A stretch of DNA of 64,000 nucleotides from Halobacterium hubeiense (GTDB lineage Archaea > Halobacteriota > Halobacteria > Halobacteriales > Halobacteriaceae). Below, one piece after another: positions 1 to 64,000 of the stretch. The stretch spans positions 1 through 64,000 of the forward strand of contig NZ_LN831303.1 in assembly GCF_001488575.1 (NCBI RefSeq), written 5' to 3'. The notes under the pieces were generated by a model. It did not search any database, was not told where the DNA came from, and saw only the letters and a list, made by a program, of their open reading frames with translations. The first letter of the stretch is position 1. Each line of letters begins with the position of its first letter. The position numbers were made by a program, and so were the translations under genes.

Positions 1-104
1 ATTTGATATAGCAGAATAAACTTTATACTAGTGTGGGTATCGACTACTCAACCGATAGGAGACTGGAGACCGTCAAAATCGGCGTATTTCGTATCTAACC
101 CTGC

Positions 105-134
105 TGGTCGTGATTACCCCAATAATCACGACCA
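105..134. repeat. 12-bp perfect inverted repeat near integrase
   Basis: Arms TGGTCGTGATTA (105-116) and TAATCACGACCA (123-134) pair perfectly around the 6-nt spacer CCCCAA. It lies about 120 bp upstream of the recombinase gene, in DNA that is AT-richer than the genes. It could be a recombinase or operator site, or a transcript hairpin. No second copy was noticed in the window. Confidence 0.7.
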
Positions 135-251
135 AATTGAAGTACCCTCAAGCCCTCGGGTAAGCACGAATGCCGCACACACCTCATGACGGCGCTTTCC
201 CCGGGGTAGAGGCACCGAGACTGGGAACGCTGGTCGGTGGAGGGCTGTCCG

Positions 252-1472
252 ATGGCTGATCGGGCGCTTTCGACGCCGCTCGACGACAGCTTTGAGCGCT
301 ACTTGCAGGACAAGGGGAAAGGCCGCGGCGGCGACGGCGGGAACTACCGGCGGAACGCCGCGCGCGAACTCGAACGGTTCGCCGAGTGGGCCGCCGGCGA
401 TCGCGGCGGCTGGCCTGGCATCGTCACCGACGACGAAGACCGCGTACCGACGTTTTCGGACCTCGACGAGCGTGTTTTCAGGGAGTACGCCCGCCACCTC
501 GCTGGCGACCGTGGCCTCAAACAGAATACGGTACAAACCTATTATCGCTATATCTCTGCGTGGTGTGGCTGGTGCGTCAACGAGGGGTACCTCGAAGCCC
601 ACTACGCGCAACGCGCGAGCGCGATGGCGCCACTCCCGGAAGACGACGGCCGGAAGCCCGGTGACCAGCAGGCGTGGACGTCCGAACAGCGCCACGCCCT
701 CACCCGGTACGTCGACGAACACGCGCGTGAAGCCATCGAGACCTACACGACACTCCCGGATGACACTGACCCGTTAGACCGCCAGCGTGCACGTTACGAG
801 GCGTTGAAGGCGGCGCGTGACCGGGCTCTCGTGTTCGTTATCGCGTACACGGCCGTTCGCGTCGGGGAACTCCTCCGGGACCCGAACGACCCGCGGCGGC
901 GCGGCGTCCGCTGGGAGGACCTCTCGCTCGACGAGGGGAGCATGGATGTCTACCGGAAGAAACAGCAGTGGGACGCCGCCAGTCTCCCCGACCCGGTGAT
1001 TTCGCCGCTGCGGAGCTACCGGAAACTGATGGACCCACCTGCGGAGCGCTGGCCGGTATTTCCAACGCTCGACCAGCGGACGCTCTCGGCGCTCGTTCAG
1101 GACGAGCTAGCCGACCGAGGGGAACGCTCCGATGCCATCGCCCAGCGACGGGACGAGTACGCTCGCGACCTCCTGCTGGCGCTCGATGAGGATATTCGGC
1201 CGGAGTCGATCACGACGGACGGCGCGCGGTCGATTCTCCAGCGACTCTCGGCGGCCGCCGACGTCAACGTCAACGACGCGAAACACGACTATCTCGCCCC
1301 GCACGGCGGTCGTCGGGGGATGGGCGAAGTCCTCGTTCGTGCGTTCGGGTACACGGTCGCGGCCCGGTATCTCGACAACTCCGAGGAGATGGTCCGCGAG
1401 CACTACTCGCACATCGAGGCCGGCGAACTCGGCGATGTCGCCACCGACGCGCTCGACGAAATCGACGCCTGA
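252..1472 (+). CDS. Tyrosine recombinase / phage integrase family protein
   Basis: Site-specific DNA recombinase of the XerC/D-phage integrase superfamily, about 406 aa. An N-terminal SAM-like core-binding domain spans roughly residues 15-125 and the catalytic domain follows. Catalytic residues are visible (numbered from the GTG at 237): Arg208 in AYTAVRVGEL, the HxxR motif at His356-Arg359 (HGGRR), and nucleophile Tyr390 in REHYSHIE; a Lys-rich turn (YRKKQQ) probably supplies the beta-hairpin lysine. I prefer the ATG at 252 (MADRALS); an in-frame GTG at 237 adds five residues. The gene stands alone at the window edge and faces the xac transporter convergently. It may mark the boundary of an integrated region, but I see no tRNA or att duplication here. 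Confidence 0.9.
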   Translation: MADRALSTPLDDSFERYLQDKGKGRGGDGGNYRRNAARELERFAEWAAGDRGGWPGIVTDDEDRVPTFSDLDERVFREYARHLAGDRGLKQNTVQTYYRYISAWCGWCVNEGYLEAHYAQRASAMAPLPEDDGRKPGDQQAWTSEQRHALTRYVDEHAREAIETYTTLPDDTDPLDRQRARYEALKAARDRALVFVIAYTAVRVGELLRDPNDPRRRGVRWEDLSLDEGSMDVYRKKQQWDAASLPDPVISPLRSYRKLMDPPAERWPVFPTLDQRTLSALVQDELADRGERSDAIAQRRDEYARDLLLALDEDIRPESITTDGARSILQRLSAAADVNVNDAKHDYLAPHGGRRGMGEVLVRAFGYTVAARYLDNSEEMVREHYSHIEAGELGDVATDALDEIDA

Positions 1473-1522
1473 ACGGCGACTGGAACTCCGCTGCCTGCCA
1501 CTTCAATCCTGTCGGGAGCGAC

Positions 1523-2641
1523 CTAAGTGAACGACAGCTCTCGGTTCTTCACAGCCTCGCCGGTCTCCCGGTCGAAGAGGTGAATCGCTTCCTCGGGGAA
1601 CCCGACAGTCACGCGGTCGCCACGGCTCACGCTCGGGATTCCCTCCGTCGTCGCGACGAACGAGGCCGCCGAATCTCCGTCCCCGAACTGGAGGTGAATG
1701 ATGTTCTCGTTGCCCATCGGTTCGACGACGGTCACCTCCGCTGTGAACTGCTGGTCGCGTTCGACGTCGTCCGCGACTCGCACGTCCTCGGGGCGAATCC
1801 CGAACACGAGTTCAGTCGCGTCTACTTCGTCGGCTAGTGCCGCGGAGAGCTGGAACTCGAAGGCGTCGGTCGTGATGCGGCCGTCGTCGAGCCGCCCGTC
1901 GAAGAAGTTCATCGAGGGTTCGCCGAGGAACCCCGCGACGAACAGGTTCGCGGGCTCGTGGTAGCACTCCAGCGGGGTGCCGACCTGCTGGAGCTCCCCG
2001 CGGTCCAGGACGGCGATGCGGTCGCCCATCGTCATCGCTTCGGTCTGGTCGTGAGTGACGTAGACGGTGGTGACGCCGAGCTGTTCCTGCAGGTGCTGGA
2101 GTTCCGTGCGCATCTGCGCGCGGAGCTTCGCGTCGAGATTGCTCAGCGGCTCGTCCATGAGGAACACTTCGGGGTCGCGGACGATAGCGCGGCCCAGCGC
2201 GACGCGCTGCTGCTGGCCGCCCGAGAGTTCGCTGGGCTTGCGGTCCAGCAACTCCTCGATGTCCATCATCTCGGCCGTCTCGACCACGGTGTCCTCGATT
2301 TCGGCGCTGGTCATGTCCGTCGACTCCTCGAGCCCGAAGGACATGTTCGCACGCACCGACTTGTGGGGGTACAGCGCGTACGACTGGAACACCATCGCGG
2401 TGTCGCGGTCCTGCGCGGAGACGTCCGTCACGGACTCCCCGTCGAGGCGGATGTCGCCCTCGGAGACAGTTTCGAGGCCGGCTATCATGCGCAGCGTCGT
2501 GGACTTCCCGCAGCCGGAGGGACCGACGAGCACGAGGAAGTCGCCGTCGGGGACCTCAATGGAGACGTCCTCGACGGCGACGACGCTCGCCTCACCGTCG
2601 CGATACACCTTGGTTATCTCGTCGAGTTCTAGTGCAGCCAT
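1523..2641 (-). CDS. xacK: Xylose/arabinose ABC transporter ATP-binding protein XacK-like
   Basis: CUT1/MalK-type ATPase, 372 aa, that would power pentose import at the cytoplasmic membrane. It has Walker A GPSGCGKST (40-48), signature LSGGQ (139-143), Walker B VFLMDE (159-164) and switch His197, then a C-terminal TOBE/OB regulatory domain typical of sugar ATPases. The open frame runs further upstream into xacJ, but the conserved start MAALELDEITKVY is the ATG at 2641. That gives one spacer base to the xacJ stop, so the two are cotranscribed. It is the last gene of a five-gene minus-strand operon (xacG-H-I-J-K). Having two ATPase genes per transporter matches the Haloferax volcanii XacGHIJK system, which probably forms a J/K heterodimer. 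Family certain; xac assignment from order and sequence recall. Confidence 0.88.
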   Translation of the reverse strand: MAALELDEITKVYRDGEASVVAVEDVSIEVPDGDFLVLVGPSGCGKSTTLRMIAGLETVSEGDIRLDGESVTDVSAQDRDTAMVFQSYALYPHKSVRANMSFGLEESTDMTSAEIEDTVVETAEMMDIEELLDRKPSELSGGQQQRVALGRAIVRDPEVFLMDEPLSNLDAKLRAQMRTELQHLQEQLGVTTVYVTHDQTEAMTMGDRIAVLDRGELQQVGTPLECYHEPANLFVAGFLGEPSMNFFDGRLDDGRITTDAFEFQLSAALADEVDATELVFGIRPEDVRVADDVERDQQFTAEVTVVEPMGNENIIHLQFGDGDSAASFVATTEGIPSVSRGDRVTVGFPEEAIHLFDRETGEAVKNRELSFT

Positions 2642-2642
2642 G

Positions 2643-3800
2643 TTACGTGTGTTCCTGGTTCGCCTCGAGGCGTGGGTTCCGAAGCGCCGCGCCGGTCTCG
2701 CCGTCGAAGACGTGGACGCTCTCGGGAGCGATGCTGACCACGACGTCCTCACCGGCGTCGAGTACGTGCATCCCGTCGGTCACCGCCTGTAGGACGTCGT
2801 GGTCGCCGGTCGTGTCCGGATGCGTGAGGTGGACGACGTTCCGGTCGCCGTGCGTCTCGTTCACCGTGACGACCATCGGGAACTCGTGGTCGCTGCGGTC
2901 CTCCGTGCTCGACGCTTCGGCCGGTCGAATGCCGACGTCTTCCGGTCGCACGCCGAGCACGAGGCCGTCGGTTTCCGCGTTCGTCTCGACGGCGTCCGCG
3001 ATTTCGGGCGGGAACGGGTACTCGACGTGTTCGCTCGCGAAGCCGTCGTCGGTCCGCTCGCCGCGGAGGAAGTTCATCGAGGGCTCGCCGATGAAGCCGG
3101 CGACGAACTGATTGGCCGGCTGGTGGTAGAGCTCGAGCGGCTCGCCGACTTGCTGGAGGCGGCCGTCGTCCAGTACGGCGATGCGGTCACCCATCGTCAT
3201 CGCCTCAGTCTGGTCGTGGGTGACGTACACCGTCGTCACGCCGAGGTCCTCCTGGAGATTCTGGAGTTCGGTGCGCATCGACGACCGGAGCTTCGCGTCG
3301 AGGTTCGCCAGTGGCTCGTCCATGAGGAATACCTCGGGGTCGCGGACGATAGCGCGGCCCAGCGCGACGCGCTGCTGTTGGCCGCCCGAGAGTTCGTCGG
3401 GCTTGCGGTCCAGCAACTCCTCGATGCCGAGGTCGGCGGCGACGGCTTCGACGCGCTGGTCTCGCTCCTCGGCCGTGTAGCCGCTCTCCTCTTCGAGGCC
3501 GTACCGGAGGTTCTGACGGATTGTCATGTGCGGGTACAGCGCGTAGTCCTGGAACACCATCGCGATGTCCCGGTTCTGCGGCACCCGGTAGTTCATGTGC
3601 TCGTCGTCGATGTAGAGGTTCCCCGACGTCGGGCTCTCCAGCCCCGCAATCATTCTGAGCGTGGTGGACTTCCCGCAGCCGGAGGGACCGACGAGCACGA
3701 GGAACTCCCCGTCCTCGACGGTTATCGTCGCGTCTTCGACGGCCACCTCGCTACCGTAGCGCTTGGTCAGGTGGTCGAGTTGAATGCGCCCCATCGTCAC
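2643..3800 (-). CDS. xacJ: Xylose/arabinose ABC transporter ATP-binding protein XacJ-like
   Basis: Second CUT1/MalK-type ATPase of the operon, 385 aa (383 if the ATG six bases on, MGRIQ, is used). It contains Walker A GPSGCGKST (38-46), the haloarchaeal XacJ-like stretch MNYRVPQNRDIAMVFQDYAL, LSGGQ, Walker B VFLMDEP, and a C-terminal TOBE-like domain. Its start overlaps the xacI stop by four bases, indicating translational coupling. It is about as long as XacK but clearly diverged from it, so this is an old paralogue pair rather than a recent tandem duplication. Predicted role: ATP hydrolysis for pentose uptake together with XacK, XacH and XacI. Confidence 0.88.
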   Translation of the reverse strand: MTMGRIQLDHLTKRYGSEVAVEDATITVEDGEFLVLVGPSGCGKSTTLRMIAGLESPTSGNLYIDDEHMNYRVPQNRDIAMVFQDYALYPHMTIRQNLRYGLEEESGYTAEERDQRVEAVAADLGIEELLDRKPDELSGGQQQRVALGRAIVRDPEVFLMDEPLANLDAKLRSSMRTELQNLQEDLGVTTVYVTHDQTEAMTMGDRIAVLDDGRLQQVGEPLELYHQPANQFVAGFIGEPSMNFLRGERTDDGFASEHVEYPFPPEIADAVETNAETDGLVLGVRPEDVGIRPAEASSTEDRSDHEFPMVVTVNETHGDRNVVHLTHPDTTGDHDVLQAVTDGMHVLDAGEDVVVSIAPESVHVFDGETGAALRNPRLEANQEHT

Positions 3801-4726
3801 CCACTCTCCGTGCGCAGTCCCTTGGTGAACTGTTCGGCGAACGCCACGTAGAGGAGTATCGTCGGGAGCGCCGCGAGGAACGCCGCGGACATCCGAATCC
3901 CGAAGTCGATGCGGGACGTCGACGCGCCGATGGACGGGAGAATCAGCGTCACCGGCGCCGCGGGGTTGTTCGCGCTCGTGATGAGCGTGAACGAGAACAG
4001 GAACTCGTTGTAAATTTGGGTGAACTGGTAGATGAACACCACGCCGAACATCGGCTTCGAGAGCGGCAACACGATTCGTCGATAGATCTTCGTGATGCTG
4101 GACCCGTCGATTTTCGCGGCTTCGACCAGCGAGTTCGGGAGCCCCTTGTAGTACGAGCGGAACAGGATCGTGCAGATGGGGATGCCGTACGCCACGTGCG
4201 TGATGATGAGTGGAACGAGTTGGGAGTGATACCCCTGCAGCAGCGGAATCGTCGCGAACAGCGGTTCGAGCATCTGCGCGAGCGGGAAGATGTTGTTCCA
4301 GAACCGAGCCAGCGGCACGAGCACGGCCTGGTACGGGACGAACACGCCGATGAGGAACAGCGACAGCAGCGCCAACTGGCCGCGCCAGCGCACCATCGTC
4401 AGGCCGTAGGCGGCCATGCTCGCCAGCACCACGTTGATGACCGTCGCCGGGACGGCCATCAGCAGGGAGTTGACGAACGCGTTGGACAGTCGCCCGAGCG
4501 CGTACTCGATGTTCGACAGCGTGAACCCGTTCCCGAGCGGCGGGACGAACGGGATCGTCCGCGAGACCGCTTCGTTGGTCTTCAGCGCGGTCATGATGCC
4601 GGTTTCGATGGGGACGAGGAAGAACCCGAGGAAGAGCACGACCAGCGTGTACTGGCCAACGCGCTTGAGGTTGACGTCCTCGACGAGCGATGCGACGTCG
4701 ATGTTCTGGTCTGTCGACTGTGACAT
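3797..4726 (-). CDS. xacI: Pentose ABC transporter permease XacI-like (MalG type)
   Basis: Integral membrane subunit of the pentose importer, 309 aa, with about six transmembrane helices. The EAA loop that docks on the ATPases begins at residues 202-208 (EAAKIDG) and continues to the VLPLSKP segment. Length and C-terminal EAA position fit the MalG/CUT1 family. The ATG at 4726 lies one base after the xacH stop, and the 3' end overlaps xacJ. The N-terminal 20 residues are hydrophilic (cytoplasmic) before the first helix at about 24-45. Regulation is presumably with the whole operon from the promoter upstream of xacG. Confidence 0.88.
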   Translation of the reverse strand: MSQSTDQNIDVASLVEDVNLKRVGQYTLVVLFLGFFLVPIETGIMTALKTNEAVSRTIPFVPPLGNGFTLSNIEYALGRLSNAFVNSLLMAVPATVINVVLASMAAYGLTMVRWRGQLALLSLFLIGVFVPYQAVLVPLARFWNNIFPLAQMLEPLFATIPLLQGYHSQLVPLIITHVAYGIPICTILFRSYYKGLPNSLVEAAKIDGSSITKIYRRIVLPLSKPMFGVVFIYQFTQIYNEFLFSFTLITSANNPAAPVTLILPSIGASTSRIDFGIRMSAAFLAALPTILLYVAFAEQFTKGLRTESG

Positions 4727-4727
4727 G

Positions 4728-5681
4728 CTAGAGGCTCCCCTTCCGGTGCTGGTAGTACAGGTACGGGGCGATGACGCCCAGCGCGAGCAACAACAGCATC
4801 GTCGCGATGGCCGCGCCGTACGCCCACTTCCCGAACTTGAACGCCTGTCGGACCATCAGCGTCGCGAGGATGTCCGTGCCGTTCGGCGGCCGGTACTGGC
4901 CGACCAGCGCGTAGAGGAACGTGAACGCCTTGAGCGCGAACACCATCAGGACGACGGCCGCGCTCACGGAGGACTCCTTCAGCTGCGGGATGATGATGCG
5001 GGCGTACGTGCGGAGGGTCCCGGCGCCGTCGACTTTCGCGGCCTCGAACTGGTCGGCAGGAATCGACTGCAGGCCGGCCAGGTAGACGACCATCGCGTAG
5101 CCGCTGAACTGCCACACGAGCGCGAAGATGACCGCTGCGAGCGCGACGTCGGGGTTCCCGAGCCAGTTGATTGGCTCCAGCCCGAATGCCTCCATGATGA
5201 CCGTGAGCACGCCGTTCTCCTGGTTGTACATCCACAGCCAGAGCTGGGCGGTCACGACGAACGACAGCGCCATCGGCAGCAGGTACACCGTCTGAACCTT
5301 CTCCTTGAACCGGATGCCGTGGTCGAGGAGGACTGCCAGGAACAGCCCGAGCCCCAGCGAGACCCCGGTGAACGAGACGAGCAGCACGAAGTTGTTGATG
5401 GCGGCGCGGCGGAACGCCTCGTTGCCCAGCGCTCGCCGATACATTTCGAAGTCGAAACTCCCGAACGTCGGTCGGCTGAGACCGGCGTAGTCCGTGAACG
5501 AAATTGCGAGGTTGTAGCCGATACCGCCGTAGACGGCGATTCCCATGAGGAGGAACGGGATGCCCCAGTAGGGAGCGGACCGGACGAAGTCGCTGTTCAG
5601 GATGTACCTAAGTTTCGTCCGCCAGCCGACCGTCTCCTCGGTCGGCGTCTCGGCGTCTTCGTTCGCGTGTTGGGTTGACAT
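4728..5681 (-). CDS. xacH: Pentose ABC transporter permease XacH-like (MalF type)
   Basis: Integral membrane subunit, 317 aa, about six helices, binding-protein-dependent transport permease family. The EAA motif starts at residues 213-219 (EAAKVDG) followed by IIIPQLK. A periplasm-facing loop at about 62-95 (after NLAISFTDYAG) precedes the conserved core, as in short MalF-type permeases. The start MSTQHANEDAETP has an acidic cytoplasmic tail. It lies 29 bp downstream of the binding-protein gene and directly upstream of xacI, with which it would form the heterodimeric channel. Confidence 0.88.
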   Translation of the reverse strand: MSTQHANEDAETPTEETVGWRTKLRYILNSDFVRSAPYWGIPFLLMGIAVYGGIGYNLAISFTDYAGLSRPTFGSFDFEMYRRALGNEAFRRAAINNFVLLVSFTGVSLGLGLFLAVLLDHGIRFKEKVQTVYLLPMALSFVVTAQLWLWMYNQENGVLTVIMEAFGLEPINWLGNPDVALAAVIFALVWQFSGYAMVVYLAGLQSIPADQFEAAKVDGAGTLRTYARIIIPQLKESSVSAAVVLMVFALKAFTFLYALVGQYRPPNGTDILATLMVRQAFKFGKWAYGAAIATMLLLLALGVIAPYLYYQHRKGSL

Positions 5682-5710
5682 TAGGCTGACTAGTTTCGCG
5701 TCGGCGGGCG

Positions 5711-7036
5711 TTAGCTCGAACCCCCGGAGACGGCTTCGAGCAAGCCGTCAGCAGCGGCTTCCGCGTCGTACGGCCCCATGAAGTTGTTCCCGATGGCGCT
5801 CTTGCAGGCGTTCATCGCCTCGGGTTCGACTGCGAGCCCGTGGGCGATTGTCGGCGGATACGCGTCCGAACTCGTGAGGTCCTCGTAGGTCATCGCGAGG
5901 AAGTCGCTCAACTCGCTCGGGTCGATGTCGGTCCGCAGCGGCACCGAGCCCTTGAGGTTGTTGAACGCGATCTGGGCTTCCTTCGTGCCGACGAACTCCT
6001 GCCACGTCCTCGTCTTCTCGGGCGTCGGGTTGTTGCTCGGCGTGACGAACGCGTCCACGTGGTAGAAGTACAGCCCTTCCGTGCCGGGGAACGGCACCCA
6101 GTCCCACTCCTCGCCGAAGTTGAACTCGTCGTCGGCGCGGAACATCCCGTACAGCCAGTTGCCGCCGTGGATGCACGCCGCTTCGTCCGCGATGAGCTTC
6201 TGTGCGGCCTGCGTGTACCCGATAGAGGACGCGTCCTCGGTGATGTAGTTCTCCTGAATCTCTTGGAGGGTTTCGAGCGCGTCGATGACGGCGGCGCGGT
6301 CGCCGTCTCCGGCGATGAAGTTCTCGTACGCCTCGACGCCGCTCTGACTCGTGAGAATCTGCGCCCACGTCTGGAGGCCGAGGAACGGCGCCTGCATCCC
6401 GTGCGCGAACGGCGTGTAGTCGGTCTCCGAGCCGATGGTTTCGAGCGCGTCGACGAAGTCGGGAACGCTCTCGAGGTTCGCGGGGTCGATGCCGGCTTCC
6501 TCGAACGCCGCGGTGTTGTAGAACAGGTTGTTCATCCGGTGGGAGCCGATGGGGACGGCGGGCATCTTGTCGTTGAACGTGCAGAGTTCCACGACGCGGT
6601 CCTGCATGCTCTCCTTGTAGCCCGCCTCCTCCCAGACGTCCTCGTGGTCCATCAGGCTGCCTCGGTACCGTTCGAGGTTCTTCCCCGGCCAGTTGGCGAA
6701 CGACCCCATGGGGTTGGCGTTGGTCAACCGCCTGAGGACGGTGGTGTTCAGTTCGACGTTCCCCTGTCCGCCGACGGCCTTGATGTTCGAGTCGAGGTCC
6801 GGGTAGGCCTCGTTGAACGCTTCTGTGAGTGCGTCGACGGCGTCCGAGCCGTCCCCCCCGGTCCAGCCGTGGAGCACTTCCAACGCCTGCGAACTTCCGC
6901 CACCGCCGCCGCCGCCGTCGGAGTCGTCGCCCCCGCCGCCGAGGCAGCCGGCGGTTCCTGCTGCGGCTGCGGCCGCCAGCCCGCCGAGATATGTTCGTCT
7001 GTCGATTCCATCACCGTGTTTGTCGTTATCAACCAT
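5711..7036 (-). CDS. xacG: Pentose ABC transporter substrate-binding lipoprotein XacG-like
   Basis: Extracytoplasmic sugar-binding protein of the CUT1 family, 441 aa, first gene of the xacGHIJK operon. The N-terminus is a Tat lipoprotein signal: RR at 13-14 (DRRTYLGG), an alanine-rich h-region and lipobox Cys31 followed by a Gly/Asp-rich linker, as usual for haloarchaeal lipoproteins. The mature part has the periplasmic-binding fold (motifs LHGWTGGDG near the start and aromatic residues such as NWPGKN and GNWLYG). On the minus strand a box A (complement of 7061-7069) sits 25-33 nt from the ATG, so the transcript is nearly leaderless. Expected substrate xylose/arabinose, by context. Confidence 0.88.
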   Translation of the reverse strand: MVDNDKHGDGIDRRTYLGGLAAAAAAGTAGCLGGGGDDSDGGGGGGGSSQALEVLHGWTGGDGSDAVDALTEAFNEAYPDLDSNIKAVGGQGNVELNTTVLRRLTNANPMGSFANWPGKNLERYRGSLMDHEDVWEEAGYKESMQDRVVELCTFNDKMPAVPIGSHRMNNLFYNTAAFEEAGIDPANLESVPDFVDALETIGSETDYTPFAHGMQAPFLGLQTWAQILTSQSGVEAYENFIAGDGDRAAVIDALETLQEIQENYITEDASSIGYTQAAQKLIADEAACIHGGNWLYGMFRADDEFNFGEEWDWVPFPGTEGLYFYHVDAFVTPSNNPTPEKTRTWQEFVGTKEAQIAFNNLKGSVPLRTDIDPSELSDFLAMTYEDLTSSDAYPPTIAHGLAVEPEAMNACKSAIGNNFMGPYDAEAAADGLLEAVSGGSS

Positions 7037-7060
7037 GCAGGTTCGAACACTACAACATAA

Positions 7061-7069
7061 CTATATAAA
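7061..7069 (-). promoter_or_regulatory. Box A (TATA) of the xacGHIJK operon
   Basis: Minus-strand TTTATATAG is centred about 29 nt upstream of the xacG ATG. This is the normal haloarchaeal spacing for a leaderless or nearly leaderless transcript. Confidence 0.6.
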
Positions 7070-7134
7070 TTTACCGGACGTATAGGAATTTTGCAACAAC
7101 CGTGTGAGGCCCCGCACAGCTCAGACGGCACTTC

Positions 7135-7151
7135 TTCCGCTAGTACCGGAA
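7135..7151. promoter_or_regulatory. Class A palindrome (putative IclR operator)
   Basis: TTCCGC-TAGTA-CCGGAA: 6-bp arms, 5-bp spacer, one mismatched pair. It lies about 70 bp upstream of the xacG box A. Same architecture as the sites at 7379, 7478, 20273, 20375 and 21869. Confidence 0.55.
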
Positions 7152-7378
7152 ATAATACGCTATCGCCCCCAGCCTCGAACCAGTAACTGCACACCCCCGC
7201 CCAGTATTGTCGGTAGGATTCTCGTACGAACGTGCACCTCGACCAGATCTACCAGCGGTGCGAATCTGAACGAGTGGTCCCAGTGGTCGGCCTTTCGCCG
7301 TCTAGCGTGGTAGTGCTGGCCAGTCTTCTTTCGCTCCCGCAAGTCAGCCGCCACGCGACAGCCCTTCCGCCGTCTTTC

Positions 7379-7395
7379 TTCCGGTTACACCGGAG
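7379..7395. promoter_or_regulatory. Class A palindrome (putative IclR operator)
   Basis: TTCCGG-TTACA-CCGGAG, a 6-5-6 inverted repeat with one outer mismatch. It lies in the 0.5-kb region between the divergent xacG operon and the FAH/ALDH genes. Confidence 0.5.
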
Positions 7396-7440
7396 TACTG
7401 GTTCAGTCATCGTGGCGTTGCGGGGTTCGAGCGCCTAGAA

Positions 7441-7460
7441 TTACAACTCTATGGTTGTAA
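7441..7460. promoter_or_regulatory. TTACAAC-N6-GTTGTAA perfect palindrome
   Basis: Arms TTACAAC (7441-7447) and GTTGTAA (7454-7460) match perfectly around TCTATG. The flanks CTAGAA and TTCTAG form a second, outer inverted pair. It is a likely binding site for a dimeric regulator, distinct from the TTCCG-type sites. Upstream of the FAH/ALDH genes. Confidence 0.5.
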
Positions 7461-7477
7461 CATTTCTAGCGCTTGAA

Positions 7478-7494
7478 TTCCGCTATTAGCGGAA
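7478..7494. promoter_or_regulatory. Class A palindrome, perfect (putative IclR operator)
   Basis: TTCCGC-TATTA-GCGGAA, perfect 6-bp arms, about 100 bp upstream of the FAH-family gene. With the outer bases of the spacer the symmetry extends to 8+1+8. Confidence 0.6.
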
Positions 7495-7597
7495 ATGGTG
7501 TCTCGACGCTGCCGTCTCTGGAATTCGACCGGCGAGCAGCCATCGCGGCCTCCCGAAAACCACCACTAGTTAGTACGTGGTGGCCAACCACGGCCAC

Positions 7598-8332
7598 GTG
7601 CATCGCGTTAGATTTCGAGACCCAGCAGGGAGTGTCAGACAGGGAACCTGGAGCGACGACGGCATCGAGTTCGGAGACCGCGTCTACGACCCCGCGGACG
7701 TCGATGTCCTTCCACCTACCGACCCGTCGAAAATTGTCTGCGTCGGCCTCAACTACGCTGACCACGCCGAGGAGGAGGGAATGGACGTGCCGGACCGGCC
7801 GCTGCTCTTCCTGAAGCCGCCGAACACGGTGTCCGGGCACGGCGACACGGTCACGCTCCCCGCCGGCAAAGACACCATCGAGCACGAAGTCGAGCTCGGC
7901 ATCGTCGTCGGCGAGCAGTGTCGGAACGTCGACGAGGCCGACGCCATGGACGTCGTCGCCGGGTTCACCTGTGCAAACGACGTGTCGAACCGCGACGACC
8001 AGTACGTCGAACAGAACTGGGTGCGCGGGAAGGCCTTCGACAACTCGTGTCCGCTCGGCCCCGTCGTCGCAGACCCGGCCGACGTTCCCGAAGATGCCAG
8101 TGTCGAGCTCCGCGTGAACGGGGAGATGCGTCAGTCGTCGTCCATCGCGGAGTTCATCTTTTCCGTCCCCGAAATCGTCGCCGAAATCACCCAGTACATA
8201 ACCCTCGAACCCGGTGACGTCGTCCTGACCGGGACGCCGGCGGGCGTCGGCCCGCTCGACGACGGCGACCGCGTCGAGGTCGAAGTCGAGGGCGTCGGCG
8301 TCCTCGAACACGACGTCGAGCGGCTCGACTGA
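7598..8332 (+). CDS. Fumarylacetoacetate hydrolase (FAH) family protein
   Basis: About 244 aa, FAH-fold enzyme of the acylpyruvase / 2-oxo acid dehydratase-hydrolase group. Hallmarks: KIVCVGLNYADHAEE near the start of the core, metal ligands in EHEVELGIVVG, GFTCANDVSNRD, and the C-terminal PGDVVLTGTPAGVGPL. No ATG is available. GTG at 7598 gives MHRVRFRDPAG, the usual beginning of this family, and an A/T-rich box near 7566-7576 fits a leaderless start there; GTGs at 7577 and 7580 are alternatives. It lies 95 bp before the semialdehyde dehydrogenase and behind palindromes at 7379, 7441 and 7478, so a role in 2-keto-3-deoxy-sugar-acid breakdown is likely. It is shorter than and distinct from the two XacE-like proteins, so the exact substrate is open. 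Confidence 0.85.
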   Translation: MHRVRFRDPAGSVRQGTWSDDGIEFGDRVYDPADVDVLPPTDPSKIVCVGLNYADHAEEEGMDVPDRPLLFLKPPNTVSGHGDTVTLPAGKDTIEHEVELGIVVGEQCRNVDEADAMDVVAGFTCANDVSNRDDQYVEQNWVRGKAFDNSCPLGPVVADPADVPEDASVELRVNGEMRQSSSIAEFIFSVPEIVAEITQYITLEPGDVVLTGTPAGVGPLDDGDRVEVEVEGVGVLEHDVERLD

Positions 8333-8427
8333 CCCCGCTCGCCGGGTCGTCTCGCCGCCGCTCGCGTGCCGTAAACCCGTCCGGTATCAAAAATTCCTTC
8401 CGTGTGAACTGTGAACTGACCAATCGT

Positions 8428-9870
8428 ATGACGGACACGAACACGAACTACGTGAACGGAGAGTGGGTCTCGTCGGCGACTTCCGAGACCATCGATGTCG
8501 CGAACCCCGCAAACCCTAGCGAGGTCGTCGCACGATACCAGCAGTCGGGCAGCGAGGACGCCGACGAAGCGGCCCGAGCAGCGGCGGACGCTGCGTCTGA
8601 CTGGGCGGACACACCCGGTCCGGAGCGCGGGCGCATCCTCCGGCAGGCTGGCACCATCCTCGCCGACCGCAAAGACGAACTCACCGAACAACTCGTTGCC
8701 GAGGAAGGGAAGGCGCGCCCCGAAGCGGCCGGTGAGGTACAGCGGGCTATCGACATCTTCCACTACTTCGCGGGGAAGGCCGCTGACCTCGGTGGCACCG
8801 TGAAGGGGTCCAGCAGCCGCGACACCACCCTCTACACGCGGAAGGAGCCGGTGGGGGTGGCGGCGCTGATCACGCCGTGGAACTACCCGATTGCGATTCC
8901 GGCGTGGAAGCTCGCGCCCGCTCTCGCCGCCGGCAACACCGTCGTCCTCAAGCCCGCCAGCGCCGCGCCCGGTCCCGCTGTCGCGCTCGCGGAAGCGCTG
9001 GACGAAGCGGGGCTTCCTGACGGCGTGCTCAACGTCGTGACTGGGCCGGGAAGTGACGTTGCGAGTACTTTCGTCGAGCACGAGGCCGTCGACGCCGTCT
9101 CGTTCACGGGGAGTAGTCAGGTGGGTGAGATGGTGTACGACCAGGCGACCGACCAGGGCAAGCGTGTTCAGACCGAACTCGGCGGGAAGAACCCGACACT
9201 CGTTTCGGAGTCTGCGGACCCGGAGGAGGCGGCGGAAATCGTCGCTACTGGCGGGTTCGGCACGACGGGGCAGTCGTGTACCGCTTGCTCTCGCGCAGTG
9301 GTTCACGAGGACGTCTACGACGAATTCGTGGATGCGCTCGTCGCCGAAGCCGAGTCCATCGACATCGGCCCTGGCCTGGAAGCGGAGATGGGGCCGCAGG
9401 TCAGCCAGAGCGAACTCGATTCGACGCTGGAGTACATCGACATCGCACAGGACGAGGGCGCGACGCTGGCCGCCGGCGGTGGCACGCCCGACGAGTACGA
9501 CTCCGGGTACTTCGTGGAGCCCACCGTCTTCACGGACGTTTCCAACGACATGCGTATCGCCCAGGAGGAGGTGTTCGGGCCGGTCGTCGCCGTCATCAAA
9601 GTCAGCGACTTCGACGAAGGCCTGGAAGTCGCCAATGATGTCGAGTACGGCCTCTCCGCGAGTGTGGTTACGGACGACCACACGGAAGCCAATCGCTTCG
9701 TTGACGAAGCTGAAGCCGGTGTCGTCAAAGTCAACGAGAAGACCACCGGCCTCGAACTGCACGTCCCCTTCGGCGGGTTCAAGCGCTCCTCCTCGGAGAC
9801 GTGGCGCGAACAGGGCGACGAAGGCCTGGAGTTCTACACCATCGAGAAAACCGTCTACGACAACTACTGA
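8428..9870 (+). CDS. xacF: Aldehyde dehydrogenase, probable 2-oxoglutarate-semialdehyde dehydrogenase (XacF-like)
   Basis: NAD(P)-dependent aldehyde dehydrogenase, 480 aa. Catalytic residues: Asn152 in ITPWNYP, Glu250 in TELGGKNP and nucleophile Cys284 in GQSCTACS. The start MTDTNTNYVNGEW is the ATG at 8428; an upstream in-frame GTG is unlikely. In the haloarchaeal oxidative pentose pathway the last step, 2-oxoglutarate semialdehyde to 2-oxoglutarate, is made by an enzyme of this family. The adjacent FAH gene, the divergent xac transporter and the IclR-type palindromes support that job. An A/T-rich element near 8385-8395 could give it its own promoter. Family certain; substrate inferred from context. 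Confidence 0.85.
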   Translation: MTDTNTNYVNGEWVSSATSETIDVANPANPSEVVARYQQSGSEDADEAARAAADAASDWADTPGPERGRILRQAGTILADRKDELTEQLVAEEGKARPEAAGEVQRAIDIFHYFAGKAADLGGTVKGSSSRDTTLYTRKEPVGVAALITPWNYPIAIPAWKLAPALAAGNTVVLKPASAAPGPAVALAEALDEAGLPDGVLNVVTGPGSDVASTFVEHEAVDAVSFTGSSQVGEMVYDQATDQGKRVQTELGGKNPTLVSESADPEEAAEIVATGGFGTTGQSCTACSRAVVHEDVYDEFVDALVAEAESIDIGPGLEAEMGPQVSQSELDSTLEYIDIAQDEGATLAAGGGTPDEYDSGYFVEPTVFTDVSNDMRIAQEEVFGPVVAVIKVSDFDEGLEVANDVEYGLSASVVTDDHTEANRFVDEAEAGVVKVNEKTTGLELHVPFGGFKRSSSETWREQGDEGLEFYTIEKTVYDNY

Positions 9871-10040
9871 CAGCGAGCGTTCGTCTCCAGCCCGCGACCT
9901 ATCGGCGACCGCGTTCACGTCGGATCTGCGGTCTCGTCCGTGACACCGCTGGCGCGTGACCGGTTGTCGTGCTTTCAGCTGTCGATGGGGTTAGCCGCCG
10001 CTGACGCGCAGCTCTTTTCGCGTGTTCCCGCGTTTGAATC

Positions 10041-10060
10041 CCGCAACGAACGCGTTGCGG
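10041..10060. terminator. Stem-loop downstream of aldehyde dehydrogenase gene
   Basis: CCGCAACG and CGTTGCGG form a perfect 8-bp stem with loop AACG. It lies in the 311-bp gap (9871-10181) between the convergent xacF-like and stress-protein genes. It could end either transcript. Nothing else recognisable lies in the gap. Confidence 0.4.
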
Positions 10061-10181
10061 CCAATGAGGTCGAATTCCATGCGACAGTCAAGGTTTTGTA
10101 ACAGACGAATCGGAGGGGCGAATTATCCTGCCACTCGATTTCGCTCGACAGGACCGGTGCCTGATGGTCGAGTGTCGGCTT

Positions 10182-10652
10182 CTATGTGCCGTTTCGGACA
10201 ACGTGGGTGGTGACGAAGCCGTCGAAGTTGAGGATGACGCGCTGGGAGAAGTCACCGAAGATTGCTTTTCCGGTCGGGGACCGCTGCTGGCTGGTGATGA
10301 AGACGTGGTCACAGTTGAAGTCTTCCGCCGCCGTGAGCGTCGCCGTTCCGTACCCACCGTCGATTACTCGCACGACAGCTTCGTACTCGACATCAATTCC
10401 GTCGAGCGCCTCCTCAACGTACTCCTCGAGTGCGGCTTCGGCGGCGGTGACGAACTCCGCTTCGTTGTCGTAGGTAACTCCCTCGACGCCGCCGAGCGCC
10501 TCGAACTTCTCGATGCCGGAGCCAATCTGTCGTTCCGTCGCAAACGTCAGGACAACTAGCGGGGCGTCGGATCCGCGTGCTTGCTGTGCTGCCTCCCGGA
10601 GGATTTTGTCGTGTGGCTCCGGCTCTTTGATGACGATTAGCCCTCGTTCCAT
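10182..10652 (-). CDS. Universal stress protein (UspA family)
   Basis: 156 aa, single UspA-type nucleotide-binding alpha/beta domain. It starts MERGLIVIKEPEPH and ends with the family motif region HVFITSQQRSPTGKAIFGDF (the usual G-2x-G-9x-G(S/T) ATP-loop area, here partly altered to SQQRSPTGK). The frame is open further upstream, but the conserved start is the ATG at 10650-10652. It is divergent from the GntP permease, with about 110 bp of shared upstream DNA containing A/T-rich promoter elements, so the two may be co-controlled. UspA-type proteins often accompany transporters in haloarchaea, possibly as energy or stress sensors. The partner is unknown. Confidence 0.85.
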   Translation of the reverse strand: MERGLIVIKEPEPHDKILREAAQQARGSDAPLVVLTFATERQIGSGIEKFEALGGVEGVTYDNEAEFVTAAEAALEEYVEEALDGIDVEYEAVVRVIDGGYGTATLTAAEDFNCDHVFITSQQRSPTGKAIFGDFSQRVILNFDGFVTTHVVRNGT

Positions 10653-10765
10653 AGGTCCGCCGACGAACGGAGAGTCGTTAAATCTACCGACGCACTCAGG
10701 TAGATGACTGTGTGCTACAATCACGAACTTTTATAGCAAACGATGGTCGAGTTCGATTTGGAGAG

Positions 10766-12163
10766 ATGCCACCAACATTACCAGCACTCGCGGCGTTGAT
10801 TATCGGTGTCGCTGTCGTCGTACTGTTCCTCGTTGTCTGGGACCTACCCGCATTCGTCGGGCTCGTCCTCTCGGCGTTCATCGTCGGCGTCGTGAACGCC
10901 TTTTTCCTTCCCGACATCGCGTTCGGGACGATACCAAGTGAAGTAGCGACCGCGTTCGGGAACAACATGGCTGGCATCGGTATCCCGATTCTGATGGCAG
11001 CCATCATCGGCAAGTCGATGACGGAATCCGGGGCCGCGAACCGCATCGTCCGGTCGTTCCAGTCCGTCGTTTCGGACAAAAATGCCGACTTCGCGCTCTG
11101 GGGGAGCAGCACACTCCTCTCGATCCCCGTCTTCTTCGACAACGTCTTCTACCTCATGGCGCCGCTTGCTCGCTCGATGCGCGCACGCATTGGGAAGAAC
11201 TACGCACTCTACATCGCCGTCGTCGGTGGCGGTGGAACTGCCGCCCACGCCTTCGTTCCGCCGACACCCGGCCCGCTCGCCGTCGCTCAGGAGCTCGGCG
11301 CTGGCGAATCTATTCTCGGAATGACGATCATCGTCGGTCTCGCAGTCGCGATTCCGTCCGCACTTGTCGCTGGCGTCGGATATGGACGGTTCATCAACAA
11401 GCGAATGGACATTCCGCTCCGGGACACGATGGGGACCAGTGCCGAGGACCTTGAACGGCAGGCGAACCAGCCCACGTCGAACCTGCCCGGCTTCTTTGAG
11501 TCTCTTCTCCCTATTCTCGTCGCCGTCCTCTTCATCGCCGCCGGCACGTTCGTCAATACATTCCAGAACGTCTACCCGTCCCTGCAGCGTATTCAAGAAC
11601 TCACGACGTTCGTCGGGGATGCGAACTTCGCGCTCACCATGGCAGCCATCGTCGCTGCGCTCACGTACCTCCGCATGGACGACTTCCCGCGGCAGGTGTG
11701 GCAGGATGAGCTCACCGAGGCCCTACAGAACGGCGGGAACATCGCCGCAATCACTGCCGCTGGCGGGGCGTTCGGCGCGATGCTTGCGGCCTCCAACATC
11801 GGCGCGGTCATCGCGGACGCACTGAGCGGCATCGGCGTCGGTCTACTGGTGACCGCGTGGCTCATCGCGGCCATCGTCCGCATCGCGCAGGGCTCGGCAA
11901 CTGTCGCGATGATCACCACCGGCGGCATCATGGCGCCCCTCGTCCCGGAACTCACCGTCCACCCAGCCTACCTCGTGGTCGCCATCGGTGCGGGCGGGAT
12001 CACGACGTCGTGGTACAACGACTCTGGGTTCTGGATCGTCAAGGAGATCGGCGGCCTCACGCAGTCCGAGACGTTCAAGGCGTGGACCGCTGTCACGTCC
12101 ATCTTGTCTGTCGTCGCGCTCTTCATCATCCTCATCTATTCGACGATGTTCCCGCTCGCATAA
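10766..12163 (+). CDS. GntP-family permease (gluconate / sugar-acid transporter)
   Basis: 465 aa, about 12 hydrophobic helices, GntP family of secondary sugar-acid transporters. Conserved features include the glycine-rich stretches GGGGTAAHAFVPPTPGPLAVA, AAGGAFGAMLAAS, QGSATVAMITTGGIMAP and GGITTSWYNDSGFWIV. The start chosen is the ATG at 10766 (MPPTLPALAALIIGV), where the first helix begins; the frame extends upstream to 10712 with a hydrophilic unrelated stretch. Set among oxidative pentose genes, the substrate may be a pentonate, gluconate or keto-deoxy acid imported directly into the pathway below the dehydrogenase step. Confidence 0.9.
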   Translation: MPPTLPALAALIIGVAVVVLFLVVWDLPAFVGLVLSAFIVGVVNAFFLPDIAFGTIPSEVATAFGNNMAGIGIPILMAAIIGKSMTESGAANRIVRSFQSVVSDKNADFALWGSSTLLSIPVFFDNVFYLMAPLARSMRARIGKNYALYIAVVGGGGTAAHAFVPPTPGPLAVAQELGAGESILGMTIIVGLAVAIPSALVAGVGYGRFINKRMDIPLRDTMGTSAEDLERQANQPTSNLPGFFESLLPILVAVLFIAAGTFVNTFQNVYPSLQRIQELTTFVGDANFALTMAAIVAALTYLRMDDFPRQVWQDELTEALQNGGNIAAITAAGGAFGAMLAASNIGAVIADALSGIGVGLLVTAWLIAAIVRIAQGSATVAMITTGGIMAPLVPELTVHPAYLVVAIGAGGITTSWYNDSGFWIVKEIGGLTQSETFKAWTAVTSILSVVALFIILIYSTMFPLA

Positions 12164-12269
12164 CGCGACGACCATCCGCTTCGACCGGCGTGACGGTGTC
12201 TCTTTTCGCGTCGTTGCTTCGACGACGAGCGCTCAAGAAGCGAGATTCTCTCGCTGGTACTCCGGCTAA

Positions 12270-13340
12270 CTACTGTAGCTTGACCGTCGCGCCCGTCTCC
12301 GCGGACTCGTGTAGCGCTTCGAGGACGCGCATGTCGTAGAGGCCGTGGTCGCCGTCCGCGTACAGGGGCTCCCCGGAGAGCACGCGGTCGGCGAAGTAGT
12401 CGAACTCCTCGGTCATCTCGTTGACGTCGTCGGCGGACACCGAGAACATGCGGTCGTCGGTCTCGACGGTGAGCTCACACTCCATGTGGAACGCCGGTGA
12501 CAGCGTGAGCTGGCCGTCCATCCCCGTAATCGTCAGCTCGGTGTCCTCGTAGGCGTTCTGCGTCGCGGTGAACGCCGCGTACACGCCGTCGTCGTAGACA
12601 GCGGTGGCCGTCGAGCGCTCGTCGGGGACCTCGCGGAACGCCTCGTGCGTGGACGCCATCTGCGCTTGCACGGAGACGGGGTCCGAACCGAGGATGAACC
12701 GCGTGGTGTTGATGGGGTAGATGCCGAGGTCCATCATCGACGTGCCGTAGCCGCTGGCGTCCGGGTCGAGGCGCCACTGGTCGGGGTCGTCGATGATGGA
12801 CAGAAGCGACTGCGAGTTGTTCCCGTACACCTGCACGGGTTCGCCGATGGCGCCGCTCTCGACGAGCTCGCGCGCACGGCGGACCGCCGGCTCGGTGTGC
12901 ATCCGGTAGGCGACCATCAGCGGAATCCCGGCGTCGTCGGCGACCGCGGCCATCTGTTCGGCGCGCTCGACGGTCGCCTCCATCGGCTTCTCGCAGAGCA
13001 CCGCCTTTCCGAGGTCCGCGGCGGTCTCGACGTATTCGAGGTGGTAGGCGTTCGGCGTCGCGACGTAGACGGCGTCGTACTCGTCGGCGCACTCGCCGTC
13101 GTGGTAGGCGTCGCCGGAAATCGCGTGCGGGACGCCGGCCTCGTCGGCGAACCGCTGTGCTTTCTCCTGTGAGCGACTGACGAGGACGGTCACCTCACAG
13201 AGGTCTGTCTCCCGAATCGCGGGAATCGCCTCGTCGACAGTCCACCACCCGAGGCCGACGAGCGCGAGCCGCACCGTGCCGTCGGTGGTCTCCTGCCAGT
13301 CGCGGTCCGTGAACGAGTCGACAGCCTGTTCGAAGTCCAT
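12270..13340 (-). CDS. xacA: Gfo/Idh/MocA oxidoreductase, probable D-xylose 1-dehydrogenase (XacA-like)
   Basis: 356 aa glucose-fructose oxidoreductase family enzyme. N-terminal Rossmann motif ALVGLGWW (dinucleotide loop at 29-33), the catalytic EKP motif at 117-119 (LCEKPMEAT) and AYRMH at 144-148, followed by the C-terminal beta-sheet substrate domain (GTSMMDLGIYPINTTRF). Haloarchaeal NADP-dependent xylose dehydrogenases belong to this family and share the N-terminal arrangement. It would oxidise xylose, perhaps also arabinose or glucose, to the lactone. Minus-strand box A (CATTTATTTGAG, around 13366) is 26 nt from the ATG, giving a leaderless transcript. It lies next to the second sugar transporter ATPase, in the same direction but with its own promoter. 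Confidence 0.85.
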   Translation of the reverse strand: MDFEQAVDSFTDRDWQETTDGTVRLALVGLGWWTVDEAIPAIRETDLCEVTVLVSRSQEKAQRFADEAGVPHAISGDAYHDGECADEYDAVYVATPNAYHLEYVETAADLGKAVLCEKPMEATVERAEQMAAVADDAGIPLMVAYRMHTEPAVRRARELVESGAIGEPVQVYGNNSQSLLSIIDDPDQWRLDPDASGYGTSMMDLGIYPINTTRFILGSDPVSVQAQMASTHEAFREVPDERSTATAVYDDGVYAAFTATQNAYEDTELTITGMDGQLTLSPAFHMECELTVETDDRMFSVSADDVNEMTEEFDYFADRVLSGEPLYADGDHGLYDMRVLEALHESAETGATVKLQ

Positions 13341-13405
13341 GTACGGTACAGCGCAGACCGCTCAAATAAATGGTCGTGACTCGCCGGCGGACTCGCGGCT
13401 CACGC

Positions 13406-14548
13406 TCACGCCGTGACTTCGTGCTGGCCGCGCTCCTCGGCGAGGATGTTCTCGCCGTCGGACTTCCGGAAGAGGTGGACGTCGTCCTCGTCGAAGGAGA
13501 CGGTCAGGGCGTCGTTCTCCTCGGGCTTCACGTCCCCGGGCACCCGCACGCGACACTCCTCGACGCCCTCCATCTCGAGGTAGAGGTAGTTGTCCGACCC
13601 GACCGGCTCCAAGACGTCTAGCTTCGTCTCGATGGCGTTCTCGGTGCCCGCCTCGGCGATATAGATGTCTTCGGGGCGAATCCCGAGCACGAGCGAGGCG
13701 TCCTCGCCGACGCGCTCGCGCACCCGTTCGGCGCGTTCGTCCGAGAGTTCGTACTCGAAGTCCGCGGCCGTCAGCGTCGTTCCGTCGAAGGTCACGTCGA
13801 AGGTGTTCATCGCGGGGCTGCCGACGAAGTCCGCGACGAAGAGGTTTTTCGGCTCGTTGTATATCTCGTCGGGCGTCCCGATTTGTTGGACTTCGCCTTG
13901 GTCGAGGATAGCGACGCGGTCGGACATTGTCATCGCCTCCTCCTGGTCGTGAGTTACGTAGATGAACGTGGTGCCGAGGTCCTCGTGGATGCGCTGAATC
14001 TCCGTGCGCATGTGCGCTCGGAGCTTCGCGTCGAGGTTGCTCAGCGGCTCGTCCATGAGGAACACCTCGGGGTCGCGGACGATGGCGCGACCGGTCGCCA
14101 CGCGCTGTTGCTGGCCGCCGGAGAGGCTGCCCGGCTTCTTGTCGAGTTGGTCCTCGATGCCCATCATCTCGGCGGCCTCCTCGACGCGTCGCTGGACCTC
14201 GTCGTCGGAGAGGTCGGAGGTCAGTTTCAGGCCGTAGGCCATGTTCTTCCGCGTGGACATGTGGGGGTACAGGGCGTAGTTCTGGAACACCATCGCGACG
14301 CCCCGGTCCTGGGGCTGGATGTCGTTGACGACGCGGTCGCCGATGCTGATGGTCCCCGAGCTGATGTCCTCCAGTCCGGCGACCATTCGCAGGAGCGTGG
14401 ACTTCCCCGACCCGGAGGGGCCGACGATGGTGAGGAACTCGCCGTCCTCGATGTCGAAACTGACACCGTCCACGGCGACAATCTTCCCCTCGCCATCGGC
14501 GCTGCCGTCGTAGAGCTTCGATACGTTCTCGATGCTAACGCGGCTCAT
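13406..14548 (-). CDS. Sugar ABC transporter ATP-binding protein (MalK/UgpC type)
   Basis: 380 aa ATPase of the CUT1 class. Walker A GPSGSGKS begins at residue 43, signature GSLSGGQQQR, Walker B VFLMDEPLSNLD, and a TOBE-like C-terminus (VLGIRPEDIYIAE). It is divergent from the binding-protein gene at 14748. The 199-bp intergenic region holds A/T-rich promoter elements for both directions (minus ATTATACATTG about 27 nt from the ATG). Only one ATPase serves this second transporter, unlike the two in xacGHIJK. The Walker A SGSGKS instead of SGCGKS also sets it apart from both Xac ATPases. Substrate probably a sugar or oligosaccharide from the same polysaccharides. Confidence 0.9.
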   Translation of the reverse strand: MSRVSIENVSKLYDGSADGEGKIVAVDGVSFDIEDGEFLTIVGPSGSGKSTLLRMVAGLEDISSGTISIGDRVVNDIQPQDRGVAMVFQNYALYPHMSTRKNMAYGLKLTSDLSDDEVQRRVEEAAEMMGIEDQLDKKPGSLSGGQQQRVATGRAIVRDPEVFLMDEPLSNLDAKLRAHMRTEIQRIHEDLGTTFIYVTHDQEEAMTMSDRVAILDQGEVQQIGTPDEIYNEPKNLFVADFVGSPAMNTFDVTFDGTTLTAADFEYELSDERAERVRERVGEDASLVLGIRPEDIYIAEAGTENAIETKLDVLEPVGSDNYLYLEMEGVEECRVRVPGDVKPEENDALTVSFDEDDVHLFRKSDGENILAEERGQHEVTA

Positions 14549-14747
14549 GAAGGATGATTATTATCAATGTATAATAGTTCTTCGGATGGGTCGCGGGTTT
14601 CGAAAACTCCACCCGGTCGGTGTCCCGCCCGCCCGGCTACCTCGCGGAAGCGGTGGACTGGGTACTTAGTTCCCAACCCCGGCGTGGGTCCACTACCCTA
14701 CCCAACATTTATCATGGTGTAGTTGAGCATGATTAACCGGAACAAAC

Positions 14748-16079
14748 ATGACTAGCGACCGAATATCGACGAGTACGCGCCGCAGATTCATCACTGCCGC
14801 CGGAGCGGCCGGTAGCATCGCGCTCGCCGGCTGTCTCGGCGGTGACGGGTCGTCGGGCGGCGGTGGCGGGTCCGACTCGTACACGATCAACTTCTGGGAA
14901 CCGTTCAGCGGCGGGGAGGGTCCCGTCATGGAGGACATCGTTGCGAAGTTCAACGAGGAACAGCCCCTCGACGTCGACGAGGAGGTGACTATCAACCGCC
15001 AGCGGACGCCGTGGGACCAGTACTACAACAACCTCTACACCACGCTGACCGGTGGGAGCGGTCCCGACATGGCTATCATGCACGCGGCGTACCTCCGGGC
15101 GTGGAACAACGTCATCGACCCCATCGGGGACTACATCGAGACCGGTGACATCGAGGGCGACTACCTCGGCAACCACTGGGACCTCGTCAACGTCGAGGGC
15201 GAGACGCGCGCGCTCCCGATGGACCTCCACCCGCTCGGCGGCTACTACAACAAGGACCTCTTCGAGTCCGCGGGACTGGACCCCGAGTCCCCGCCGACCA
15301 ACTGGGAGGAGTTCCAGACCGCCGGCAACGCCATCGCCGAGCAGACCGACAGCGCGGCGTTCAGCCAGTCCCCGTACAACGACGGGTTCGGCTCGTGGCG
15401 GACGTACAGCAGCCTCACCAAACAGCAGGGCGGCACCCTCTTCGACAGCGACTGGAACCCGTCGTTCAACAACGAGGCGGGACAGAACACCGCCGAGCTG
15501 TTCTGGGACATGACCGGCGACATGGGCTGGTCGCCGCAGACGACCGAAGCCGACTGGGGCATCAACGCCTTCTCGAACGGGAACCTCGGCATGACGATGA
15601 ACGGCACGTGGTACGTCGCCTCCCTGTCGGACGTCGAGGACCTCAACTGGGGGTTCTTCAAGCCGAACGTCGCGCCGAACCACAGCCAGGACGCCGTCTG
15701 GGCGGACGGCCACTCGATTGTCCTCCCGCGGAGTCAGAGCCGCGGCGAGCGCAAGTCCGAGCTCACCGCACAGGCCGCCCACTGGATGACCACGGAGAAC
15801 CCCGAGTGGGGAGCGCGCGCCGGCCACCTGCCGGCCGCCGCGGACATCCGCGACTCCGAGGTGTTCCAGAACTCCCCGTTCTACGACAAGACCCTCTCGA
15901 AATACCTCGAGATGGCCGAGAACGACGTCTACTTCTACCACCCGAAGGTGCCCAACGGCGACCCCAACTCCCAGGACTGGTACCAGTGGCTGCTCGACCT
16001 CTGGGGGCACAACTACGAGAGCCCGCAGGCGGCTCTCGAAGACGGCGTCTCGACCATCAGCAACGGCCTCGAAGAGTGA
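14748..16079 (+). CDS. Sugar ABC transporter substrate-binding lipoprotein
   Basis: 443 aa extracytoplasmic solute-binding protein, family 1. It has a Tat lipoprotein signal: RRR at 11-13 (STRRRFITAAGA), lipobox ALAGC with Cys29, then a Gly/Ser/Asp linker. The mature protein contains typical sugar-binding features (TINFWEPFSGGEG, GGYYNKDLFESAGLDP, NGTWYVAS). The box-A-like TTTATCA at about 14708-14714 gives a short leader. It begins a plus-strand operon, with the first permease starting 3 bp after its stop. The ligand cannot be read from sequence; the neighbouring xylose dehydrogenase and glycosidases suggest a pentose-containing sugar or oligosaccharide. Confidence 0.9.
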   Translation: MTSDRISTSTRRRFITAAGAAGSIALAGCLGGDGSSGGGGGSDSYTINFWEPFSGGEGPVMEDIVAKFNEEQPLDVDEEVTINRQRTPWDQYYNNLYTTLTGGSGPDMAIMHAAYLRAWNNVIDPIGDYIETGDIEGDYLGNHWDLVNVEGETRALPMDLHPLGGYYNKDLFESAGLDPESPPTNWEEFQTAGNAIAEQTDSAAFSQSPYNDGFGSWRTYSSLTKQQGGTLFDSDWNPSFNNEAGQNTAELFWDMTGDMGWSPQTTEADWGINAFSNGNLGMTMNGTWYVASLSDVEDLNWGFFKPNVAPNHSQDAVWADGHSIVLPRSQSRGERKSELTAQAAHWMTTENPEWGARAGHLPAAADIRDSEVFQNSPFYDKTLSKYLEMAENDVYFYHPKVPNGDPNSQDWYQWLLDLWGHNYESPQAALEDGVSTISNGLEE

Positions 16080-16082
16080 CAC

Positions 16083-17009
16083 ATGGGACTACGAAACCGT
16101 TTCACCGGGGGTGACTCCGACCACGCCCGGCAGACCGTCTTCGGCGTCCGCAAGGAGACCGTCGAAGGCATCGTGTGGTCGCTCCCGTACCTTGCGGTGT
16201 TCGGAGTATTCCTCGTCTGGCCGGCGCTGAAGGGGCTGTACATGAGCCTCCACAACTGGGACCCGTTCGTCCCCTCCGAGTCGGAGTTCATCGGCCTCCA
16301 GAACTACGTCGAGCTGTTCAGCGACCCCGTGTTCTGGAACGCGATGCAGGGCACCGTCTACTTCGTCGCGCTCTCGGTGCCGCTGCTCGTGCTCGTAGGG
16401 CTGGGGCTGGCGCTCGGCGTCAACAAGAACGTCAAGGGCAAGCGCGTCCTGCGCGCCATCTACTTCAGCCCGTACATCCTCACCGTCGCCGTCGTCACGC
16501 TCATCTGGTCGGAGGTGTACTCCGGGAGCTACGGCCTCATCAACTACTATCTGGGGTACTTCATCGACAGCCCGCCCGGCTGGCTGACGTCAACAGACCT
16601 CGCGATGCCCGCGCTGGCGTTCATGACCGTCTGGTGGCTCGTCGGGTTCAACTTCGTCATCTTCCTGGCGGCCCGACAGGGCATCCCCGAGCGTCTCTAC
16701 GAGGCCGCGCGCCTCGACGGCGCGGGCACGTGGCGGGCGTTCAAGGACGTCACGCTCCCGCAGATGCGCAACTCCATCCTGTTCGTGGTCATCATCCAGT
16801 TCATCCTCCAGTTCCAGGTGTTCGCCCAGCCGTACGTGCTGACCGGCGGCGGCCCCCGGGACTCGACGGACACGCTGGTGTACTACCTCTACCGGAGCGC
16901 GTTCTCCCAGCAGGCGTACGGCTACGGCGCCGCAATCGGGTACGTGCTCGTGATGATACTGATGCTCATCGCGGTTATCAACTTCAAGGTGATCGGGACC
17001 AATGAGTAA
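16083..17009 (+). CDS. Sugar ABC transporter permease (MalF type)
   Basis: 308 aa membrane protein, about six helices. The EAA loop is EAARLDGAGTWRAFKDVTLP, and the family motif VWWLVGFNFVIFLAARQGIP precedes it. An approximately 35-residue hydrophilic N-terminal tail precedes the first helix (IVWSLPYLAVFGVFLVW). It starts directly after the binding-protein stop and its last 8 bases overlap the next permease gene, so the three are translationally coupled. It forms the channel with the 17002 product and is powered by the divergent ATPase. Confidence 0.9.
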   Translation: MGLRNRFTGGDSDHARQTVFGVRKETVEGIVWSLPYLAVFGVFLVWPALKGLYMSLHNWDPFVPSESEFIGLQNYVELFSDPVFWNAMQGTVYFVALSVPLLVLVGLGLALGVNKNVKGKRVLRAIYFSPYILTVAVVTLIWSEVYSGSYGLINYYLGYFIDSPPGWLTSTDLAMPALAFMTVWWLVGFNFVIFLAARQGIPERLYEAARLDGAGTWRAFKDVTLPQMRNSILFVVIIQFILQFQVFAQPYVLTGGGPRDSTDTLVYYLYRSAFSQQAYGYGAAIGYVLVMILMLIAVINFKVIGTNE

Positions 17010-17865
17010 CGTCAACGAAGCTCATTCCGGCCTGCTCAACGATCTCTCGCTTCGGTCGCTGGGGACGCACGTGGCGCTGTACGGCACCGCCATCCTGATG
17101 GCGATTCCGTACCTCTACACGATTTCGCGGTCGTTCCAGCCGCGGCGGTTCCTGACCAGCCCGAAGCCGTACTGGATTCCGCCGGAGATCACGTTCGAGT
17201 ACTACCGGTACATCCTCACGGAGTCGCTGTTCGTGCAATGGACGATAAACACGTTCATCATCGCGGGCGGCGCGACGCTCATCATCCTCGTCATCGACTC
17301 GATGATCGCGTTCTCGCTGACGCGGCTGGACTGGCCCGGCCAGTCCATCGTGATGGGCGTCATCCTCGCGAGCTTCATGGTCCCGTACTACATGAACATC
17401 GTCCCGCTGTACACCGTCGTCTCGGACCTCGGGCTGGTGAACTCCTACTGGGGCGTCATCCTGCCCGCGGTCGCGAGCCCGCTGGGCGTGTTCCTCCTCT
17501 ACCAGTTCTTCAGGGACATCCCCGACGAGTACGAGGAGGCAGCGCGCCTCGACGGGTTCTCGACGTTCCAGATTTACTCCCGCATCATCCTGCCGCTAGC
17601 GCGCCCGATTCTCGCGTCGCTGGCGCTGTTCATGTTCGTCTACAACTGGAACGCGTTCCTCTGGCCGCTCATCGTCCTCTCGGACCAGGCGGCGTACACG
17701 CTCCCAATCGGCCTCGTGAACCTCTATCAGGGGAACCTCACGACGCCCGGCCTCCACATGGCCGTGACAGTGCTGGCGTCGCTCCCCCTGTTCATCGTCT
17801 ACCTCTTCTTCCAGGGGGAGATCGTCCGCGCCGTCCAGATTCAGGGCACCGGGACTACCGGCTAA
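17002..17865 (+). CDS. Sugar ABC transporter permease (MalG type)
   Basis: 287 aa membrane protein, about six helices, CUT1 family. The EAA loop reads EEAARLDGFSTFQIYSRIIL, and the C-terminus ends with FFQGEIVRAVQIQGTG, typical for MalG-like partners. The start MSNVNEAHSGLLND overlaps the upstream permease by 8 bp. It completes the transporter set binding protein, two permeases and one ATPase. The following DUF624 gene may belong to the same transcription unit (175-bp gap occupied by a coupled mini-ORF). Confidence 0.9.
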   Translation: MSNVNEAHSGLLNDLSLRSLGTHVALYGTAILMAIPYLYTISRSFQPRRFLTSPKPYWIPPEITFEYYRYILTESLFVQWTINTFIIAGGATLIILVIDSMIAFSLTRLDWPGQSIVMGVILASFMVPYYMNIVPLYTVVSDLGLVNSYWGVILPAVASPLGVFLLYQFFRDIPDEYEEAARLDGFSTFQIYSRIILPLARPILASLALFMFVYNWNAFLWPLIVLSDQAAYTLPIGLVNLYQGNLTTPGLHMAVTVLASLPLFIVYLFFQGEIVRAVQIQGTGTTG

Positions 17866-17939
17866 CTCCCGACATCGCTCTTTCTCTCGTAGTCCCGCGG
17901 AGGACAACACTCATTACGGCCAACCAGCGTGTTGACAGT

Positions 17940-18044
17940 ATGCACGCTCGACGCGACTCTGACGGCGCGGCGAGGCCCCGTTCGCCCCCGCGGCGGCCGG
18001 CCTCCCGCCCGCTCGACACCTCACACCGGGAGGTACGGCGATGA
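17940..18044 (+). CDS. Putative 34-aa leader ORF coupled to the DUF624 gene
   Basis: ATG at 17940 opens a 34-residue Arg/Pro-rich frame whose TGA overlaps the next ATG (ATGA at 18041-18044). A weak A/T element around 17908-17918 lies about 26 nt upstream. It is similar in arrangement to the mini-ORF before hyuA. No homology is recognised; it may be a translational coupling device or chance. Confidence 0.3.
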   Translation: MHARRDSDGAARPRSPPRRPASRPLDTSHREVRR

Positions 18045-18646
18045 ACACGGCCGACGACGTGCGCTCGGTCCACGCCGGCCTCGGCGACGCGTTCCGGTCC
18101 GCGTACCACAACAGCGTCGCGACCGTCGTCGTCAGCCTCGCGTGGTTCGTGGCCTCGCTCCCGCTGGTCACTGTCGGCCCGGCGACGCTGGCCGCGTACG
18201 CGGCCGTCCAGTCGGTCCGCGAGCGCGGCCACGTCGACCGCGGTGACGTCCGCGACGCGCTGGCCGCGCACTGGCACAACTCGGCGCTCCTCAGCGGCGT
18301 GTTCGTTGTGTTCACCGCCGTCACCGTCGCCTACGCGACGCAGTACCTCGAGACGGGCGCCGTCAGCGCGGGCGCGCTCGCCGTCGTCGCGGGCTACCTG
18401 ACCGCCCACCTCGCGGTCGTCCTCGTCGTCGCGTTCGTCCGTCTCTCGGAGGGCGCGTCGGTCCACGAGGCGGTCACCAGCGGCTACTCGTGGACCGTCA
18501 CCCACCCCTTGGACACCGTGCTGCTCGGGTTCGTCAGCGTCGGCCTGTTCGCCGTCAGCGCCCTGCTCACCGTCACCGTCTGTCTGGTGTTCCCGTTCCT
18601 GCTGTTCACGTTCCACGTCGCCGTCGTCGGCCGACGCACGGCCTGA
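18041..18646 (+). CDS. DUF624 / YesL-like membrane protein
   Basis: 201 aa, four to five hydrophobic helices, with a hydrophilic first 25 residues (acidic/His). The fold pattern ALVVSLAWFVASLPLVTVGPATLAAY resembles YesL/DUF624 proteins, which in many bacteria and haloarchaea are encoded beside CUT1 sugar transporters. A TransMembrane accessory role is assumed, but no biochemical function is established. The start ATG overlaps the stop of an upstream mini-ORF. It follows the second transporter operon in the same direction and is probably part of it. Confidence 0.75.
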   Translation: MNTADDVRSVHAGLGDAFRSAYHNSVATVVVSLAWFVASLPLVTVGPATLAAYAAVQSVRERGHVDRGDVRDALAAHWHNSALLSGVFVVFTAVTVAYATQYLETGAVSAGALAVVAGYLTAHLAVVLVVAFVRLSEGASVHEAVTSGYSWTVTHPLDTVLLGFVSVGLFAVSALLTVTVCLVFPFLLFTFHVAVVGRRTA

Positions 18647-18709
18647 ACGCGGCCCTCGGCGACCCGGCGGCTGCCGCAATCACAGGTACTACTCACCGGC
18701 GATGCGTCG

Positions 18710-19171
18710 TCACGCGTCGGGTCCGCGACGGACGAACGTCACCGGGCACGGCGACGAGAGCATCACCGACTGGGCGACGCTCCCGAAGAACGCCTTCCCC
18801 GTGGGGCTGCGGCTGCGCCCGCCGACGAACACGCGGTCGGCGGCCACCTCCTCCGCGACCCGGACGATTTCCTCCGCGGGGTCGCCGATTGCGCCGCGGA
18901 CCGTGTACTCGACGCCGGCGTCCTCGAACGCGTCCACGAGCTCGTGAATCACCGCGTCCCGGCGCGCGACGACGTCCGGGTCGACGTCCTCGCTCGACGG
19001 GTCGAACTCCACCTTCCGCGCGGTGTCCTCGAACTCGTCCGCGGAGAACACGTGCAGCAGTACGACCGTCGCGCCGGTCGGCTGTGCGACCTTGATCGTC
19101 TCGGTAGCGAGGCGAATCCGCCGGTCGCGGTCGCCCGGTCCGATGCCCACCAGTATGGTATCGAATGGCAT
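18710..19171 (-). CDS. Universal stress protein (UspA family)
   Basis: 153 aa UspA domain with a complete nucleotide-binding signature near the C-terminus (VGGRSRSPTGKAFFGSVAQSV, equivalent to G-2x-G-9x-G-S). The start MPFDTILVGIGPGDRD is the ATG at 19169-19171; the longer upstream frame is not conserved in character. The 5' half is acidic and haloarchaea-like. It is transcribed away from the DUF624 gene (convergent) and stands alone. It is a paralogue of the Usp at 10182, which has a degenerate ATP loop, so the two probably differ in ATP binding. Confidence 0.88.
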   Translation of the reverse strand: MPFDTILVGIGPGDRDRRIRLATETIKVAQPTGATVVLLHVFSADEFEDTARKVEFDPSSEDVDPDVVARRDAVIHELVDAFEDAGVEYTVRGAIGDPAEEIVRVAEEVAADRVFVGGRSRSPTGKAFFGSVAQSVMLSSPCPVTFVRRGPDA

Positions 19172-19345
19172 ACAGGTAGGTGGATGCAACCACGCATAAA
19201 CATTACCCCGGTTCGAGGTGCGGCCCGTCACTGGGTCGCCGCGAAATCAGTTCGTCCAGCGAAGAAACAGCGGCGACGGGACCGACTGGGCGGTTCGGTC
19301 GCGTCTCGCTGTCGCGTCACTACGGGGCGTCTGCTCGGCTCCGGC

Positions 19346-20215
19346 TTACAGCTGTTCGACGGGATTCTGTAGCGTACCGACGTTCTCGATTTCGATGCTG
19401 ACGAGGTCGCCCTCCTGTAGCGTGAAGTCGTCCGGCGGGATGATGGAAGTCCCGGTGAGGAGCGCGGTCGACTTGGGGACGTAGTTGTAGCGGCGGAAGT
19501 AATCCGCGAGCTCGTCGCAGGTCCGCACCATCTCGCTCGTCGAGGTGCTCTCGGTGAACGCGACGTCGCCATCTCGCTCGATAGTCAGCGTCATCTCGAC
19601 GTCGTGGGGGTCGCCGATGGTTTCCTCGGTGACCACGCAGGGACCGATGGCACAGCTCTTGTCGTAAATCTTGCTCTGCGGGAGATAGAGGAGGTTGTCG
19701 CGCTCGATGTCGCGACTGCAGACGTCGTTACCGACCGTGTAACCGACGATGTTCCCGTCGTGGAGTATCACCGTGAACTCCGGTTCGGGCACGTCCCAGT
19801 CGGAGTCCCCGCGAATCCCGATATTGTCGCCGGGACCGACCGTCCGCGTGGGCGTGCCCTTGAAGTAGACTTCGGGGCGGTCGCCCTCGTAGGCACCGAT
19901 GTAGGCCTCTTCAAGACCCCCCTCGCCCTCGCGGGACTCCTGACTGATGGCGTACGTGACGCCCCCGCCCCACACCTCGTCTGGGTCGACGGGGCGAATC
20001 AGGTGTTCGCTGACGGTTTCGAGGTCGACGCTCGGGGCGTCGTCGAGGTGTCGCCGCGCGACGTCGTCGACGCTCTGGTCGGTGAGCGACGCCGCGTCGG
20101 CCAGCTCCATGAACGAGGCCGGCTCGGGTTCGGTCTCGGTCAGATTGTACGCGCCGTCGTCGTCTTCTGCGATTAGCGATATAGTCCCGTCTCTCTGTAT
20201 GCGGTAGTATCGCAT
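19346..20215 (-). CDS. xacE: FAH-family 2-keto-3-deoxypentonate dehydratase, XacE-like (copy 1)
   Basis: 289 aa member of the FAH family long form. The N-terminal domain begins MRYYRIQRDGTISL; the catalytic domain contains EVWGGGVTYAISQESR, TVGPGDNIGIRGDSDWDVPE (metal and substrate loop), YTVGNDVCSRDIE and LLTGTSIIPPDDFTL. These match the haloarchaeal 2-keto-3-deoxy-D-xylonate / L-arabinonate dehydratase type, which yields 2-oxoglutarate semialdehyde. The frame is open upstream but the start is the ATG at 20215, with minus-strand box A (GCTATTTATCGG, near 20241) 26 nt away. Class A palindromes lie at 20273 and 20375. It follows the enolase-type dehydratase in the same direction. About two thirds of positions look shared with the copy at 34896. 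Confidence 0.82.
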   Translation of the reverse strand: MRYYRIQRDGTISLIAEDDDGAYNLTETEPEPASFMELADAASLTDQSVDDVARRHLDDAPSVDLETVSEHLIRPVDPDEVWGGGVTYAISQESREGEGGLEEAYIGAYEGDRPEVYFKGTPTRTVGPGDNIGIRGDSDWDVPEPEFTVILHDGNIVGYTVGNDVCSRDIERDNLLYLPQSKIYDKSCAIGPCVVTEETIGDPHDVEMTLTIERDGDVAFTESTSTSEMVRTCDELADYFRRYNYVPKSTALLTGTSIIPPDDFTLQEGDLVSIEIENVGTLQNPVEQL

Positions 20216-20272
20216 ATCTTCACGTGCATCATCGACCGATAAATAGCTTTGTGTGTATCGTTCGCACGCCCT

Positions 20273-20289
20273 GTCCGGCAATGCCGGAT
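20273..20289. promoter_or_regulatory. Class A palindrome (putative IclR operator)
   Basis: GTCCGG-CAATG-CCGGAT, a 6-5-6 inverted repeat with mismatched outer pair. It lies about 30 bp upstream of the minus-strand box A of the xacE-like gene. Confidence 0.5.
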
Positions 20290-20374
20290 AGACATAGCGC
20301 GTATCATTACAGGCATAGAGATGTAATGAAGCGGCGAAGCGTGCTGATAACCGCCGAAAACCCGCGAACAATTT

Positions 20375-20391
20375 TTCCGGCATGGCCGGAA
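20375..20391. promoter_or_regulatory. Class A palindrome, perfect arms (putative IclR operator)
   Basis: TTCCGG-CATGG-CCGGAA, perfect 6-bp arms. It lies about 130 bp upstream of the xacE-like promoter on the minus strand. Confidence 0.5.
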
Positions 20392-20611
20392 GGCGCTATT
20401 GAGATGACAGCTACCCCCGACTCAGCTCCGTCAGGTCAACTGTGGCGTCGTGGCGGACTCCCACTCGACTCGGGAGCGGACGACTGCGAGTCGGACTTCG
20501 ACGATACCACCGGCGAGAAATTGAGCAGCGGCTGTCTCGGAACGCAGTCAGAACCGGGTCGAGAACGTGAACCGACCCGGCGTGGGGACAGACGCGGTAA
20601 AGCGGCGTGAG

Positions 20612-21787
20612 TTAGCGCTTCTCGACGGCGCGCTTCTCCCAGTCCTGCTCCCAGAGGTCGATGGTGTGGACCTTGTCCTCGGTGTAGGCGTGCTCCTCGA
20701 CGACGTCGTGGTTGAGTTCGATGCCGTAGCCGGGGCCCTCGGGAATCTGCATGTAGCCGTCCTCGACGACCAGTGGCTCCTTCAAGAGGTTGTCCACCCA
20801 GTCGACGTCGTACGTCTGGAACATCTCCTGGATGCGGAAGTTCGGGATGGACGTGCAGAAGTGCCCGTAGATGGCGCCGGCGACCGGCCCCTGCGGGTTG
20901 TGCGGCGCGACGTCCACGTGGTCAGCCTCGGCGAGGCCGGCAATCTTCTTTCCCTCGGTGATGCCGCCGGTGTTCATCAGGTCCGGCTGGAAGACGTCGA
21001 CGTCCGTGCGCGTGACCAGTTCGTAGAAGTCGTGTTTGGTCATGTGGCGCTCGCCCGTCGCGACCGGAATCGGGGACTTCCGGGCGACCTCCGCGAGGCT
21101 GTTGATGGAGTCCGGCGGGCACGGCTCTTCGAACCACGTCGGATTGAACTCGTCGAGCTCGCGAGCGATTTCGACCGCCTGCCCGGCGGAGAAGCGGCCG
21201 TGACACTCGATGAGCAGGTCGACGTCGGGCCCGACGGCCTCGCGGACCGCGCGCACGATGTCGACGGCGTGGTTCTGGTCCTTCCGGGACATGGACTGCC
21301 ACGCGGTCCCGAACGGGTCGAACTTCATCGCGTCGTAGCCGTCGTCGACGACGCGCTCGGCGGCCTCGGCGAAGCCCTCCGGCTCGCCGTCGGTGTCTGT
21401 GTACCAGCCGTTCGCGTACGCGCGAAGTTCGGTGCCGTGGACGGGGCCGCCGAGCAGGTCGTAGACCGGCTCGTCCAGAACCTTCCCCTTGATGTCCCAA
21501 CACGCCATGTCGATGGCGGAGACGACGGTCGTGTTGACGACGTTCTTGGAGAACCACTCGTCACGGTACATCTCCAGCCAGAGCGACTCGGTGTCGAAGG
21601 GGTCCCGACCGATGAAGAAGTTCGACATCTCGTCGATGGCTTTCGCGACTGTGCGCGGCTTGTCGTGCGTCGTCGCCTCCGCGAGCCCGGTCACGCCGGC
21701 GTCCGTCTCGACTTCGACGAACACCCACGGTTTCCACGGATTCGCGACCAGATAGGTCTCGACGCCGGTGATGCTAACGTCCGACAT
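20612..21787 (-). CDS. Enolase-superfamily sugar-acid dehydratase (DgoD / MR-MLE type)
   Basis: 391 aa, mandelate racemase/muconate lactonising enzyme group. The N-terminal capping domain (VFVEVETDAGVTGLAEATTH) is followed by a TIM barrel with KFD after GYDAM, metal ligands in LIECHGRFS, WFEEPCPP and ATGERHM, and a catalytic His in VAPHNPQGPVAG. The layout ECHGR / EEP / GER / PHNPxGP follows galactonate dehydratase rather than XacD (DCHWSF / LEDP / GEN / MHNVSSP). The start MSDVSITGVE is the ATG at 21787 with minus-strand box A (ATATATTTATTA) about 30 nt upstream. It is divergent from the IclR gene and upstream of the XacE-like gene. Likely substrate: a pentonate, galactonate or related sugar acid. 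Confidence 0.87.
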   Translation of the reverse strand: MSDVSITGVETYLVANPWKPWVFVEVETDAGVTGLAEATTHDKPRTVAKAIDEMSNFFIGRDPFDTESLWLEMYRDEWFSKNVVNTTVVSAIDMACWDIKGKVLDEPVYDLLGGPVHGTELRAYANGWYTDTDGEPEGFAEAAERVVDDGYDAMKFDPFGTAWQSMSRKDQNHAVDIVRAVREAVGPDVDLLIECHGRFSAGQAVEIARELDEFNPTWFEEPCPPDSINSLAEVARKSPIPVATGERHMTKHDFYELVTRTDVDVFQPDLMNTGGITEGKKIAGLAEADHVDVAPHNPQGPVAGAIYGHFCTSIPNFRIQEMFQTYDVDWVDNLLKEPLVVEDGYMQIPEGPGYGIELNHDVVEEHAYTEDKVHTIDLWEQDWEKRAVEKR

Positions 21788-21868
21788 TGCAAGCCATTCG
21801 TCTGAGAGGAGTGTAATAAATATATTCATGTGGCAATGCCGTTGAAGCCGCTGCTTTTCCCGGTCTCG

Positions 21869-21885
21869 TTCCGCTATCGGCGGAA
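21869..21885. promoter_or_regulatory. Class A palindrome abutting the IclR1 promoter
   Basis: TTCCGC-TATCG-GCGGAA, perfect 6-bp arms. It ends exactly where box A (AATATCTATATG, 21884-21894) of the IclR gene begins, and lies about 50 bp upstream of the minus-strand dehydratase promoter. The position suggests autoregulation and control of the divergent gene. Confidence 0.65.
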
Positions 21886-21917
21886 TATCTATATGCCATC
21901 GCACGAACAGCACTCGT

Positions 21918-22682
21918 ATGCCAACAAACGACGCCCCAATCGGCTCGGTGAAGACCACCGTGACCATCATCGAGGCGCTCCAGGAGTTGGGCCAAACAGG
22001 TGTATCGGAGCTCGCCGACCACCTGGATATCCCGACGAGTACGGCGTTCGACCACCTCCGCACGCTGGAGAACGAAGGGTTCGTGACCAGCGACGACGAC
22101 GACGGCTACCGCGTGGGCGCTCGCTTCCTCGAAATCGGCGGCTACGCCCGCAAGCGAGACCCCATCTACGACGTGGCCGAGCCCGAGATTCAGAAGATGG
22201 CCCACCAGACGGGCGAGCACGCGAACCTCGTCGTCGAGCAGTGCGGGAAGGCGGTGTTCTACGCGAAAGCCGAGGGTGAAGACGCCTTCGAGCTGGACAC
22301 GCACGTCGGCAAGCACGTCCACCTCTCGACGACGTCCGCGGGGAAGGCGATTCTGGCGGAGTACTCCGACGAGGAGATTCACGCGATTCTCGACGAGCAC
22401 GGCCTCCCGCAAGTCACCGAGCACACGGTCACCGACCGCGACCGACTGTTCGACGAAATCGAGGAGTGCCGCGAGCGCGGCTACGCCATCGACGACGAGG
22501 AGCGCATCCCGGGCGTCCGCTGCGTCGGCGCGGCGATTACCGACGACGACGGCGACGTGCTCGGCGCGGTCAGCGTCTCCGGCCCGAAGAGCGGGATGCA
22601 GGACGAGCGTTTCCAGGAGGAGATTCCCGACCTCGTGTTGCGGACCGCCAACGTCATCGAAGTCAATATGAAGTACCGGTAG
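21918..22682 (+). CDS. IclR-family transcriptional regulator 1
   Basis: 254 aa. N-terminal winged helix (residues about 8-70; SELADHLDIPTSTAFDHLRT is the recognition-helix region) and C-terminal effector-binding domain (GEHANLVVEQCGKAVFYAKA, HLSTTSAGKAILAEY, IDDEERIPGVRCVGA). It is leaderless, with box A about 26 nt upstream. A perfect TTCCGC-N5-GCGGAA palindrome touches that box A. The neighbours are a divergent sugar-acid dehydratase and a downstream arabinofuranosidase, so it is a good candidate regulator for the arabinose branch. It is a paralogue of IclR2 at 32147 (XacR-like), with clearly different recognition-helix residues. Confidence 0.9.
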   Translation: MPTNDAPIGSVKTTVTIIEALQELGQTGVSELADHLDIPTSTAFDHLRTLENEGFVTSDDDDGYRVGARFLEIGGYARKRDPIYDVAEPEIQKMAHQTGEHANLVVEQCGKAVFYAKAEGEDAFELDTHVGKHVHLSTTSAGKAILAEYSDEEIHAILDEHGLPQVTEHTVTDRDRLFDEIEECRERGYAIDDEERIPGVRCVGAAITDDDGDVLGAVSVSGPKSGMQDERFQEEIPDLVLRTANVIEVNMKYR

Positions 22683-22773
22683 GACCGGTACCCGATGGAT
22701 GGCGTCGTCTGGGGTGTTTCGGTCGCTCCAACCCATTGATTTATAATCATCGACCCGACAACCATGCATTCAC

Positions 22774-24279
22774 ATGGCAAACGCCCGCGTTACTGTCCAT
22801 CCAGAGGCGCGCATCGACCGCATCGAACCGGAAGTCCACGGCCACTTCTCCGAACACCTCGGCCGCTGCGTGTACGACGGGCTGTGGACCGACGACGTCG
22901 CGAACGAGGACGGGTTCCGCGAGGATGTCCTCGAACTCCTCGCAGACCTCGACATCCCGGTACTCAGGTGGCCGGGCGGCTGTTTCGCCGACGACTACCA
23001 CTGGGAGGACGGCGTCGGCCCGCGGGAGGAGCGACCGCGCCGCCGCAACCTCTTCTGGGCGCAGGGCCGCGAGGACGTCCCCGAGGAGTCCAACGCCTTC
23101 GGCACCGACGAGTTCCTCGAACTCTGTGAGAAAATCGGCACCGAACCGTACCTCGCTGCGAACGTCGGCTCCGGCGACCCGCAGGAGGCCGCCGACTGGA
23201 TGGAGTACTGCAGCTACGACGGTGACACCGAACTTGCCGACCGCCGCCGCGAGAACGGCCACGAGGAGCCCTACGAGGTGCCCTACTGGGGCGTCGGGAA
23301 CGAGAACTGGGGCTGTGGCGGGCAGATGAGTCCCGAGCAGTACGCCCGCGAGTTTCGTCGATTCGCGACCTACATGGGGTCGATGGACAATCTGATGCTC
23401 GACTACGACGTCGAGCTCATCGCCTGCGGCTTCGAGGGCCACGAGTGGAACCGCCGCTTCATGGAGGAGGTCGCCAGCGGCCGCTGGGGCGTCGACTTCC
23501 CGCTGGACCACCTCACGCTCCACCACTACTACGGGCGCGGGATGACCGTCTCCGAGTCCGACGAGGACGACTACGACGAACTCCTCGTGGACGCTCTCGA
23601 GATGGAAGAGCACATCGAGCGCATCGCGTCCACCATCGACGCCGTCGCGACGACCCGCGACATCGGCGTCATCGTCGACGAGTGGGGGACGTGGCACACC
23701 GAGGCCGTCCCGGAGAACGGCCTCGAACAGCCGGGGACCGTCCTCGACGCGCTCTCCGCCGCGGCCGTCCTCGACGTCTTCAACCACAACGCGGACGTGA
23801 TGACGATGTCGAACATCGCGCAGACCGTCAACGTCCTGCAGTGCCTCATCGAGACGGAGGGCGACGACGCGTGGGCGCGCCCGACGTACCGCGTCTTCGA
23901 CCTCTACGCGCCCCACAAGGGCAACGAAGCCATCACGACGTCGGTAGACACCCCGGAGCGCGAGGTTGAGCGGACGGACGACGACCTGCCGCTGGTCGGC
24001 GCGTCCGCCTCGGTCGCCGACGACGGCGAGACGTACGTGACGGTCACGAATCTGGACTGCCGCGGCAGCCACAGCATCGAGGTCGCCATCGAGGGCGAGG
24101 ACACGTCCTCCGAGGACATCGATGCGCAGGTGCTGTTCGAGGGGCAGGACCCCGACCTCGAAGTGGACGCGTCCAACGCCGACGAGTTTGCGGCCGACGA
24201 CCTCGACGTTGACGTCGACGGAGACGTGCTGACCGTGGACCTCGCGCCGTCGACGGTCGCCGGCATCTCTATCGAGTAA
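22774..24279 (+). CDS. GH51 alpha-L-arabinofuranosidase
   Basis: 501 aa glycoside hydrolase family 51 enzyme that removes terminal L-arabinofuranose from arabinan or arabinoxylan. It begins with HGHFSEHLGRCVYDGLW, then the RWPGGCFADDYHW loop (66-77). The catalytic acid/base is Glu177 in WGVGNENWGCG and the nucleophile Glu303 in VIVDEWGTW. The C-terminal beta-sandwich ends at LAPSTVAGISIE. No signal peptide is visible, so it acts in the cytoplasm on imported arabino-oligosaccharides. Box A (GATTTATAATC) is about 27-32 nt upstream of the ATG. It lies downstream of IclR1. Convergent with the lactonase gene, with 9 bp between. Confidence 0.93.
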   Translation: MANARVTVHPEARIDRIEPEVHGHFSEHLGRCVYDGLWTDDVANEDGFREDVLELLADLDIPVLRWPGGCFADDYHWEDGVGPREERPRRRNLFWAQGREDVPEESNAFGTDEFLELCEKIGTEPYLAANVGSGDPQEAADWMEYCSYDGDTELADRRRENGHEEPYEVPYWGVGNENWGCGGQMSPEQYAREFRRFATYMGSMDNLMLDYDVELIACGFEGHEWNRRFMEEVASGRWGVDFPLDHLTLHHYYGRGMTVSESDEDDYDELLVDALEMEEHIERIASTIDAVATTRDIGVIVDEWGTWHTEAVPENGLEQPGTVLDALSAAAVLDVFNHNADVMTMSNIAQTVNVLQCLIETEGDDAWARPTYRVFDLYAPHKGNEAITTSVDTPEREVERTDDDLPLVGASASVADDGETYVTVTNLDCRGSHSIEVAIEGEDTSSEDIDAQVLFEGQDPDLEVDASNADEFAADDLDVDVDGDVLTVDLAPSTVAGISIE

Positions 24280-24288
24280 CGAGTCGGA

Positions 24289-25257
24289 CTACGCTTTCTG
24301 CCACGCGACGAGCCCATCTTTCGTCGTCCGTTCGAGGTTGCCGCGGTCGACGTGCGCGGCGAAGTGTCCGGACAATGGGTACGCGAGGTCCGCGTCCAGT
24401 CCGTAGCTGCCGCGGCGCTCCACGAAGGCGTCGATTGCTTCGCGGAGCGTCAGCGGCCCCTCGGCGTCGACGAGGTCGAGCGCGAGTGCGTCCACCTCTG
24501 AGGCGAACGCCAGCGATTCGTCGAGGAACGCGTCGACGGCCTCGCCCTCGAAGACCTCGTAGTGGGTCAGCGAGAGCGTGTCTGCGTCCAGCGCGCGGAG
24601 GAGCTCGATGGTGTTCTGGTACGCCGGGTATAGGTAGTACGGCGGCGGCTGGATGTACTCGTCGTCGACAGTGAAGACGCCGCGGCCGAACACCGCATCG
24701 CCGCCGACGACGACATCGTGCGTCGCGTCGTAGAGCACGAGGTGGCCGCGGGTGTGTCCCGGCGTGTGGAGCACGTCGAGTTCGCGGTCCGCGAGCGCGA
24801 GCTGCTCGCCGCCGCGGAGGCGGAGGTCGATGCGCTCGCCTGCGCCTATCATCCCGTCGAGCCAGTCGCGGGTCTCCTTGTCGTACGTGATGCCGTGGTC
24901 GTCAGCGAACATCCCGTAGCGCTCGTCCATGAGGGCGTCGACGCTCTCCATCAGGTCGGCGTCGGTCTCGTGTGCCGCCAGCGTCACCGACGGCGCGTGC
25001 TCGCGGAGTTCCTCGTTCCCGCCGTGATGGTCGGCGTCGGCGTGCGTGATAAGCGCCAGCGAAACGTCCGCCAGCGTCCAACCGTCCGCTTCGAGGGCGG
25101 GCTCGTACACCGTCGTTGGTGCGTCGGCGACACCCGGGTCGACGATGACCGGCCCATTCGCACCGTCCAAGACGTGGTAGCCGTGTATCTTCCCGTCGAT
25201 GACCGTCTCGACCCGCGTGATGCCCGGCGCTATCGTTGTCGTTTCCGTGTCGCGCAT
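24289..25257 (-). CDS. xacC: MBL-fold hydrolase, probable pentonolactonase (XacC-like)
   Basis: 322 aa metallo-beta-lactamase fold. Zinc-binding motif HADADHHGG, later His in HTPGHTRGHLVLYD, Asp in VVGGDAVFGRG and His in LTHYEVFEG. It starts MRDTETTTIAPGITRV and contains DGKIHGYHVLDG, as I recall for the Haloferax XacC pentonolactonase. The function would be opening xylono- or arabinono-lactone made by the sugar dehydrogenases. It is placed between arabinose genes and has its own minus-strand promoter (CTTTTAGTAC about 30 nt upstream). Family certain; the lactonase role is inference from context and remembered similarity. Confidence 0.7.
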   Translation of the reverse strand: MRDTETTTIAPGITRVETVIDGKIHGYHVLDGANGPVIVDPGVADAPTTVYEPALEADGWTLADVSLALITHADADHHGGNEELREHAPSVTLAAHETDADLMESVDALMDERYGMFADDHGITYDKETRDWLDGMIGAGERIDLRLRGGEQLALADRELDVLHTPGHTRGHLVLYDATHDVVVGGDAVFGRGVFTVDDEYIQPPPYYLYPAYQNTIELLRALDADTLSLTHYEVFEGEAVDAFLDESLAFASEVDALALDLVDAEGPLTLREAIDAFVERRGSYGLDADLAYPLSGHFAAHVDRGNLERTTKDGLVAWQKA

Positions 25258-25377
25258 CTCGTTGGTGGCTCTCCCGGAGCGGTACTAAAAGTTCGGCCGC
25301 CGATGAGCCGGTTGCCCGCCCTGGGCCGACGTCTATTCGACAGTAGCTTTTTGTAGGATGGCACGTTACTGTTTCCC

Positions 25378-26166
25378 ATGGCGAAGCCGAGTCGTGCGAG
25401 CAACCCCCAGTATCACGTGCAGTCCCTGCACGAGTACGTCCTCGCTCCGCTTTCCGCGGCTGCGTCTCGTCTCGAACGCGAGCGGACGGAAGTCGCGACC
25501 GAGCGGGACGCTTTCCGGGAGTTCCGCGAGCGGATCGCTGACATCGAGCCGGCCCCGAGGACGGCCGCGCCGCGCTGCTTCGCCGAGAGCACCGGGCGCT
25601 CGCCGCGCACAGACGCGCTCGCCGACGTTCGCTCCGCGTACCGGGAGACCGTGATGGACGTCCCTCACTACGAGAGCGTGTACGGCGAACCGTTGGCCGG
25701 ACACGCCGCCGCGGAACTTCGGCCGGAACTAGGCCACCAGCTGGCCGAGACGACTTCGTCGTCGTTTACCGTCCCGCTGCGGGAGGCACTTCGGGTGGCC
25801 GCACAGCGGGCCATCGACGAACGGCAGCACCTCCTCGAACGACTCGACGAGGAGGAGTCTTCGATAAAGACCGCCCGTGGCGAGATTCTGGAGTTACTCC
25901 GTCCGCTCTCGACGACGGTCATCCCCGAGTGGCACCGGGGAACGTTCCTGCGACGACTCGATGCGATCGCCGACCGCCGACAGGAGCGCCTCCACGCGCG
26001 CGGTGACCTGCCGGATGACCGGGAGTATTCGCTTTGCACGCACCTCTACGACGACGCGGAGTGGACCTATCCCGTGTTGACCGCAGTGGCCCGCGTCCGG
26101 GAGACGGTCACCGTCGGCGAAGGCGGCGAGAGTGCTTTGTCGCAGCGTCGCTGCGAGTCGCTGTGA
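25378..26166 (+). CDS. Haloarchaeal conserved protein, DUF7260-like, function unknown
   Basis: 262 aa, no signal peptide. The N-terminal part (about 20-60) and the middle (about 130-170, ERQHLLERLDEEESSIKTAR) look like amphipathic or coiled-coil helices. The remainder is Arg/Asp-rich with no catalytic motif that I can see. Proteins of this type are common in haloarchaea as stand-alone genes. Box A (GCTTTTTGTA) lies about 26-30 nt before the ATG, so it is expressed on its own. I cannot assign a function; it appears to interrupt the arabinan gene block. Confidence 0.75.
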   Translation: MAKPSRASNPQYHVQSLHEYVLAPLSAAASRLERERTEVATERDAFREFRERIADIEPAPRTAAPRCFAESTGRSPRTDALADVRSAYRETVMDVPHYESVYGEPLAGHAAAELRPELGHQLAETTSSSFTVPLREALRVAAQRAIDERQHLLERLDEEESSIKTARGEILELLRPLSTTVIPEWHRGTFLRRLDAIADRRQERLHARGDLPDDREYSLCTHLYDDAEWTYPVLTAVARVRETVTVGEGGESALSQRRCESL

Positions 26167-26258
26167 GGTGTCCTCGGACGACACTGGGCCTGGCCACCCA
26201 ATGACGGGGAAAGATTATTACATACAGGAGTTGACGATAGTGTTGCGGTGAGGAGTAA

Positions 26259-27590
26259 ATGAAGAAACCCACTATCGGCGACGACAGCACGCGCAGAGAT
26301 TACCTCCGGACACTCGGGCTCCTCGGAGCCGTCGGGGTCGGGGCGACCGGCGCCGCACACGCGGAGAGCGCCTACCTGAACCCGGGGAACAAACACAGCG
26401 GGGAGACGCTGTACGCGCCACCCGAAGGCGCACCGTCTCCGGGCGCGATGTACCCACGCGTCGAGCGACTCGAACACGCTCCCGGCGGCAACGACACGCT
26501 GCTGGCGACCTTCGAGTACTACCCGTCGATGAGCGGCGGCGCCGAACCATACTTCCCGGTGTACCGGAGCGAGAACGGCGGCCAGACGTGGTCGAAGTTC
26601 TCCGAGATTCACGACCAGAGCGGGAAAGACTGGGGAATGCGGTATCAGCCCACCCTCTACGAGCTCCCCGAAGAGACCGGGCCGTGGCCGGCGGGGACGG
26701 TGCTGGCCGCGGGGAACGCGATTCCGATTCTCGACGACCCCAGCGACGTCCCTGAGGGCGAAATCGGGACGCTCGGGGACTCCAGCATCGACCTCTACGC
26801 CAGTACCGACCACGGGGAGTCGTGGGAGTTCGTCAGCACCGTCGTCACCGGCGGGCCGGCGGTCCCGCACGCGGGCAACAGCCCCGTCTGGGAGCCGGAA
26901 CTCCAACTGGACGCTGACGGCGACCTCGTTTGTTACTTCGCCGACGAACGCCAGGGCAGCGACGACGACTACAACCAGCTCGTCGGCTTCAAGGCGTCCG
27001 ACGACGGTGGGCAGACGTGGGGCGACGAGGAGTTCGTGACCGCCGTGCCGAACGGCGTCGACCGTCCCGGCATGCCGGGCGTCGTCGAACTCCCGGACGG
27101 CACCTACATGATTGCCTACGAGGTCGTCGGATCGGACGAAGTGGACGGCGAGGTCCGCGTGAAGACTTCGCCGGACGGCCGCGACTGGGGCGACCCGACG
27201 GACCTCGGCCAGCAGGTCGTCACCGGAGACGGCCGCCGGTTCGTCAACGGCCCGTACATCACGTGGACGCCACGCGGTGGTCCCGACGGAACTGTCCTCA
27301 TCTCGGGCAAGCAACTGGTCGACGGGAACCGCCAGCTGGCCGAGGGCAACGGTGAGGTCGTCCTCGCCAACACGAACCTCGACGGGAGCGGCGACTGGAC
27401 GCCTGTAAAGGCGCCGCTGTCGTTCCAGACGGAGAGCGAGCTCGGCGGCCGGATTTTCGTTGGCTGGACGACCCCCATCCTTCCCTCGCCGAACGGCAAA
27501 CAGCTCCTCCAGGTGACGTCCACGAAGCTGAACTCGACGCTAACCCAGATTCAGTACGGGGAGCGACCGCTGAAACTGAACAAGCTCTGA
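26259..27590 (+). CDS. Secreted BNR-repeat glycosidase, GH93 exo-arabinanase-like (or GH33 sialidase-like)
   Basis: 443 aa secreted six-bladed beta-propeller hydrolase. The N-terminus is a Tat signal with RR at 12-13 (STRRDYLRTLGLLGAVG) and an AXA-type end (AAHAES). Four Asp-box (BNR) repeats are visible: ENGGQTWSKF, TDHGESWEFV, DDGGQTWGDE and SPDGRDWGDP. Such repeats occur in GH33 sialidases and GH93 exo-1,5-alpha-L-arabinanases. The nearby GH51 enzyme and pentose pathway make the arabinanase reading more likely, releasing arabinobiose outside the cell. The A/T element at 26211-26221 and a GAGGAG-like site at 26247 precede the ATG. Substrate not proven. Confidence 0.75.
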   Translation: MKKPTIGDDSTRRDYLRTLGLLGAVGVGATGAAHAESAYLNPGNKHSGETLYAPPEGAPSPGAMYPRVERLEHAPGGNDTLLATFEYYPSMSGGAEPYFPVYRSENGGQTWSKFSEIHDQSGKDWGMRYQPTLYELPEETGPWPAGTVLAAGNAIPILDDPSDVPEGEIGTLGDSSIDLYASTDHGESWEFVSTVVTGGPAVPHAGNSPVWEPELQLDADGDLVCYFADERQGSDDDYNQLVGFKASDDGGQTWGDEEFVTAVPNGVDRPGMPGVVELPDGTYMIAYEVVGSDEVDGEVRVKTSPDGRDWGDPTDLGQQVVTGDGRRFVNGPYITWTPRGGPDGTVLISGKQLVDGNRQLAEGNGEVVLANTNLDGSGDWTPVKAPLSFQTESELGGRIFVGWTTPILPSPNGKQLLQVTSTKLNSTLTQIQYGERPLKLNKL

Positions 27591-27744
27591 ACGGTCCCTG
27601 CGGCGACGCGAGCGCGAGTCCCTCCTCCAGCACCGCTTCACGCGGTTCTCGACAGCGGCGTCGACCCGCGGGAGCGGCACTGACCCGCGGTGTCGGGCGC
27701 GCGAAATGCCGAGCGTTTTAGTCGCCGGCGTGCGCGGGTGGCGT

Positions 27745-28860
27745 ATGGCGTACGCGACCACGACGAAGCTCGAACGAATCCGCGCCGCGCTCGACGAGCG
27801 CGACCTCGACGAACTCTGGTTCTGTCGGCCCGCGAACTACGGGTGGCTGACCGGCGGCGACCCGGTCATCGACGCGACCAGTGACGTCGGCGTCGGGGCC
27901 GTCGGCGTCGGTCGTGACGGGGTGCGCGTGCTCGCACCGAACAACGAGCGCAGTCGCATCCTCGACGAGGAACTCCCCGGGCTCGACGCCGCGGGCATCG
28001 ACCCCGAGGTGACCGAGTACGACTGGTACGACGCCTCGCTCCGGGAGGCCGTCGCGACGCACCACCGCAGCGCGGCCGCCGCCGACGTCGCGGTCGCGGG
28101 CCTAGAACAATTCTACGCGACGCGCTTGCGCTCGCCGATGCCGGCGGCGGAGCGCGACCGGTTCCGGGACGCCTGCGAGGAGACGACTGCGGCCGTCGAG
28201 GCCGTCGCGCGCGAGCTGACCGCCGAGACGACCGAGCGAGCCGCGGCCGGCGCGCTCTCACAGGCGCTGCTCGAACGCGGCTTCCGCGCACCCGTTGTCC
28301 TCGTTGGCGGCGGTGACCGCTCCCAGCGGTACCGCCACTACACGCCGCGCGACGACCCGCTCGGCGAGTTCGCGCACCTGACGGTGGTGGCGGAGCGGGG
28401 CGGCCACGACGTCGCCGTGACGCGGACCGTGACCTTCGATGCGCCGTCGTGGCTCCGGGAGCGCCACGACGCCGCCGGCCGGGTCGCGGCGACGGCGCTC
28501 GCGGCGACGCGGGAGGTCGGCTCGGCCGGTGGGTCCGCCGGCGAGGTCCTCGACGCGATTTCGGAGGCGTACGCGGCAGTCGGGTTCGAGGGCGAGTGGC
28601 AGGCCCACCATCAGGGCGGCGCCATCGGCTACGCGACCCGCGAGTGGGTCGCGACGCCGGACGCCGAGGACGCGGTGGTGGTGCCGATGCCGTTCGCGTG
28701 GAACCCGACGGTGCAAGGCGCGAAGACCGAGGACACGGCCCTCGTCACCGAACGCGGCGTCGAGGTCGCGACCGAGACCGGAGAGTGGCCGATCACCACG
28801 TACGAGGCGGTCGGCTACGACGGGCAGTTCTCGTTCCACGACCCGCTGGCGCTCGACTGA
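27745..28860 (+). CDS. M24-family (creatinase/aminopeptidase P fold) protein
   Basis: 371 aa with a creatinase-type N-terminal domain (RIRAALDERDLDELWFCRPANYGW) and a pita-bread C-terminal domain. In metallo-M24 enzymes two Asp residues sit in a DxG...D-TRT pattern. Here the segment is VVAERGGHDVAVTRTVTF, which lacks the usual ligands, while the later His (AHHQGGAIGY) and the Glu-Asp (KTEDTALVT) are kept. It may therefore be metal-independent like creatinase, or inactive. The ATG at 27745 is supported by box A GCGTTTTAGTCG 26 nt upstream. A product such as Xaa-Pro dipeptidase should not be assumed. Confidence 0.8.
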   Translation: MAYATTTKLERIRAALDERDLDELWFCRPANYGWLTGGDPVIDATSDVGVGAVGVGRDGVRVLAPNNERSRILDEELPGLDAAGIDPEVTEYDWYDASLREAVATHHRSAAAADVAVAGLEQFYATRLRSPMPAAERDRFRDACEETTAAVEAVARELTAETTERAAAGALSQALLERGFRAPVVLVGGGDRSQRYRHYTPRDDPLGEFAHLTVVAERGGHDVAVTRTVTFDAPSWLRERHDAAGRVAATALAATREVGSAGGSAGEVLDAISEAYAAVGFEGEWQAHHQGGAIGYATREWVATPDAEDAVVVPMPFAWNPTVQGAKTEDTALVTERGVEVATETGEWPITTYEAVGYDGQFSFHDPLALD

Positions 28861-28918
28861 CGCTCAAGAACGACAATCAACGACAAAGTTTTAGTCGAGT
28901 GTCGAATAATCGGGGTGT

Positions 28919-29020
28919 ATGCGTTGGAAGTGCCCCGAGTGCAGCAGTGACGTCACCCGAGAGCACGGTTCGCTGGTCTGCCGCGACTGCGGCTACGCCC
29001 CCCGACACGGCGCCGACTAG
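28919..29020 (+). CDS. 33-aa zinc-ribbon micro-protein
   Basis: Tiny ORF MRWKCPECSSDVTREHG and onward, with CPEC at 5-8 and CRDC at 21-24. The two CxxC knuckles 12 residues apart fit a rubredoxin-like zinc ribbon. Box A (AAAGTTTTAGTCG, 28884-28896) is about 26-30 nt upstream, giving a leaderless transcript. It is followed by the convergent PckA gene. Haloarchaea encode many such small zinc-finger proteins; the function here is unknown, perhaps nucleic-acid or protein binding. Confidence 0.75.
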   Translation: MRWKCPECSSDVTREHGSLVCRDCGYAPRHGAD

Positions 29021-29092
29021 CCCTCGTGCCTGTAACGAGACCGTCGTCCCTCGATAGCGGCGCGTAGCGGCCTCTCCGGGCGGGGAGGACCG

Positions 29093-30637
29093 TCAGTAGG
29101 TTGCGTCGCGGATGTCGTCGTCGAGGTCCTCGAACTGGTCGAGGTAGCTGCGGCGCTCCGCCCGGAGTTCGGCCTGTGCGGCCTCGAAGTCGTCCACACG
29201 CTCGGGTACCTCGAAGCGCTCGATGCTGATGCCGGGAACATCGCTGGGGACGGTCAGGTCGAGTGCGTCGTCGTCGGTCCATTCGACGCTGCCGCGCGCG
29301 ACGCCTTCGAGGATGGCGACGGTCTCCTCGACGCCGACGTCCGCGGGGTCGTCGGTGCCGACGACGCCGGTGTTGATGACGTAGCACTGGACGTCGAGGT
29401 CCGCGATGAGGTCGCGGAAGCGGTTGCCCTCCTCGCCCTCGGAGCCGACGATGAAGGGGTTGGTGCCGACGACGCGGATGGACTCGCCGACCCGCGAGGG
29501 GTCGCCGGCGCTGGTCTCGACGGACTCCCCGAGCATGAACGCGACCGCGGCCTGCTCGTCGCTGAGCTTCGCGACCGGCGGCATCAGGGGGTTCCGCGTG
29601 ATGAAAAACACCTGGTCGACGCTGTCAAGGTCGACGTCGCTGGACGCGCTCTCGAGCTGGTCGCGGCGAATGACCGCGCGGGCGTTGCGACCGTACCGCG
29701 GCTCGTCGAAGTGGACGGTGCCGTCGTCGTCGACGGCGACATTCTCCAAGACCGCGCTCTCGTCGGTCGCGGCGCTGTGGAGTTCGGGCTGCTCGTCGGC
29801 GTCGAGGCCGATGGTCTTGATGTAGAGGCCGCCGCCCTCGCTCCCGGCGACGGTACCCGAGGGCAAGAGCGCGCAGACGTCGTCCTGGATCATCTCGACG
29901 CCCTCGGGGTCGTCCAGCCAGAGGCCGTGACTGGTGAGCGTGGACTTCCCCGTGCCCGACAAGCCGAGGAAGAGCTGGCCGACCTCGCGGCGGCCGTCCT
30001 CGTCGTCAAGGGTGACGCGCTTGCTGCCGGCGTGGAGGCCGAGCCCGCCCTGTTCTTTCGCGCGCAGCATGAACAGCCGCAGGAACGACTTCTTCGCCTC
30101 GCCCGTGTAGTCACTCCCCAGGACCGTGGTCAGCCCCGTGTCGGGGAGCACGCGAATCTTCGGGTCGTCGGTCGCATCCGGCAGCTGGACGGTGACGAAG
30201 TCGGGTTCGACGCCGTCCGACGGTTCGAGAAGTTTCGTCCACGACAGCGCGATGCGGCCGTACTCTTTGGGGAGGTACAGCCGGCAGACGTACGACGACT
30301 CGGGGTGACGACCGACCACGCGGTCGACGCAGATAACGTCGTTCTCGGGGTCGTTCACCCACTCGATGCCGGTCTCGAAGACGGCGAAGTCGCTCTCGGC
30401 GAAGTCGTCGTCGACGACGTTCTTCGTCCGGTCGGCGCTCCGCGAGCGGTACTCGCTGGTGTACGCCGGCGACCCGTGCTCGGTCGTCGTTTCGACGTGC
30501 GTCGAGAATTCGCGCAGCTCCGACAGCGACGGATTGTACGTGACGTGGTCGGCTGTCTCCGGGTCCGGATACGCTACTGGCGTCGGCCACTCGCTGACTC
30601 CTTCCATCCTATGGTACTCTCCGTCGGATTGTTCCAT
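29093..30637 (-). CDS. pckA: Phosphoenolpyruvate carboxykinase (ATP)
   Basis: 514 aa ATP-dependent PEPCK, which makes PEP, CO2 and ADP from oxaloacetate and ATP. Motifs: the kinase-1a P-loop GLSGTGKSTL, kinase-2 metal site in MIQDDVCALLPSG, VFFITRNPLMPPVAKLS and the C-terminal adenine-binding region. Substrate-site Arg in YTSEYRSRS. The start is the ATG at 30637 (MEQSDGEYHRMEG); the frame extends 11 codons upstream. It would convert 2-oxoglutarate-derived oxaloacetate to PEP for gluconeogenesis, which suits growth on pentoses through the oxidative route. It has no close operon partner; convergent with the zinc-ribbon gene. Confidence 0.93.
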   Translation of the reverse strand: MEQSDGEYHRMEGVSEWPTPVAYPDPETADHVTYNPSLSELREFSTHVETTTEHGSPAYTSEYRSRSADRTKNVVDDDFAESDFAVFETGIEWVNDPENDVICVDRVVGRHPESSYVCRLYLPKEYGRIALSWTKLLEPSDGVEPDFVTVQLPDATDDPKIRVLPDTGLTTVLGSDYTGEAKKSFLRLFMLRAKEQGGLGLHAGSKRVTLDDEDGRREVGQLFLGLSGTGKSTLTSHGLWLDDPEGVEMIQDDVCALLPSGTVAGSEGGGLYIKTIGLDADEQPELHSAATDESAVLENVAVDDDGTVHFDEPRYGRNARAVIRRDQLESASSDVDLDSVDQVFFITRNPLMPPVAKLSDEQAAVAFMLGESVETSAGDPSRVGESIRVVGTNPFIVGSEGEEGNRFRDLIADLDVQCYVINTGVVGTDDPADVGVEETVAILEGVARGSVEWTDDDALDLTVPSDVPGISIERFEVPERVDDFEAAQAELRAERRSYLDQFEDLDDDIRDATY

Positions 30638-31347
30638 AAGTGTGTTGAACGCACGGGATTTGACTCCCAATGTTTACTCACAGCCGTGTATACAATTCGG
30701 GTTCGGCGCGTCGAACCTCGTCGCCGCGAAAGCCGAACCCACAGAAAGTATTCCGCCGCCGAATCCTCGCTCCGGCTTGGCACCCCAGACTCACTTGCCG
30801 TCGAATAACCTGATTGCCAACATAATATCTATCGGAACTTCATAACGATGGTATTCGTGGCGGCTGCTTTCTCTTATCACATATATTGTGATTGGAGCTC
30901 GAAATTACTATGATAATTTGGCCAATTAATGCGATTCGATCAGGTATATGGGTACTAAGATACACAATTATTCAATATTGGGCACCAGCATCATACTATC
31001 CTATACCGAGACGGCTATCGGTCTGATTTCGAGCTTGTTACGGTTCTAGACGGGCAAGTAGGTTTGATACGGCTCCTAAGTTAGCACACTGTGTCGCTCG
31101 GAGTGACCGCCCTACCACCAAAGTAACAGAGATATTATTTGATTAGTATTGTTTTTCTGTTAACACGTGATCCGAGTCGTCCGACGATGCTTCGAGGCGG
31201 ACGCCGCGACCGCGTCTGTCGAGACCTCGTCGCTCTGTGGGGACGGCAGGTGGACCGTTCGACGACCCAGTTATTGATCCCGTTCCGGTGGAACGCGTCC
31301 GTGATGCCCTCCAGACGCGAGTTCCTCCCCGGCGGCGTTGAGGAGGG
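30638..31347. other. 710-bp AT-rich intergenic region
   Basis: The stretch 30790-31160 is markedly A/T-rich (for example CACATATATTGTGATTGG and TTTGGCCAATTAATGCG), unlike the flanking GC-rich genes. I find no ORF with family features. The part 31170-31340 has higher GC and, on the minus strand, short haloarchaea-like peptide stretches that may be debris of the GH4 gene or a neighbour. Confidence 0.5.
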
Positions 31348-31814
31348 TCAGAAGTTCAGGACTCCCCTGTAGACCGGAATCGCCCGCATCGCGCGGAGGA
31401 TGCCTCCCGGGCCGATGGTAGCGGCGACGGCGCCGTAGATGCCGTAGGATTCCGGGATGTCAAGGTCGTGGACGAACGTCTCCGTGAGTCGTACTGCGTG
31501 GACAGCAACACGACGTCCGCGCCGTCCAGCGCCGCTTCGAGGTCGCCGGTCGCGGTGTACGTCCAGTCGGCGGTCGCGTCCTCGCGTGTCTGCACCCAGT
31601 TCCCGAACTCGGCGTTGCGCTCGGGCGCCGCGACGTTGACGTCGTAGAGCCTCACCTCGCCGTCGAAGTCCGACAGCGCGAGGTCCTGCACGAGGTTCGG
31701 TACCCACTGCCGGCTGCCGCCGCCGATGTACGCGATGATCACGTCATCGCCGTCGAGTTCCTTTCCCGCCGTCGCCTCCGACGCCGACGCACGCCGGGCT
31801 TCGTTCACGGTCAT
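31348..31814 (-). pseudogene. Truncated, frameshifted GH4-family glycosidase
   Basis: Only the N-terminal about 150 codons of an NAD-dependent family 4 glycosidase (alpha-galactosidase/glucosidase/galacturonidase type) remain. The first frame gives the dinucleotide motif IAYIGGGSRQWVPNLVQDL, RLYDVN and DGADVVLLSTQYD. A one-base deletion near 31485-31490 then moves the reading to another frame carrying TETFVHDLDIPESYGIYGA and GPGGILRAMRAIPVYRG, which is the expected GH4 continuation. After PVYRGVLNF the frame stops and the remaining about 250-300 residues are absent. The start MTVNEARRASASEA is the ATG at 31814. It is a decayed gene, presumably once part of the plant-polysaccharide set. Confidence 0.8.
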
Positions 31815-31877
31815 CGTACCACCCGCCTGCGACCCCCGCCACTAAGTCGTATGGAGTCCGGGAGGCGTCGGCACCGA

Positions 31878-32003
31878 CTAGCCGCGGTGAGCGGGCGTCA
31901 GGGCGGCTTCGCGGTGATCTTCCCCTCGTGAATCGGCTACGGACAGAATCTTCTGCCTGCTGAGGCGTTCGCTACAGTTGCTCCCGCTGGTGTCACTAGG
32001 CAT
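31878..32003 (-). CDS. Possible 41-aa small ORF
   Basis: The minus-strand ATG at 32003 opens a frame beginning MPSDTSGSNCSERLSRQKIL, 41 aa, ending at TAG 31878. A box-A-like AATTTTAATCC lies about 26 nt upstream, which is the only strong argument. No homology is recognised; it could be a gene remnant. It shares the region with the plus-strand IclR2 promoter further right. Confidence 0.25.
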   Translation of the reverse strand: MPSDTSGSNCSERLSRQKILSVADSRGEDHREAALTPAHRG

Positions 32004-32104
32004 AATATACCACGGTACAGTCGGCCACGGATTAAAATTTGTGTGCAGTTTCTCGTTCCGTTTCCCGCCCGCTGTGGGTTTCGTGGCCGCCGACACCCCG
32101 AATC

Positions 32105-32121
32105 GTTCTGTACACCAGAAC
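32105..32121. promoter_or_regulatory. Class B palindrome abutting the IclR2 promoter
   Basis: GTTCTG-TACAC-CAGAAC, perfect 6-bp arms with 5-bp spacer. It ends where box A (CCCTTTTTACC, 32120-32131) begins. Same placement relative to box A as the class A site before IclR1. Confidence 0.65.
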
Positions 32122-32146
32122 CCTTTTTACCAGACGGACAGAAACT

Positions 32147-32908
32147 ATGTGTATGGATGCCAAACACCCGGTGCGAACGACCGAGAAGACACTCGCACTG
32201 GTCGAGGAACTGATGGACCGGGGGCCCTGTGGCGTGACGGAGCTGACGGAGAGCCTGGACATGGGCAAGAGCGCCGTCCACAACCACCTCACCACCCTCC
32301 AGAAGCACGGCTACGTGCTCAAGACCGGCGACGAGTACCAGCTCGGGCTGAAGTTCCTCGAAGTCGGCGGCTCCACGCGGAAGTCCATGGAGTTCTACCA
32401 GGTCGCCGAGCCCGAAGTGAAGTCGCTCGCGAACGAGACGGGCGAACTCGCGAACCTTCTCGTCGAGGAGCAGGGGATGGGCGTCTACCTGATGCGTTCG
32501 AAGGGCAAGGACGCCGTCGACCTCGACACGTACGCGGGCCTCCGCACGCACCTCCACACGACCGCGCTCGGGAAGGCGATTCTCGCCCACCTCCCCGAGG
32601 AGCGCGTCGACGAAATCATCGACCACCGCGGGTTCGAACGAAAGACTCCACGGAGCATCGGGTCGCGCGAGGAGCTGTTCAAGGTGCTCGACGACGTCCG
32701 CGAGCGCGGGTACGCCATCGACGACGGCGAGCGACTGGAGGGCCTGCGCTGCGTCGCGGCACCGGTCAAGGACTCTTCCGATGAGGTGCTGGGCGCCATC
32801 AGCGTCTCCGCGCCCGCGAGCCGCGTGAGCGACGACGACCTCCACGGCGAACTCCCCGAGCGCGTGCTCAGCGCGGCGAACGTCGTCGAACTCAATATCA
32901 ACTACTGA
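32147..32908 (+). CDS. xacR: IclR-family transcriptional regulator 2 (XacR-like)
   Basis: 253 aa (or 251 from the ATG at 32153). Winged helix at about 8-70 ([20 protein letters not shown]), effector domain with [34 protein letters not shown] and [17 protein letters not shown]. The start is fixed by box A CCCTTTTTACC about 26 nt upstream; the open frame further upstream crosses the promoter. It is followed at 570 bp by xacD and xacE-like copy 2, the arrangement expected of the XacR regulator of haloarchaeal pentose degradation. Class B palindromes lie at its promoter, at its 3' end, and near the GH3 genes. Regulator family certain; target assignment inferred. Confidence 0.88.
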
Positions 32909-32914
32909 ACAATC

Positions 32915-32931
32915 ATTCTGCATCTCGGAAC
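32915..32931. promoter_or_regulatory. Class B palindrome (putative IclR operator), imperfect
   Basis: ATTCTG-CATCT-CGGAAC, 6-5-6 with two mismatched pairs, directly after the IclR2 stop codon. Confidence 0.4.
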
Positions 32932-33050
32932 ACGCTACAGAAGTTACCATAAGCTCACACTCGGCGCCGCTCTGGGCATTTTTCGCGGAAATTAGCTGGG
33001 AGAACGCACTCCGTTACGAACACAGTATTGTAATTCTCGTCCGGGAGTCT

Positions 33051-33067
33051 ATTCTGTATCTCAGAAT
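33051..33067. promoter_or_regulatory. Class B palindrome, perfect (putative IclR operator)
   Basis: ATTCTG-TATCT-CAGAAT, perfect arms. It lies in the 568-bp gap between IclR2 and xacD, 136 bp from the site at 32915. Confidence 0.5.
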
Positions 33068-33296
33068 GTCTCCGCCGTGACGCGGCCGCACCGCTGTGCG
33101 GCGACGCCCGCAGGGAACAGACTCGCATCGGCACCGACCCGGGGAGGCCGAACAGCTGCTGGGGACAGACGCCGCGCTGTCGCACCAGCGGGTTCAAGGA
33201 CGCCAGCGCCGCGCGCACCTCCGCAGCGTCGACGTCGCCGGCGGAGACGGCGTCGGGCTCGACTCCGTCGAGCGGGTCTGTCGAGTTCGTAGCCAT
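33068..33296 (-). pseudogene. Short or broken gene divergent from xacD
   Basis: The minus-strand ATG at 33296 is followed by a haloarchaea-like acidic start (MATNSTDPLDGVEPDAVSAG, then AEVRAALASLNPLVR). Box A (ACGTATTTACACG, near 33327) is about 26-30 nt upstream, so initiation here is plausible. After about 40 residues the composition loses its coding character. A +1 frame ends in AETF followed by a stop, just before the palindrome at 33051. I take it as the 5' remnant of an unidentified gene. No family recognised. Confidence 0.4.
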
Positions 33297-33476
33297 AGCC
33301 GTACGATGTGCGTCGTCGTGTAAATACGTGCGGGTCGCACCCACGACCCACGGCTTCGACGCCGCGGCCGGCCGACGAGTCGCCCGCGACGCGGGACCGG
33401 AGGCGTGGACGCGCGGAATGCGACCGAGTGGCACATCCAAAGTTTTACTATCGGGTTGCGGAATATACGGACGCAA

Positions 33477-34715
33477 ATGGTCGATCACGCGAAGCTCCGC
33501 GACCCGAACGCGGAGTACACCATGCGGGACCTCTCCGCAGAGACGATGGGCATCTCCAACGAGCGCGGCGGTGTCCGCGACGCGGAGATTACGGACGTAC
33601 AGACGACGATGGTCGACGGCAACTACCCGTGGATTCTGGTGCGCGTCTACACGGACGCGGGCGTCGTCGGCACCGGCGAGTCCTACTGGGGCGGCGGCGA
33701 CACCGCCATCATCGAGCGGATGAAGCCGTTCCTCGTCGGGGAGAACCCGCTGGACATCGACCGGCTCTACGAGCACCTCATCCAGAAGATGAGCGGCGAG
33801 GGCTCCATCTCCGGGAAGGTCGTCTCCGCCATCTCCGGCATCGAAATCGCGCTCCACGACGTCGCAGGCAAGCTCCTCGACGTGCCCGCCTACCAGCTCG
33901 TCGGCGGGAAGTACCGCGACGAGGTCCGCGTGTACTGTGACCTCCACACCGAGAACGAGGCCGACCCGCAGGCGTGCGCCGCGGAAGCCGAGCGCGTCGT
34001 CGAGAACCTCGGGTACGACGCCATCAAGTTCGACCTCGACGTCCCCTCCGGCCACGAGAAGGACCGCGCGAACCGCCACCTCCGCAACCCCGAAATCGAC
34101 CACAAGGTCGACATCGTGGAGGCGACCACGGAGGCCGTCGGCGACAAGGCCGACGTCGCATTCGACTGCCACTGGTCGTTCACCGGCGGCTCCGCGAAGC
34201 GCCTCGCGAACGCCCTTGAAGAGTACGACGTGTGGTGGCTCGAAGACCCCGTCCCGCCGGAGAACCACGAGGTCCAGAAGGAGGTCACGAAGTCCACGAC
34301 GACGCCCATCGCGGTCGGCGAGAACGTCTACCGGAAGCACGGCCAGCGGACGCTGCTGCAGCCCCAGGCCGTGGACATCGTCGCGCCGGACCTGCCGCGC
34401 GTCGGCGGGATGCGCGAGACCCGCAAAATCGCGGACCTCGCGGACATGTACTACATCCCGGTCGCGATGCACAACGTCTCCTCGCCCATCGGGACGATGG
34501 CGTCCGCGCACGTCGGCGCCGCCATCCCGAACTCGCTGGCGCTGGAGTACCACTCCTACGAGCTGGGCTGGTGGGAGGACCTGGTCGAGGAGGACGACCT
34601 CATCGAGGAGGGCCGCATGGAGATTCCCGAGGAGCCGGGGCTGGGCCTGACGCTGAACTTCGACGCCATCGAGGACCACATGGTCGAAGGCGAGACCCTC
34701 TTCGACGAATCGTAG
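33477..34715 (+). CDS. xacD: Xylonate/arabinonate dehydratase XacD-like (enolase superfamily)
   Basis: 412 aa MR/MLE-type dehydratase that would convert D-xylonate (and L-arabinonate) to the 2-keto-3-deoxy acid. It starts MVDHAKLRDPNAEYTMRDLS, a beginning I associate with Haloferax XacD. Catalytic and metal motifs: KFDLDVPSG after GYDAI, Asp in VAFDCHWSF, Glu in WWLEDPVPP and in AVGENVY, and catalytic His in VAMHNVSSP. The ATG at 33477 is preceded by box A AAGTTTTACTATC (33440-33452). It is directly upstream of a second XacE-like dehydratase (180 bp), its next pathway step. Confidence 0.9.
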   Translation: MVDHAKLRDPNAEYTMRDLSAETMGISNERGGVRDAEITDVQTTMVDGNYPWILVRVYTDAGVVGTGESYWGGGDTAIIERMKPFLVGENPLDIDRLYEHLIQKMSGEGSISGKVVSAISGIEIALHDVAGKLLDVPAYQLVGGKYRDEVRVYCDLHTENEADPQACAAEAERVVENLGYDAIKFDLDVPSGHEKDRANRHLRNPEIDHKVDIVEATTEAVGDKADVAFDCHWSFTGGSAKRLANALEEYDVWWLEDPVPPENHEVQKEVTKSTTTPIAVGENVYRKHGQRTLLQPQAVDIVAPDLPRVGGMRETRKIADLADMYYIPVAMHNVSSPIGTMASAHVGAAIPNSLALEYHSYELGWWEDLVEEDDLIEEGRMEIPEEPGLGLTLNFDAIEDHMVEGETLFDES

Positions 34716-34895
34716 CGTAACGTAACTCACCCGACCGCGGACACGTAACCCTCTGGCTCGCGCCGACCCGCTCGGGTCGGCCGCGAACGCCACTTCTCTG
34801 CTGTGCCGTTCGACGCGCTCGACATCCGACTGTTATCAGTGGGTTCACGGTCAGGGCGGCGATACTCTTTTAACTACATCGGTGTATCAACGAGT

Positions 34896-35780
34896 ATGCG
34901 GTATTACCGACTCCCTAGTAGAGAGCGGGGAACGGACTCGGATGCCCTCGTCGTCGTAGACGGGGAAGACGACGCCTACGACCTGTCGACGGCGTCCGAC
35001 GACCTCGGTTCGTTCACCGAACTCGCTCGCGCGGCGAACGCCAGCGACCGCTCGGTGGACGCTATCGCCCGCGACCGGATTCCGGACGCCGAATCGTACG
35101 ACCTCGATAGCGCCGACAGCGACGCGCTGCTCCCGGTCGTCCCCGACGAGGTGTGGGCTGCGGGCGTCACGTACAGCATCAGCGAGGAAGCCCGGAAGGC
35201 AGAGAGCGGGAAGCCGGAGGTGTACATCGACGTCTACGACAGCGACCGCCCCGAGCTGTTCCTGAAGGCCACACCGTCGCGGACCGTCGGGCCGAACGAG
35301 GCCGTCGGCATCCGCGAGGACTCCGACTGGGACGTGCCCGAGCCGGAACTCGGCGTCGTCCTCCACCGCGAGGAGGTCGTCGGCTACACCGTCGGCAACG
35401 ACGTGTCCAGCCGCGACATCGAGGGCGAGAACCCCCTGTACCTCCCGCAGGCGAAGGTGTACGACCGCTGCTGCTCGCTGGGGCCGTGCGTGGCGACCGG
35501 CGGCGTCGTCGAGGACCCCCACGACCTCACGATGTCGCTGACCATCGAGCGCGACGGCGACGTCGTCTTCGAGGACGAGACGACGACCAGTCAGATGGCG
35601 ACGACCTGCGAGACGCTCGTGAAGTACCTCCGCCGCCACAACGACCTCCCGGAGACGCTGGTGTTGCTGACCGGCACCGCGCTCGTCCCGCCGGAGACGT
35701 TCACGCTCCACGAGGGCGACGAGATATCCATCGACATCGAGGACATCGGCCGACTGGTCAACGACACGGTCGTCGTCTGA
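34896..35780 (+). CDS. xacE: FAH-family 2-keto-3-deoxypentonate dehydratase, XacE-like (copy 2)
   Basis: 294 aa, same family as the protein at 19346: start MRYYRLPSRERG, then PDEVWAAGVTYSISEEARKA, TVGPNEAVGIREDSDWDVPE, YTVGNDVSSRDIEGENPLYL and LLTGTALVPPETFTLHEGDE. It dehydrates 2-keto-3-deoxyxylonate/arabinonate to 2-oxoglutarate semialdehyde. Leaderless, with box A ACTCTTTTAACTAC about 26 nt upstream of the ATG. It follows xacD, so this pair probably forms the xylose branch, whereas copy 1 sits with the other dehydratase. Which copy corresponds to Haloferax xacE by descent cannot be decided here. Confidence 0.85.
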   Translation: MRYYRLPSRERGTDSDALVVVDGEDDAYDLSTASDDLGSFTELARAANASDRSVDAIARDRIPDAESYDLDSADSDALLPVVPDEVWAAGVTYSISEEARKAESGKPEVYIDVYDSDRPELFLKATPSRTVGPNEAVGIREDSDWDVPEPELGVVLHREEVVGYTVGNDVSSRDIEGENPLYLPQAKVYDRCCSLGPCVATGGVVEDPHDLTMSLTIERDGDVVFEDETTTSQMATTCETLVKYLRRHNDLPETLVLLTGTALVPPETFTLHEGDEISIDIEDIGRLVNDTVVV

Positions 35781-35859
35781 CTGCGGACGGAGCCAGCAGC
35801 GAGCGAGAAAAACGACGAATTCAGTGCGACGATGCGGTGCGACGGCGGCAGTCAGCGCC

Positions 35860-38190
35860 CTATTCTGCGCCTTCCACGGTGGTCTCCGTGAAGTACGTCC
35901 GGCCGCCCTCGGGGACTTCCTTCGTGCCGGTGACCTCGAACTCAGCGGTGGAAGCGATGTCCGCCGCGGAGTGGCCGACGCGGAACTCGTAGGGACCGTC
36001 CTCAACGGCGAGGTTCATGTCGCGGTCGTGGTACGCCAACTGGGAGGCGTCGACCTCGAAGCGCACGCGCTTGGCCTCGCCGGAGTCGAGGGAGACGCGC
36101 TCGAACGCGACCAGTTCCTGCACCGGGCGCGCCTGGTCGGGGTTCTGTGCGCTGGCGTACAGCTGGACGACGTCGTGGCCGGCGGTGTCGCCCGTGTTCT
36201 CGACGGTGACTTCGGCCGTAATCGAGCCGGCGGGCGCCAGCGTCTCCGCGGACAGCGAGAGGTTGCCGTACTCGAAGTCGGTGTAGCTGAGGCCGTGGCC
36301 GAACGGGAACAGCGGGTCGCTCTCGGTGTAGACGTACTCCTCGTTGGCGGTGTTGGGCTTGCGGCTGTAGTGGACGGGGAGCTGGCCGACCGACCGCGGA
36401 ATCGACACCGGGAGGTGGCCGCCGGGGTTGTGCTCGCCGAACAGCACCTCGGCGACGCCCTCGCCGCCGCGCTCGCCGGGCAGCCACGCCTGCAACACGG
36501 CGGGCACGGACTCGGCGATGGACTCGATGGAGTGGGGTTTGCCGCTGACGACGACCGTCACGACGGGCGTGTCGGTCTCCTCGATGCGCTCGACGAGCGC
36601 GCGCTGGATGCCCGGAAGCCCGAGGTCGACGACGTCACAGCCCTCGCCGCTGGTGGCGACGCTGGGCATGTTGACGCGCTCGCGGTCGGAGTCCGAGAAG
36701 TCCACCGCGGAGCGCGCGCCGACGAACGCCAGCGCGACGTCGGCGTCAGCAGCGGCGTCGGCGGCCGCGTCGAAGTCGTCCGTGTCGGGGCCGGTCGTCG
36801 TGCAGCCCTGCTCGTAGTGGACGTCGAAGCCGTACTCGTCGGCGCGCGCCTGCACGGCGTCGAGGGGAGTCGTCGCGTCGAGTTCGACCTCCTCCTCGGG
36901 GTAGTGAGCGGGGTAAGCGTAGTCGCCCATGAGCTCCTGGGCGTCGTCGGCTTTCGGGCCGAGCACGGCCACGGAGTCGGTCTCCTGGCCGACCAGCGGG
37001 AGCAGGTCGCCCTCGTTCTTCAACAGCGTCATCGACTCGCGGGCGGCGCGCGTCGTGAGGTCGCGGGCTTCCTCGGTGCCGAACGGTTCGTCGGCGGCGT
37101 CGGCGTCGACGGTCGGGTCGTCGAGCACGCCCTTCTCGGCTTTCGCGGTGAGGACGCGGCGGACCGCGCGGTCGAGGGTCGCTTCCGAGAGTTCGCCGGC
37201 TTCGACGGCGTCCGCGAGGTGCTCGCCGTAGCAGTCCGTGTACGGGAGTTCGACGTCGATGCCGGCCTCGACAGCGGTGACGCCGGCTTCGCGCTCGTCG
37301 GCGGCGACGCCGTGCTCGCTGCGGAGGAACTCAACGCTATAGTAGTCCGAGACGACGGTGCCGTCGAAGCCCCACTCGCCGCGGAGCACGTCCGTGAGCA
37401 GCCACTCGTCGCTGGCGCACGGCACGCCGTCGATGTCGTGGTAGGCGTTCATCACGGACTCGGCGTCCGCCGTTCGGATGGCGGCCTCGAACGGGAACAG
37501 GTGCGTCTCGCGGAGTGCCCGGCGGCCGATGTTGACGGAACTCCGGTTCTTCCCGCCCTCGCCGGCGCCGTGCCCGGCGAAGTGCTTGAGCGTCCCGGTG
37601 ATGCCGTCCCCGTCGCCCTGTAGGCCGTCGACGTAGCCGCAGGCCATCGCGGCGACGAGGTACGGGTCTTCGCCGAACGTCTCCTCGACGCGCCCCCAGC
37701 GGAGGTCGCGGGCGATGTCCAGCACGGGGGAGAGCGCGTGGACGGTCCCGATGGCTTCGAGTTGGTCGCGGATGGTGTCGGTGACCGTTTCGAGGAGCTC
37801 CGGCGACCACGTGCTCGCCATCCCAATCATCTGCGGGAACGTCGTGGCCTCCGGACCCATGTACCCGCTGAGGCACTCCTCGTGGGGGATGGCCGGGATG
37901 CCGAGTCGCGTCTCCTCGCGGAGGTACTCCTGGAGTTCGTTCGTGCGCTCGGCGGCCTCCCGCGGGGAGAGGCTGCCCTCGCCCCCGATGCGGGTGAGGT
38001 GGCCGATGCCGTTCGAGAGGTGCTCCTCGACGGCTGCTTCGTCGAGCGTGCCGTCCTCGTGCAGGAGCTTCTCGGCGTTCACGGAGCCGAGTTGTGCTGC
38101 CTTCTTCTCGACGGTCATGCGGTCGAGAAGCTCGTCTACGCGTCGTTCGGTCGGCGTCTCGGCGACACCGCCGTCTGAACCAGTTCGCAT
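35860..38190 (-). CDS. GH3 beta-glucosidase / beta-xylosidase
   Basis: 776 aa family 3 glycosidase. The N-terminal (beta/alpha)8 domain contains LDIARDLRWGRVEETFGEDP, KHF at 202-204, the regulator-like GEGGKNRSS and the nucleophile Asp282 in GTVVSDYYS. A second alpha/beta sandwich domain includes VVTVVVSGKPHSIE and FGHGLSYTDFEYG. The C-terminal fibronectin-III-like domain contains VTVENTGDTAGHDVVQLY. No signal peptide, so it is cytoplasmic, acting on imported xylo- or cello-oligosaccharides. The start ATG at 38190 has minus-strand box A AATTATTAATATC about 26 nt away. Class B palindrome at 38278 suggests IclR2 control. Beta-xylosidase is favoured by context only. Confidence 0.9.
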   Translation of the reverse strand: MRTGSDGGVAETPTERRVDELLDRMTVEKKAAQLGSVNAEKLLHEDGTLDEAAVEEHLSNGIGHLTRIGGEGSLSPREAAERTNELQEYLREETRLGIPAIPHEECLSGYMGPEATTFPQMIGMASTWSPELLETVTDTIRDQLEAIGTVHALSPVLDIARDLRWGRVEETFGEDPYLVAAMACGYVDGLQGDGDGITGTLKHFAGHGAGEGGKNRSSVNIGRRALRETHLFPFEAAIRTADAESVMNAYHDIDGVPCASDEWLLTDVLRGEWGFDGTVVSDYYSVEFLRSEHGVAADEREAGVTAVEAGIDVELPYTDCYGEHLADAVEAGELSEATLDRAVRRVLTAKAEKGVLDDPTVDADAADEPFGTEEARDLTTRAARESMTLLKNEGDLLPLVGQETDSVAVLGPKADDAQELMGDYAYPAHYPEEEVELDATTPLDAVQARADEYGFDVHYEQGCTTTGPDTDDFDAAADAAADADVALAFVGARSAVDFSDSDRERVNMPSVATSGEGCDVVDLGLPGIQRALVERIEETDTPVVTVVVSGKPHSIESIAESVPAVLQAWLPGERGGEGVAEVLFGEHNPGGHLPVSIPRSVGQLPVHYSRKPNTANEEYVYTESDPLFPFGHGLSYTDFEYGNLSLSAETLAPAGSITAEVTVENTGDTAGHDVVQLYASAQNPDQARPVQELVAFERVSLDSGEAKRVRFEVDASQLAYHDRDMNLAVEDGPYEFRVGHSAADIASTAEFEVTGTKEVPEGGRTYFTETTVEGAE

Positions 38191-38277
38191 CAATCGGGTC
38201 GTCGCAATCCCCGATATTAATAATTCGGATGTGGGAACGAGTGACGCGCCCGTCGGGTTCCCCACGTCGAACTGGTC

Positions 38278-38294
38278 GTTCTGAGTGGCAGAAC
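38278..38294. promoter_or_regulatory. Class B palindrome upstream of GH3 gene (putative IclR operator)
   Basis: GTTCTG-AGTGG-CAGAAC, perfect arms, about 60 bp upstream of the minus-strand box A of the intact GH3 gene. Confidence 0.6.
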
Positions 38295-38405
38295 GGGGGT
38301 CGAACCGGCGGTCGAGGCGAAATCTCTCGCAACGCGGGAATTGTCGCGTTCGAGGGCGTCGTAGCGCGTTCGGCCAACAAATATCTAGGTATTCTACACT
38401 ATATC

Positions 38406-38422
38406 GTTCTGTTTCTCAGAAC
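38406..38422. promoter_or_regulatory. Class B palindrome (putative IclR operator)
   Basis: GTTCTG-TTTCT-CAGAAC, perfect arms, flanked by C and G that extend the symmetry by one pair. It lies in the 534-bp region between the two divergent GH3 genes. The A/T-rich CTACACTATAT just to the left could be a minus-strand promoter element. Confidence 0.55.
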
Positions 38423-38724
38423 GCAATTCGTGCGCCGTGAGTGCATCCACCACTCACTCGTTCGCCGCGTCACGGGAGCGTCGGGCGACGTACGCCCGAA
38501 TCCTCGCAGCCGCGTGGCGAGCGCCGAAAGTGCGGGACGGCGGAATGGTCGCCGAGCCACGCCCGCAGCGCAGGAATTCGCGGTTGCGGTCGGTCCCGGC
38601 GTACTCGGCTCACCGAGCCGTGAACCCGGTTCGCCATGACAGAACGAAATCGTACTTCAGAGCCGCTACGGCCCGATATCGGACGCTCAGCAATAATTAA
38701 TACGGCCAGTCACAGGTATGGGTC

Positions 38725-40987
38725 ATGGACACAGACACCGACGCGCCGACGTATGAGCGCGCCGACGCGCCCACAGCGAAGCGAGTCGCGGACCTCCTCG
38801 ACCGCATGACCCTCGAAGAGAAGGCGGGGCAGGTCACGGGGACGTGGGCGGGCTACCTGCGCGAGCGCCACGACCTCGACGACGTGAAGCGCGCCATCGA
38901 CGACCATCACCTCGGGTTCGCCGCGCCGTTCGGCTGGGGCGGCGCGCTGGCGACCGACCCCGAAGCGGTCACCGAGGCGGTCAGCGAGCTACAGACGTAC
39001 GCGCGAGAGGAGACGCGACTCGGCATCCCGCTGTTGTTCAGCGTGGACGCCATCCACGGCAACGCGTACGTGTCGGGCGCGACCGTCTTCCCGAACGGAC
39101 TGGGCGCGGCCGCGACGTGGGACCCCGAGGGCGTGGAGGCCGCGGCGGAAGTCACCGCGAAAGAGGTGCGTGCGACGGGCGCGCACCAGAACTACGGGCC
39201 GACAGTCGACGTCGGCCGCGAGCCGCGCTGGGGACGGATCTTCGAGACGTTCGGCGAGAGTCCCCCACCTCGTCGGCGAGCTCGCGGCCGCGAAAGTCCG
39301 GGGCTATCAGGGCGACGGGCTCGCGGACCCCGACAGCGTCGTCGCGACGGCGAAGCACTTCCCCGCGTACAGCGAGCCCGAGCGCGGGGAGGACGCCTCC
39401 CCGGTGGACGTCTCCGAGTACAAGCTCCGGAACACGTTCCTCCCGCCGCTGGAGCGCGCGCTCGACGACGGCGTGGCGTCGGTGATGCCCTCGTACAACT
39501 CCATCGACGGCGAGCCCTCGCACGGCTCGACGGCGCTACTCGGGGACCTCCTGCGCGATGACCTCGGTTTCGAGGGCCACGTGGTCTCCGACTGGAACGG
39601 GATTCGCCACCTCCACGAGGACCACCGCACGGCCCGCGACCACGCCGACGGTGTCCGGCAAGCCCGAGAGGCTGGCGTGGACGTGGCGTCGGTCGGCCAC
39701 ACCCCGCACGCCGAGCGCGTCGTCGACCTCGTGGAGTCCGGCGACCTCGACGAGGCGACCCTCGACGAGAACGTCCGCCGCGTGCTCCGCCTGAAGTTCG
39801 AACTCGGGCTGTTCGACGAGAACCCGGAAGACGCCGCCGACGCCGAGACGGCCGTCGAGACGCTCGGCGCGCCCGACCACCGCGAGCAGGCGCTGGAGGG
39901 AGCTCGGGACAGCATGACGCTGCTGGAGAACGACGGCCTGCTCCCGCTGTCCGGCGACGAGGACGTGTTCGTCGGCGGGCCGAACGCCGACGACATCGTT
40001 CACCAGCTCGGCGGGTGGAGCGTCAGCAGCGACGACGACGGCTTGCCGGGTGCGACCGTCCGCGAGGCCGTCGAGGACGCGACGACCGGCGACGTGACGT
40101 ACGCGCAGGGCGCGACGCTCAACGAGACGCTGGACGTGGACGCGGCCGTCGAGCGCGCTGCCGACGCGGACGTCGCCGTCCTCGCGCTCGGTGAGGGGTG
40201 GTACCTCCACGAGTTCGGCCCGACCGAGAACACCGGCTCGGCGACCGGCGAGTGGCCGACTCGCGGCGACCTCGGGCTGGCGGACGCCCAGCAGGAACTC
40301 GTGCGACGCGTCCGCGAGACCGGGACGCCGGTCGTCGGCGTGCTGATTACGGGACGGCCGCTAGCGGTCGAGTGGCTGGCCGACACCGCCTCCGCGCTGC
40401 TGCTGGCGTACTTCCCCGGGACGGAAGGCGGCACGGCTGTCGCGGAGACGCTGTTCGGGGAGAACGACCCGAGCGGCCGGCTCCCCATCACGGTGCCGCG
40501 CTCGGAAGGCGACCTCCCCCAGCACCACGACTACCTCGCCCACCCGACGCCGATTGGCGACGACGAACACCCCAACTCCTACGACCCGTTCTACGAGTTC
40601 GGCCACGGGCTCAGCTACACCGACTTCGAGACCAGCGACCTGTCCGCGACGTTCGAGGGCGCCGAGGGTGCCGTCGAGGGTGGCGCAGCGGCCGGCACAG
40701 TCCGCGTCACCGTGGAGGTCGCCAACGTCGGAGACCGCGAGGGGACCGAAACCGTTCAGGTGTACGCCCGCCAGCGACACGCCTCCCGCGTCCGGCCGGT
40801 GCGCGAACTCGTCGGCTTCGACCGCGTGACGCTCGCTGCCGGCGAGCGCGAAACCGTCGAAATCGAGGTTCCTGTCGAACGGCTGGGCTTCTACAAGCCC
40901 CGTGAGGGCCACGTCACTGAATCGGGCGCGTACCGCATCGAAGTCGGCGACGACGCGACCTCCGTTGACCTCCCGGCGAGCGAGTGA
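38725..40987 (+). pseudogene. GH3 beta-glucosidase/xylosidase interrupted by a frameshift
   Basis: Nearly complete family 3 glycosidase (about 750 codons) in two frames. The first (from ATG 38725, MDTDTDAPTYERADAPTA) runs through SVDAIHGNAYVSGATVFPNG to WGRIFETFGESP. The second resumes PHLVGELAAAKVRGYQGDG and contains KHFPAYSEPERGED, the nucleophile Asp in GHVVSDWNG, a sandwich domain and a C-terminal FnIII-like domain. The switch maps to a run of five C at 39262-39266, where four would keep the frame. Box A CAATAATTAATAC is 26 nt before the start and the rest is intact, so it is either a recent inactivation or a sequencing error. It is a distant relative of the GH3 at 35860, not a tandem copy. 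Confidence 0.85.
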
Positions 40988-41614
40988 GCGCGCCGGGTAG
41001 TCGTCTCCGCCCGACCGACATCTCATTACACGTCTAGTATTGTAACGGAAGTCGGGCGGGGAGCGCGCCAGCGTATTCCACAGCGAGGCTTCGACGAAGC
41101 GGCTGGGACGTAGTTGTTCGCCAAAGTACCGTAGTCATTTACAGTAAATTCTTCTGAGGTATTTGGGCTGAAGGACAGTTTCGGTGGATACTGCGCTGAG
41201 CCGCGAGGTTGGTTCACGGGTAGTCGCGTGAGGACTCGAGACCACAGTTTCTCTCAATGCAGGACAGCACGGTCGCGACGCCACACAGAGCGAGCGCGGA
41301 TTCTAGTGGTATTCGAGGTTTTGACGGACGTTACTGGATTTCACGGAAAGTCGTAGCAGCGACGAGACGAAGTTCATCGTCGGATGTGTGGTGCCATCAA
41401 ACCGGGCCAGTCGCCGACCGCGGCGCTCCAGTGACGCGAACGCGCGCAGAATCCGTTCGCATAATCAAAGTATTCGCTATCGTATAGTATTACAGACGTA
41501 CCTAATTTTGTATGATTCCGGGGAGTAGCAAGTGAACCACGGCCAACGTGTCGTCTGCGCGAGAAAACATTAGATACAATAATTATGGATTCGGTGTGGC
41601 TAGACGTTCGTCCA
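40988..41614. other. 627-bp intergenic region with no assigned gene
   Basis: The composition is mixed and lower in GC than the flanking genes. Short open frames on both strands (for example minus 41026-41217 and plus 41257-41487) lack recognisable families and coding bias; the minus one might be debris of a lost gene. A box-A-like TTAGATACAAT at 41569-41580 serves the next gene. Confidence 0.5.
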
Positions 41615-43297
41615 ATGCCACCGACCCACAACCTCTCGGACTACGAGCAGGCCCGCGCGGAGTTCTCGTGGGACGACGTGTACGCGGAGGCCGACTGGGA
41701 CGCCCCAGCGGACCTGAACGTCGGCCACGAAGTCGTCGACCGGCACGCGACCGACCGCGAGAAGGTCGCGCTCTACCAGGTCGGCGCCGACGGCGACCTC
41801 ACCAGGCTCACGTTCTGGGAGCTGGCCGACCGGTCGAACCAGTTCGCGAACGTCCTCGACGACCTCGGCGTCGCCGCCGGCGAGCGCGTGGTCTCGTACA
41901 TGCCGCGCATCCCCGAGCACTACGTCGCGCTCGTCGGCACCCTCAAGCACGGCGCCGTCTGGGGGAGCGTCAACGAGCGCTACGGGCCCGACGGCATCGC
42001 GTACCGACTCGACGACTGCGACGCGCGCGTCGTCGTCACGACCACCGACAACCGCGACACCGTCGCCGCGGCGCTCGACGACGCACCCTCGGTCGAACAC
42101 GTCGTCACCGTCGACCGCGGGACGGGCGCGCCCAGCGGCGACGTGGTCTTCGACACCGCCGTCGACGACGCCAGCACCGACTACGAAACCGCCGCCACGG
42201 GCGGCGACGACGACGCGCTGCTCTACTACACGTCCGGGACGACCGGCCCCGCGAAGGGCGTCCTCCACGAGCACCGCTGGATTGCGGGCGTCGCGGCGAC
42301 CCAGCGGTACGCCGTCGACCTCCAGCCCGGCGACCTCTACTGGTCGACCGGCGACCTCGGCTGGCTGACCGGCGCCATCAACACGCTCGGCGCGTGGTTC
42401 TGGGGGGCGTCGCTGTTCACCTACGAGGGCGAGTTCGACCCCGAGACGTGGGCCGGCCTCCTCGACGACTACCCCATCACGGTGCTGTTCTCCGTCCCGA
42501 CCGCCTACCGGATGCTCCGCGAGCACGAGGGCGTCCTCGACGGCGTTGACCTCGACCTGCGGCACGCGCTGTCCATCGGCGAACCGCTCTCCGCGGGCGT
42601 CGTCGACTGGGGCGAGGACACGCTCGGCGTGACGATTCTGGACACGTACGGCCAGACCGAGACCGGCAACATGGTCATCAACAACTACCCGTCGATGGAA
42701 CTCCGCCCGGGCTCGATGGGCAAGCCGCTGCCCGGCATCGACGCCGCGGTCGTCGACCCCGAGACCGGTGAAGTTCTGCCGCCCGGAGAGACGGGCGAAA
42801 TCGCCCAGCGCGGCGACTACCCGTGTTTCTTCGCGGAATACTGGGAGGCCCCGGAGAAGACCGCGGCGTGTTTCGTCGACGGCCCGGACGGCGAGTGGTA
42901 CCTCTCCGGGGACCTCGCGCACCGGGACGAGGACGGCTACTTCTGGTTCGAGGGGCGTGCCGACGACGTCATCCTCTCCTCGGGGTACCGCATCGGGCCC
43001 TTCGAGGTCGAGAGCGCGCTCGGCGAACACGACGCCGTCGCCGAAGCCGCCGTCGTCCCGAAACCCCATCCCGAGCGCGGCAACGTCGTCAAGGCCTACG
43101 TCGTCCCCAGCGAGTCGGCCAGCCCGTCCGCCGACCTCAAATCGGACGTCAAAGCCCACGTCAAAGAGCGGCTGGCGGCCCACGAGTACCCCCGCGAAAT
43201 CGAGTTCGTCGAGGAGCTACCGAAGACCGTCACCGGGAAGATTCGCCGGACGGAACTCCAGGACCGCGCCGCCGACGAACCGGAGTCCGCCGAGTAA
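41615..43297 (+). CDS. AMP-forming acyl-CoA synthetase (acetyl-CoA synthetase family)
   Basis: 560 aa ANL-superfamily ligase making acyl-CoA from acid, ATP and CoA. Motifs: the P-loop-like YYTSGTTGPAKGVLHEH, YGQTETGN, the hinge and adenylate motif YLSGDLAHRDEDGYFWFEGR, and the C-terminal catalytic Lys in KTVTGKIRRTEL. The start ATG at 41615 (MPPTHNLSDYEQAR) sits about 40 nt after box A TTAGATACAAT; an ATG at 41585 is too close to it. It is shorter than bacterial Acs (about 650 aa) and of the haloarchaeal short acyl-CoA synthetase type. It lies 0.6 kb upstream of the lactonase operon, in the same direction, so a link to 4-hydroxybutyrate or another short acid is possible but unproved. Confidence 0.88.
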   Translation: MPPTHNLSDYEQARAEFSWDDVYAEADWDAPADLNVGHEVVDRHATDREKVALYQVGADGDLTRLTFWELADRSNQFANVLDDLGVAAGERVVSYMPRIPEHYVALVGTLKHGAVWGSVNERYGPDGIAYRLDDCDARVVVTTTDNRDTVAAALDDAPSVEHVVTVDRGTGAPSGDVVFDTAVDDASTDYETAATGGDDDALLYYTSGTTGPAKGVLHEHRWIAGVAATQRYAVDLQPGDLYWSTGDLGWLTGAINTLGAWFWGASLFTYEGEFDPETWAGLLDDYPITVLFSVPTAYRMLREHEGVLDGVDLDLRHALSIGEPLSAGVVDWGEDTLGVTILDTYGQTETGNMVINNYPSMELRPGSMGKPLPGIDAAVVDPETGEVLPPGETGEIAQRGDYPCFFAEYWEAPEKTAACFVDGPDGEWYLSGDLAHRDEDGYFWFEGRADDVILSSGYRIGPFEVESALGEHDAVAEAAVVPKPHPERGNVVKAYVVPSESASPSADLKSDVKAHVKERLAAHEYPREIEFVEELPKTVTGKIRRTELQDRAADEPESAE

Positions 43298-43325
43298 CCC
43301 CACGGAGCGGCCGGGCGCGCGCCGG

Positions 43326-43715
43326 TCACGGCCGCTCTTCGAGGACGATGTTGCGCGCCTGCGAGATGACGCCGTGGGCGTCGTCCATCGCGTCGGCGTC
43401 GATGGCGACGGCGGCACCGACGCCGTCGCCGACGGCGAAGTTCATCTCGATGACGTGCTCGAAGCACGTAATCATGCATTGTAGGTCGCCGTGGTCCTTG
43501 GAGAAGGCGTGCTCGTACAGGGGCGCGTGCAGCGAGTCCAGTCGGGACTCGTCGATTGCCTTCCGGAGGCCGTCGTCGGAATACTGGGCGGCCACGTCGT
43601 CGCGAACGTATTCGACCTCGACGCTGTCGGTGTCGTACCGGATGACGCTGCGCAGTTCCCCGTCGGTCTGCTCCTCGAAGAACTCCCTGAGCCGGGAGGT
43701 GACACCGGCGGCCAT
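43326..43715 (-). CDS. Small haloarchaeal conserved protein, function unknown
   Basis: 129 aa, acidic, soluble. It begins MAAGVTSRLREFFEEQTDGE, with a mixed alpha/beta pattern; two Cys and two His lie in DLQCMITCFEHVIEMNFAV, not spaced as a zinc site. No catalytic motif. Proteins with a similar pattern are widespread in haloarchaea as single-gene units. Upstream (43767-43788) is a CTATGT-N10-ACATAG inverted repeat that may belong to its control region. It is transcribed away from the lactonase operon. Confidence 0.75.
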   Translation of the reverse strand: MAAGVTSRLREFFEEQTDGELRSVIRYDTDSVEVEYVRDDVAAQYSDDGLRKAIDESRLDSLHAPLYEHAFSKDHGDLQCMITCFEHVIEMNFAVGDGVGAAVAIDADAMDDAHGVISQARNIVLEERP

Positions 43716-43766
43716 GGACCGGGTGTCGTGAGCAACCGTGATAGTTGTACGGGTAGCGTAGAGTAC

Positions 43767-43788
43767 CTATGTATTATTTCTAACATAG
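43767..43788. promoter_or_regulatory. CTATGT-N10-ACATAG inverted repeat
   Basis: Perfect 6-bp arms, A/T-rich spacer, 52 bp upstream of the minus-strand small gene at 43715. The centre includes a TATTATTT stretch, so it may overlap that gene's promoter. Confidence 0.4.
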
Positions 43789-43899
43789 TCTGTCGGGCGT
43801 GGGTCGCGCCCGAACGGAGCGATTAGCGCGGAGGGAAACGACCCCAGTTCTCTCGTGGAGCGCCTCCACAGCGCGGTGTCAGCGTTCGCCCGTACATTT

Positions 43900-43915
43900 A
43901 TAGTTAATTAACTAT
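43900..43915. promoter_or_regulatory. 16-bp perfect palindrome overlapping the lactonase-operon promoter
   Basis: ATAGTTAATTAACTAT is fully self-complementary. Box A (ACATTTATAGTT, 43894-43905) overlaps its left half and the lactonase ATG is at 43927. A protein bound here would block TBP/TFB, so a repressor operator is the simplest reading. Confidence 0.6.
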
Positions 43916-43926
43916 CATTATCGTAT

Positions 43927-44733
43927 ATGGTAGAAGCTACCATAGACGTGGTCCACCGCGGCGGACTGCAGTGCGACCTCAACTACCTGATTCAGGGGAA
44001 CACGCTCGGGAGCCACGACGAGCCCGACCCATCCACCGACTACGAGGAGATTCCGGTGTGGAACCTCGTCATCGACCACCCCGAAGCGACGATTCTGTGG
44101 GACACCGGCAACCACGAGGACGCCCTCGACGGCCACTGGCCGGAGGGCCTCAAGCAGGCGTTCTACCCCCACGACGTGCGCGACCACACGCTCGAAGGCG
44201 ACCTCGAAGACGCCGGCTACAGTCTCGACGACATCGACGCCGTCGTCCAGACCCACTTGCATCTGGACCACGCCGGCGGCCTCCACCACTTCGACGGCAC
44301 CGACGTCCCCGTCTACGTCCACGAGAGGGAACTCAAGTTCGCGTACTACTCCGAGAAAACCGACAAGGGAAGTGGCGCGTACATCCTCGAGGACTTCGAC
44401 CACGACCTGAACTGGCAGGTCGTCCACCAAGACCGCGAAACTCACTTCGAGGACATCGAGTTCATCCGGCTTCCCGGACACACGCCCGGGCTTATGGGGA
44501 CGATCGTTCACCTCGACGGCCACGGCACGCTGGTGTTCGCGGGCGACGAAATCTACCAGTCGGAGAACTACGAGGACGAAGTGCCGCTGGGCGCCGGCCT
44601 GCTCTGGGGGAATCAGGCGTGGTTCGAGAGCCTCCAGACGCTGAAAGAACTCGAACGCACCCACGACGCCGAAATCGTCTACGGCCACGACCCCGACCAG
44701 TTCGACGACATCCGCTCGGGGTGGTCCTCGTGA
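43927..44733 (+). CDS. MBL-fold lactonase (AttM/BlcC/AiiA-like), probable gamma-lactonase
   Basis: 268 aa metallo-beta-lactamase fold hydrolase of the N-acyl homoserine lactonase / gamma-butyrolactonase group. The dinuclear zinc motif is THLHLDHAGG; later ligands are His in RLPGHTPGLM, Asp in VFAGDEIYQ and His in IVYGHDPDQFD. The N-terminus (VEATIDVVHRGGLQCDLNYL) and the insertion after DTGNHED resemble AttM-type lactonases. First gene of a three-gene operon. Its TGA overlaps the GTG of the iron alcohol dehydrogenase. The likely reaction is gamma-butyrolactone to 4-hydroxybutyrate, judged from the two following enzymes. Acyl-homoserine-lactone hydrolysis is the main alternative. Confidence 0.83.
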   Translation: MVEATIDVVHRGGLQCDLNYLIQGNTLGSHDEPDPSTDYEEIPVWNLVIDHPEATILWDTGNHEDALDGHWPEGLKQAFYPHDVRDHTLEGDLEDAGYSLDDIDAVVQTHLHLDHAGGLHHFDGTDVPVYVHERELKFAYYSEKTDKGSGAYILEDFDHDLNWQVVHQDRETHFEDIEFIRLPGHTPGLMGTIVHLDGHGTLVFAGDEIYQSENYEDEVPLGAGLLWGNQAWFESLQTLKELERTHDAEIVYGHDPDQFDDIRSGWSS

Positions 44734-46043
44734 GCTACGACCGCTCGGTCTCCGCCAGCGACCGCGAGCTCGCACCGGAGACCATCTGGCACATCGACAT
44801 GCCGGAAATCAGATTCGGGCGGGACGCAACCGACGAGCTCGCCTTCCAGTTGCGCGACCTCGGCGTCGAAGGCGCAGCCACTGGACTCGTCATCACCGAC
44901 GACGGAGTCGCCGACGCCGGCCACGCCGACCGCGTCGTCGCTCACCTCGAAGCCGCCGGCCTCGACATCGACATCTACGCCGACTCGGAGCGCGAACCCT
45001 CCATCGGCGCCATCGAGGACTGCCTCTCGTTCGTCCGCGACCAGACCGACGACGGCTACGACTTCTACGTCGGGCTCGGCGGCGGGAGCTGCATGGACAC
45101 CGCGAAGGCCACTCGCGCGATCATCGCTAACGGCGGCAGCCCCCTCGACTACGTCGCCGAACCGACGGGCGACGGCCAGACGCTCACCGAATCCGGCCCG
45201 CCGCTGGTGCTGTTGCCAACCACGGCCGGCACCGGCGCCGAGATCTCCCCGGTCGCGATTCTCTCGGTCCCCGAGAAGGAGATCAAGGAAGCGATTTCGA
45301 GCAACCACGTCCGGGCCGACGCCGCCGTTCTGGACCCGACACTGACCACGACGCTCCCGCCGGACCTCACCGCGCGGACGGCGATGGACGCGCTCGGCCA
45401 CGCCATCGAGGGGTACACAACCCACGAGTACGACTCGCTGTTGCGCGCGAGCGACCCGGGCGAGCGCCCGGTGTACGCCGGGCGAACCCAGCTCACCGAG
45501 ATGTTCTCCGAGAAGGCGATCCGTCTCCTCTCGGGGAGCGTCCGCACCGCCGTCCACAACGGCGACGACCTCGACGCCCGCGAGGACATGCTGCTAGGGG
45601 CGCTGTTCGGCGCCATCTCCGGGCTCACCGCGGGCGCCAGCCTCTGTCACGCGATGGCGTACCCCGTCGGCAACAAGTATCACACGTTCCACGGCGAGAC
45701 CATCGCCGTCCTCACGCCCGCGAGCACCATCGACTACAATTCGGCCAGCGACCCCGCGCGGTTCGCCGAGGTCGCCGAAATCTTCGGCGTCGATACCACG
45801 GGACTGACGGACCGCGAGGCCGCCGACGCGCTCAAGCGGGCGTACATTCAACTCCAGCGGGATCTGGGCGTTCTTCCGAGCGGCCTCAGCGAACTCGCCG
45901 GCATCACCGAGGACGACGTCGACTGGCTCGCCCAGCAGACCGTCGACACGCAGGAACGCCTCCTGCGGTGCAACCCCCGGCCGGTGACCAGCGACGACGT
46001 CGCGGCCGTGTTCCGGGACGCGCTGCACAACTGGGAAGAATGA
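44730..46043 (+). CDS. Iron-type alcohol dehydrogenase, 4-hydroxybutyrate dehydrogenase / HOT-like
   Basis: 437 aa group III (iron) alcohol dehydrogenase. NAD-binding GLGGGSCMDTAKA at about 115-127, LLPTTAGTGAEISP, and metal His in ALGHAIEGYT and in SLCHAMAYP and HTFHGE. The extended segment YTTHEYDSLLRASDP followed by RPVYAGRTQLTEMFS and VRTAVHNGDDLDAR is like the hydroxyacid-oxoacid transhydrogenase (ADHFE1) branch, which oxidises 4-hydroxybutyrate to succinate semialdehyde. The GTG at 44730 overlaps the lactonase stop (GTGA), and the 3' end overlaps the aldehyde dehydrogenase ATG (ATGA). Product naming by context; 4-hydroxybutyrate is the best candidate. Confidence 0.88.
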   Translation: MSYDRSVSASDRELAPETIWHIDMPEIRFGRDATDELAFQLRDLGVEGAATGLVITDDGVADAGHADRVVAHLEAAGLDIDIYADSEREPSIGAIEDCLSFVRDQTDDGYDFYVGLGGGSCMDTAKATRAIIANGGSPLDYVAEPTGDGQTLTESGPPLVLLPTTAGTGAEISPVAILSVPEKEIKEAISSNHVRADAAVLDPTLTTTLPPDLTARTAMDALGHAIEGYTTHEYDSLLRASDPGERPVYAGRTQLTEMFSEKAIRLLSGSVRTAVHNGDDLDAREDMLLGALFGAISGLTAGASLCHAMAYPVGNKYHTFHGETIAVLTPASTIDYNSASDPARFAEVAEIFGVDTTGLTDREAADALKRAYIQLQRDLGVLPSGLSELAGITEDDVDWLAQQTVDTQERLLRCNPRPVTSDDVAAVFRDALHNWEE

Positions 46044-47425
46044 CCGACGCGACAGGACCGGACATGGACGCCGTCAATCCCGCGACGGGCGAACGCATCG
46101 CGACCTACGAGGCGGACTCACAGGCGGACGTGGAGGCGGCGCTGGCGCGCGCCGACGACGCGTTCGAGGCGTGGCGCGAGCGGCCGCTGCGCGAGCGCGA
46201 GGAACTGCTCGCGGTGGCCGGCGACGTGCTCCGCGAGAACGAACGCGAGTACGCACGGCTGATGACCGAGGAGATGGGGAAGCCGATTTCGCAGGCGGTC
46301 TCGGAGGTCGAGAAGTGCGCGTGGGTCTGCGACCACTACGCCGAGCATGCCAGCGCATACCTCCAGCCGGAGGGCCACCCGAGCCCGCCGGGTGCGGACG
46401 TGCAGACGGTGTACGAGCCGCTCGGCCCGGTGCTGGCGGTGATGCCGTGGAACTTCCCGTTCTGGCAGGTGTTCCGGTTCGCGGCGCCGTACCTCACCGC
46501 GGGCAACGTCGGCCTGCTCAAGCACGCCTCGAACGTCCCCGGCTGCGCGCGGGCCATCGCGGACGTGTTCGAGGAGGCGGGCTACCCCGACGGCGTGTTC
46601 CAGACGCTCCTCGTCGGTTCGGACGCCGTCGACGACGTGCTCGCCGACGACCGCGTGCGGGCGGCGACACTCACTGGCAGCGGGCCGGCGGGCCGCGCGG
46701 TCGCGTCGACGGCCGGCCAGGAACTGAAGAAGACAGTGCTGGAACTCGGCGGCAGCGACCCGTTCGTCGTCCTCGACGACGCCGACCTCGACGAGGCGGC
46801 CGAGACCGGGGCGTGGGCGCGCAACCTCAACGGCGGCCAGTCCTGCATCGCCGCGAAGCGCTTCGTCGTCCACGCGGACGTCTACGACGAGTTCGTCGAG
46901 CGGTTCGTCGACGAGGTGGATTCGCTGACCGTCGGCGACCCCACCGACGAGGAGACCGAGGTCGGCCCGCAGGCGAGCGCGGACCTGCTGGCGGACCTCC
47001 ACGAGCAAGTGCGGGCGTCCGTCGAGGCGGGCGCGACCGTCCTCACCGGCGGCGAGCCGATGGACCGCGAGGGCGCGTTCTACCCGCCGACGGTGCTCGC
47101 GGACGTCCCCGAGGGGTGTCCCGCCGACAGCGAGGAGCTGTTCGGCCCCGTCGCCGCCGTCTTCGAGGTCGACGACGAGGCCGAGGCAGTCGAGAAGGCC
47201 AACGACACCGCGTTCGGGCTGGGGGCGAGCGTCTGGACCGCGGACCGCGAGCGCGGCCGCCGCGTCGCCCGCGACATCGACGCCGGCTGCACGTACGTCA
47301 ACCAACTGGTGAAGTCCGACCCGCGCGTGCCGTTCGGCGGCGTCGGCGTCTCCGGGTACGGCCGCGAACTCTCCGAGCCCGGCATCAAGGAGTTCGTCAA
47401 CCGCAAGACCCTCTGGGTCGAATAA
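46040..47425 (+). CDS. Succinate-semialdehyde dehydrogenase family aldehyde dehydrogenase
   Basis: 461 aa NAD(P)-dependent aldehyde dehydrogenase of the GabD/SSADH group. Catalytic Asn in MPWNFPFWQ, Glu in VLELGGSDP, nucleophile Cys in NGGQSCIAAKRF; C-terminal GRELSEPGIKEFVNRKTLWV is typical of the SSADH subgroup. The ATG at 46040 (MTDATGPDMDAVNPATG) overlaps the upstream TGA. Third and last gene of the lactonase operon, it would oxidise succinate semialdehyde to succinate for the TCA cycle. A fragment resembling its 3' end recurs at 47914-47981. It is unlike the XacF-like enzyme, which has the motif GQSCTACS. Confidence 0.9.
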   Translation: MTDATGPDMDAVNPATGERIATYEADSQADVEAALARADDAFEAWRERPLREREELLAVAGDVLRENEREYARLMTEEMGKPISQAVSEVEKCAWVCDHYAEHASAYLQPEGHPSPPGADVQTVYEPLGPVLAVMPWNFPFWQVFRFAAPYLTAGNVGLLKHASNVPGCARAIADVFEEAGYPDGVFQTLLVGSDAVDDVLADDRVRAATLTGSGPAGRAVASTAGQELKKTVLELGGSDPFVVLDDADLDEAAETGAWARNLNGGQSCIAAKRFVVHADVYDEFVERFVDEVDSLTVGDPTDEETEVGPQASADLLADLHEQVRASVEAGATVLTGGEPMDREGAFYPPTVLADVPEGCPADSEELFGPVAAVFEVDDEAEAVEKANDTAFGLGASVWTADRERGRRVARDIDAGCTYVNQLVKSDPRVPFGGVGVSGYGRELSEPGIKEFVNRKTLWVE

Positions 47426-47613
47426 TAGGGCGTCTGTCGGTTCGACCGCTGTCGATAGCGAAGGCGGTCGTTCCGAACACGTTTCGGCCGACCGCGCTTC
47501 GAGAACGCTCTCAGAGACTGAGAGCGTGTCACCCGCATTTTACAGGCGGTCTAGGAGAATGCCCCGAGGCTTGACCCCGAGGCTATTCACGTCTGGAACT
47601 GTTGGTGTGGCGT

Positions 47614-47835
47614 ATGGTGAACCGCCCTGCCCGAGCGTACGGCGCCCTCCTCGTCGTCGTCGCGGCCGTGGTCAGCGGAGCCATCATCGTCTCCGGGTTC
47701 GTCGCAATCGAACTCGTCCTCGACACCGTCACCGTCTGGGGATACATGGCGGCGGTCGCCGTAATGGTCGTCTGCGCGGTCGTCAGTTGGCTGACTGACC
47801 TCCCCGGCATCCTCACGGCCGAGTTCGGCGGGTGA
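47614..47835 (+). CDS. Small two-helix membrane protein, function unknown
   Basis: 73 aa starting MVNRPARAYGALL, with two hydrophobic segments (about 8-33 and 43-62) and a short acidic tail. No known family signature is obvious. The GTG at 47602 is an alternative start. It follows the lactonase operon by 188 bp but is not necessarily part of it. The gap downstream carries the aldehyde dehydrogenase 3' remnant. Confidence 0.6.
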   Translation: MVNRPARAYGALLVVVAAVVSGAIIVSGFVAIELVLDTVTVWGYMAAVAVMVVCAVVSWLTDLPGILTAEFGG

Positions 47836-47913
47836 CCGGAGAAAGCGCGGTGGCTCCCGCCAATGTGTAGCTTCCTGCTGTTCCCACCGCAAACCACCGG
47901 CGTCAGTCATCTG

Positions 47914-47981
47914 CATCTCCGGGTACGACTGCGAAGTCTCCCGGCATCGACGAGTTCGTCAACCGCAAGACCCTCTGGGTG
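47914..47981 (+). pseudogene. 3'-end remnant of an aldehyde dehydrogenase gene
   Basis: The DNA reads CATCTCCGGGTACG, then a small deletion, then CCGGCATC followed by a near-identical copy of the last about 35 nt of the SSADH gene at 47380-47422. The peptide is PGIDEFVNRKTLWVEES versus PGIKEFVNRKTLWVE. The match is too long to be chance. It is the tail of a lost second copy, or a recombination footprint. Confidence 0.75.
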
Positions 47982-48123
47982 GAGGAGTCCGCGAGCGGGC
48001 GCGGTTTCGACGGACGGACCAGAAACCGTTTCTCCCGGCCCCGTCTAGGTCATCGTATCCTGACGGTTCGCGTCCGACCGCGTGGTTCGGGCGGCGGCGC
48101 GGCCGGCGACCACTCACTCCACT

Positions 48124-48636
48124 ATGCCACCCACTCGCGCCACAATCACGGAGTCCATCGAGGCCCACCCCGGCCTCCACTTCAACGAACTCGTTCGGCG
48201 ACTCGAACTCGCGCCGGGCCAACTCCAGTACCACATCCGGGAACTCCAATCGACGGAGGACGTGATTGCGGAGTCCGTCTACGGGAAAACACACTACTTC
48301 CCCCCGGAGTACGACGACTGGGAGCGGACCGCGCTGGCGCTGCTCCGCCGGGAGACCGCCGGGGAGATTGTCGCGTTGCTCCTGACAGAGGGGGAGGCGC
48401 CGCCAGCGGCCGTGGCGGACGACCTCGGCATCGCTCGCAGTACCCTGGAGTGGCACTTGGACCGCCTCGTCGACTGCGGACTGGTCGAGAAACAGCGCGA
48501 CGTCTCGAACCGCGTGACCCTGACCGTTCGGAACGCCGACCGGACGGTCGAGTTACTGCGCGAAGCGGACCCGACGCTCGGCGAACGGATGGTCGACAGG
48601 TTCACGCGGCTGGTCGACAACCTCCTCGACGGGTGA
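48124..48636 (+). CDS. Winged-helix transcriptional regulator with two HTH modules
   Basis: 170 aa. First wing at about 5-60 (HFNELVRRLELAPGQLQYHI, the recognition helix of an ArsR/MarR-like HTH), second at about 78-130 (VADDLGIARSTLEWHLDRLV). The C-terminal tail is Arg/Asp-rich. Tandem winged helices of this type are common in haloarchaeal regulators. It starts at the ATG 48124 and ends 6 bp before a small membrane protein gene, so the two are probably cotranscribed. The nosLDFY block begins 0.4 kb further on, making copper or nitrous-oxide-related control a possibility. Confidence 0.8.
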   Translation: MPPTRATITESIEAHPGLHFNELVRRLELAPGQLQYHIRELQSTEDVIAESVYGKTHYFPPEYDDWERTALALLRRETAGEIVALLLTEGEAPPAAVADDLGIARSTLEWHLDRLVDCGLVEKQRDVSNRVTLTVRNADRTVELLREADPTLGERMVDRFTRLVDNLLDG

Positions 48637-48642
48637 GCTTCG

Positions 48643-48945
48643 ATGACGCAGTGGATTCCGAGTCGGTACTGGCCGGTGCTCGTGGTGGTGTTGTCGCTGG
48701 CGACGGTGGGGACCGTCGTCTTGTTCGGCGTCGGCTTGAGTGCGTACGTGCAGCGGCGCTCTCGCCGGTATCTACTCGTTGCGGGCGTGTTGGCGTTGCT
48801 CGTCGGGCGGACGTTCGTCGGGATGGGGACGCTGTTCGGCGTGGTGCCGATGGGGTTGCACCACTTAATCGCGCACTCGATTGATTTCCTGACCGCGGCG
48901 ACGCTGCTGTACCTGGTGTACCAGTCGCCGGAGGACGCCTCGTAG
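48643..48945 (+). CDS. Small membrane protein linked to the HTH regulator
   Basis: 100 aa with three hydrophobic segments (about 10-33, 42-62, 68-92) and an Arg-rich loop (VQRRSRRYL). It resembles the family of about 95-aa haloarchaeal membrane proteins found next to two-wing HTH genes (DUF7521-like; name not certain). The start ATG lies 6 bp after the regulator stop. Perhaps a membrane partner or sensor for the regulator. No function proven. Confidence 0.7.
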   Translation: MTQWIPSRYWPVLVVVLSLATVGTVVLFGVGLSAYVQRRSRRYLLVAGVLALLVGRTFVGMGTLFGVVPMGLHHLIAHSIDFLTAATLLYLVYQSPEDAS

Positions 48946-49053
48946 CTGTTCTGGTTCGTTCCTCGAACCGATTCGAGTATTGTACCAGTGCCACTATACT
49001 ATCTGCGGAGCCACGAGCAAACGACGCCGAGTCCCCCACGACGCCTCTCACTC

Positions 49054-49686
49054 ATGGCTCCACACTCATCTGACGAACGCCCCTCGACCCACGAATCCCA
49101 CGCACAGACACCAACTCCAGCGGGCGGGCTGCCGGTCACGCGACGGCAGTTCGTCGGCGGCGCTACCACCGCCGTCGCGGCCGGCCTCGCGGGCTGTCTC
49201 GGTGGCGGCGGCACGGACGACGCGCCGGCCCCGGTCACGATTCCCGACGGCGCCACCTGCGACGTCTGCGGCATGGCAATTACACAGCAACCCGGCCCGA
49301 CGGCCGAGATTTTCTACGCGAACGCACGCCCTAGCGACCACGAAAATCCCGCTCGCTTCGACAGCGTGTGGGAGGCGTTCCAGTTCGACTTCCGCCACGA
49401 CTGGACGCGGACGGCGTTCTACGTCACCGACTACTCGGCCGTCGACTACGACGTCCGGACCGACGGCGACCAGCAGCTGCTCTCGACACACTACGAGCGG
49501 GCAGCGTTCGTCGACGCGACCGCCGCCACCTACGTCGTCGGCTCGGCGGTCGTCGGCGCGATGGGCAAAGACCTCGTCGGGTTCGCCGAGCGCGCGGACG
49601 CCGAACGGTTCCGGGACGAGTACGGCGGCGACCTCGCCACGTTCGACGACGTGACCCCGGACCTCGTCTCGTCGCTCGGCGCGTAG
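49054..49686 (+). CDS. nosL: NosL-like copper-binding lipoprotein
   Basis: 210 aa lipoprotein. Tat signal with RR at 30-31 (VTRRQFVGGATTAVAAG) and lipobox Cys48. The mature domain has the NosL signature CDVCGM (Cys69, Cys72) and VVGSAVVGAMGKDLVGFAER. NosL delivers Cu(I) to nitrous oxide reductase in denitrifiers. The ATG at 49054 is chosen because a TATA-like element lies at 48989-49000; a longer frame from 48988 would start inside it. It is followed by nosD after one base. No nosZ is present in this window, so the copper may serve another enzyme or a nosZ elsewhere. Confidence 0.85.
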   Translation: MAPHSSDERPSTHESHAQTPTPAGGLPVTRRQFVGGATTAVAAGLAGCLGGGGTDDAPAPVTIPDGATCDVCGMAITQQPGPTAEIFYANARPSDHENPARFDSVWEAFQFDFRHDWTRTAFYVTDYSAVDYDVRTDGDQQLLSTHYERAAFVDATAATYVVGSAVVGAMGKDLVGFAERADAERFRDEYGGDLATFDDVTPDLVSSLGA

Positions 49687-49687
49687 C

Positions 49688-51610
49688 ATGCTCGGGCGAA
49701 GCCTCCCGCTGGCGCTGGTGGTCGCGCTCGTCCTACTGAGCTACTCCCTCGTCGTACCGGTCGGCGACGACGCCGTCGAGCCCGCCCGGTTCGAGAACAC
49801 GTTCGACCTCGGACTGACCGACGAGACCGTCCGCGAGGTCGAGCGACGCGGCCTGTCGATTCCCCGCGTGCAGGTCTACTACTCGAGCTACGAGTACGTC
49901 GTCGGCTTCGACACCATCGAGTCGTTCCGCCTCGAACAGCAACGAGCGGGCCACCAGCGGCAGTTCGGGCAGCCGGTCGCCATCTTCGTCTCCGACTACG
50001 CCGGCACGAACGCCTCTCTCACCGAGAACGGCTCCCTGACGGCGGCCAACCATGTCGGCCTCGTCGACGCCGAGGACGCGTTCGTCGTCGTCGGCAGCGA
50101 CGCCCGCCTCCCGAGCGGCCCGGTCGCGGTCCCGTTCGGCGAGCGGAGCGCCGCAGCGGCGTTCGCCGACGACTACGGCGGCGACGTCGTCCCGTGGTCG
50201 GGAGTCGAGGACGCCGTCACGCCCGCGCAACCGCTCACCCGTCAGAACTTCCGGGCGGCCGCGGACAACCGGTCCGCGTGGGCGGACGCGGCGGTCGCTA
50301 CCGCCCGGACGCTCCGCGACCGACCGACGTCGGTCACCGTCGGCGAAGACGCCCCGTCGCTCGCCGCCGCTGTCGACGCCGCGCCGCCGAACACGACCGT
50401 TCGCGTCCCGCCCGGAACGTATCGGACTGACGGCCTCACCGTGAACAAGTCGCTGACCATCTCCGGCGCCGGCGAAGCCACCCGGCTCCGGGGCGACGGA
50501 AACGGAACCGTCGTGCACGTCACCGCGCCGCGAGTCGCGCTCGCGGACCTCCGCATCGACGGCGTCGGCGACGTCGGGAGTCGGCGCAGCATGTTGAACG
50601 CCTCCCGGCTCGAAACCGCCGGCTGGTCGGAGAACATCGAACTCGCGTACGGCCGCGGCGACGCCGCCGTGCGCCTCGTCGATGCCACCGAATCACTGCT
50701 CACCGGCCTCCACGTCGACACGCCATCCTCGGGCATCGTCTCGCTGAACAGCACCCGCTCGGTCGTTCGCGACACGGAAGTGAACGTGACGAACGACGCC
50801 GACGACGGCTTCATGGGGCTGGTCGCGATGCACGGCCCGCTGGTCGTCGAAGACAGCCAGTTCGCGGGCGGCCGCGACGGCGTCTACACGCATCGCGCCG
50901 ACGGCGTCGTCGTCCGCGGCAACACGTTCCGGGACAGCCGATTCGGCGTCCACGAGATGTACACCTCCCGTTCGCTCGTCAGCAACAACACCGTCCGCGA
51001 CACGAAGACCGGCGTCATCATCATGACGCGACCCACCGGAACCATCGTCGTCGACAACGACGTACGCGCGTCGCAGGTCGGGCTCTCAACCGCCGGTTCG
51101 TACGCCTACTACGCCGGCAACGTCGTGACCGACAACGCCCGCGGCATCGACGTCCTCGGCTCCCAGTCCCTCGTTGAGCGCAACACGATTACTGGCAACA
51201 CCGTCGGGATTCGTAGCGGCCCCGCGCTGCCGACGAATCTCGTCACCGCGAACGACATTGTCGGCAACGACCGCGCTGTCACCGCCGACCTCGGCCCGCT
51301 CCGCGTGTGGACCGTCAACGGTAGCGGGAACTACTGGGGGCCGATGCCCGGAAGTGACGCCGACGCAGACGGCTACTACGAGCGGTCGTTCCGCCCGAGC
51401 GGCGCCGTCGACGGGCACCTCCACGACGCGCCCGGCGCGTGGACGCTCGCCCGCTCACCGGCGGTTGCACTGACTCGGAACGTCCAGGACACCGTGCCGG
51501 GGTTGCGTCCCGCGGGCGTCGTCGACACCGCGCCGCGAGTCACCCCGGTGCGGCCCGAGACGCTGGCCGCTACCCGTGGAGCGACCAACGCGACGGAGGT
51601 GACGTCGTGA
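49688..51610 (+). CDS. nosD: NosD-type parallel beta-helix protein with NosL-like N-terminal domain
   Basis: 640 aa, exported through an N-terminal membrane signal (about residues 4-22). Residues about 80-190 contain AIFVSDYAGTNAS, AFVVVGSDARLPSGPVAVPF and AAFADDYGGDVVPW, which read like a NosL-type fold but without the CxxCGM cysteines. The C-terminal about 400 residues are a beta-helix of NosD/CASH type with repeats such as SLLTGLHVDTPSSGIVSLNS and GVIIMTRPTGTIVVDNDV. NosD acts with NosF and NosY in copper-centre maturation. The TGA at 51608-51610 overlaps the nosF GTG. Confidence 0.83.
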   Translation: MLGRSLPLALVVALVLLSYSLVVPVGDDAVEPARFENTFDLGLTDETVREVERRGLSIPRVQVYYSSYEYVVGFDTIESFRLEQQRAGHQRQFGQPVAIFVSDYAGTNASLTENGSLTAANHVGLVDAEDAFVVVGSDARLPSGPVAVPFGERSAAAAFADDYGGDVVPWSGVEDAVTPAQPLTRQNFRAAADNRSAWADAAVATARTLRDRPTSVTVGEDAPSLAAAVDAAPPNTTVRVPPGTYRTDGLTVNKSLTISGAGEATRLRGDGNGTVVHVTAPRVALADLRIDGVGDVGSRRSMLNASRLETAGWSENIELAYGRGDAAVRLVDATESLLTGLHVDTPSSGIVSLNSTRSVVRDTEVNVTNDADDGFMGLVAMHGPLVVEDSQFAGGRDGVYTHRADGVVVRGNTFRDSRFGVHEMYTSRSLVSNNTVRDTKTGVIIMTRPTGTIVVDNDVRASQVGLSTAGSYAYYAGNVVTDNARGIDVLGSQSLVERNTITGNTVGIRSGPALPTNLVTANDIVGNDRAVTADLGPLRVWTVNGSGNYWGPMPGSDADADGYYERSFRPSGAVDGHLHDAPGAWTLARSPAVALTRNVQDTVPGLRPAGVVDTAPRVTPVRPETLAATRGATNATEVTS

Positions 51611-52347
51611 CCGACAATGCCAACGACGGACGGTCACTAGCGCTCAGGGACGCATCGCTGGCGTTCGGCGACGTGACTGTCCTCGACGGCGCGTCCGTCG
51701 ACCTCCGGACGGGTGCGTTCACGGCGGTAGTCGGCCCGAACGGGTCGGGGAAGACGACGCTGCTCGAACTGCTGGCGGGACTGCGACCGCTCGACGCGGG
51801 GACGGTCACCCGGCCGGCCGCTTCCGGCCGGCTCGTCGCGTACCTCCCGCAGACACCCGGCTTTCGGTCGGGGTTTTCCGCCTGCGAGACGCTGGAGTTC
51901 TACGCGGACCTCGTCGACGGTGACACTGACCCCGACAGCCTGCTCGCCGAGGTCGGCTTGGCGGATGCCGCCCAGCGCGGCGTTGACGAACTGTCCGGGG
52001 GGATGATCCGCCTCTTGGGCATCGCGGTGGCGCTGGTCGGCGACCCGCCCGTCGTCGTCCTCGACGAGCCGACCAGCGGTCTCGACCCGGACGTCGCCGA
52101 CCACATCTTCGACGTCGTCGAGGGGCTCGCCGGCGACGGCCGACTCGTCGTCACCGCGAGCCACGACTTGGCCGCCATCGAGGCGCGCGCGGATCGCGCG
52201 CTGTTCCTCTCGAACGGCGAGTTCGTCCTCGACGGCGCGCCCGAGCAGATTCTGGAGACGACCGGCGCGGAGTCGCTTCGAGCGGCGTTCGCCGCGACCG
52301 CTCGCGCAGAAGCCGGCGCTGTCGCTCGTCCCGGAGGTGGGCGGTGA
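51607..52347 (+). CDS. nosF: ABC transporter ATP-binding protein NosF
   Basis: 246 aa ATPase. Walker A GPNGSGKTT, signature ELSGGMIRLLG, Walker B PPVVVLDEPTSGLDP, and switch His in VVTASHDLAAI. The GTG at 51607 is chosen because it overlaps the nosD stop and keeps MTDNANDGRSLALRD; the longer upstream frame is nosD read out of frame. It drives the NosDFY complex with the NosY membrane protein. The next gene overlaps by one to four bases. Confidence 0.85.
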   Translation: MTDNANDGRSLALRDASLAFGDVTVLDGASVDLRTGAFTAVVGPNGSGKTTLLELLAGLRPLDAGTVTRPAASGRLVAYLPQTPGFRSGFSACETLEFYADLVDGDTDPDSLLAEVGLADAAQRGVDELSGGMIRLLGIAVALVGDPPVVVLDEPTSGLDPDVADHIFDVVEGLAGDGRLVVTASHDLAAIEARADRALFLSNGEFVLDGAPEQILETTGAESLRAAFAATARAEAGAVARPGGGR

Positions 52348-53174
52348 TGCGGCGACGCGACCGCGTGGCCGCCATCGTCGAGCGCGAACTCTGGACGCTG
52401 CTTCGGAGCCGCGTCGCTCTCGCGCTCGCCATCGGATTCTTCGGCATCATCGTCGGACTCGGTGGCGTTTCGATGGGTGCGCCCGGCGGCTACGTGTCGC
52501 TGACCTACGACCTCCTCCTCCCGGTGGAGGTGTTAGTTCCGACGCTGGCGTTCGCGTACGCCTACCAGTCCGTCCGCGGCGACGACGAACGCGGTGAGCT
52601 GGCGGTCATCCGGACGTACGACGTGTCGCGACTGGAGTACGTCGCGGGCGTCTTCGTCGGGCGCGCCGCAGTCCTGCTCGTCGTCGTGCTCACGAGCCTC
52701 GGCGCGGCCGGCGTCGTCGCCAGCGTCGGGGCGAACCAACCCGTGGCGTTCTTCGCGACGCACAGCGCGGGCGACACCCCGCTCGTGTACGCGCGGTTCG
52801 CGGTGTTCGCGGCGCTCTACGCGCTCGTCGCCGCCGCGCTCGCGGTCGCCGTCTCGGCGGCGACGCGCACGAGCCGCCAGGCGCTCGCCGCCAGCGTCGG
52901 CGTGCTACTCGCCGTCGCGGTCGCACTCGACCTCGCCGTCGTCACGCTCGTCTCGGCGAACGTCGTCGATGCCGCGTCTATCGCGGTCTTCACGGGTCTT
53001 AGCCCGGCGAGCGCGTTCCGTGGGCTCGTCCTCGAAGTTGCAATCCAGCCCGCGCTGGCAGTCAGCCCGTCCGTCGCCACCGCGTCGCCGCTCGTCAGCG
53101 GCGTCGGACTGCTCGGGTGGCTGGCTGCGAGTGTGACCGTCGCCACCGTCGCAATCTGGCCTGAGTCAGCCTGA
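52347..53174 (+). CDS. nosY: ABC-2 type permease NosY
   Basis: About 275 aa membrane protein, six helices, ABC-2 permease family. It starts MRRRDRVAAIVERELWTLLR, with ELWTLLRSRVALALAIGFFG the usual beginning of NosY-like permeases. The GTG at 52344 is an alternative start. It partners NosF. With NosD the three form the NosDFY export/maturation system. The gene ends at 53174; downstream are unrelated small membrane genes. Absence of nosZ, nosR or nosX in the window leaves the target enzyme undefined. Confidence 0.85.
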   Translation: MRRRDRVAAIVERELWTLLRSRVALALAIGFFGIIVGLGGVSMGAPGGYVSLTYDLLLPVEVLVPTLAFAYAYQSVRGDDERGELAVIRTYDVSRLEYVAGVFVGRAAVLLVVVLTSLGAAGVVASVGANQPVAFFATHSAGDTPLVYARFAVFAALYALVAAALAVAVSAATRTSRQALAASVGVLLAVAVALDLAVVTLVSANVVDAASIAVFTGLSPASAFRGLVLEVAIQPALAVSPSVATASPLVSGVGLLGWLAASVTVATVAIWPESA

Positions 53175-53219
53175 CTGGCCGCCGCGACCCGAAACGCCGG
53201 CCGACGCTAGAAAGCGGGG

Positions 53220-53429
53220 TCAGAAGTACGCGGCTCTGACCTGTGCCAGCAGCCAGAGTACCGGTCCGAGAACGAGCAGCAGGCCAGCGAAACCCAACAC
53301 GTAGTCACCTTCGAGAATGCCGCGCGCCCACCCCGCTCCGAGCCGAACGACGAACAGACAGAGGACGGCGACAATCGCGTTCCGGAGCGAGAAGCCCGAT
53401 CCCGCCGCGTCCGATTCAGCCGGCGCCAT
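53220..53429 (-). CDS. Small membrane protein, function unknown
   Basis: 69 aa from MAPAESDAAGSGF (ATG 53427-53429); an in-frame start at 53504 would add a CysXXCys-like N-terminus (GECFSCGRTEN) with 25 residues. Two hydrophobic helices (about 17-32 and 43-62). If the longer version is real it carries a CFSCG knuckle, perhaps zinc-binding. Convergent with nosY. Confidence 0.55.
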   Translation of the reverse strand: MAPAESDAAGSGFSLRNAIVAVLCLFVVRLGAGWARGILEGDYVLGFAGLLLVLGPVLWLLAQVRAAYF

Positions 53430-53538
53430 TTCGTTGTTCTCCGTCCGGCCACACGAAAAGCATTCGCCCGCTCGGAGACGCCACCAGGGGCGGAGCCATA
53501 CCACTGACTTTTGGTGCCGGCGGACGAACTATCGACCG

Positions 53539-53808
53539 ATGAAACTCGCCACGGTCGCCGCGAACCTGGTCGGACTCGCCCTCCTCGCCGTGTCCGGCGT
53601 CGCCGCCCTCGCCGTCGTCGCTATGGCCGCCGTCTCCCTCCTCGACGGGCTGACGGGGGCGCGGTTCGCCGCGCTCTGGTTCACCGCCGGGCTGGCGCTC
53701 ACCGCGGGATTCTGCGGCTACGTCCTCCGGAAGTTCGCCGCGGGCAACGTCATCCCGCTGGACTACGACATCTCCGTCGCCTTCCGCGGCGGACAGGGCG
53801 GCCTCTGA
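53539..53808 (+). CDS. Small membrane protein, function unknown
   Basis: 89 aa starting MKLATVAANLVGLALL. Two to three hydrophobic stretches (about 5-33 and 42-64) and a soluble C-terminal tail ending in DYDISVAFRGGQGGL. No family recognised. It lies between the nosY end and hyuB and faces hyuB convergently. Confidence 0.55.
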   Translation: MKLATVAANLVGLALLAVSGVAALAVVAMAAVSLLDGLTGARFAALWFTAGLALTAGFCGYVLRKFAAGNVIPLDYDISVAFRGGQGGL

Positions 53809-53832
53809 CGGTCGGAAGCGACAACCAGCCCG

Positions 53833-55446
53833 TCACTCGTCGGTGACTTTCCCGTCGCGGCGGTCGCGCTCGCGGGCGTCCGCGTCCCGCTCGGCCGGCG
53901 GACCGTGACCGCCGCCGCCGGGCGTCCGGATGGTGAGCGTCGTCCCGGCGTCGACGGCCCGCGAGACTTTCGCGGCGACGGTCTCGCCGTCGATGCGGTT
54001 CTCGCCGGTCGCACCGTCTTCGCCGCCGTTCACGCCCGCCGGCGCCGTCCGGCGGCGCTCGGTCAACAGGGACACCGTCGCGTCCGTCTGGACGGTCAGC
54101 GAGCGTTCAAGGCCGAGGCCGCCGCGGAAGCGGCCGTCGCCGCCGCTGGACGGCCGGAGCGCGTACCGCTCGACGTGCAGCGGGTATTCGGCCTCCAAGG
54201 CCTCGACGGGCGTGTTGAGCGTATTTGTCATGCCGACCTGTACGCCGTCCATCCCGTCTTTCGTCGGGCGCGCGCCGAACCCGCCGCCGATGGTCTCGTA
54301 GTACGTGAACTCGCCGCGCCGGTCACCGATGACCAGGTTGTTCATCGTCCCCTGCCCGTCGGCCGGAACGCGCTCGGGGACGGCGTCCGCGAACGCTCGC
54401 AGCGTGACGTCGGTCACCCGCTGGCTCGTCTCGACGTTGCCACCGACCACGGCCGCGGGCGGCTCGGGGTCCAGAATGGACTGCTCGGGAACGGCGACGG
54501 TTATCGGGTCGTAGCAGCCCTGATTCGGCGGTATCTTGGGGTCGGTGACCGCGCGCACGACGAAGTAGACGGCGCTCTTCGCGACCGCGCGCGGCGCGTT
54601 GAGGTTCCCCTCGACCTGGGCTGCGGTCCCGTCGAAGTCGACCGTGAGTTCGGCGCCGTCGACGGTGACCGCCGCCTGAATGGGAATATCGTCGTCGGTG
54701 ACGCCGTCGCCTTCGAGGACGTCGCGGGCCTCGTACGTGCCGTCCGGCAGCGCCTCGATTTCCGCTTCCATCCGGTCCCGGGAGTACGCGACGACGGCGT
54801 CGAACGCCCGCCACAGGCGGTCGCCGTGTTCGGCGAGCAGCTCCCCGATTCGTTCCTCCGCGCGGTCATTGGCCGCGCGCTGCGCCCGCAGGTCCGCCCG
54901 CCGCTCGGCCGGCGTGCGCACGTTCGCCAGAATCAGGTCGCGGACGTCCTCGTTGACCTCGCCGCCGGCCACGAGGCGGACCGCGGGCAGCCGCAACCCC
55001 TCCTCGTAGATTTCCGTCGCGCCCGAGGGCATACTCCCGGGCGCGCTGCCGCCGACGTCGGCGTGGTGGGCGCGCGAGACGGCGTACCCGACAATCTCGC
55101 CGTCGGGCGCCATCGGCGAGACGAGCGTGACGTCCGGGAGGTGCGTGCCGCCCGCGAACGGGTCGTTGACGGCGAAGACATCCCCGGGCTCGGGGTCGCA
55201 GCCCATCACGACGTCGACCGCGTCGGGCATCGCGCCGAGGTGGACGGGGATGTGTTCGGCCTGCGCGACGAGGGCGCCGCTCGCGTCGAACAGCGCGGTC
55301 GAGCAGTCCTGTCGCTCCTTGATGTTCGGCGAGTACGCGCCCGTGATGAGGACCTGCCCCATCTCCTCGGCGACGCTCTCCAACTGGTTCCGGAGGATTT
55401 CCAGCGTCACCGGGTCGAGGTCGGCGGTCGGCTCGTCGTCGGTCAT
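53833..55446 (-). CDS. hyuB: Hydantoinase B / oxoprolinase B family subunit
   Basis: 537 aa HyuB-type subunit of ATP-dependent N-methylhydantoinase, 5-oxoprolinase or acetone/acetophenone carboxylase-like enzymes. Hallmarks: LEILRNQLESVAEEMGQVL at the start, SPNIKERQDCSTALFD, FAVNDPFAGGTHLPD, SRAHHADVGG and GGGFGARPTKDG. The ATG at 55446 overlaps the hyuA stop by four bases (ATGA). A Gly/Pro-rich C-terminal end contains RTPGGGGHGPP, common to the family. Substrate unknown; 5-oxoproline or a hydantoin is likely. Confidence 0.88.
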   Translation of the reverse strand: MTDDEPTADLDPVTLEILRNQLESVAEEMGQVLITGAYSPNIKERQDCSTALFDASGALVAQAEHIPVHLGAMPDAVDVVMGCDPEPGDVFAVNDPFAGGTHLPDVTLVSPMAPDGEIVGYAVSRAHHADVGGSAPGSMPSGATEIYEEGLRLPAVRLVAGGEVNEDVRDLILANVRTPAERRADLRAQRAANDRAEERIGELLAEHGDRLWRAFDAVVAYSRDRMEAEIEALPDGTYEARDVLEGDGVTDDDIPIQAAVTVDGAELTVDFDGTAAQVEGNLNAPRAVAKSAVYFVVRAVTDPKIPPNQGCYDPITVAVPEQSILDPEPPAAVVGGNVETSQRVTDVTLRAFADAVPERVPADGQGTMNNLVIGDRRGEFTYYETIGGGFGARPTKDGMDGVQVGMTNTLNTPVEALEAEYPLHVERYALRPSSGGDGRFRGGLGLERSLTVQTDATVSLLTERRRTAPAGVNGGEDGATGENRIDGETVAAKVSRAVDAGTTLTIRTPGGGGHGPPAERDADARERDRRDGKVTDE

Positions 55447-57446
55447 CGTGCCTCCGGTTCGGCGACGAGCGCGCCGTCGTCGCGGACGGCCACGGTCCAA
55501 GCGGGCGGGACGACGGTGGTGCTCTCGTTCTCCTCGACGACGGCCGGCCCCTGAATCGTCCGGCCGGACGCCAGTCGGGCGCGGTCGTAGACCGGCGTGT
55601 CGTAGACGCCGTCGGCGAAGACGGCCTCCCGGGTCGCCTTCCGCGGGTCGCCGGCGCCGTCGTAGTCGAGGTGCGGCGGCGTGCGGGCGACGGTCGCCGT
55701 GACTCGGCAGTTGACGAGGTGGACGGGGTCGTCCATCCGGTAGCCGTACGCGGTCTCGTGTGCGGCCGCGAACCGCTGTGCTGCCGCCTCCGGGTCGAAC
55801 GCCCCGTCCACGTCCACGGTGAGGTCGAAGCTCTGACCCGCGTACTTGAGGTCCACCGAGCGGTCCAGCGACGCCGCCGCGCGGTCCGACACCGAATCGA
55901 GGACGTCGCCCTCCAGTTCGGCGAAGACGTCGGCGACGCTGTCGGCGTCCACGTCGGCGAGCGGCTGCCGGTGCGTCCGCACCGCGTCCTGTTTCTCGTC
56001 GGCGGCGAGCAGCCCGTACGCCGAGAGGACGCCCGAGGCGCGCGGGACGACGACGCGGTGCATGTCGAGGGCGTCCGCGAGCTGGACGGCATGCATCGGG
56101 CCCGCGCCGCCGAACGCGACGAGCCCGAACGCTCGCGGGTCGTAGCCGCGCTCGACGGTCACCGAGCGAATCGCCCGCGTCATGCTCGCGTTCGCGACCC
56201 GGTAGACGCCGCGCGCCGCCTCGACGGCGCCGTCCATCCCCGCTTCCGCCGCGAGGTCCGAGAGCACGTCGTGCGCTCGGTCCGCGTCCAGCGAGAGTTC
56301 GCCGCCGAGGCTCGTACTGTCCCCGATGTACCCGAGGACGAGGTTCGCGTCCGTGACGGTCGGCTTCGCGCCGCCGCGCCCGTAACAGGCGGGGCCGGGG
56401 TTCGCGCCGGCCGACTCTGGGCCGATGCGGAGCGCGCCGCCGGCGTCCACCCACGCAATCGACCCGCCGCCCGCGCCGACGGTCTCGACGTCCACCATCG
56501 GCGTGCGAATCGGCCGGCCGTTGATTTCGGCGTCGGTCGTCCGTTCGACCGTCCCGTCCCGGATGAGGCTGACGTCGCTGGACGTCCCACCCATGTCGAA
56601 CGACACCAGGTCCGGCTGGGCTGCGGGGTCGTCGCTGGCCAGCGCGTTCGCACCGACGACGCCGGCGGCCGGCCCCGAGAGGGTGGTCAGCACCGCGTTC
56701 CGTCGGACCGTCTCGGCGTCCGTAATCCCCCCGTTGGCCTGCATGATGCGGGGCGCCGGAATCCCGGCGGCCGCGGCGCGCTCGGACAGCCGCCCCACGT
56801 ACCGGTCGATTGCCGGTCGCACGTACGCGTCCACGACCGTCGTCGAGGTGCGCTCGTACTCCCGGAACTCGCCCAGTACCTCGTGTGAGGCCGACACCGG
56901 CGCGTCGAGTTCCTCGCGGAGCAGTTCGGCCACTTGCCGCTCGTTCTCCGGGTGGGCGTAGGCGTGCAGCAGCGATACTGCGACCGCTTCCGCGCCGTCG
57001 TCGCGAATCGCCGCCGCGACCTCACGCACCTCCCCTTCGTCGACTGTCTCGTGAACCCCGTCGGGGGTGGTTCGTTCCGCGACCTCGTAGCGGCGGTGCC
57101 GGGGCACGAGCGGGTCGGGTTTCTCCGCGTCGAGGTCGTACAGCGAGGGGCGGTCCTGCCGCCCGATTTCGAGGACGTCGCGGAACCCCGCCGTCGTGAC
57201 GAGCGCGGTCTTCGCGCCGTCTTCTTCGAGCAGGGCGTTGACCGAGACGGTCATCGCGTGCGAGAACTCCTCGAGGTCGCCGGGCGCGACGCCCGCCTCC
57301 GAGCACGCCTTCTCGATGCCCGCCAGCACGCCGTCGCTTTGCTCGTCGGTACTGGGCACTTTCGCCGTCACGAGGTCGTCGCCGACGAGTAACGCGACGT
57401 CGGTGAACGTGCCGCCGACGTCGACGCCGACGACCGTTGCCGTCAC
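55443..57446 (-). CDS. hyuA: Hydantoinase A / oxoprolinase A family subunit
   Basis: 667 aa (from GTG 57446, MTATVVGVDVGGTF). ASKHA-type nucleotide-binding domains: GVDVGGTFTDVALL near the start and VSFDMGGTSSDVSLI in the middle, then GAGGGSIAWVDAGGALRIGP. This is the ATP-hydrolysing subunit of the HyuAB pair and forms an operon with hyuB (4-bp overlap). An ATG at 57455 would add three residues, but the GTG overlaps the stop of a 22-codon upstream ORF, giving a GTGA coupling. The leaderless transcript appears to begin at that ORF. Confidence 0.88.
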   Translation of the reverse strand: MTATVVGVDVGGTFTDVALLVGDDLVTAKVPSTDEQSDGVLAGIEKACSEAGVAPGDLEEFSHAMTVSVNALLEEDGAKTALVTTAGFRDVLEIGRQDRPSLYDLDAEKPDPLVPRHRRYEVAERTTPDGVHETVDEGEVREVAAAIRDDGAEAVAVSLLHAYAHPENERQVAELLREELDAPVSASHEVLGEFREYERTSTTVVDAYVRPAIDRYVGRLSERAAAAGIPAPRIMQANGGITDAETVRRNAVLTTLSGPAAGVVGANALASDDPAAQPDLVSFDMGGTSSDVSLIRDGTVERTTDAEINGRPIRTPMVDVETVGAGGGSIAWVDAGGALRIGPESAGANPGPACYGRGGAKPTVTDANLVLGYIGDSTSLGGELSLDADRAHDVLSDLAAEAGMDGAVEAARGVYRVANASMTRAIRSVTVERGYDPRAFGLVAFGGAGPMHAVQLADALDMHRVVVPRASGVLSAYGLLAADEKQDAVRTHRQPLADVDADSVADVFAELEGDVLDSVSDRAAASLDRSVDLKYAGQSFDLTVDVDGAFDPEAAAQRFAAAHETAYGYRMDDPVHLVNCRVTATVARTPPHLDYDGAGDPRKATREAVFADGVYDTPVYDRARLASGRTIQGPAVVEENESTTVVPPAWTVAVRDDGALVAEPEAR

Positions 57447-57511
57447 ACCGCCCACCCCCGGACGGACTCCGCGTCCTCCCTGCGCGACACCGTCGCGTGA
57501 TTCGCAGCCAT
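57443..57511 (-). CDS. Putative 22-aa leader ORF coupled to hyuA
   Basis: The minus-strand ATG at 57511 opens MAANHATVSRREDAESVRG and a few more residues, and its TGA overlaps the hyuA GTG. Minus-strand box A (TAGTTATACGAG, 57537-57548) is 26 nt upstream of the ATG, so the transcript would start at this ORF. It may secure translation of hyuA by termination-reinitiation. Confidence 0.4.
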   Translation of the reverse strand: MAANHATVSRREDAESVRGWAV

Positions 57512-57702
57512 ACCCACGCTACTCGATGGCGTCCTCGTATAACTAGGGACTCGCGGGGGCTTCGACGCTCGCTGCCAGCGACCCGCCCGGGACGGCGACA
57601 GTGGTTGATTTTCACTCGGTTGGAACCGGGACAAACGTTTACTACGAACCCGAGTGTCGTCTCAACTGTCGCCGGCCATCGAACACTTGGTTGAGCACCA
57701 GG

Positions 57703-57861
57703 CTACCTGTCACCACCGCACGCCTCTCTCTTTCGCCGGCGACGTTTCTCCCACAGGACATCGACGTACCGCCGAACTCGCACCGTAAGCGGCGGCGTCG
57801 GATCGCCGCGTTCCAGCGAATCCGTCTCGCGCTCGGATACATGTTCATCACTCGTGTTCAC
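57703..57861 (-). CDS. Putative 52-aa small protein
   Basis: The minus-strand GTG at 57861 opens a 52-residue frame beginning MNTSDEHVSERETDSLERGD and ending in TVRVRRYVDVLWEKRRRRKR plus a short tail with one Cys. The acidic N-terminus and basic C-terminus have the composition of a real haloarchaeal protein. A cluster of TGTTCA-type repeats lies at its start. No family recognised; evidence is composition only. Confidence 0.35.
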   Translation of the reverse strand: MNTSDEHVSERETDSLERGDPTPPLTVRVRRYVDVLWEKRRRRKREACGGDR

Positions 57862-58072
57862 TCATCGTGTTCACTAGATTTGTTCATCGAACTCGTTCAT
57901 TATCGAGGGCGGTTCGAGTGGCTGCGTTCAGGGAACCGAAATCGAACTCCGGGGTCGTTCGCGTCGAGGGACGGCCGCTGTCACGCTCGACGACAACCGT
58001 TCGACGGGGCGGATTTGCGGTCACTGAAACGCGGGGTCACGTATTTCAGGGCCGATGCGAGAGTACGAACCG

Positions 58073-58816
58073 ATGTCCCTGAACATCGGCTCGTCGCTCA
58101 CGGGCGGGGTTCTCCGCGTCGCGAACCGGAACGGGCTGAAACTGATTGCTGGCTACGCAGTCCTCAGTCTGGTGTGGCAGTTGACGTTCTACAGCGTGTT
58201 CGTCGCGTCGGTGGACACGACCGAGATTTCCCCACAAGAGCTGGGGCTGCCGACCGTCGACGCCCCGTTCGCGCTCCTCGCCGTCGGGGCGGTGGTCTCG
58301 CTGCTGGCGCTCCAGTACCTCTCGGTTGTCGCGCTCCGAACGTTCGTCGGCGGCCACGCCGAGACGATTCCGCGCGAGTACTTCACGCGCAACGTCGGGT
58401 ACGTCCTCGTCAACTCCGTGCTCGGAAGTATCGCCTACGGCGTGCTCGTCACTGTCGGCTCGCTCCTCCTCGTCGTGCCGGGACTCATCGCGTACGTCGC
58501 GTTCCTGTTCACGCTCGTCTACGTCGCCATCGAGGACGAGAACTTCGTCGCCGCGCTCGGCGACAGCTGGACGCTCGCCCGCGGCCACTGGCTACGCCTG
58601 TTCGTCCTGATGGTGGTCTTCTCCATCGCGGTCGGCGTGGTCGCCGGCATCGTCTCGGTCGTCGCCAGCGTCGCCGTCACCGCCGCTGCCAACCCGTCGC
58701 TCGGCACCCTCGTCTCCGGCCTCGTCGCACTCCCACTCTCACTGCTCGGGCTCGGCGTCGTCGCCGAAGCGTACACGCAGCTCCGAGCCGCGCGACCGAC
58801 CACCGAGAGCCTATAG
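58073..58816 (+). CDS. Haloarchaeal multi-spanning membrane protein (DUF7847-like)
   Basis: 247 aa, about five to six helices. Start MSLNIGSSLTGGVLRVANRN; alternative GTG/ATG at 58055 adds six residues. The second half carries a long conserved helix pair with AIEDENFVAALGDSWTLARG, a signature I associate with haloarchaeal DUF7847 proteins (related in layout to the glycerophosphodiesterase membrane domain family). Function unknown. It stands alone. Confidence 0.7.
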   Translation: MSLNIGSSLTGGVLRVANRNGLKLIAGYAVLSLVWQLTFYSVFVASVDTTEISPQELGLPTVDAPFALLAVGAVVSLLALQYLSVVALRTFVGGHAETIPREYFTRNVGYVLVNSVLGSIAYGVLVTVGSLLLVVPGLIAYVAFLFTLVYVAIEDENFVAALGDSWTLARGHWLRLFVLMVVFSIAVGVVAGIVSVVASVAVTAAANPSLGTLVSGLVALPLSLLGLGVVAEAYTQLRAARPTTESL

Positions 58817-59025
58817 ACGACCTGCACCAGTACGCCTCCGTGTCGCTCTCGGGCACCGACACCACCGCCTCGTCTAGCACTCGCGTTGCGAAGGCACTCG
58901 ACGGTTCTGTCGGTCGCCGTAACGCGCACAGCAGGTCGCTCGCTGCTCGCAGCGGCTGCGACGTCGCCGCGACAACTATGTACGTCCGATAGTACGACGA
59001 CCGGCAGACCGGTCGTGGGGGCGCG

Positions 59026-59481
59026 TCACTCGGCGTCGAGCTCGAACTGGTCGTATTCGGCGGCCGCGTTCAGGACGATGCTCGTCGAGGACTCCTCGAT
59101 GTCGGCGTCGGCGAGCAGTTCCTTGATGTGCTCGTTCATGTCGTCGGTGTTCTGGAACTTCCCGATGGCGATGATGTCGTAGTCGCCGGTGACCTCGTAG
59201 ACGGAGACCATCTGCTTGTGCGCCCGGAGGCGGTCCGCGAGGTCGGGCAGCGACCCGCCGGCGGCCTTCAACTGGAGGATACCCGTCACGTCGTAGCCGA
59301 GTTTGCCGTAGTCGATGATGGGCGTGTAGCCCTGGATGATGCCGTCCTCTTCGAGGTCTTCGAGGTGGTTCGAAATCGTCGTCACGGAGACGTCGAGATC
59401 TTCAGCGAGGCTGCGGAAGCTCGCGCGGCCGTCCGCGAGGAGTGCGTTGATGAGTTCGGAGTCCAGTGTCTCGTAGGTCAT
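59026..59481 (-). CDS. Lrp/AsnC-family transcriptional regulator
   Basis: 151 aa. N-terminal HTH (residues about 5-60; [20 protein letters not shown]) and C-terminal RAM effector domain ([31 protein letters not shown]). The ATG at 59481 is preceded by minus-strand box A AATACTATATTGG about 26 nt away, leaderless. These regulators in haloarchaea sense amino acids or metabolic state. No operon partner; target unknown. Confidence 0.9.
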
Positions 59482-59696
59482 ACCCTAATCTGAACACTTG
59501 TCCAATATAGTATTACCTACTGCGAGAAAGGTATCGTACCATACAACTTTCGCCCGATTATCCGACAGGACGACAGGAGACGTGGTAAAAATTGCCACGC
59601 AGGCAACGCGGTGAGACCTCCGGCCGAGAGAGCAGGCGGTATGGCTTCGTCCGAGCGTTTATTGCAGTGGGAGCGGCTATCTCTCGACGACCGCCG

Positions 59697-61609
<1,913 letters not shown>

Positions 61610-61613
<4 letters not shown>

Positions 61614-61990
61614 TCGTCACCACCTTCCTGTTCAGCGATGTACTGTTCGACAGCGCCCTTCGAGGAACTCCCCGCCGTACCGACGTAGTACGAACGAGTC
61701 CACTTCACGCGGTCGTCGTATCGCTGGTTATACTTCCGCGCCGAGATGCCCTTGACCCAGTTGACGATGAGTGACGGGGCGTTCTTCGGTGGACTTCCGA
61801 TGAACAGGTGTACGTGGTCGGGCATGACCTCGGACTCGGCCAGTTCGAGGTCTTTGTCCTCACAGATTTCCGTGAAGATGGTTTCGAGACGGTCCTTCGT
61901 CTTCCCCGTCAGGTGTGAACGCCGATACTTCGGCACGAACACTATGTGGTAATAGAGTTCGTATTTCGCGTGACGGGTACTCTTTACCAT
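61610..61990 (-). CDS. tnpA: IS200-type transposase TnpA (Y1 HUH)
   Basis: 126 aa single-strand transposase. HUH motif at His59-Val60-His61 ([10 protein letters not shown]) and catalytic Tyr117 in EQYIAEQ. Length and start ([18 protein letters not shown]) are typical and appear intact. It cuts and joins single-stranded ends at TTAC-type targets. It lies upstream of and overlaps tnpB. Confidence 0.92.
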
Positions 61991-62065
61991 CTATGTATAC
62001 TATCATGGTCGGACCGGTTAAAAATTGTGTTGGAACCGCGTCTATGCCATCGACGGCGGTTGAAT

Positions 62066-62100
<35 letters not shown>

Positions 62101-62166
62101 AGGCTTTCGCCTTGAACTTTCCGTAACGATTAAAGTCTTATGTGGACGGGCGTTACAGACGACTGT

Positions 62167-62298
62167 ATGACGCAGAACGGCGACGACTCGGTCCGCATCG
62201 AGAAGGGGTCGTCCCGGACCCGGCGGCTGTTCGCCAAACTGGGCATCGAGTCCGCGCGCCACCGCCGCGAGCGCGAGCAGTCCGGCGGCCAGTCGTAA
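62167..62298 (+). CDS. Small basic protein, 43 aa
   Basis: ATG at 62167; begins MTQNGDDSVRIEKGSSRTRR and ends EREQSGGQS. It is strongly charged with an Arg-rich centre. An A/T-rich stretch (GATTAAAGTCTTATGTGG) lies 25-40 nt upstream. It is the first gene after the IS element. No family recognised, but start, promoter and codon choice look real. Confidence 0.55.
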   Translation: MTQNGDDSVRIEKGSSRTRRLFAKLGIESARHRREREQSGGQS

Positions 62299-62403
62299 CC
62301 GCGAACGCGCTTTTGGACTTCTCGCTGGCCAGCGGGGCGGGGAATCCGTCGGCTGGCTCCCCGAACCCGGAGTCTTAACATTGTTACCCGGATAGGCGGA
62401 CGT

Positions 62404-62931
62404 ATGGCCGACGAGAAACCGACCTACGAGTTCAAGGACCGCGACGTCTACATCCTCCGCGAACTCGCGAAAGACCCCAGCGTCTCCTCCCGGGACCTCG
62501 CGGACGTCCTCGAAGCCGAGTACGGCATCGACGTCTCCTACGTCACTGTCAACGAGTCCATCCGGAACATGCGCGAGGCGGGCGTGTTCCGCGAGGCGAT
62601 CATGCCCAACGAGGAGTACTTCGTGTTCGAGCTGTTCGAGTTCAAGTTCAATCCCGAGTACTTCGCGGACACGTGGCGGGAGACGATGGAACACATCCGC
62701 GACGACGAGCACACCCTGATGTATTTCCTCTCGGACGGCGAGTACCAGTGGAAGTCCATCATGCTGTTCCCCACGCGCGAGCACGGCGAGCGCTGGCTCC
62801 ACGAGTTCTACAAGAACCACGGGAAGACGGTGCTGAACGTGCGCACGAGCGTGATGACGAACGTCCTCGAGTTCGGCGCCAGCCCCGACCTCTTCGACCA
62901 CCTCGACGTCGCCGACGAGCGGGGGTTCTGA
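62404..62931 (+). CDS. Winged-helix DNA-binding protein (Lrp/MarR-like HTH), function unknown
   Basis: 175 aa. N-terminal HTH at about 10-60 (ILRELAKDPSVSSRDLADVL, YVTVNESIRNMREAGVFREA) and a C-terminal alpha/beta domain with FFELFEFKFNPEYF-like aromatic repeats (reads FVFELFEFKFNPEYFADTW) and a repeated helix (REHGERWLHEFYKNHGK). The start ATG at 62404 has an A/T element (TCTTAACATTG) about 30 nt upstream. Probably a regulator. Separated by 15 bp from the convergent ligase gene. Confidence 0.75.
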   Translation: MADEKPTYEFKDRDVYILRELAKDPSVSSRDLADVLEAEYGIDVSYVTVNESIRNMREAGVFREAIMPNEEYFVFELFEFKFNPEYFADTWRETMEHIRDDEHTLMYFLSDGEYQWKSIMLFPTREHGERWLHEFYKNHGKTVLNVRTSVMTNVLEFGASPDLFDHLDVADERGF

Positions 62932-62946
62932 GGCGACGTCCCCGGA

Positions 62947-64000
62947 CTACTCTTCGGCGGGCAGCGAGCCGTACTCCTCCTCGAAGCGCTCGACGAGGCG
63001 CTGCTTGTTGAACTTCCCGGTGGAGGTCTTCGGCACCTCGTCGACGAACTCGAAGCGGTCGGGCAGCCACCACTTCGGGAACTCTTCGAGCAAGTGCTCG
63101 CGGAGCTCCTCGACGGTCACGCCGTCCGTCGTGGCGACGTACGCGACGGGCCGTTCCTGCCACTTCTCGTGGGCGACGCCGATGACGCTGGCTTCCTCGA
63201 CGCCGTCGTGGCCGATGAGCGCGTTTTCCAGCTCGATGCTGGAAATCCACTCGCCGCCGCTCTTGATGACGTCGTCAAGGCGGTCCACGATGTCGAGGAA
63301 GCCGTACTCGTCGACGGTAGCGACGTCGCCGCTGCGGAAGTAGCCGTCCTCCGTCCACGACAACTCGGTGGCGTCCGGGCGCTCGTAGTACTCGCCGGCG
63401 AGCCACGGCGCCCGCGCCTGCACCTCGCCGGGCGTCTCGCCGTCGTGGGGGACCGGCTCGCCGCCCTCGTCGCGGAGGCGAATCTGGACGCCGGGCGCGG
63501 GGACGCCGGCCTTCATGCGGAGGCGGTCCTGCTCGTCCTCGGGGAGCTGCTGGACTTCCGTCGTCATCAGGGTGTTCGCGAGGTGCGGGGACGCCTCCGT
63601 CATGCCGTAGCCTTGGCTGATGGGCGCGTCGTACACCTCGTCGTACTTCCGGATGAGCGACGCTGGTGGCGAACTCCCGCCGATGAGCACGTCGGTCAGC
63701 GAGGACAGCGACTCCGGGCCGAGGTCGTCGGCGTCCTCGATGATGCGGTCGACCTCCATCCAGACGGTCGGGACGGCCGCCGCAATCGTCACGGCCTCGT
63801 CCTGCACGATGGAGAGGAGTTCGTCGGGGTCGGTGTGCTGGCCGGGGAGCACGATGTTCGCGCCCGTGAACGTCGTCGTGTACGGCAACCCCCAGCCGTT
63901 GACGTGGAACATCGGCACGACCGGCATCACGGTGTCGGTCTCGCTGATGCCGAACACGTCGGCGTGGCTGTGCATCAGGGTGTGCAGGAACTGCCCGCGG
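62947..64000 (-). CDS. AMP-dependent acyl-CoA ligase (fatty-acid type), partial, 5' end beyond window
   Basis: C-terminal about 350 residues of an ANL-superfamily ligase. Visible motifs: PMFHVNGWGLPYTTTF, VLIGGSSPPASLI, QGYGMTEASPHLA, the hinge RSGDVATVDEYGFLDIVDR and the catalytic Lys in KTSTGKFNKQRL. This part resembles medium/long-chain fatty-acyl or aryl-CoA ligases rather than acetyl-CoA synthetase. The frame continues past 64000 without a start, so the N-terminus is outside the window. Distinct from the ligase at 41615. Confidence 0.88.
   Translation of the reverse strand, partial: RGQFLHTLMHSHADVFGISETDTVMPVVPMFHVNGWGLPYTTTFTGANIVLPGQHTDPDELLSIVQDEAVTIAAAVPTVWMEVDRIIEDADDLGPESLSSLTDVLIGGSSPPASLIRKYDEVYDAPISQGYGMTEASPHLANTLMTTEVQQLPEDEQDRLRMKAGVPAPGVQIRLRDEGGEPVPHDGETPGEVQARAPWLAGEYYERPDATELSWTEDGYFRSGDVATVDEYGFLDIVDRLDDVIKSGGEWISSIELENALIGHDGVEEASVIGVAHEKWQERPVAYVATTDGVTVEELREHLLEEFPKWWLPDRFEFVDEVPKTSTGKFNKQRLVERFEEEYGSLPAEE

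What the first reader, a model, noticed from the sequence alone, without database searches (positions are those of the whole stretch)
43927..47425. Haloarchaeal counterpart of the blcABC/attMLK gamma-butyrolactone operon
Three overlapping genes encode an AttM/BlcC-like MBL lactonase, an iron alcohol dehydrogenase of the HOT/4-hydroxybutyrate branch, and an SSADH-type aldehyde dehydrogenase. This is the same enzyme set, in sequential order, as Agrobacterium BlcC-BlcB-BlcA: gamma-butyrolactone to 4-hydroxybutyrate to succinate semialdehyde to succinate. GTGA and ATGA overlaps show tight coupling. I do not know of such an operon described in archaea. It might use exogenous gamma-butyrolactone, 4-hydroxybutyrate or a polymer monomer, or act on lactone signals.
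Basis: partly seen in the sequence, partly recalled or inferred. Interest (0 to 1): 0.82.

Follow-up and report, generated by a model that had tools for sequence, protein, structure and literature searches.

The report
Haloarchaeal butyrolactone-to-succinate gene cluster
A salt-loving archaeon carries three overlapping genes that look able to open a small ring molecule (gamma-butyrolactone) and oxidise it stepwise to succinate; the first two genes are a widespread, undescribed haloarchaeal pair and the third is a recent addition, so the system resembles a known bacterial one but is built from different relatives.

Summary
In detail: three co-directional genes with GTGA and ATGA overlaps encode an AHL-lactonase-fold lactonase, an iron alcohol dehydrogenase and an SSADH-type aldehyde dehydrogenase. 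The reading "haloarchaeal BlcABC" holds as an analogy of chemistry, not of descent. The lactonase scores far below the AttM/BlcC model and is nearest AaL/GcL; the ADH carries one of the two inserts that define hydroxyacid-oxoacid transhydrogenase (HOT), and BlcB carries neither; gene order is the mirror image and no blcR is present. In 391 Halobacteria genomes the conserved unit is only lactonase-ADH: both genes in 64 genomes (30 genera), adjacent in all 64. The ALDH is third in only 3 of them (window and two Halolamina-type genomes). Independent support for lactone -> 4-hydroxybutyrate -> succinate semialdehyde comes from bacteria: one Deinococcus pairs a true HOT with a BlcC orthologue (71%), and tetrahydrofuran and dioxane plasmids pair HOT with a D-2-hydroxyglutarate-dehydrogenase-like gene. 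ALDH residues that bind succinate semialdehyde and NADP are conserved. Best reading (0.6): catabolism of gamma-butyrolactone/4-hydroxybutyrate. Substrates and cofactor are untested; AHL or other gamma-lactones remain possible. No paper on it was found in the open-access library.

The parts
43927..44733 (+). lactonase (metallo-beta-lactamase fold, AHL-lactonase group, AaL/GcL-like); all di-metal ligands H110 H112 D114 H115 H185 D207 H254 and catalytic-type Tyr210 present
44730..46043 (+). iron-containing alcohol dehydrogenase, HOT-like (first HOT insert present, second absent); predicted to oxidise 4-hydroxybutyrate to succinate semialdehyde; metal ligands D220 H224 H307 H321
46040..47425 (+). 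aldehyde dehydrogenase of the SSADH (PRK09406 / cyanobacterial SSADH) group; third gene only here and in Halolamina-type genomes
44730..44733 (+). GTGA overlap (ADH start GTG / lactonase stop TGA)
46040..46043 (+). ATGA overlap (ALDH start ATG / ADH stop TGA)
43897..43926 (+). possible promoter: TATA-like TTTATAG about 30 bases before the ATG, overlapping a perfect 16-base palindrome ATAGTTAATTAACTAT (43900-43915); the palindrome is not conserved in relatives
   Evidence: read; promoter function not tested
47910..47987 (+). relic: second copy of the 3' end of an ALDH gene, 84% identical to the end of the window's own ALDH; scar of an older ALDH or of the recombination that brought the cluster in

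Best explanation
The cluster is a catabolic operon for gamma-butyrolactone / 4-hydroxybutyrate. The lactonase opens the gamma-lactone to 4-hydroxybutyrate; the HOT-like iron ADH oxidises 4-hydroxybutyrate to succinate semialdehyde, either with NAD(P)+ or, if it works as animal HOT does, by handing the hydride to 2-oxoglutarate; the ALDH oxidises succinate semialdehyde to succinate for the TCA cycle, probably with NADP+. The lactonase-ADH pair is the ancestral haloarchaeal unit and normally relies on an SSADH encoded elsewhere; in the window's lineage and in Halolamina the SSADH gene has joined the operon. Shown: gene layout, families, catalytic residues, conservation of the pair. Inferred: the substrates, the direction, the cofactor and co-transcription.
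For: Overlapping genes. Pair adjacent in 64/64 genomes that hold both, 30 genera. Lactonase: all metal ligands and Tyr conserved in 48/48 near relatives; nearest solved relative by sequence 6cgy = AaL (fold tied with GcL), which hydrolyses gamma-butyrolactone at kcat/KM 1.4e5 as well as AHLs (PMC6062542). ADH: carries the first HOT insert (18 residues), absent in BlcB, FucO and DhaT; HOT is the animal enzyme that turns 4-hydroxybutyrate into succinate semialdehyde (PMC5125639). Independent lactonase-HOT pairing: Deinococcus wulumuqiensis HOT + AttM lactonase adjacent, the lactonase 71% identical to BlcC and over the AttM cut-off. HOT homologue near the tetrahydrofuran-monooxygenase-type genes of Rhodococcus ruber YYL, followed by a D-2-hydroxyglutarate-dehydrogenase-like gene; same pair plus SSADH in Mycobacterium dioxanotrophicus. 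ALDH keeps the residues that bind the SSA carboxyl and NADP phosphate in cyanobacterial SSADH (Trp135, Arg139, Ser419, Lys154, Ser157). 56 of 64 pair genomes hold an SSADH of this type against 246/391 overall (not corrected for kinship).
Against: No substrate is shown. The lactonase's hydrophobic pocket positions are broadly kept (read by me from the alignment), so AHLs or longer gamma-lactones are not excluded. The second HOT insert is missing and the HOT + haloarchaeal grouping has weak support (63/92). The ALDH is third in only 3 genomes. No GBL/4HB transporter or blcR-like regulator recurs beside the pair. The source of GBL/4HB in brine is unknown.
Confidence: 0.6

Rival explanations
1. 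Quorum quenching or use of N-acyl-homoserine lactones: the lactonase opens AHL rings (from bacteria or archaea) and the ADH acts on the acyl-homoserine or on an unrelated alcohol.
For: Nearest families are AHL lactonases (AhlS model 157 bits; GcL, AaL, AhlX, AiiB, AiiA as fold neighbours); hydrophobic pocket positions broadly retained. AHL-like signals were reported for Natronococcus occultus (PMC4187201), a species that carries the pair.
Against: All AHL model scores are far below their cut-offs. AHL hydrolysis gives no free 4-hydroxy acid for a HOT-like ADH, so the strict pairing with the ADH is unexplained; AaL, an AHL lactonase of this group, also takes gamma-butyrolactone (PMC6062542).
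Confidence: 0.15
2. Catabolism of a substituted gamma-lactone or hydroxy acid (for example gamma-valerolactone or longer 4-hydroxy fatty acids), with the ADH oxidising the opened hydroxy acid.
For: A second, related lactonase family in haloarchaea (50-63% identity) often sits near acyl-CoA synthetases and acyl-CoA dehydrogenases, and acyl-CoA synthetase genes abut the ADH in some pair genomes (L009, L130).
Against: These CoA genes are not constant neighbours of the pair; HOT-type enzymes act on the terminal hydroxyl of 4-hydroxybutyrate; the added third gene is an SSADH with conserved SSA-binding residues.
Confidence: 0.17
3. Salvage of 4-hydroxybutyrate from the organism's own polyhydroxyalkanoate.
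For: Many haloarchaea make polyhydroxyalkanoates and 4HB can be a monomer when precursors are fed (literature list).
Against: The class III PHA synthase is absent from the window's genome and from the two other genomes with the full triad, and its presence is not associated with the pair: 39/64 pair genomes against 222/391 overall, Fisher p = 0.49.
Confidence: 0.03
4. A true member of the blcABC operon family transferred from bacteria.
For: Same three enzyme classes and implied reaction sequence.
Against: 28.9, 31.6 and 36.5% identity to BlcC, BlcB and BlcA; AttM model not met; BlcB lacks the HOT insert; BlcA is GabD type while this ALDH is PRK09406 type; mirror-image order and no blcR. Holding BlcB with the haloarchaeal ADH clade costs 16 log units, p-AU 0.055, so it is disfavoured, not formally rejected.
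Confidence: 0.03

Closest known systems
blcABC (attKLM) operon of Agrobacterium fabrum C58, pAtC58 (L083)
   Same: SSADH-type ALDH, Fe-ADH and AHL-fold lactonase in one operon; implied GBL -> 4HB -> SSA -> succinate
   Different: Gene order mirrored (ALDH-ADH-lactonase), divergent IclR-type blcR; all three proteins from other subfamilies; BlcB lacks the HOT insert
HOT (ADHFE1) subfamily cd08190 and bacterial HOT genes (R. ruber YYL, M. dioxanotrophicus, Deinococcus)
   Same: First HOT insert at the same place, metal ligands, about 34-35% identity to the bacterial HOTs; a lactonase neighbour in Deinococcus wulumuqiensis
   Different: Second 13-residue HOT insert missing; forms its own haloarchaeal clade; no D-2-hydroxyglutarate dehydrogenase beside it
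AaL (6cgy) and GcL quorum-quenching lactonases
   Same: Fold (Z about 32, 2.5-2.7 A over 253-257 residues), metal ligands, Tyr, pocket type
   Different: About 30% identity; haloarchaeal; in an operon with an Fe-ADH
Cyanobacterial / mycobacterial SSADH (3vz3, PRK09406)
   Same: Catalytic Cys and Glu, SSA-binding Trp/Arg/Ser, NADP-binding Lys/Ser
   Different: 604 bits, below the equivalog cut-off of 730; encoded in an operon with lactonase and ADH

Membership tests
blcABC operon | Lactonase of the AttM/BlcC equivalog | tested here: not met
   105.7 bits against cut-off 390; the Deinococcus BlcC orthologue scores 461.6
blcABC operon | ALDH, Fe-ADH and lactonase genes adjacent and co-directional | tested here: met
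   order is mirrored relative to C58
blcABC operon | ADH of the BlcB type | tested here: not met
   31.6% identity; insert present here, absent in BlcB
blcABC operon | Divergent IclR-family repressor BlcR | tested here: not met
   Neither flanking gene is an IclR regulator: the minus-strand gene 43326-43715 has no Pfam match and the nearest HTH gene (48082-48636, HVO_0163 type) lies 656 bases downstream
blcABC operon | Converts GBL to succinate in vivo | not testable with these tools
   needs enzyme assays and knockouts
HOT subfamily (cd08190) | 19-residue insert between helices alpha5 and alpha6 | tested here: met
   18 residues at the homologous place; definition from PMC5125639
HOT subfamily (cd08190) | 13-residue insert between helices alpha8 and alpha9 | tested here: not met
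   0 residues in all 12 haloarchaeal ADH1 sequences; 13 in bacterial HOTs
HOT subfamily (cd08190) | Groups with animal and bacterial HOT in a tree | tested here: inconclusive
HOT subfamily (cd08190) | NAD(P)-independent transfer from 4HB to 2-oxoglutarate | not testable with these tools
   biochemical
AHL-lactonase group of metallo-beta-lactamases | HxHxDH...H...D...H metal site and the conserved Tyr | tested here: met
   H110 H112 D114 H115 H185 D207 Y210 H254, in 48/48 near relatives; fold match
SSADH (PRK09406 / NF006915) | Score above equivalog cut-off | tested here: not met
   604 against 730 bits, yet the best-scoring model
SSADH (PRK09406 / NF006915) | Catalytic Cys/Glu plus SSA- and NADP-binding residues | tested here: met

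The most novel reading that the evidence does not exclude
Haloarchaea possess a widespread two-gene lactonase-transhydrogenase module in which the HOT-like enzyme oxidises 4-hydroxybutyrate by passing the hydride to 2-oxoglutarate rather than to free NAD(P)+: a prokaryotic HOT with a defined pathway, assembled independently of the Deinococcus lactonase-HOT pair and of blcABC.
Probability: 0.27. Interest if true: 0.7.

Novelty: new variant of a known kind. Interest (0 to 1): 0.5.

Why it matters
The activity of HOT proteins outside animals is stated to be unknown (PMC5125639, 2016). The strict lactonase pairing in haloarchaea, the independent pairing in a Deinococcus and the THF/dioxane plasmid contexts give a concrete, testable function for prokaryotic HOT-type enzymes. 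It would also establish a gamma-butyrolactone/4-hydroxybutyrate route in haloarchaea, and it cautions that many haloarchaeal genes annotated as 'N-acyl homoserine lactonase' may be catabolic rather than quorum-quenching.

Tried and rejected
A conserved operator: the perfect palindrome at 43900-43915 is not found upstream of relatives. Conserved transporters or regulators beside the pair: neighbours are mostly lineage-specific housekeeping genes such as ribosomal proteins, serA or thrC (those names are my reading of the sequences). A short-chain fatty-acid transporter (TIGR00366) beside the pair in Natronococcus does not recur. NCBIfam 4-hydroxybutyrate dehydrogenase (Cupriavidus type): 172 bits against cut-off 500, not met. 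PHA-monomer salvage: no association with PHA synthase. An all-against-all BLAST of every ORF in the loci timed out and was replaced by a filtered gene set. Literature searches for a haloarchaeal GBL/4HB or lactonase-HOT operon found none in the open-access library; subscription papers were not searchable.
Full report
WHAT IS THERE. Three + strand genes lie head to tail: lactonase 43927-44733, iron alcohol dehydrogenase (ADH) 44730-46043 and aldehyde dehydrogenase (ALDH) 46040-47425, joined by GTGA and ATGA overlaps. Upstream on the same strand, beyond a minus-strand gene of no known family (43326-43715), is an acyl-CoA synthetase (41585-43297). Downstream are 656 bases to a HVO_0163-type HTH gene. 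The genome is a haloarchaeon, 3.13 Mb in 4 contigs.

THE LACTONASE. Best curated model is AhlS (157 bits, cut-off 475), then AiiA (111) and AttM (106, cut-off 390); none is met. By sequence the nearest solved proteins are AaL (6cgy) and GcL. The AlphaFold model (pLDDT 90) matches GcL and AaL at Z about 32 with AhlX, AiiB and AiiA close behind, so the fold does not separate them. All metal ligands (H110, H112, D114, H115, H185, D207, H254) and Tyr210 are conserved in 48 of 48 near relatives. AaL hydrolyses AHLs and also gamma-butyrolactone, kcat/KM 1.4e5 per M per s (PMC6062542). So the enzyme is very likely a lactonase, and GBL is plausible but not proven.

THE ADH. It is a normal Fe-ADH with the four metal ligands (AlphaFold pLDDT 85.6, Z about 52 to Fe-ADHs). 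HOT proteins are defined in PMC5125639 by two inserts, of 19 and 13 residues. The window ADH and its haloarchaeal orthologues carry the first (18 residues) and lack the second. Bacterial HOTs from M. dioxanotrophicus, R. ruber and Deinococcus carry both. BlcB, FucO, DhaT and the own-genome paralogue carry neither. With the insert columns left out of the tree, the insert still needs one change only. HOT plus the two haloarchaeal groups lie on one side of a branch, but with weak support (63/92). Holding BlcB with the haloarchaeal clade is disfavoured, not formally rejected (p-AU 0.055). I call the ADH 'HOT-like', not HOT.

THE ALDH. Best model is PRK09406 SSADH (604 bits, cut-off 730) and best structures are the cyanobacterial SSADHs. 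Catalytic Cys and Glu are present, and so are the residues shown to hold the SSA carboxyl (Trp135, Arg139, Ser419) and the NADP phosphate (Lys154, Ser157) in those enzymes. BlcA belongs to a different, GabD-type model.

HOW CONSERVED IS IT. In 80 haloarchaeal loci fetched with the lactonase, those with the nearest orthologues have the ADH directly downstream. In 391 Halobacteria genomes the orthologous lactonase occurs in 68, the orthologous ADH in 77, both in 64, and in all 64 they are adjacent, same strand, lactonase first, with gaps of a few bases or overlaps. By the genus labels these are 30 genera in 7 families (my count). Flanking genes differ between lineages, so the pair has been kept together while its surroundings changed. 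The ALDH is the third gene only in the window and in two genomes of one other genus (G073, G240; the named locus L003 is Halolamina salifodinae). Pair genomes hold an SSADH of this type somewhere more often than others do (56/64 against 246/391), although kinship is not corrected for.

ORIGIN OF THE THREE-GENE FORM. The cluster's nearest relatives are Halolamina (85.7-86.8% over 3.5 kb, similarity starting at the lactonase and ending at the ALDH stop), not members of the window's own genus: none of the 12 other genomes of that genus has the ADH, and their lactonase hits are distant. This suggests transfer as a block. A 78-base second copy of an ALDH 3' end at 47910-47987 (84% to the window's ALDH) looks like the scar of an older ALDH gene or of the recombination. 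In one congener (G126) an ALDH of this type and an orthologue of the window's acyl-CoA synthetase are neighbours, which hints that the cluster landed at a resident ALDH locus. This step is inference.

INDEPENDENT EVIDENCE FOR THE PATHWAY. Deinococcus wulumuqiensis encodes a two-insert HOT directly followed by a lactonase that is 71% identical to BlcC and above the AttM cut-off. Its lactonase and its HOT both belong to other subfamilies than the haloarchaeal pair, so lactonase-HOT pairing seems to have arisen at least twice. The other two Deinococcus plasmids checked have HOT without a lactonase, so it is not general there. On the plasmid of the tetrahydrofuran degrader R. ruber YYL a HOT gene lies near the monooxygenase-type genes and precedes a gene whose best model is D-2-hydroxyglutarate dehydrogenase YdiJ (below cut-off). 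M. dioxanotrophicus has HOT, the same YdiJ-like gene and an SSADH above the PRK09406 cut-off. That set reads as 4HB + 2-oxoglutarate -> SSA + D-2-hydroxyglutarate with recycling of 2-oxoglutarate. The window's genome has a distant YdiJ-like homologue elsewhere (31%), so such recycling is possible but unlinked.

MECHANISM. Most likely: GBL -> 4HB (lactonase), 4HB -> SSA (HOT-like ADH), SSA -> succinate (ALDH). Shown: layout, families, residues, conservation of the pair. Inferred: substrates, direction, hydride acceptor, co-transcription.

RIVALS. AHL use or quenching fits the lactonase but not the ADH pairing. A substituted gamma-lactone is open; a second haloarchaeal lactonase family near acyl-CoA synthetases and acyl-CoA dehydrogenases shows that related lactonases may serve other pathways. 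PHA salvage is disfavoured: no class III synthase in the three triad genomes and no association with the pair. Descent from blcABC is not supported.

NOVELTY. Public annotation already names the genes 'N-acyl homoserine lactonase family protein' and 'hydroxyacid-oxoacid transhydrogenase', but four searches of the open-access literature found no description of the pair or triad. I rate it a new variant of a known kind of catabolic operon, interesting mainly because it makes the unknown role of prokaryotic HOT-like enzymes testable.

Noticed in passing
38725-40987 (+): A second glycoside hydrolase family 3 gene next to the intact one at 35860-38265 (-) is split between two frames near 39262-39266 (FETFGES ends one frame, HLVGEL begins the next): a frameshift or a sequencing error.
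   Followed up: partly
48988-53174 (+): nos-type accessory genes just downstream: NosL domain protein, NosD with an extra NosL-like domain fused at its N-terminus, ABC ATPase and ABC-2 permease.
   Followed up: no
47910-47987 (+): Duplicate 3' end of an ALDH gene in the intergenic region after the cluster.
   Followed up: yes
L049-L082 (for example L057:6001-6804): A second haloarchaeal lactonase family (50-63% identity) often lies near acyl-CoA synthetase and acyl-CoA dehydrogenase genes instead of the HOT-like ADH; two such loci are in Actinarchaeum halophilum (L052, L063).
   Followed up: partly
G000:C1:1306457-1311396: In the window's genome a YdiJ-like FAD/Fe-S protein gene faces an aldehyde dehydrogenase gene; possible hydroxyacid oxidation pair.
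   Followed up: no
L122:3770-6763 and similar loci: A second HOT-like Fe-ADH group (40-46% identity to the window's) in about two dozen Halobacteria genomes, without the lactonase beside it in the six loci looked at; in L122 it directly follows an acyl-CoA synthetase.
   Followed up: partly
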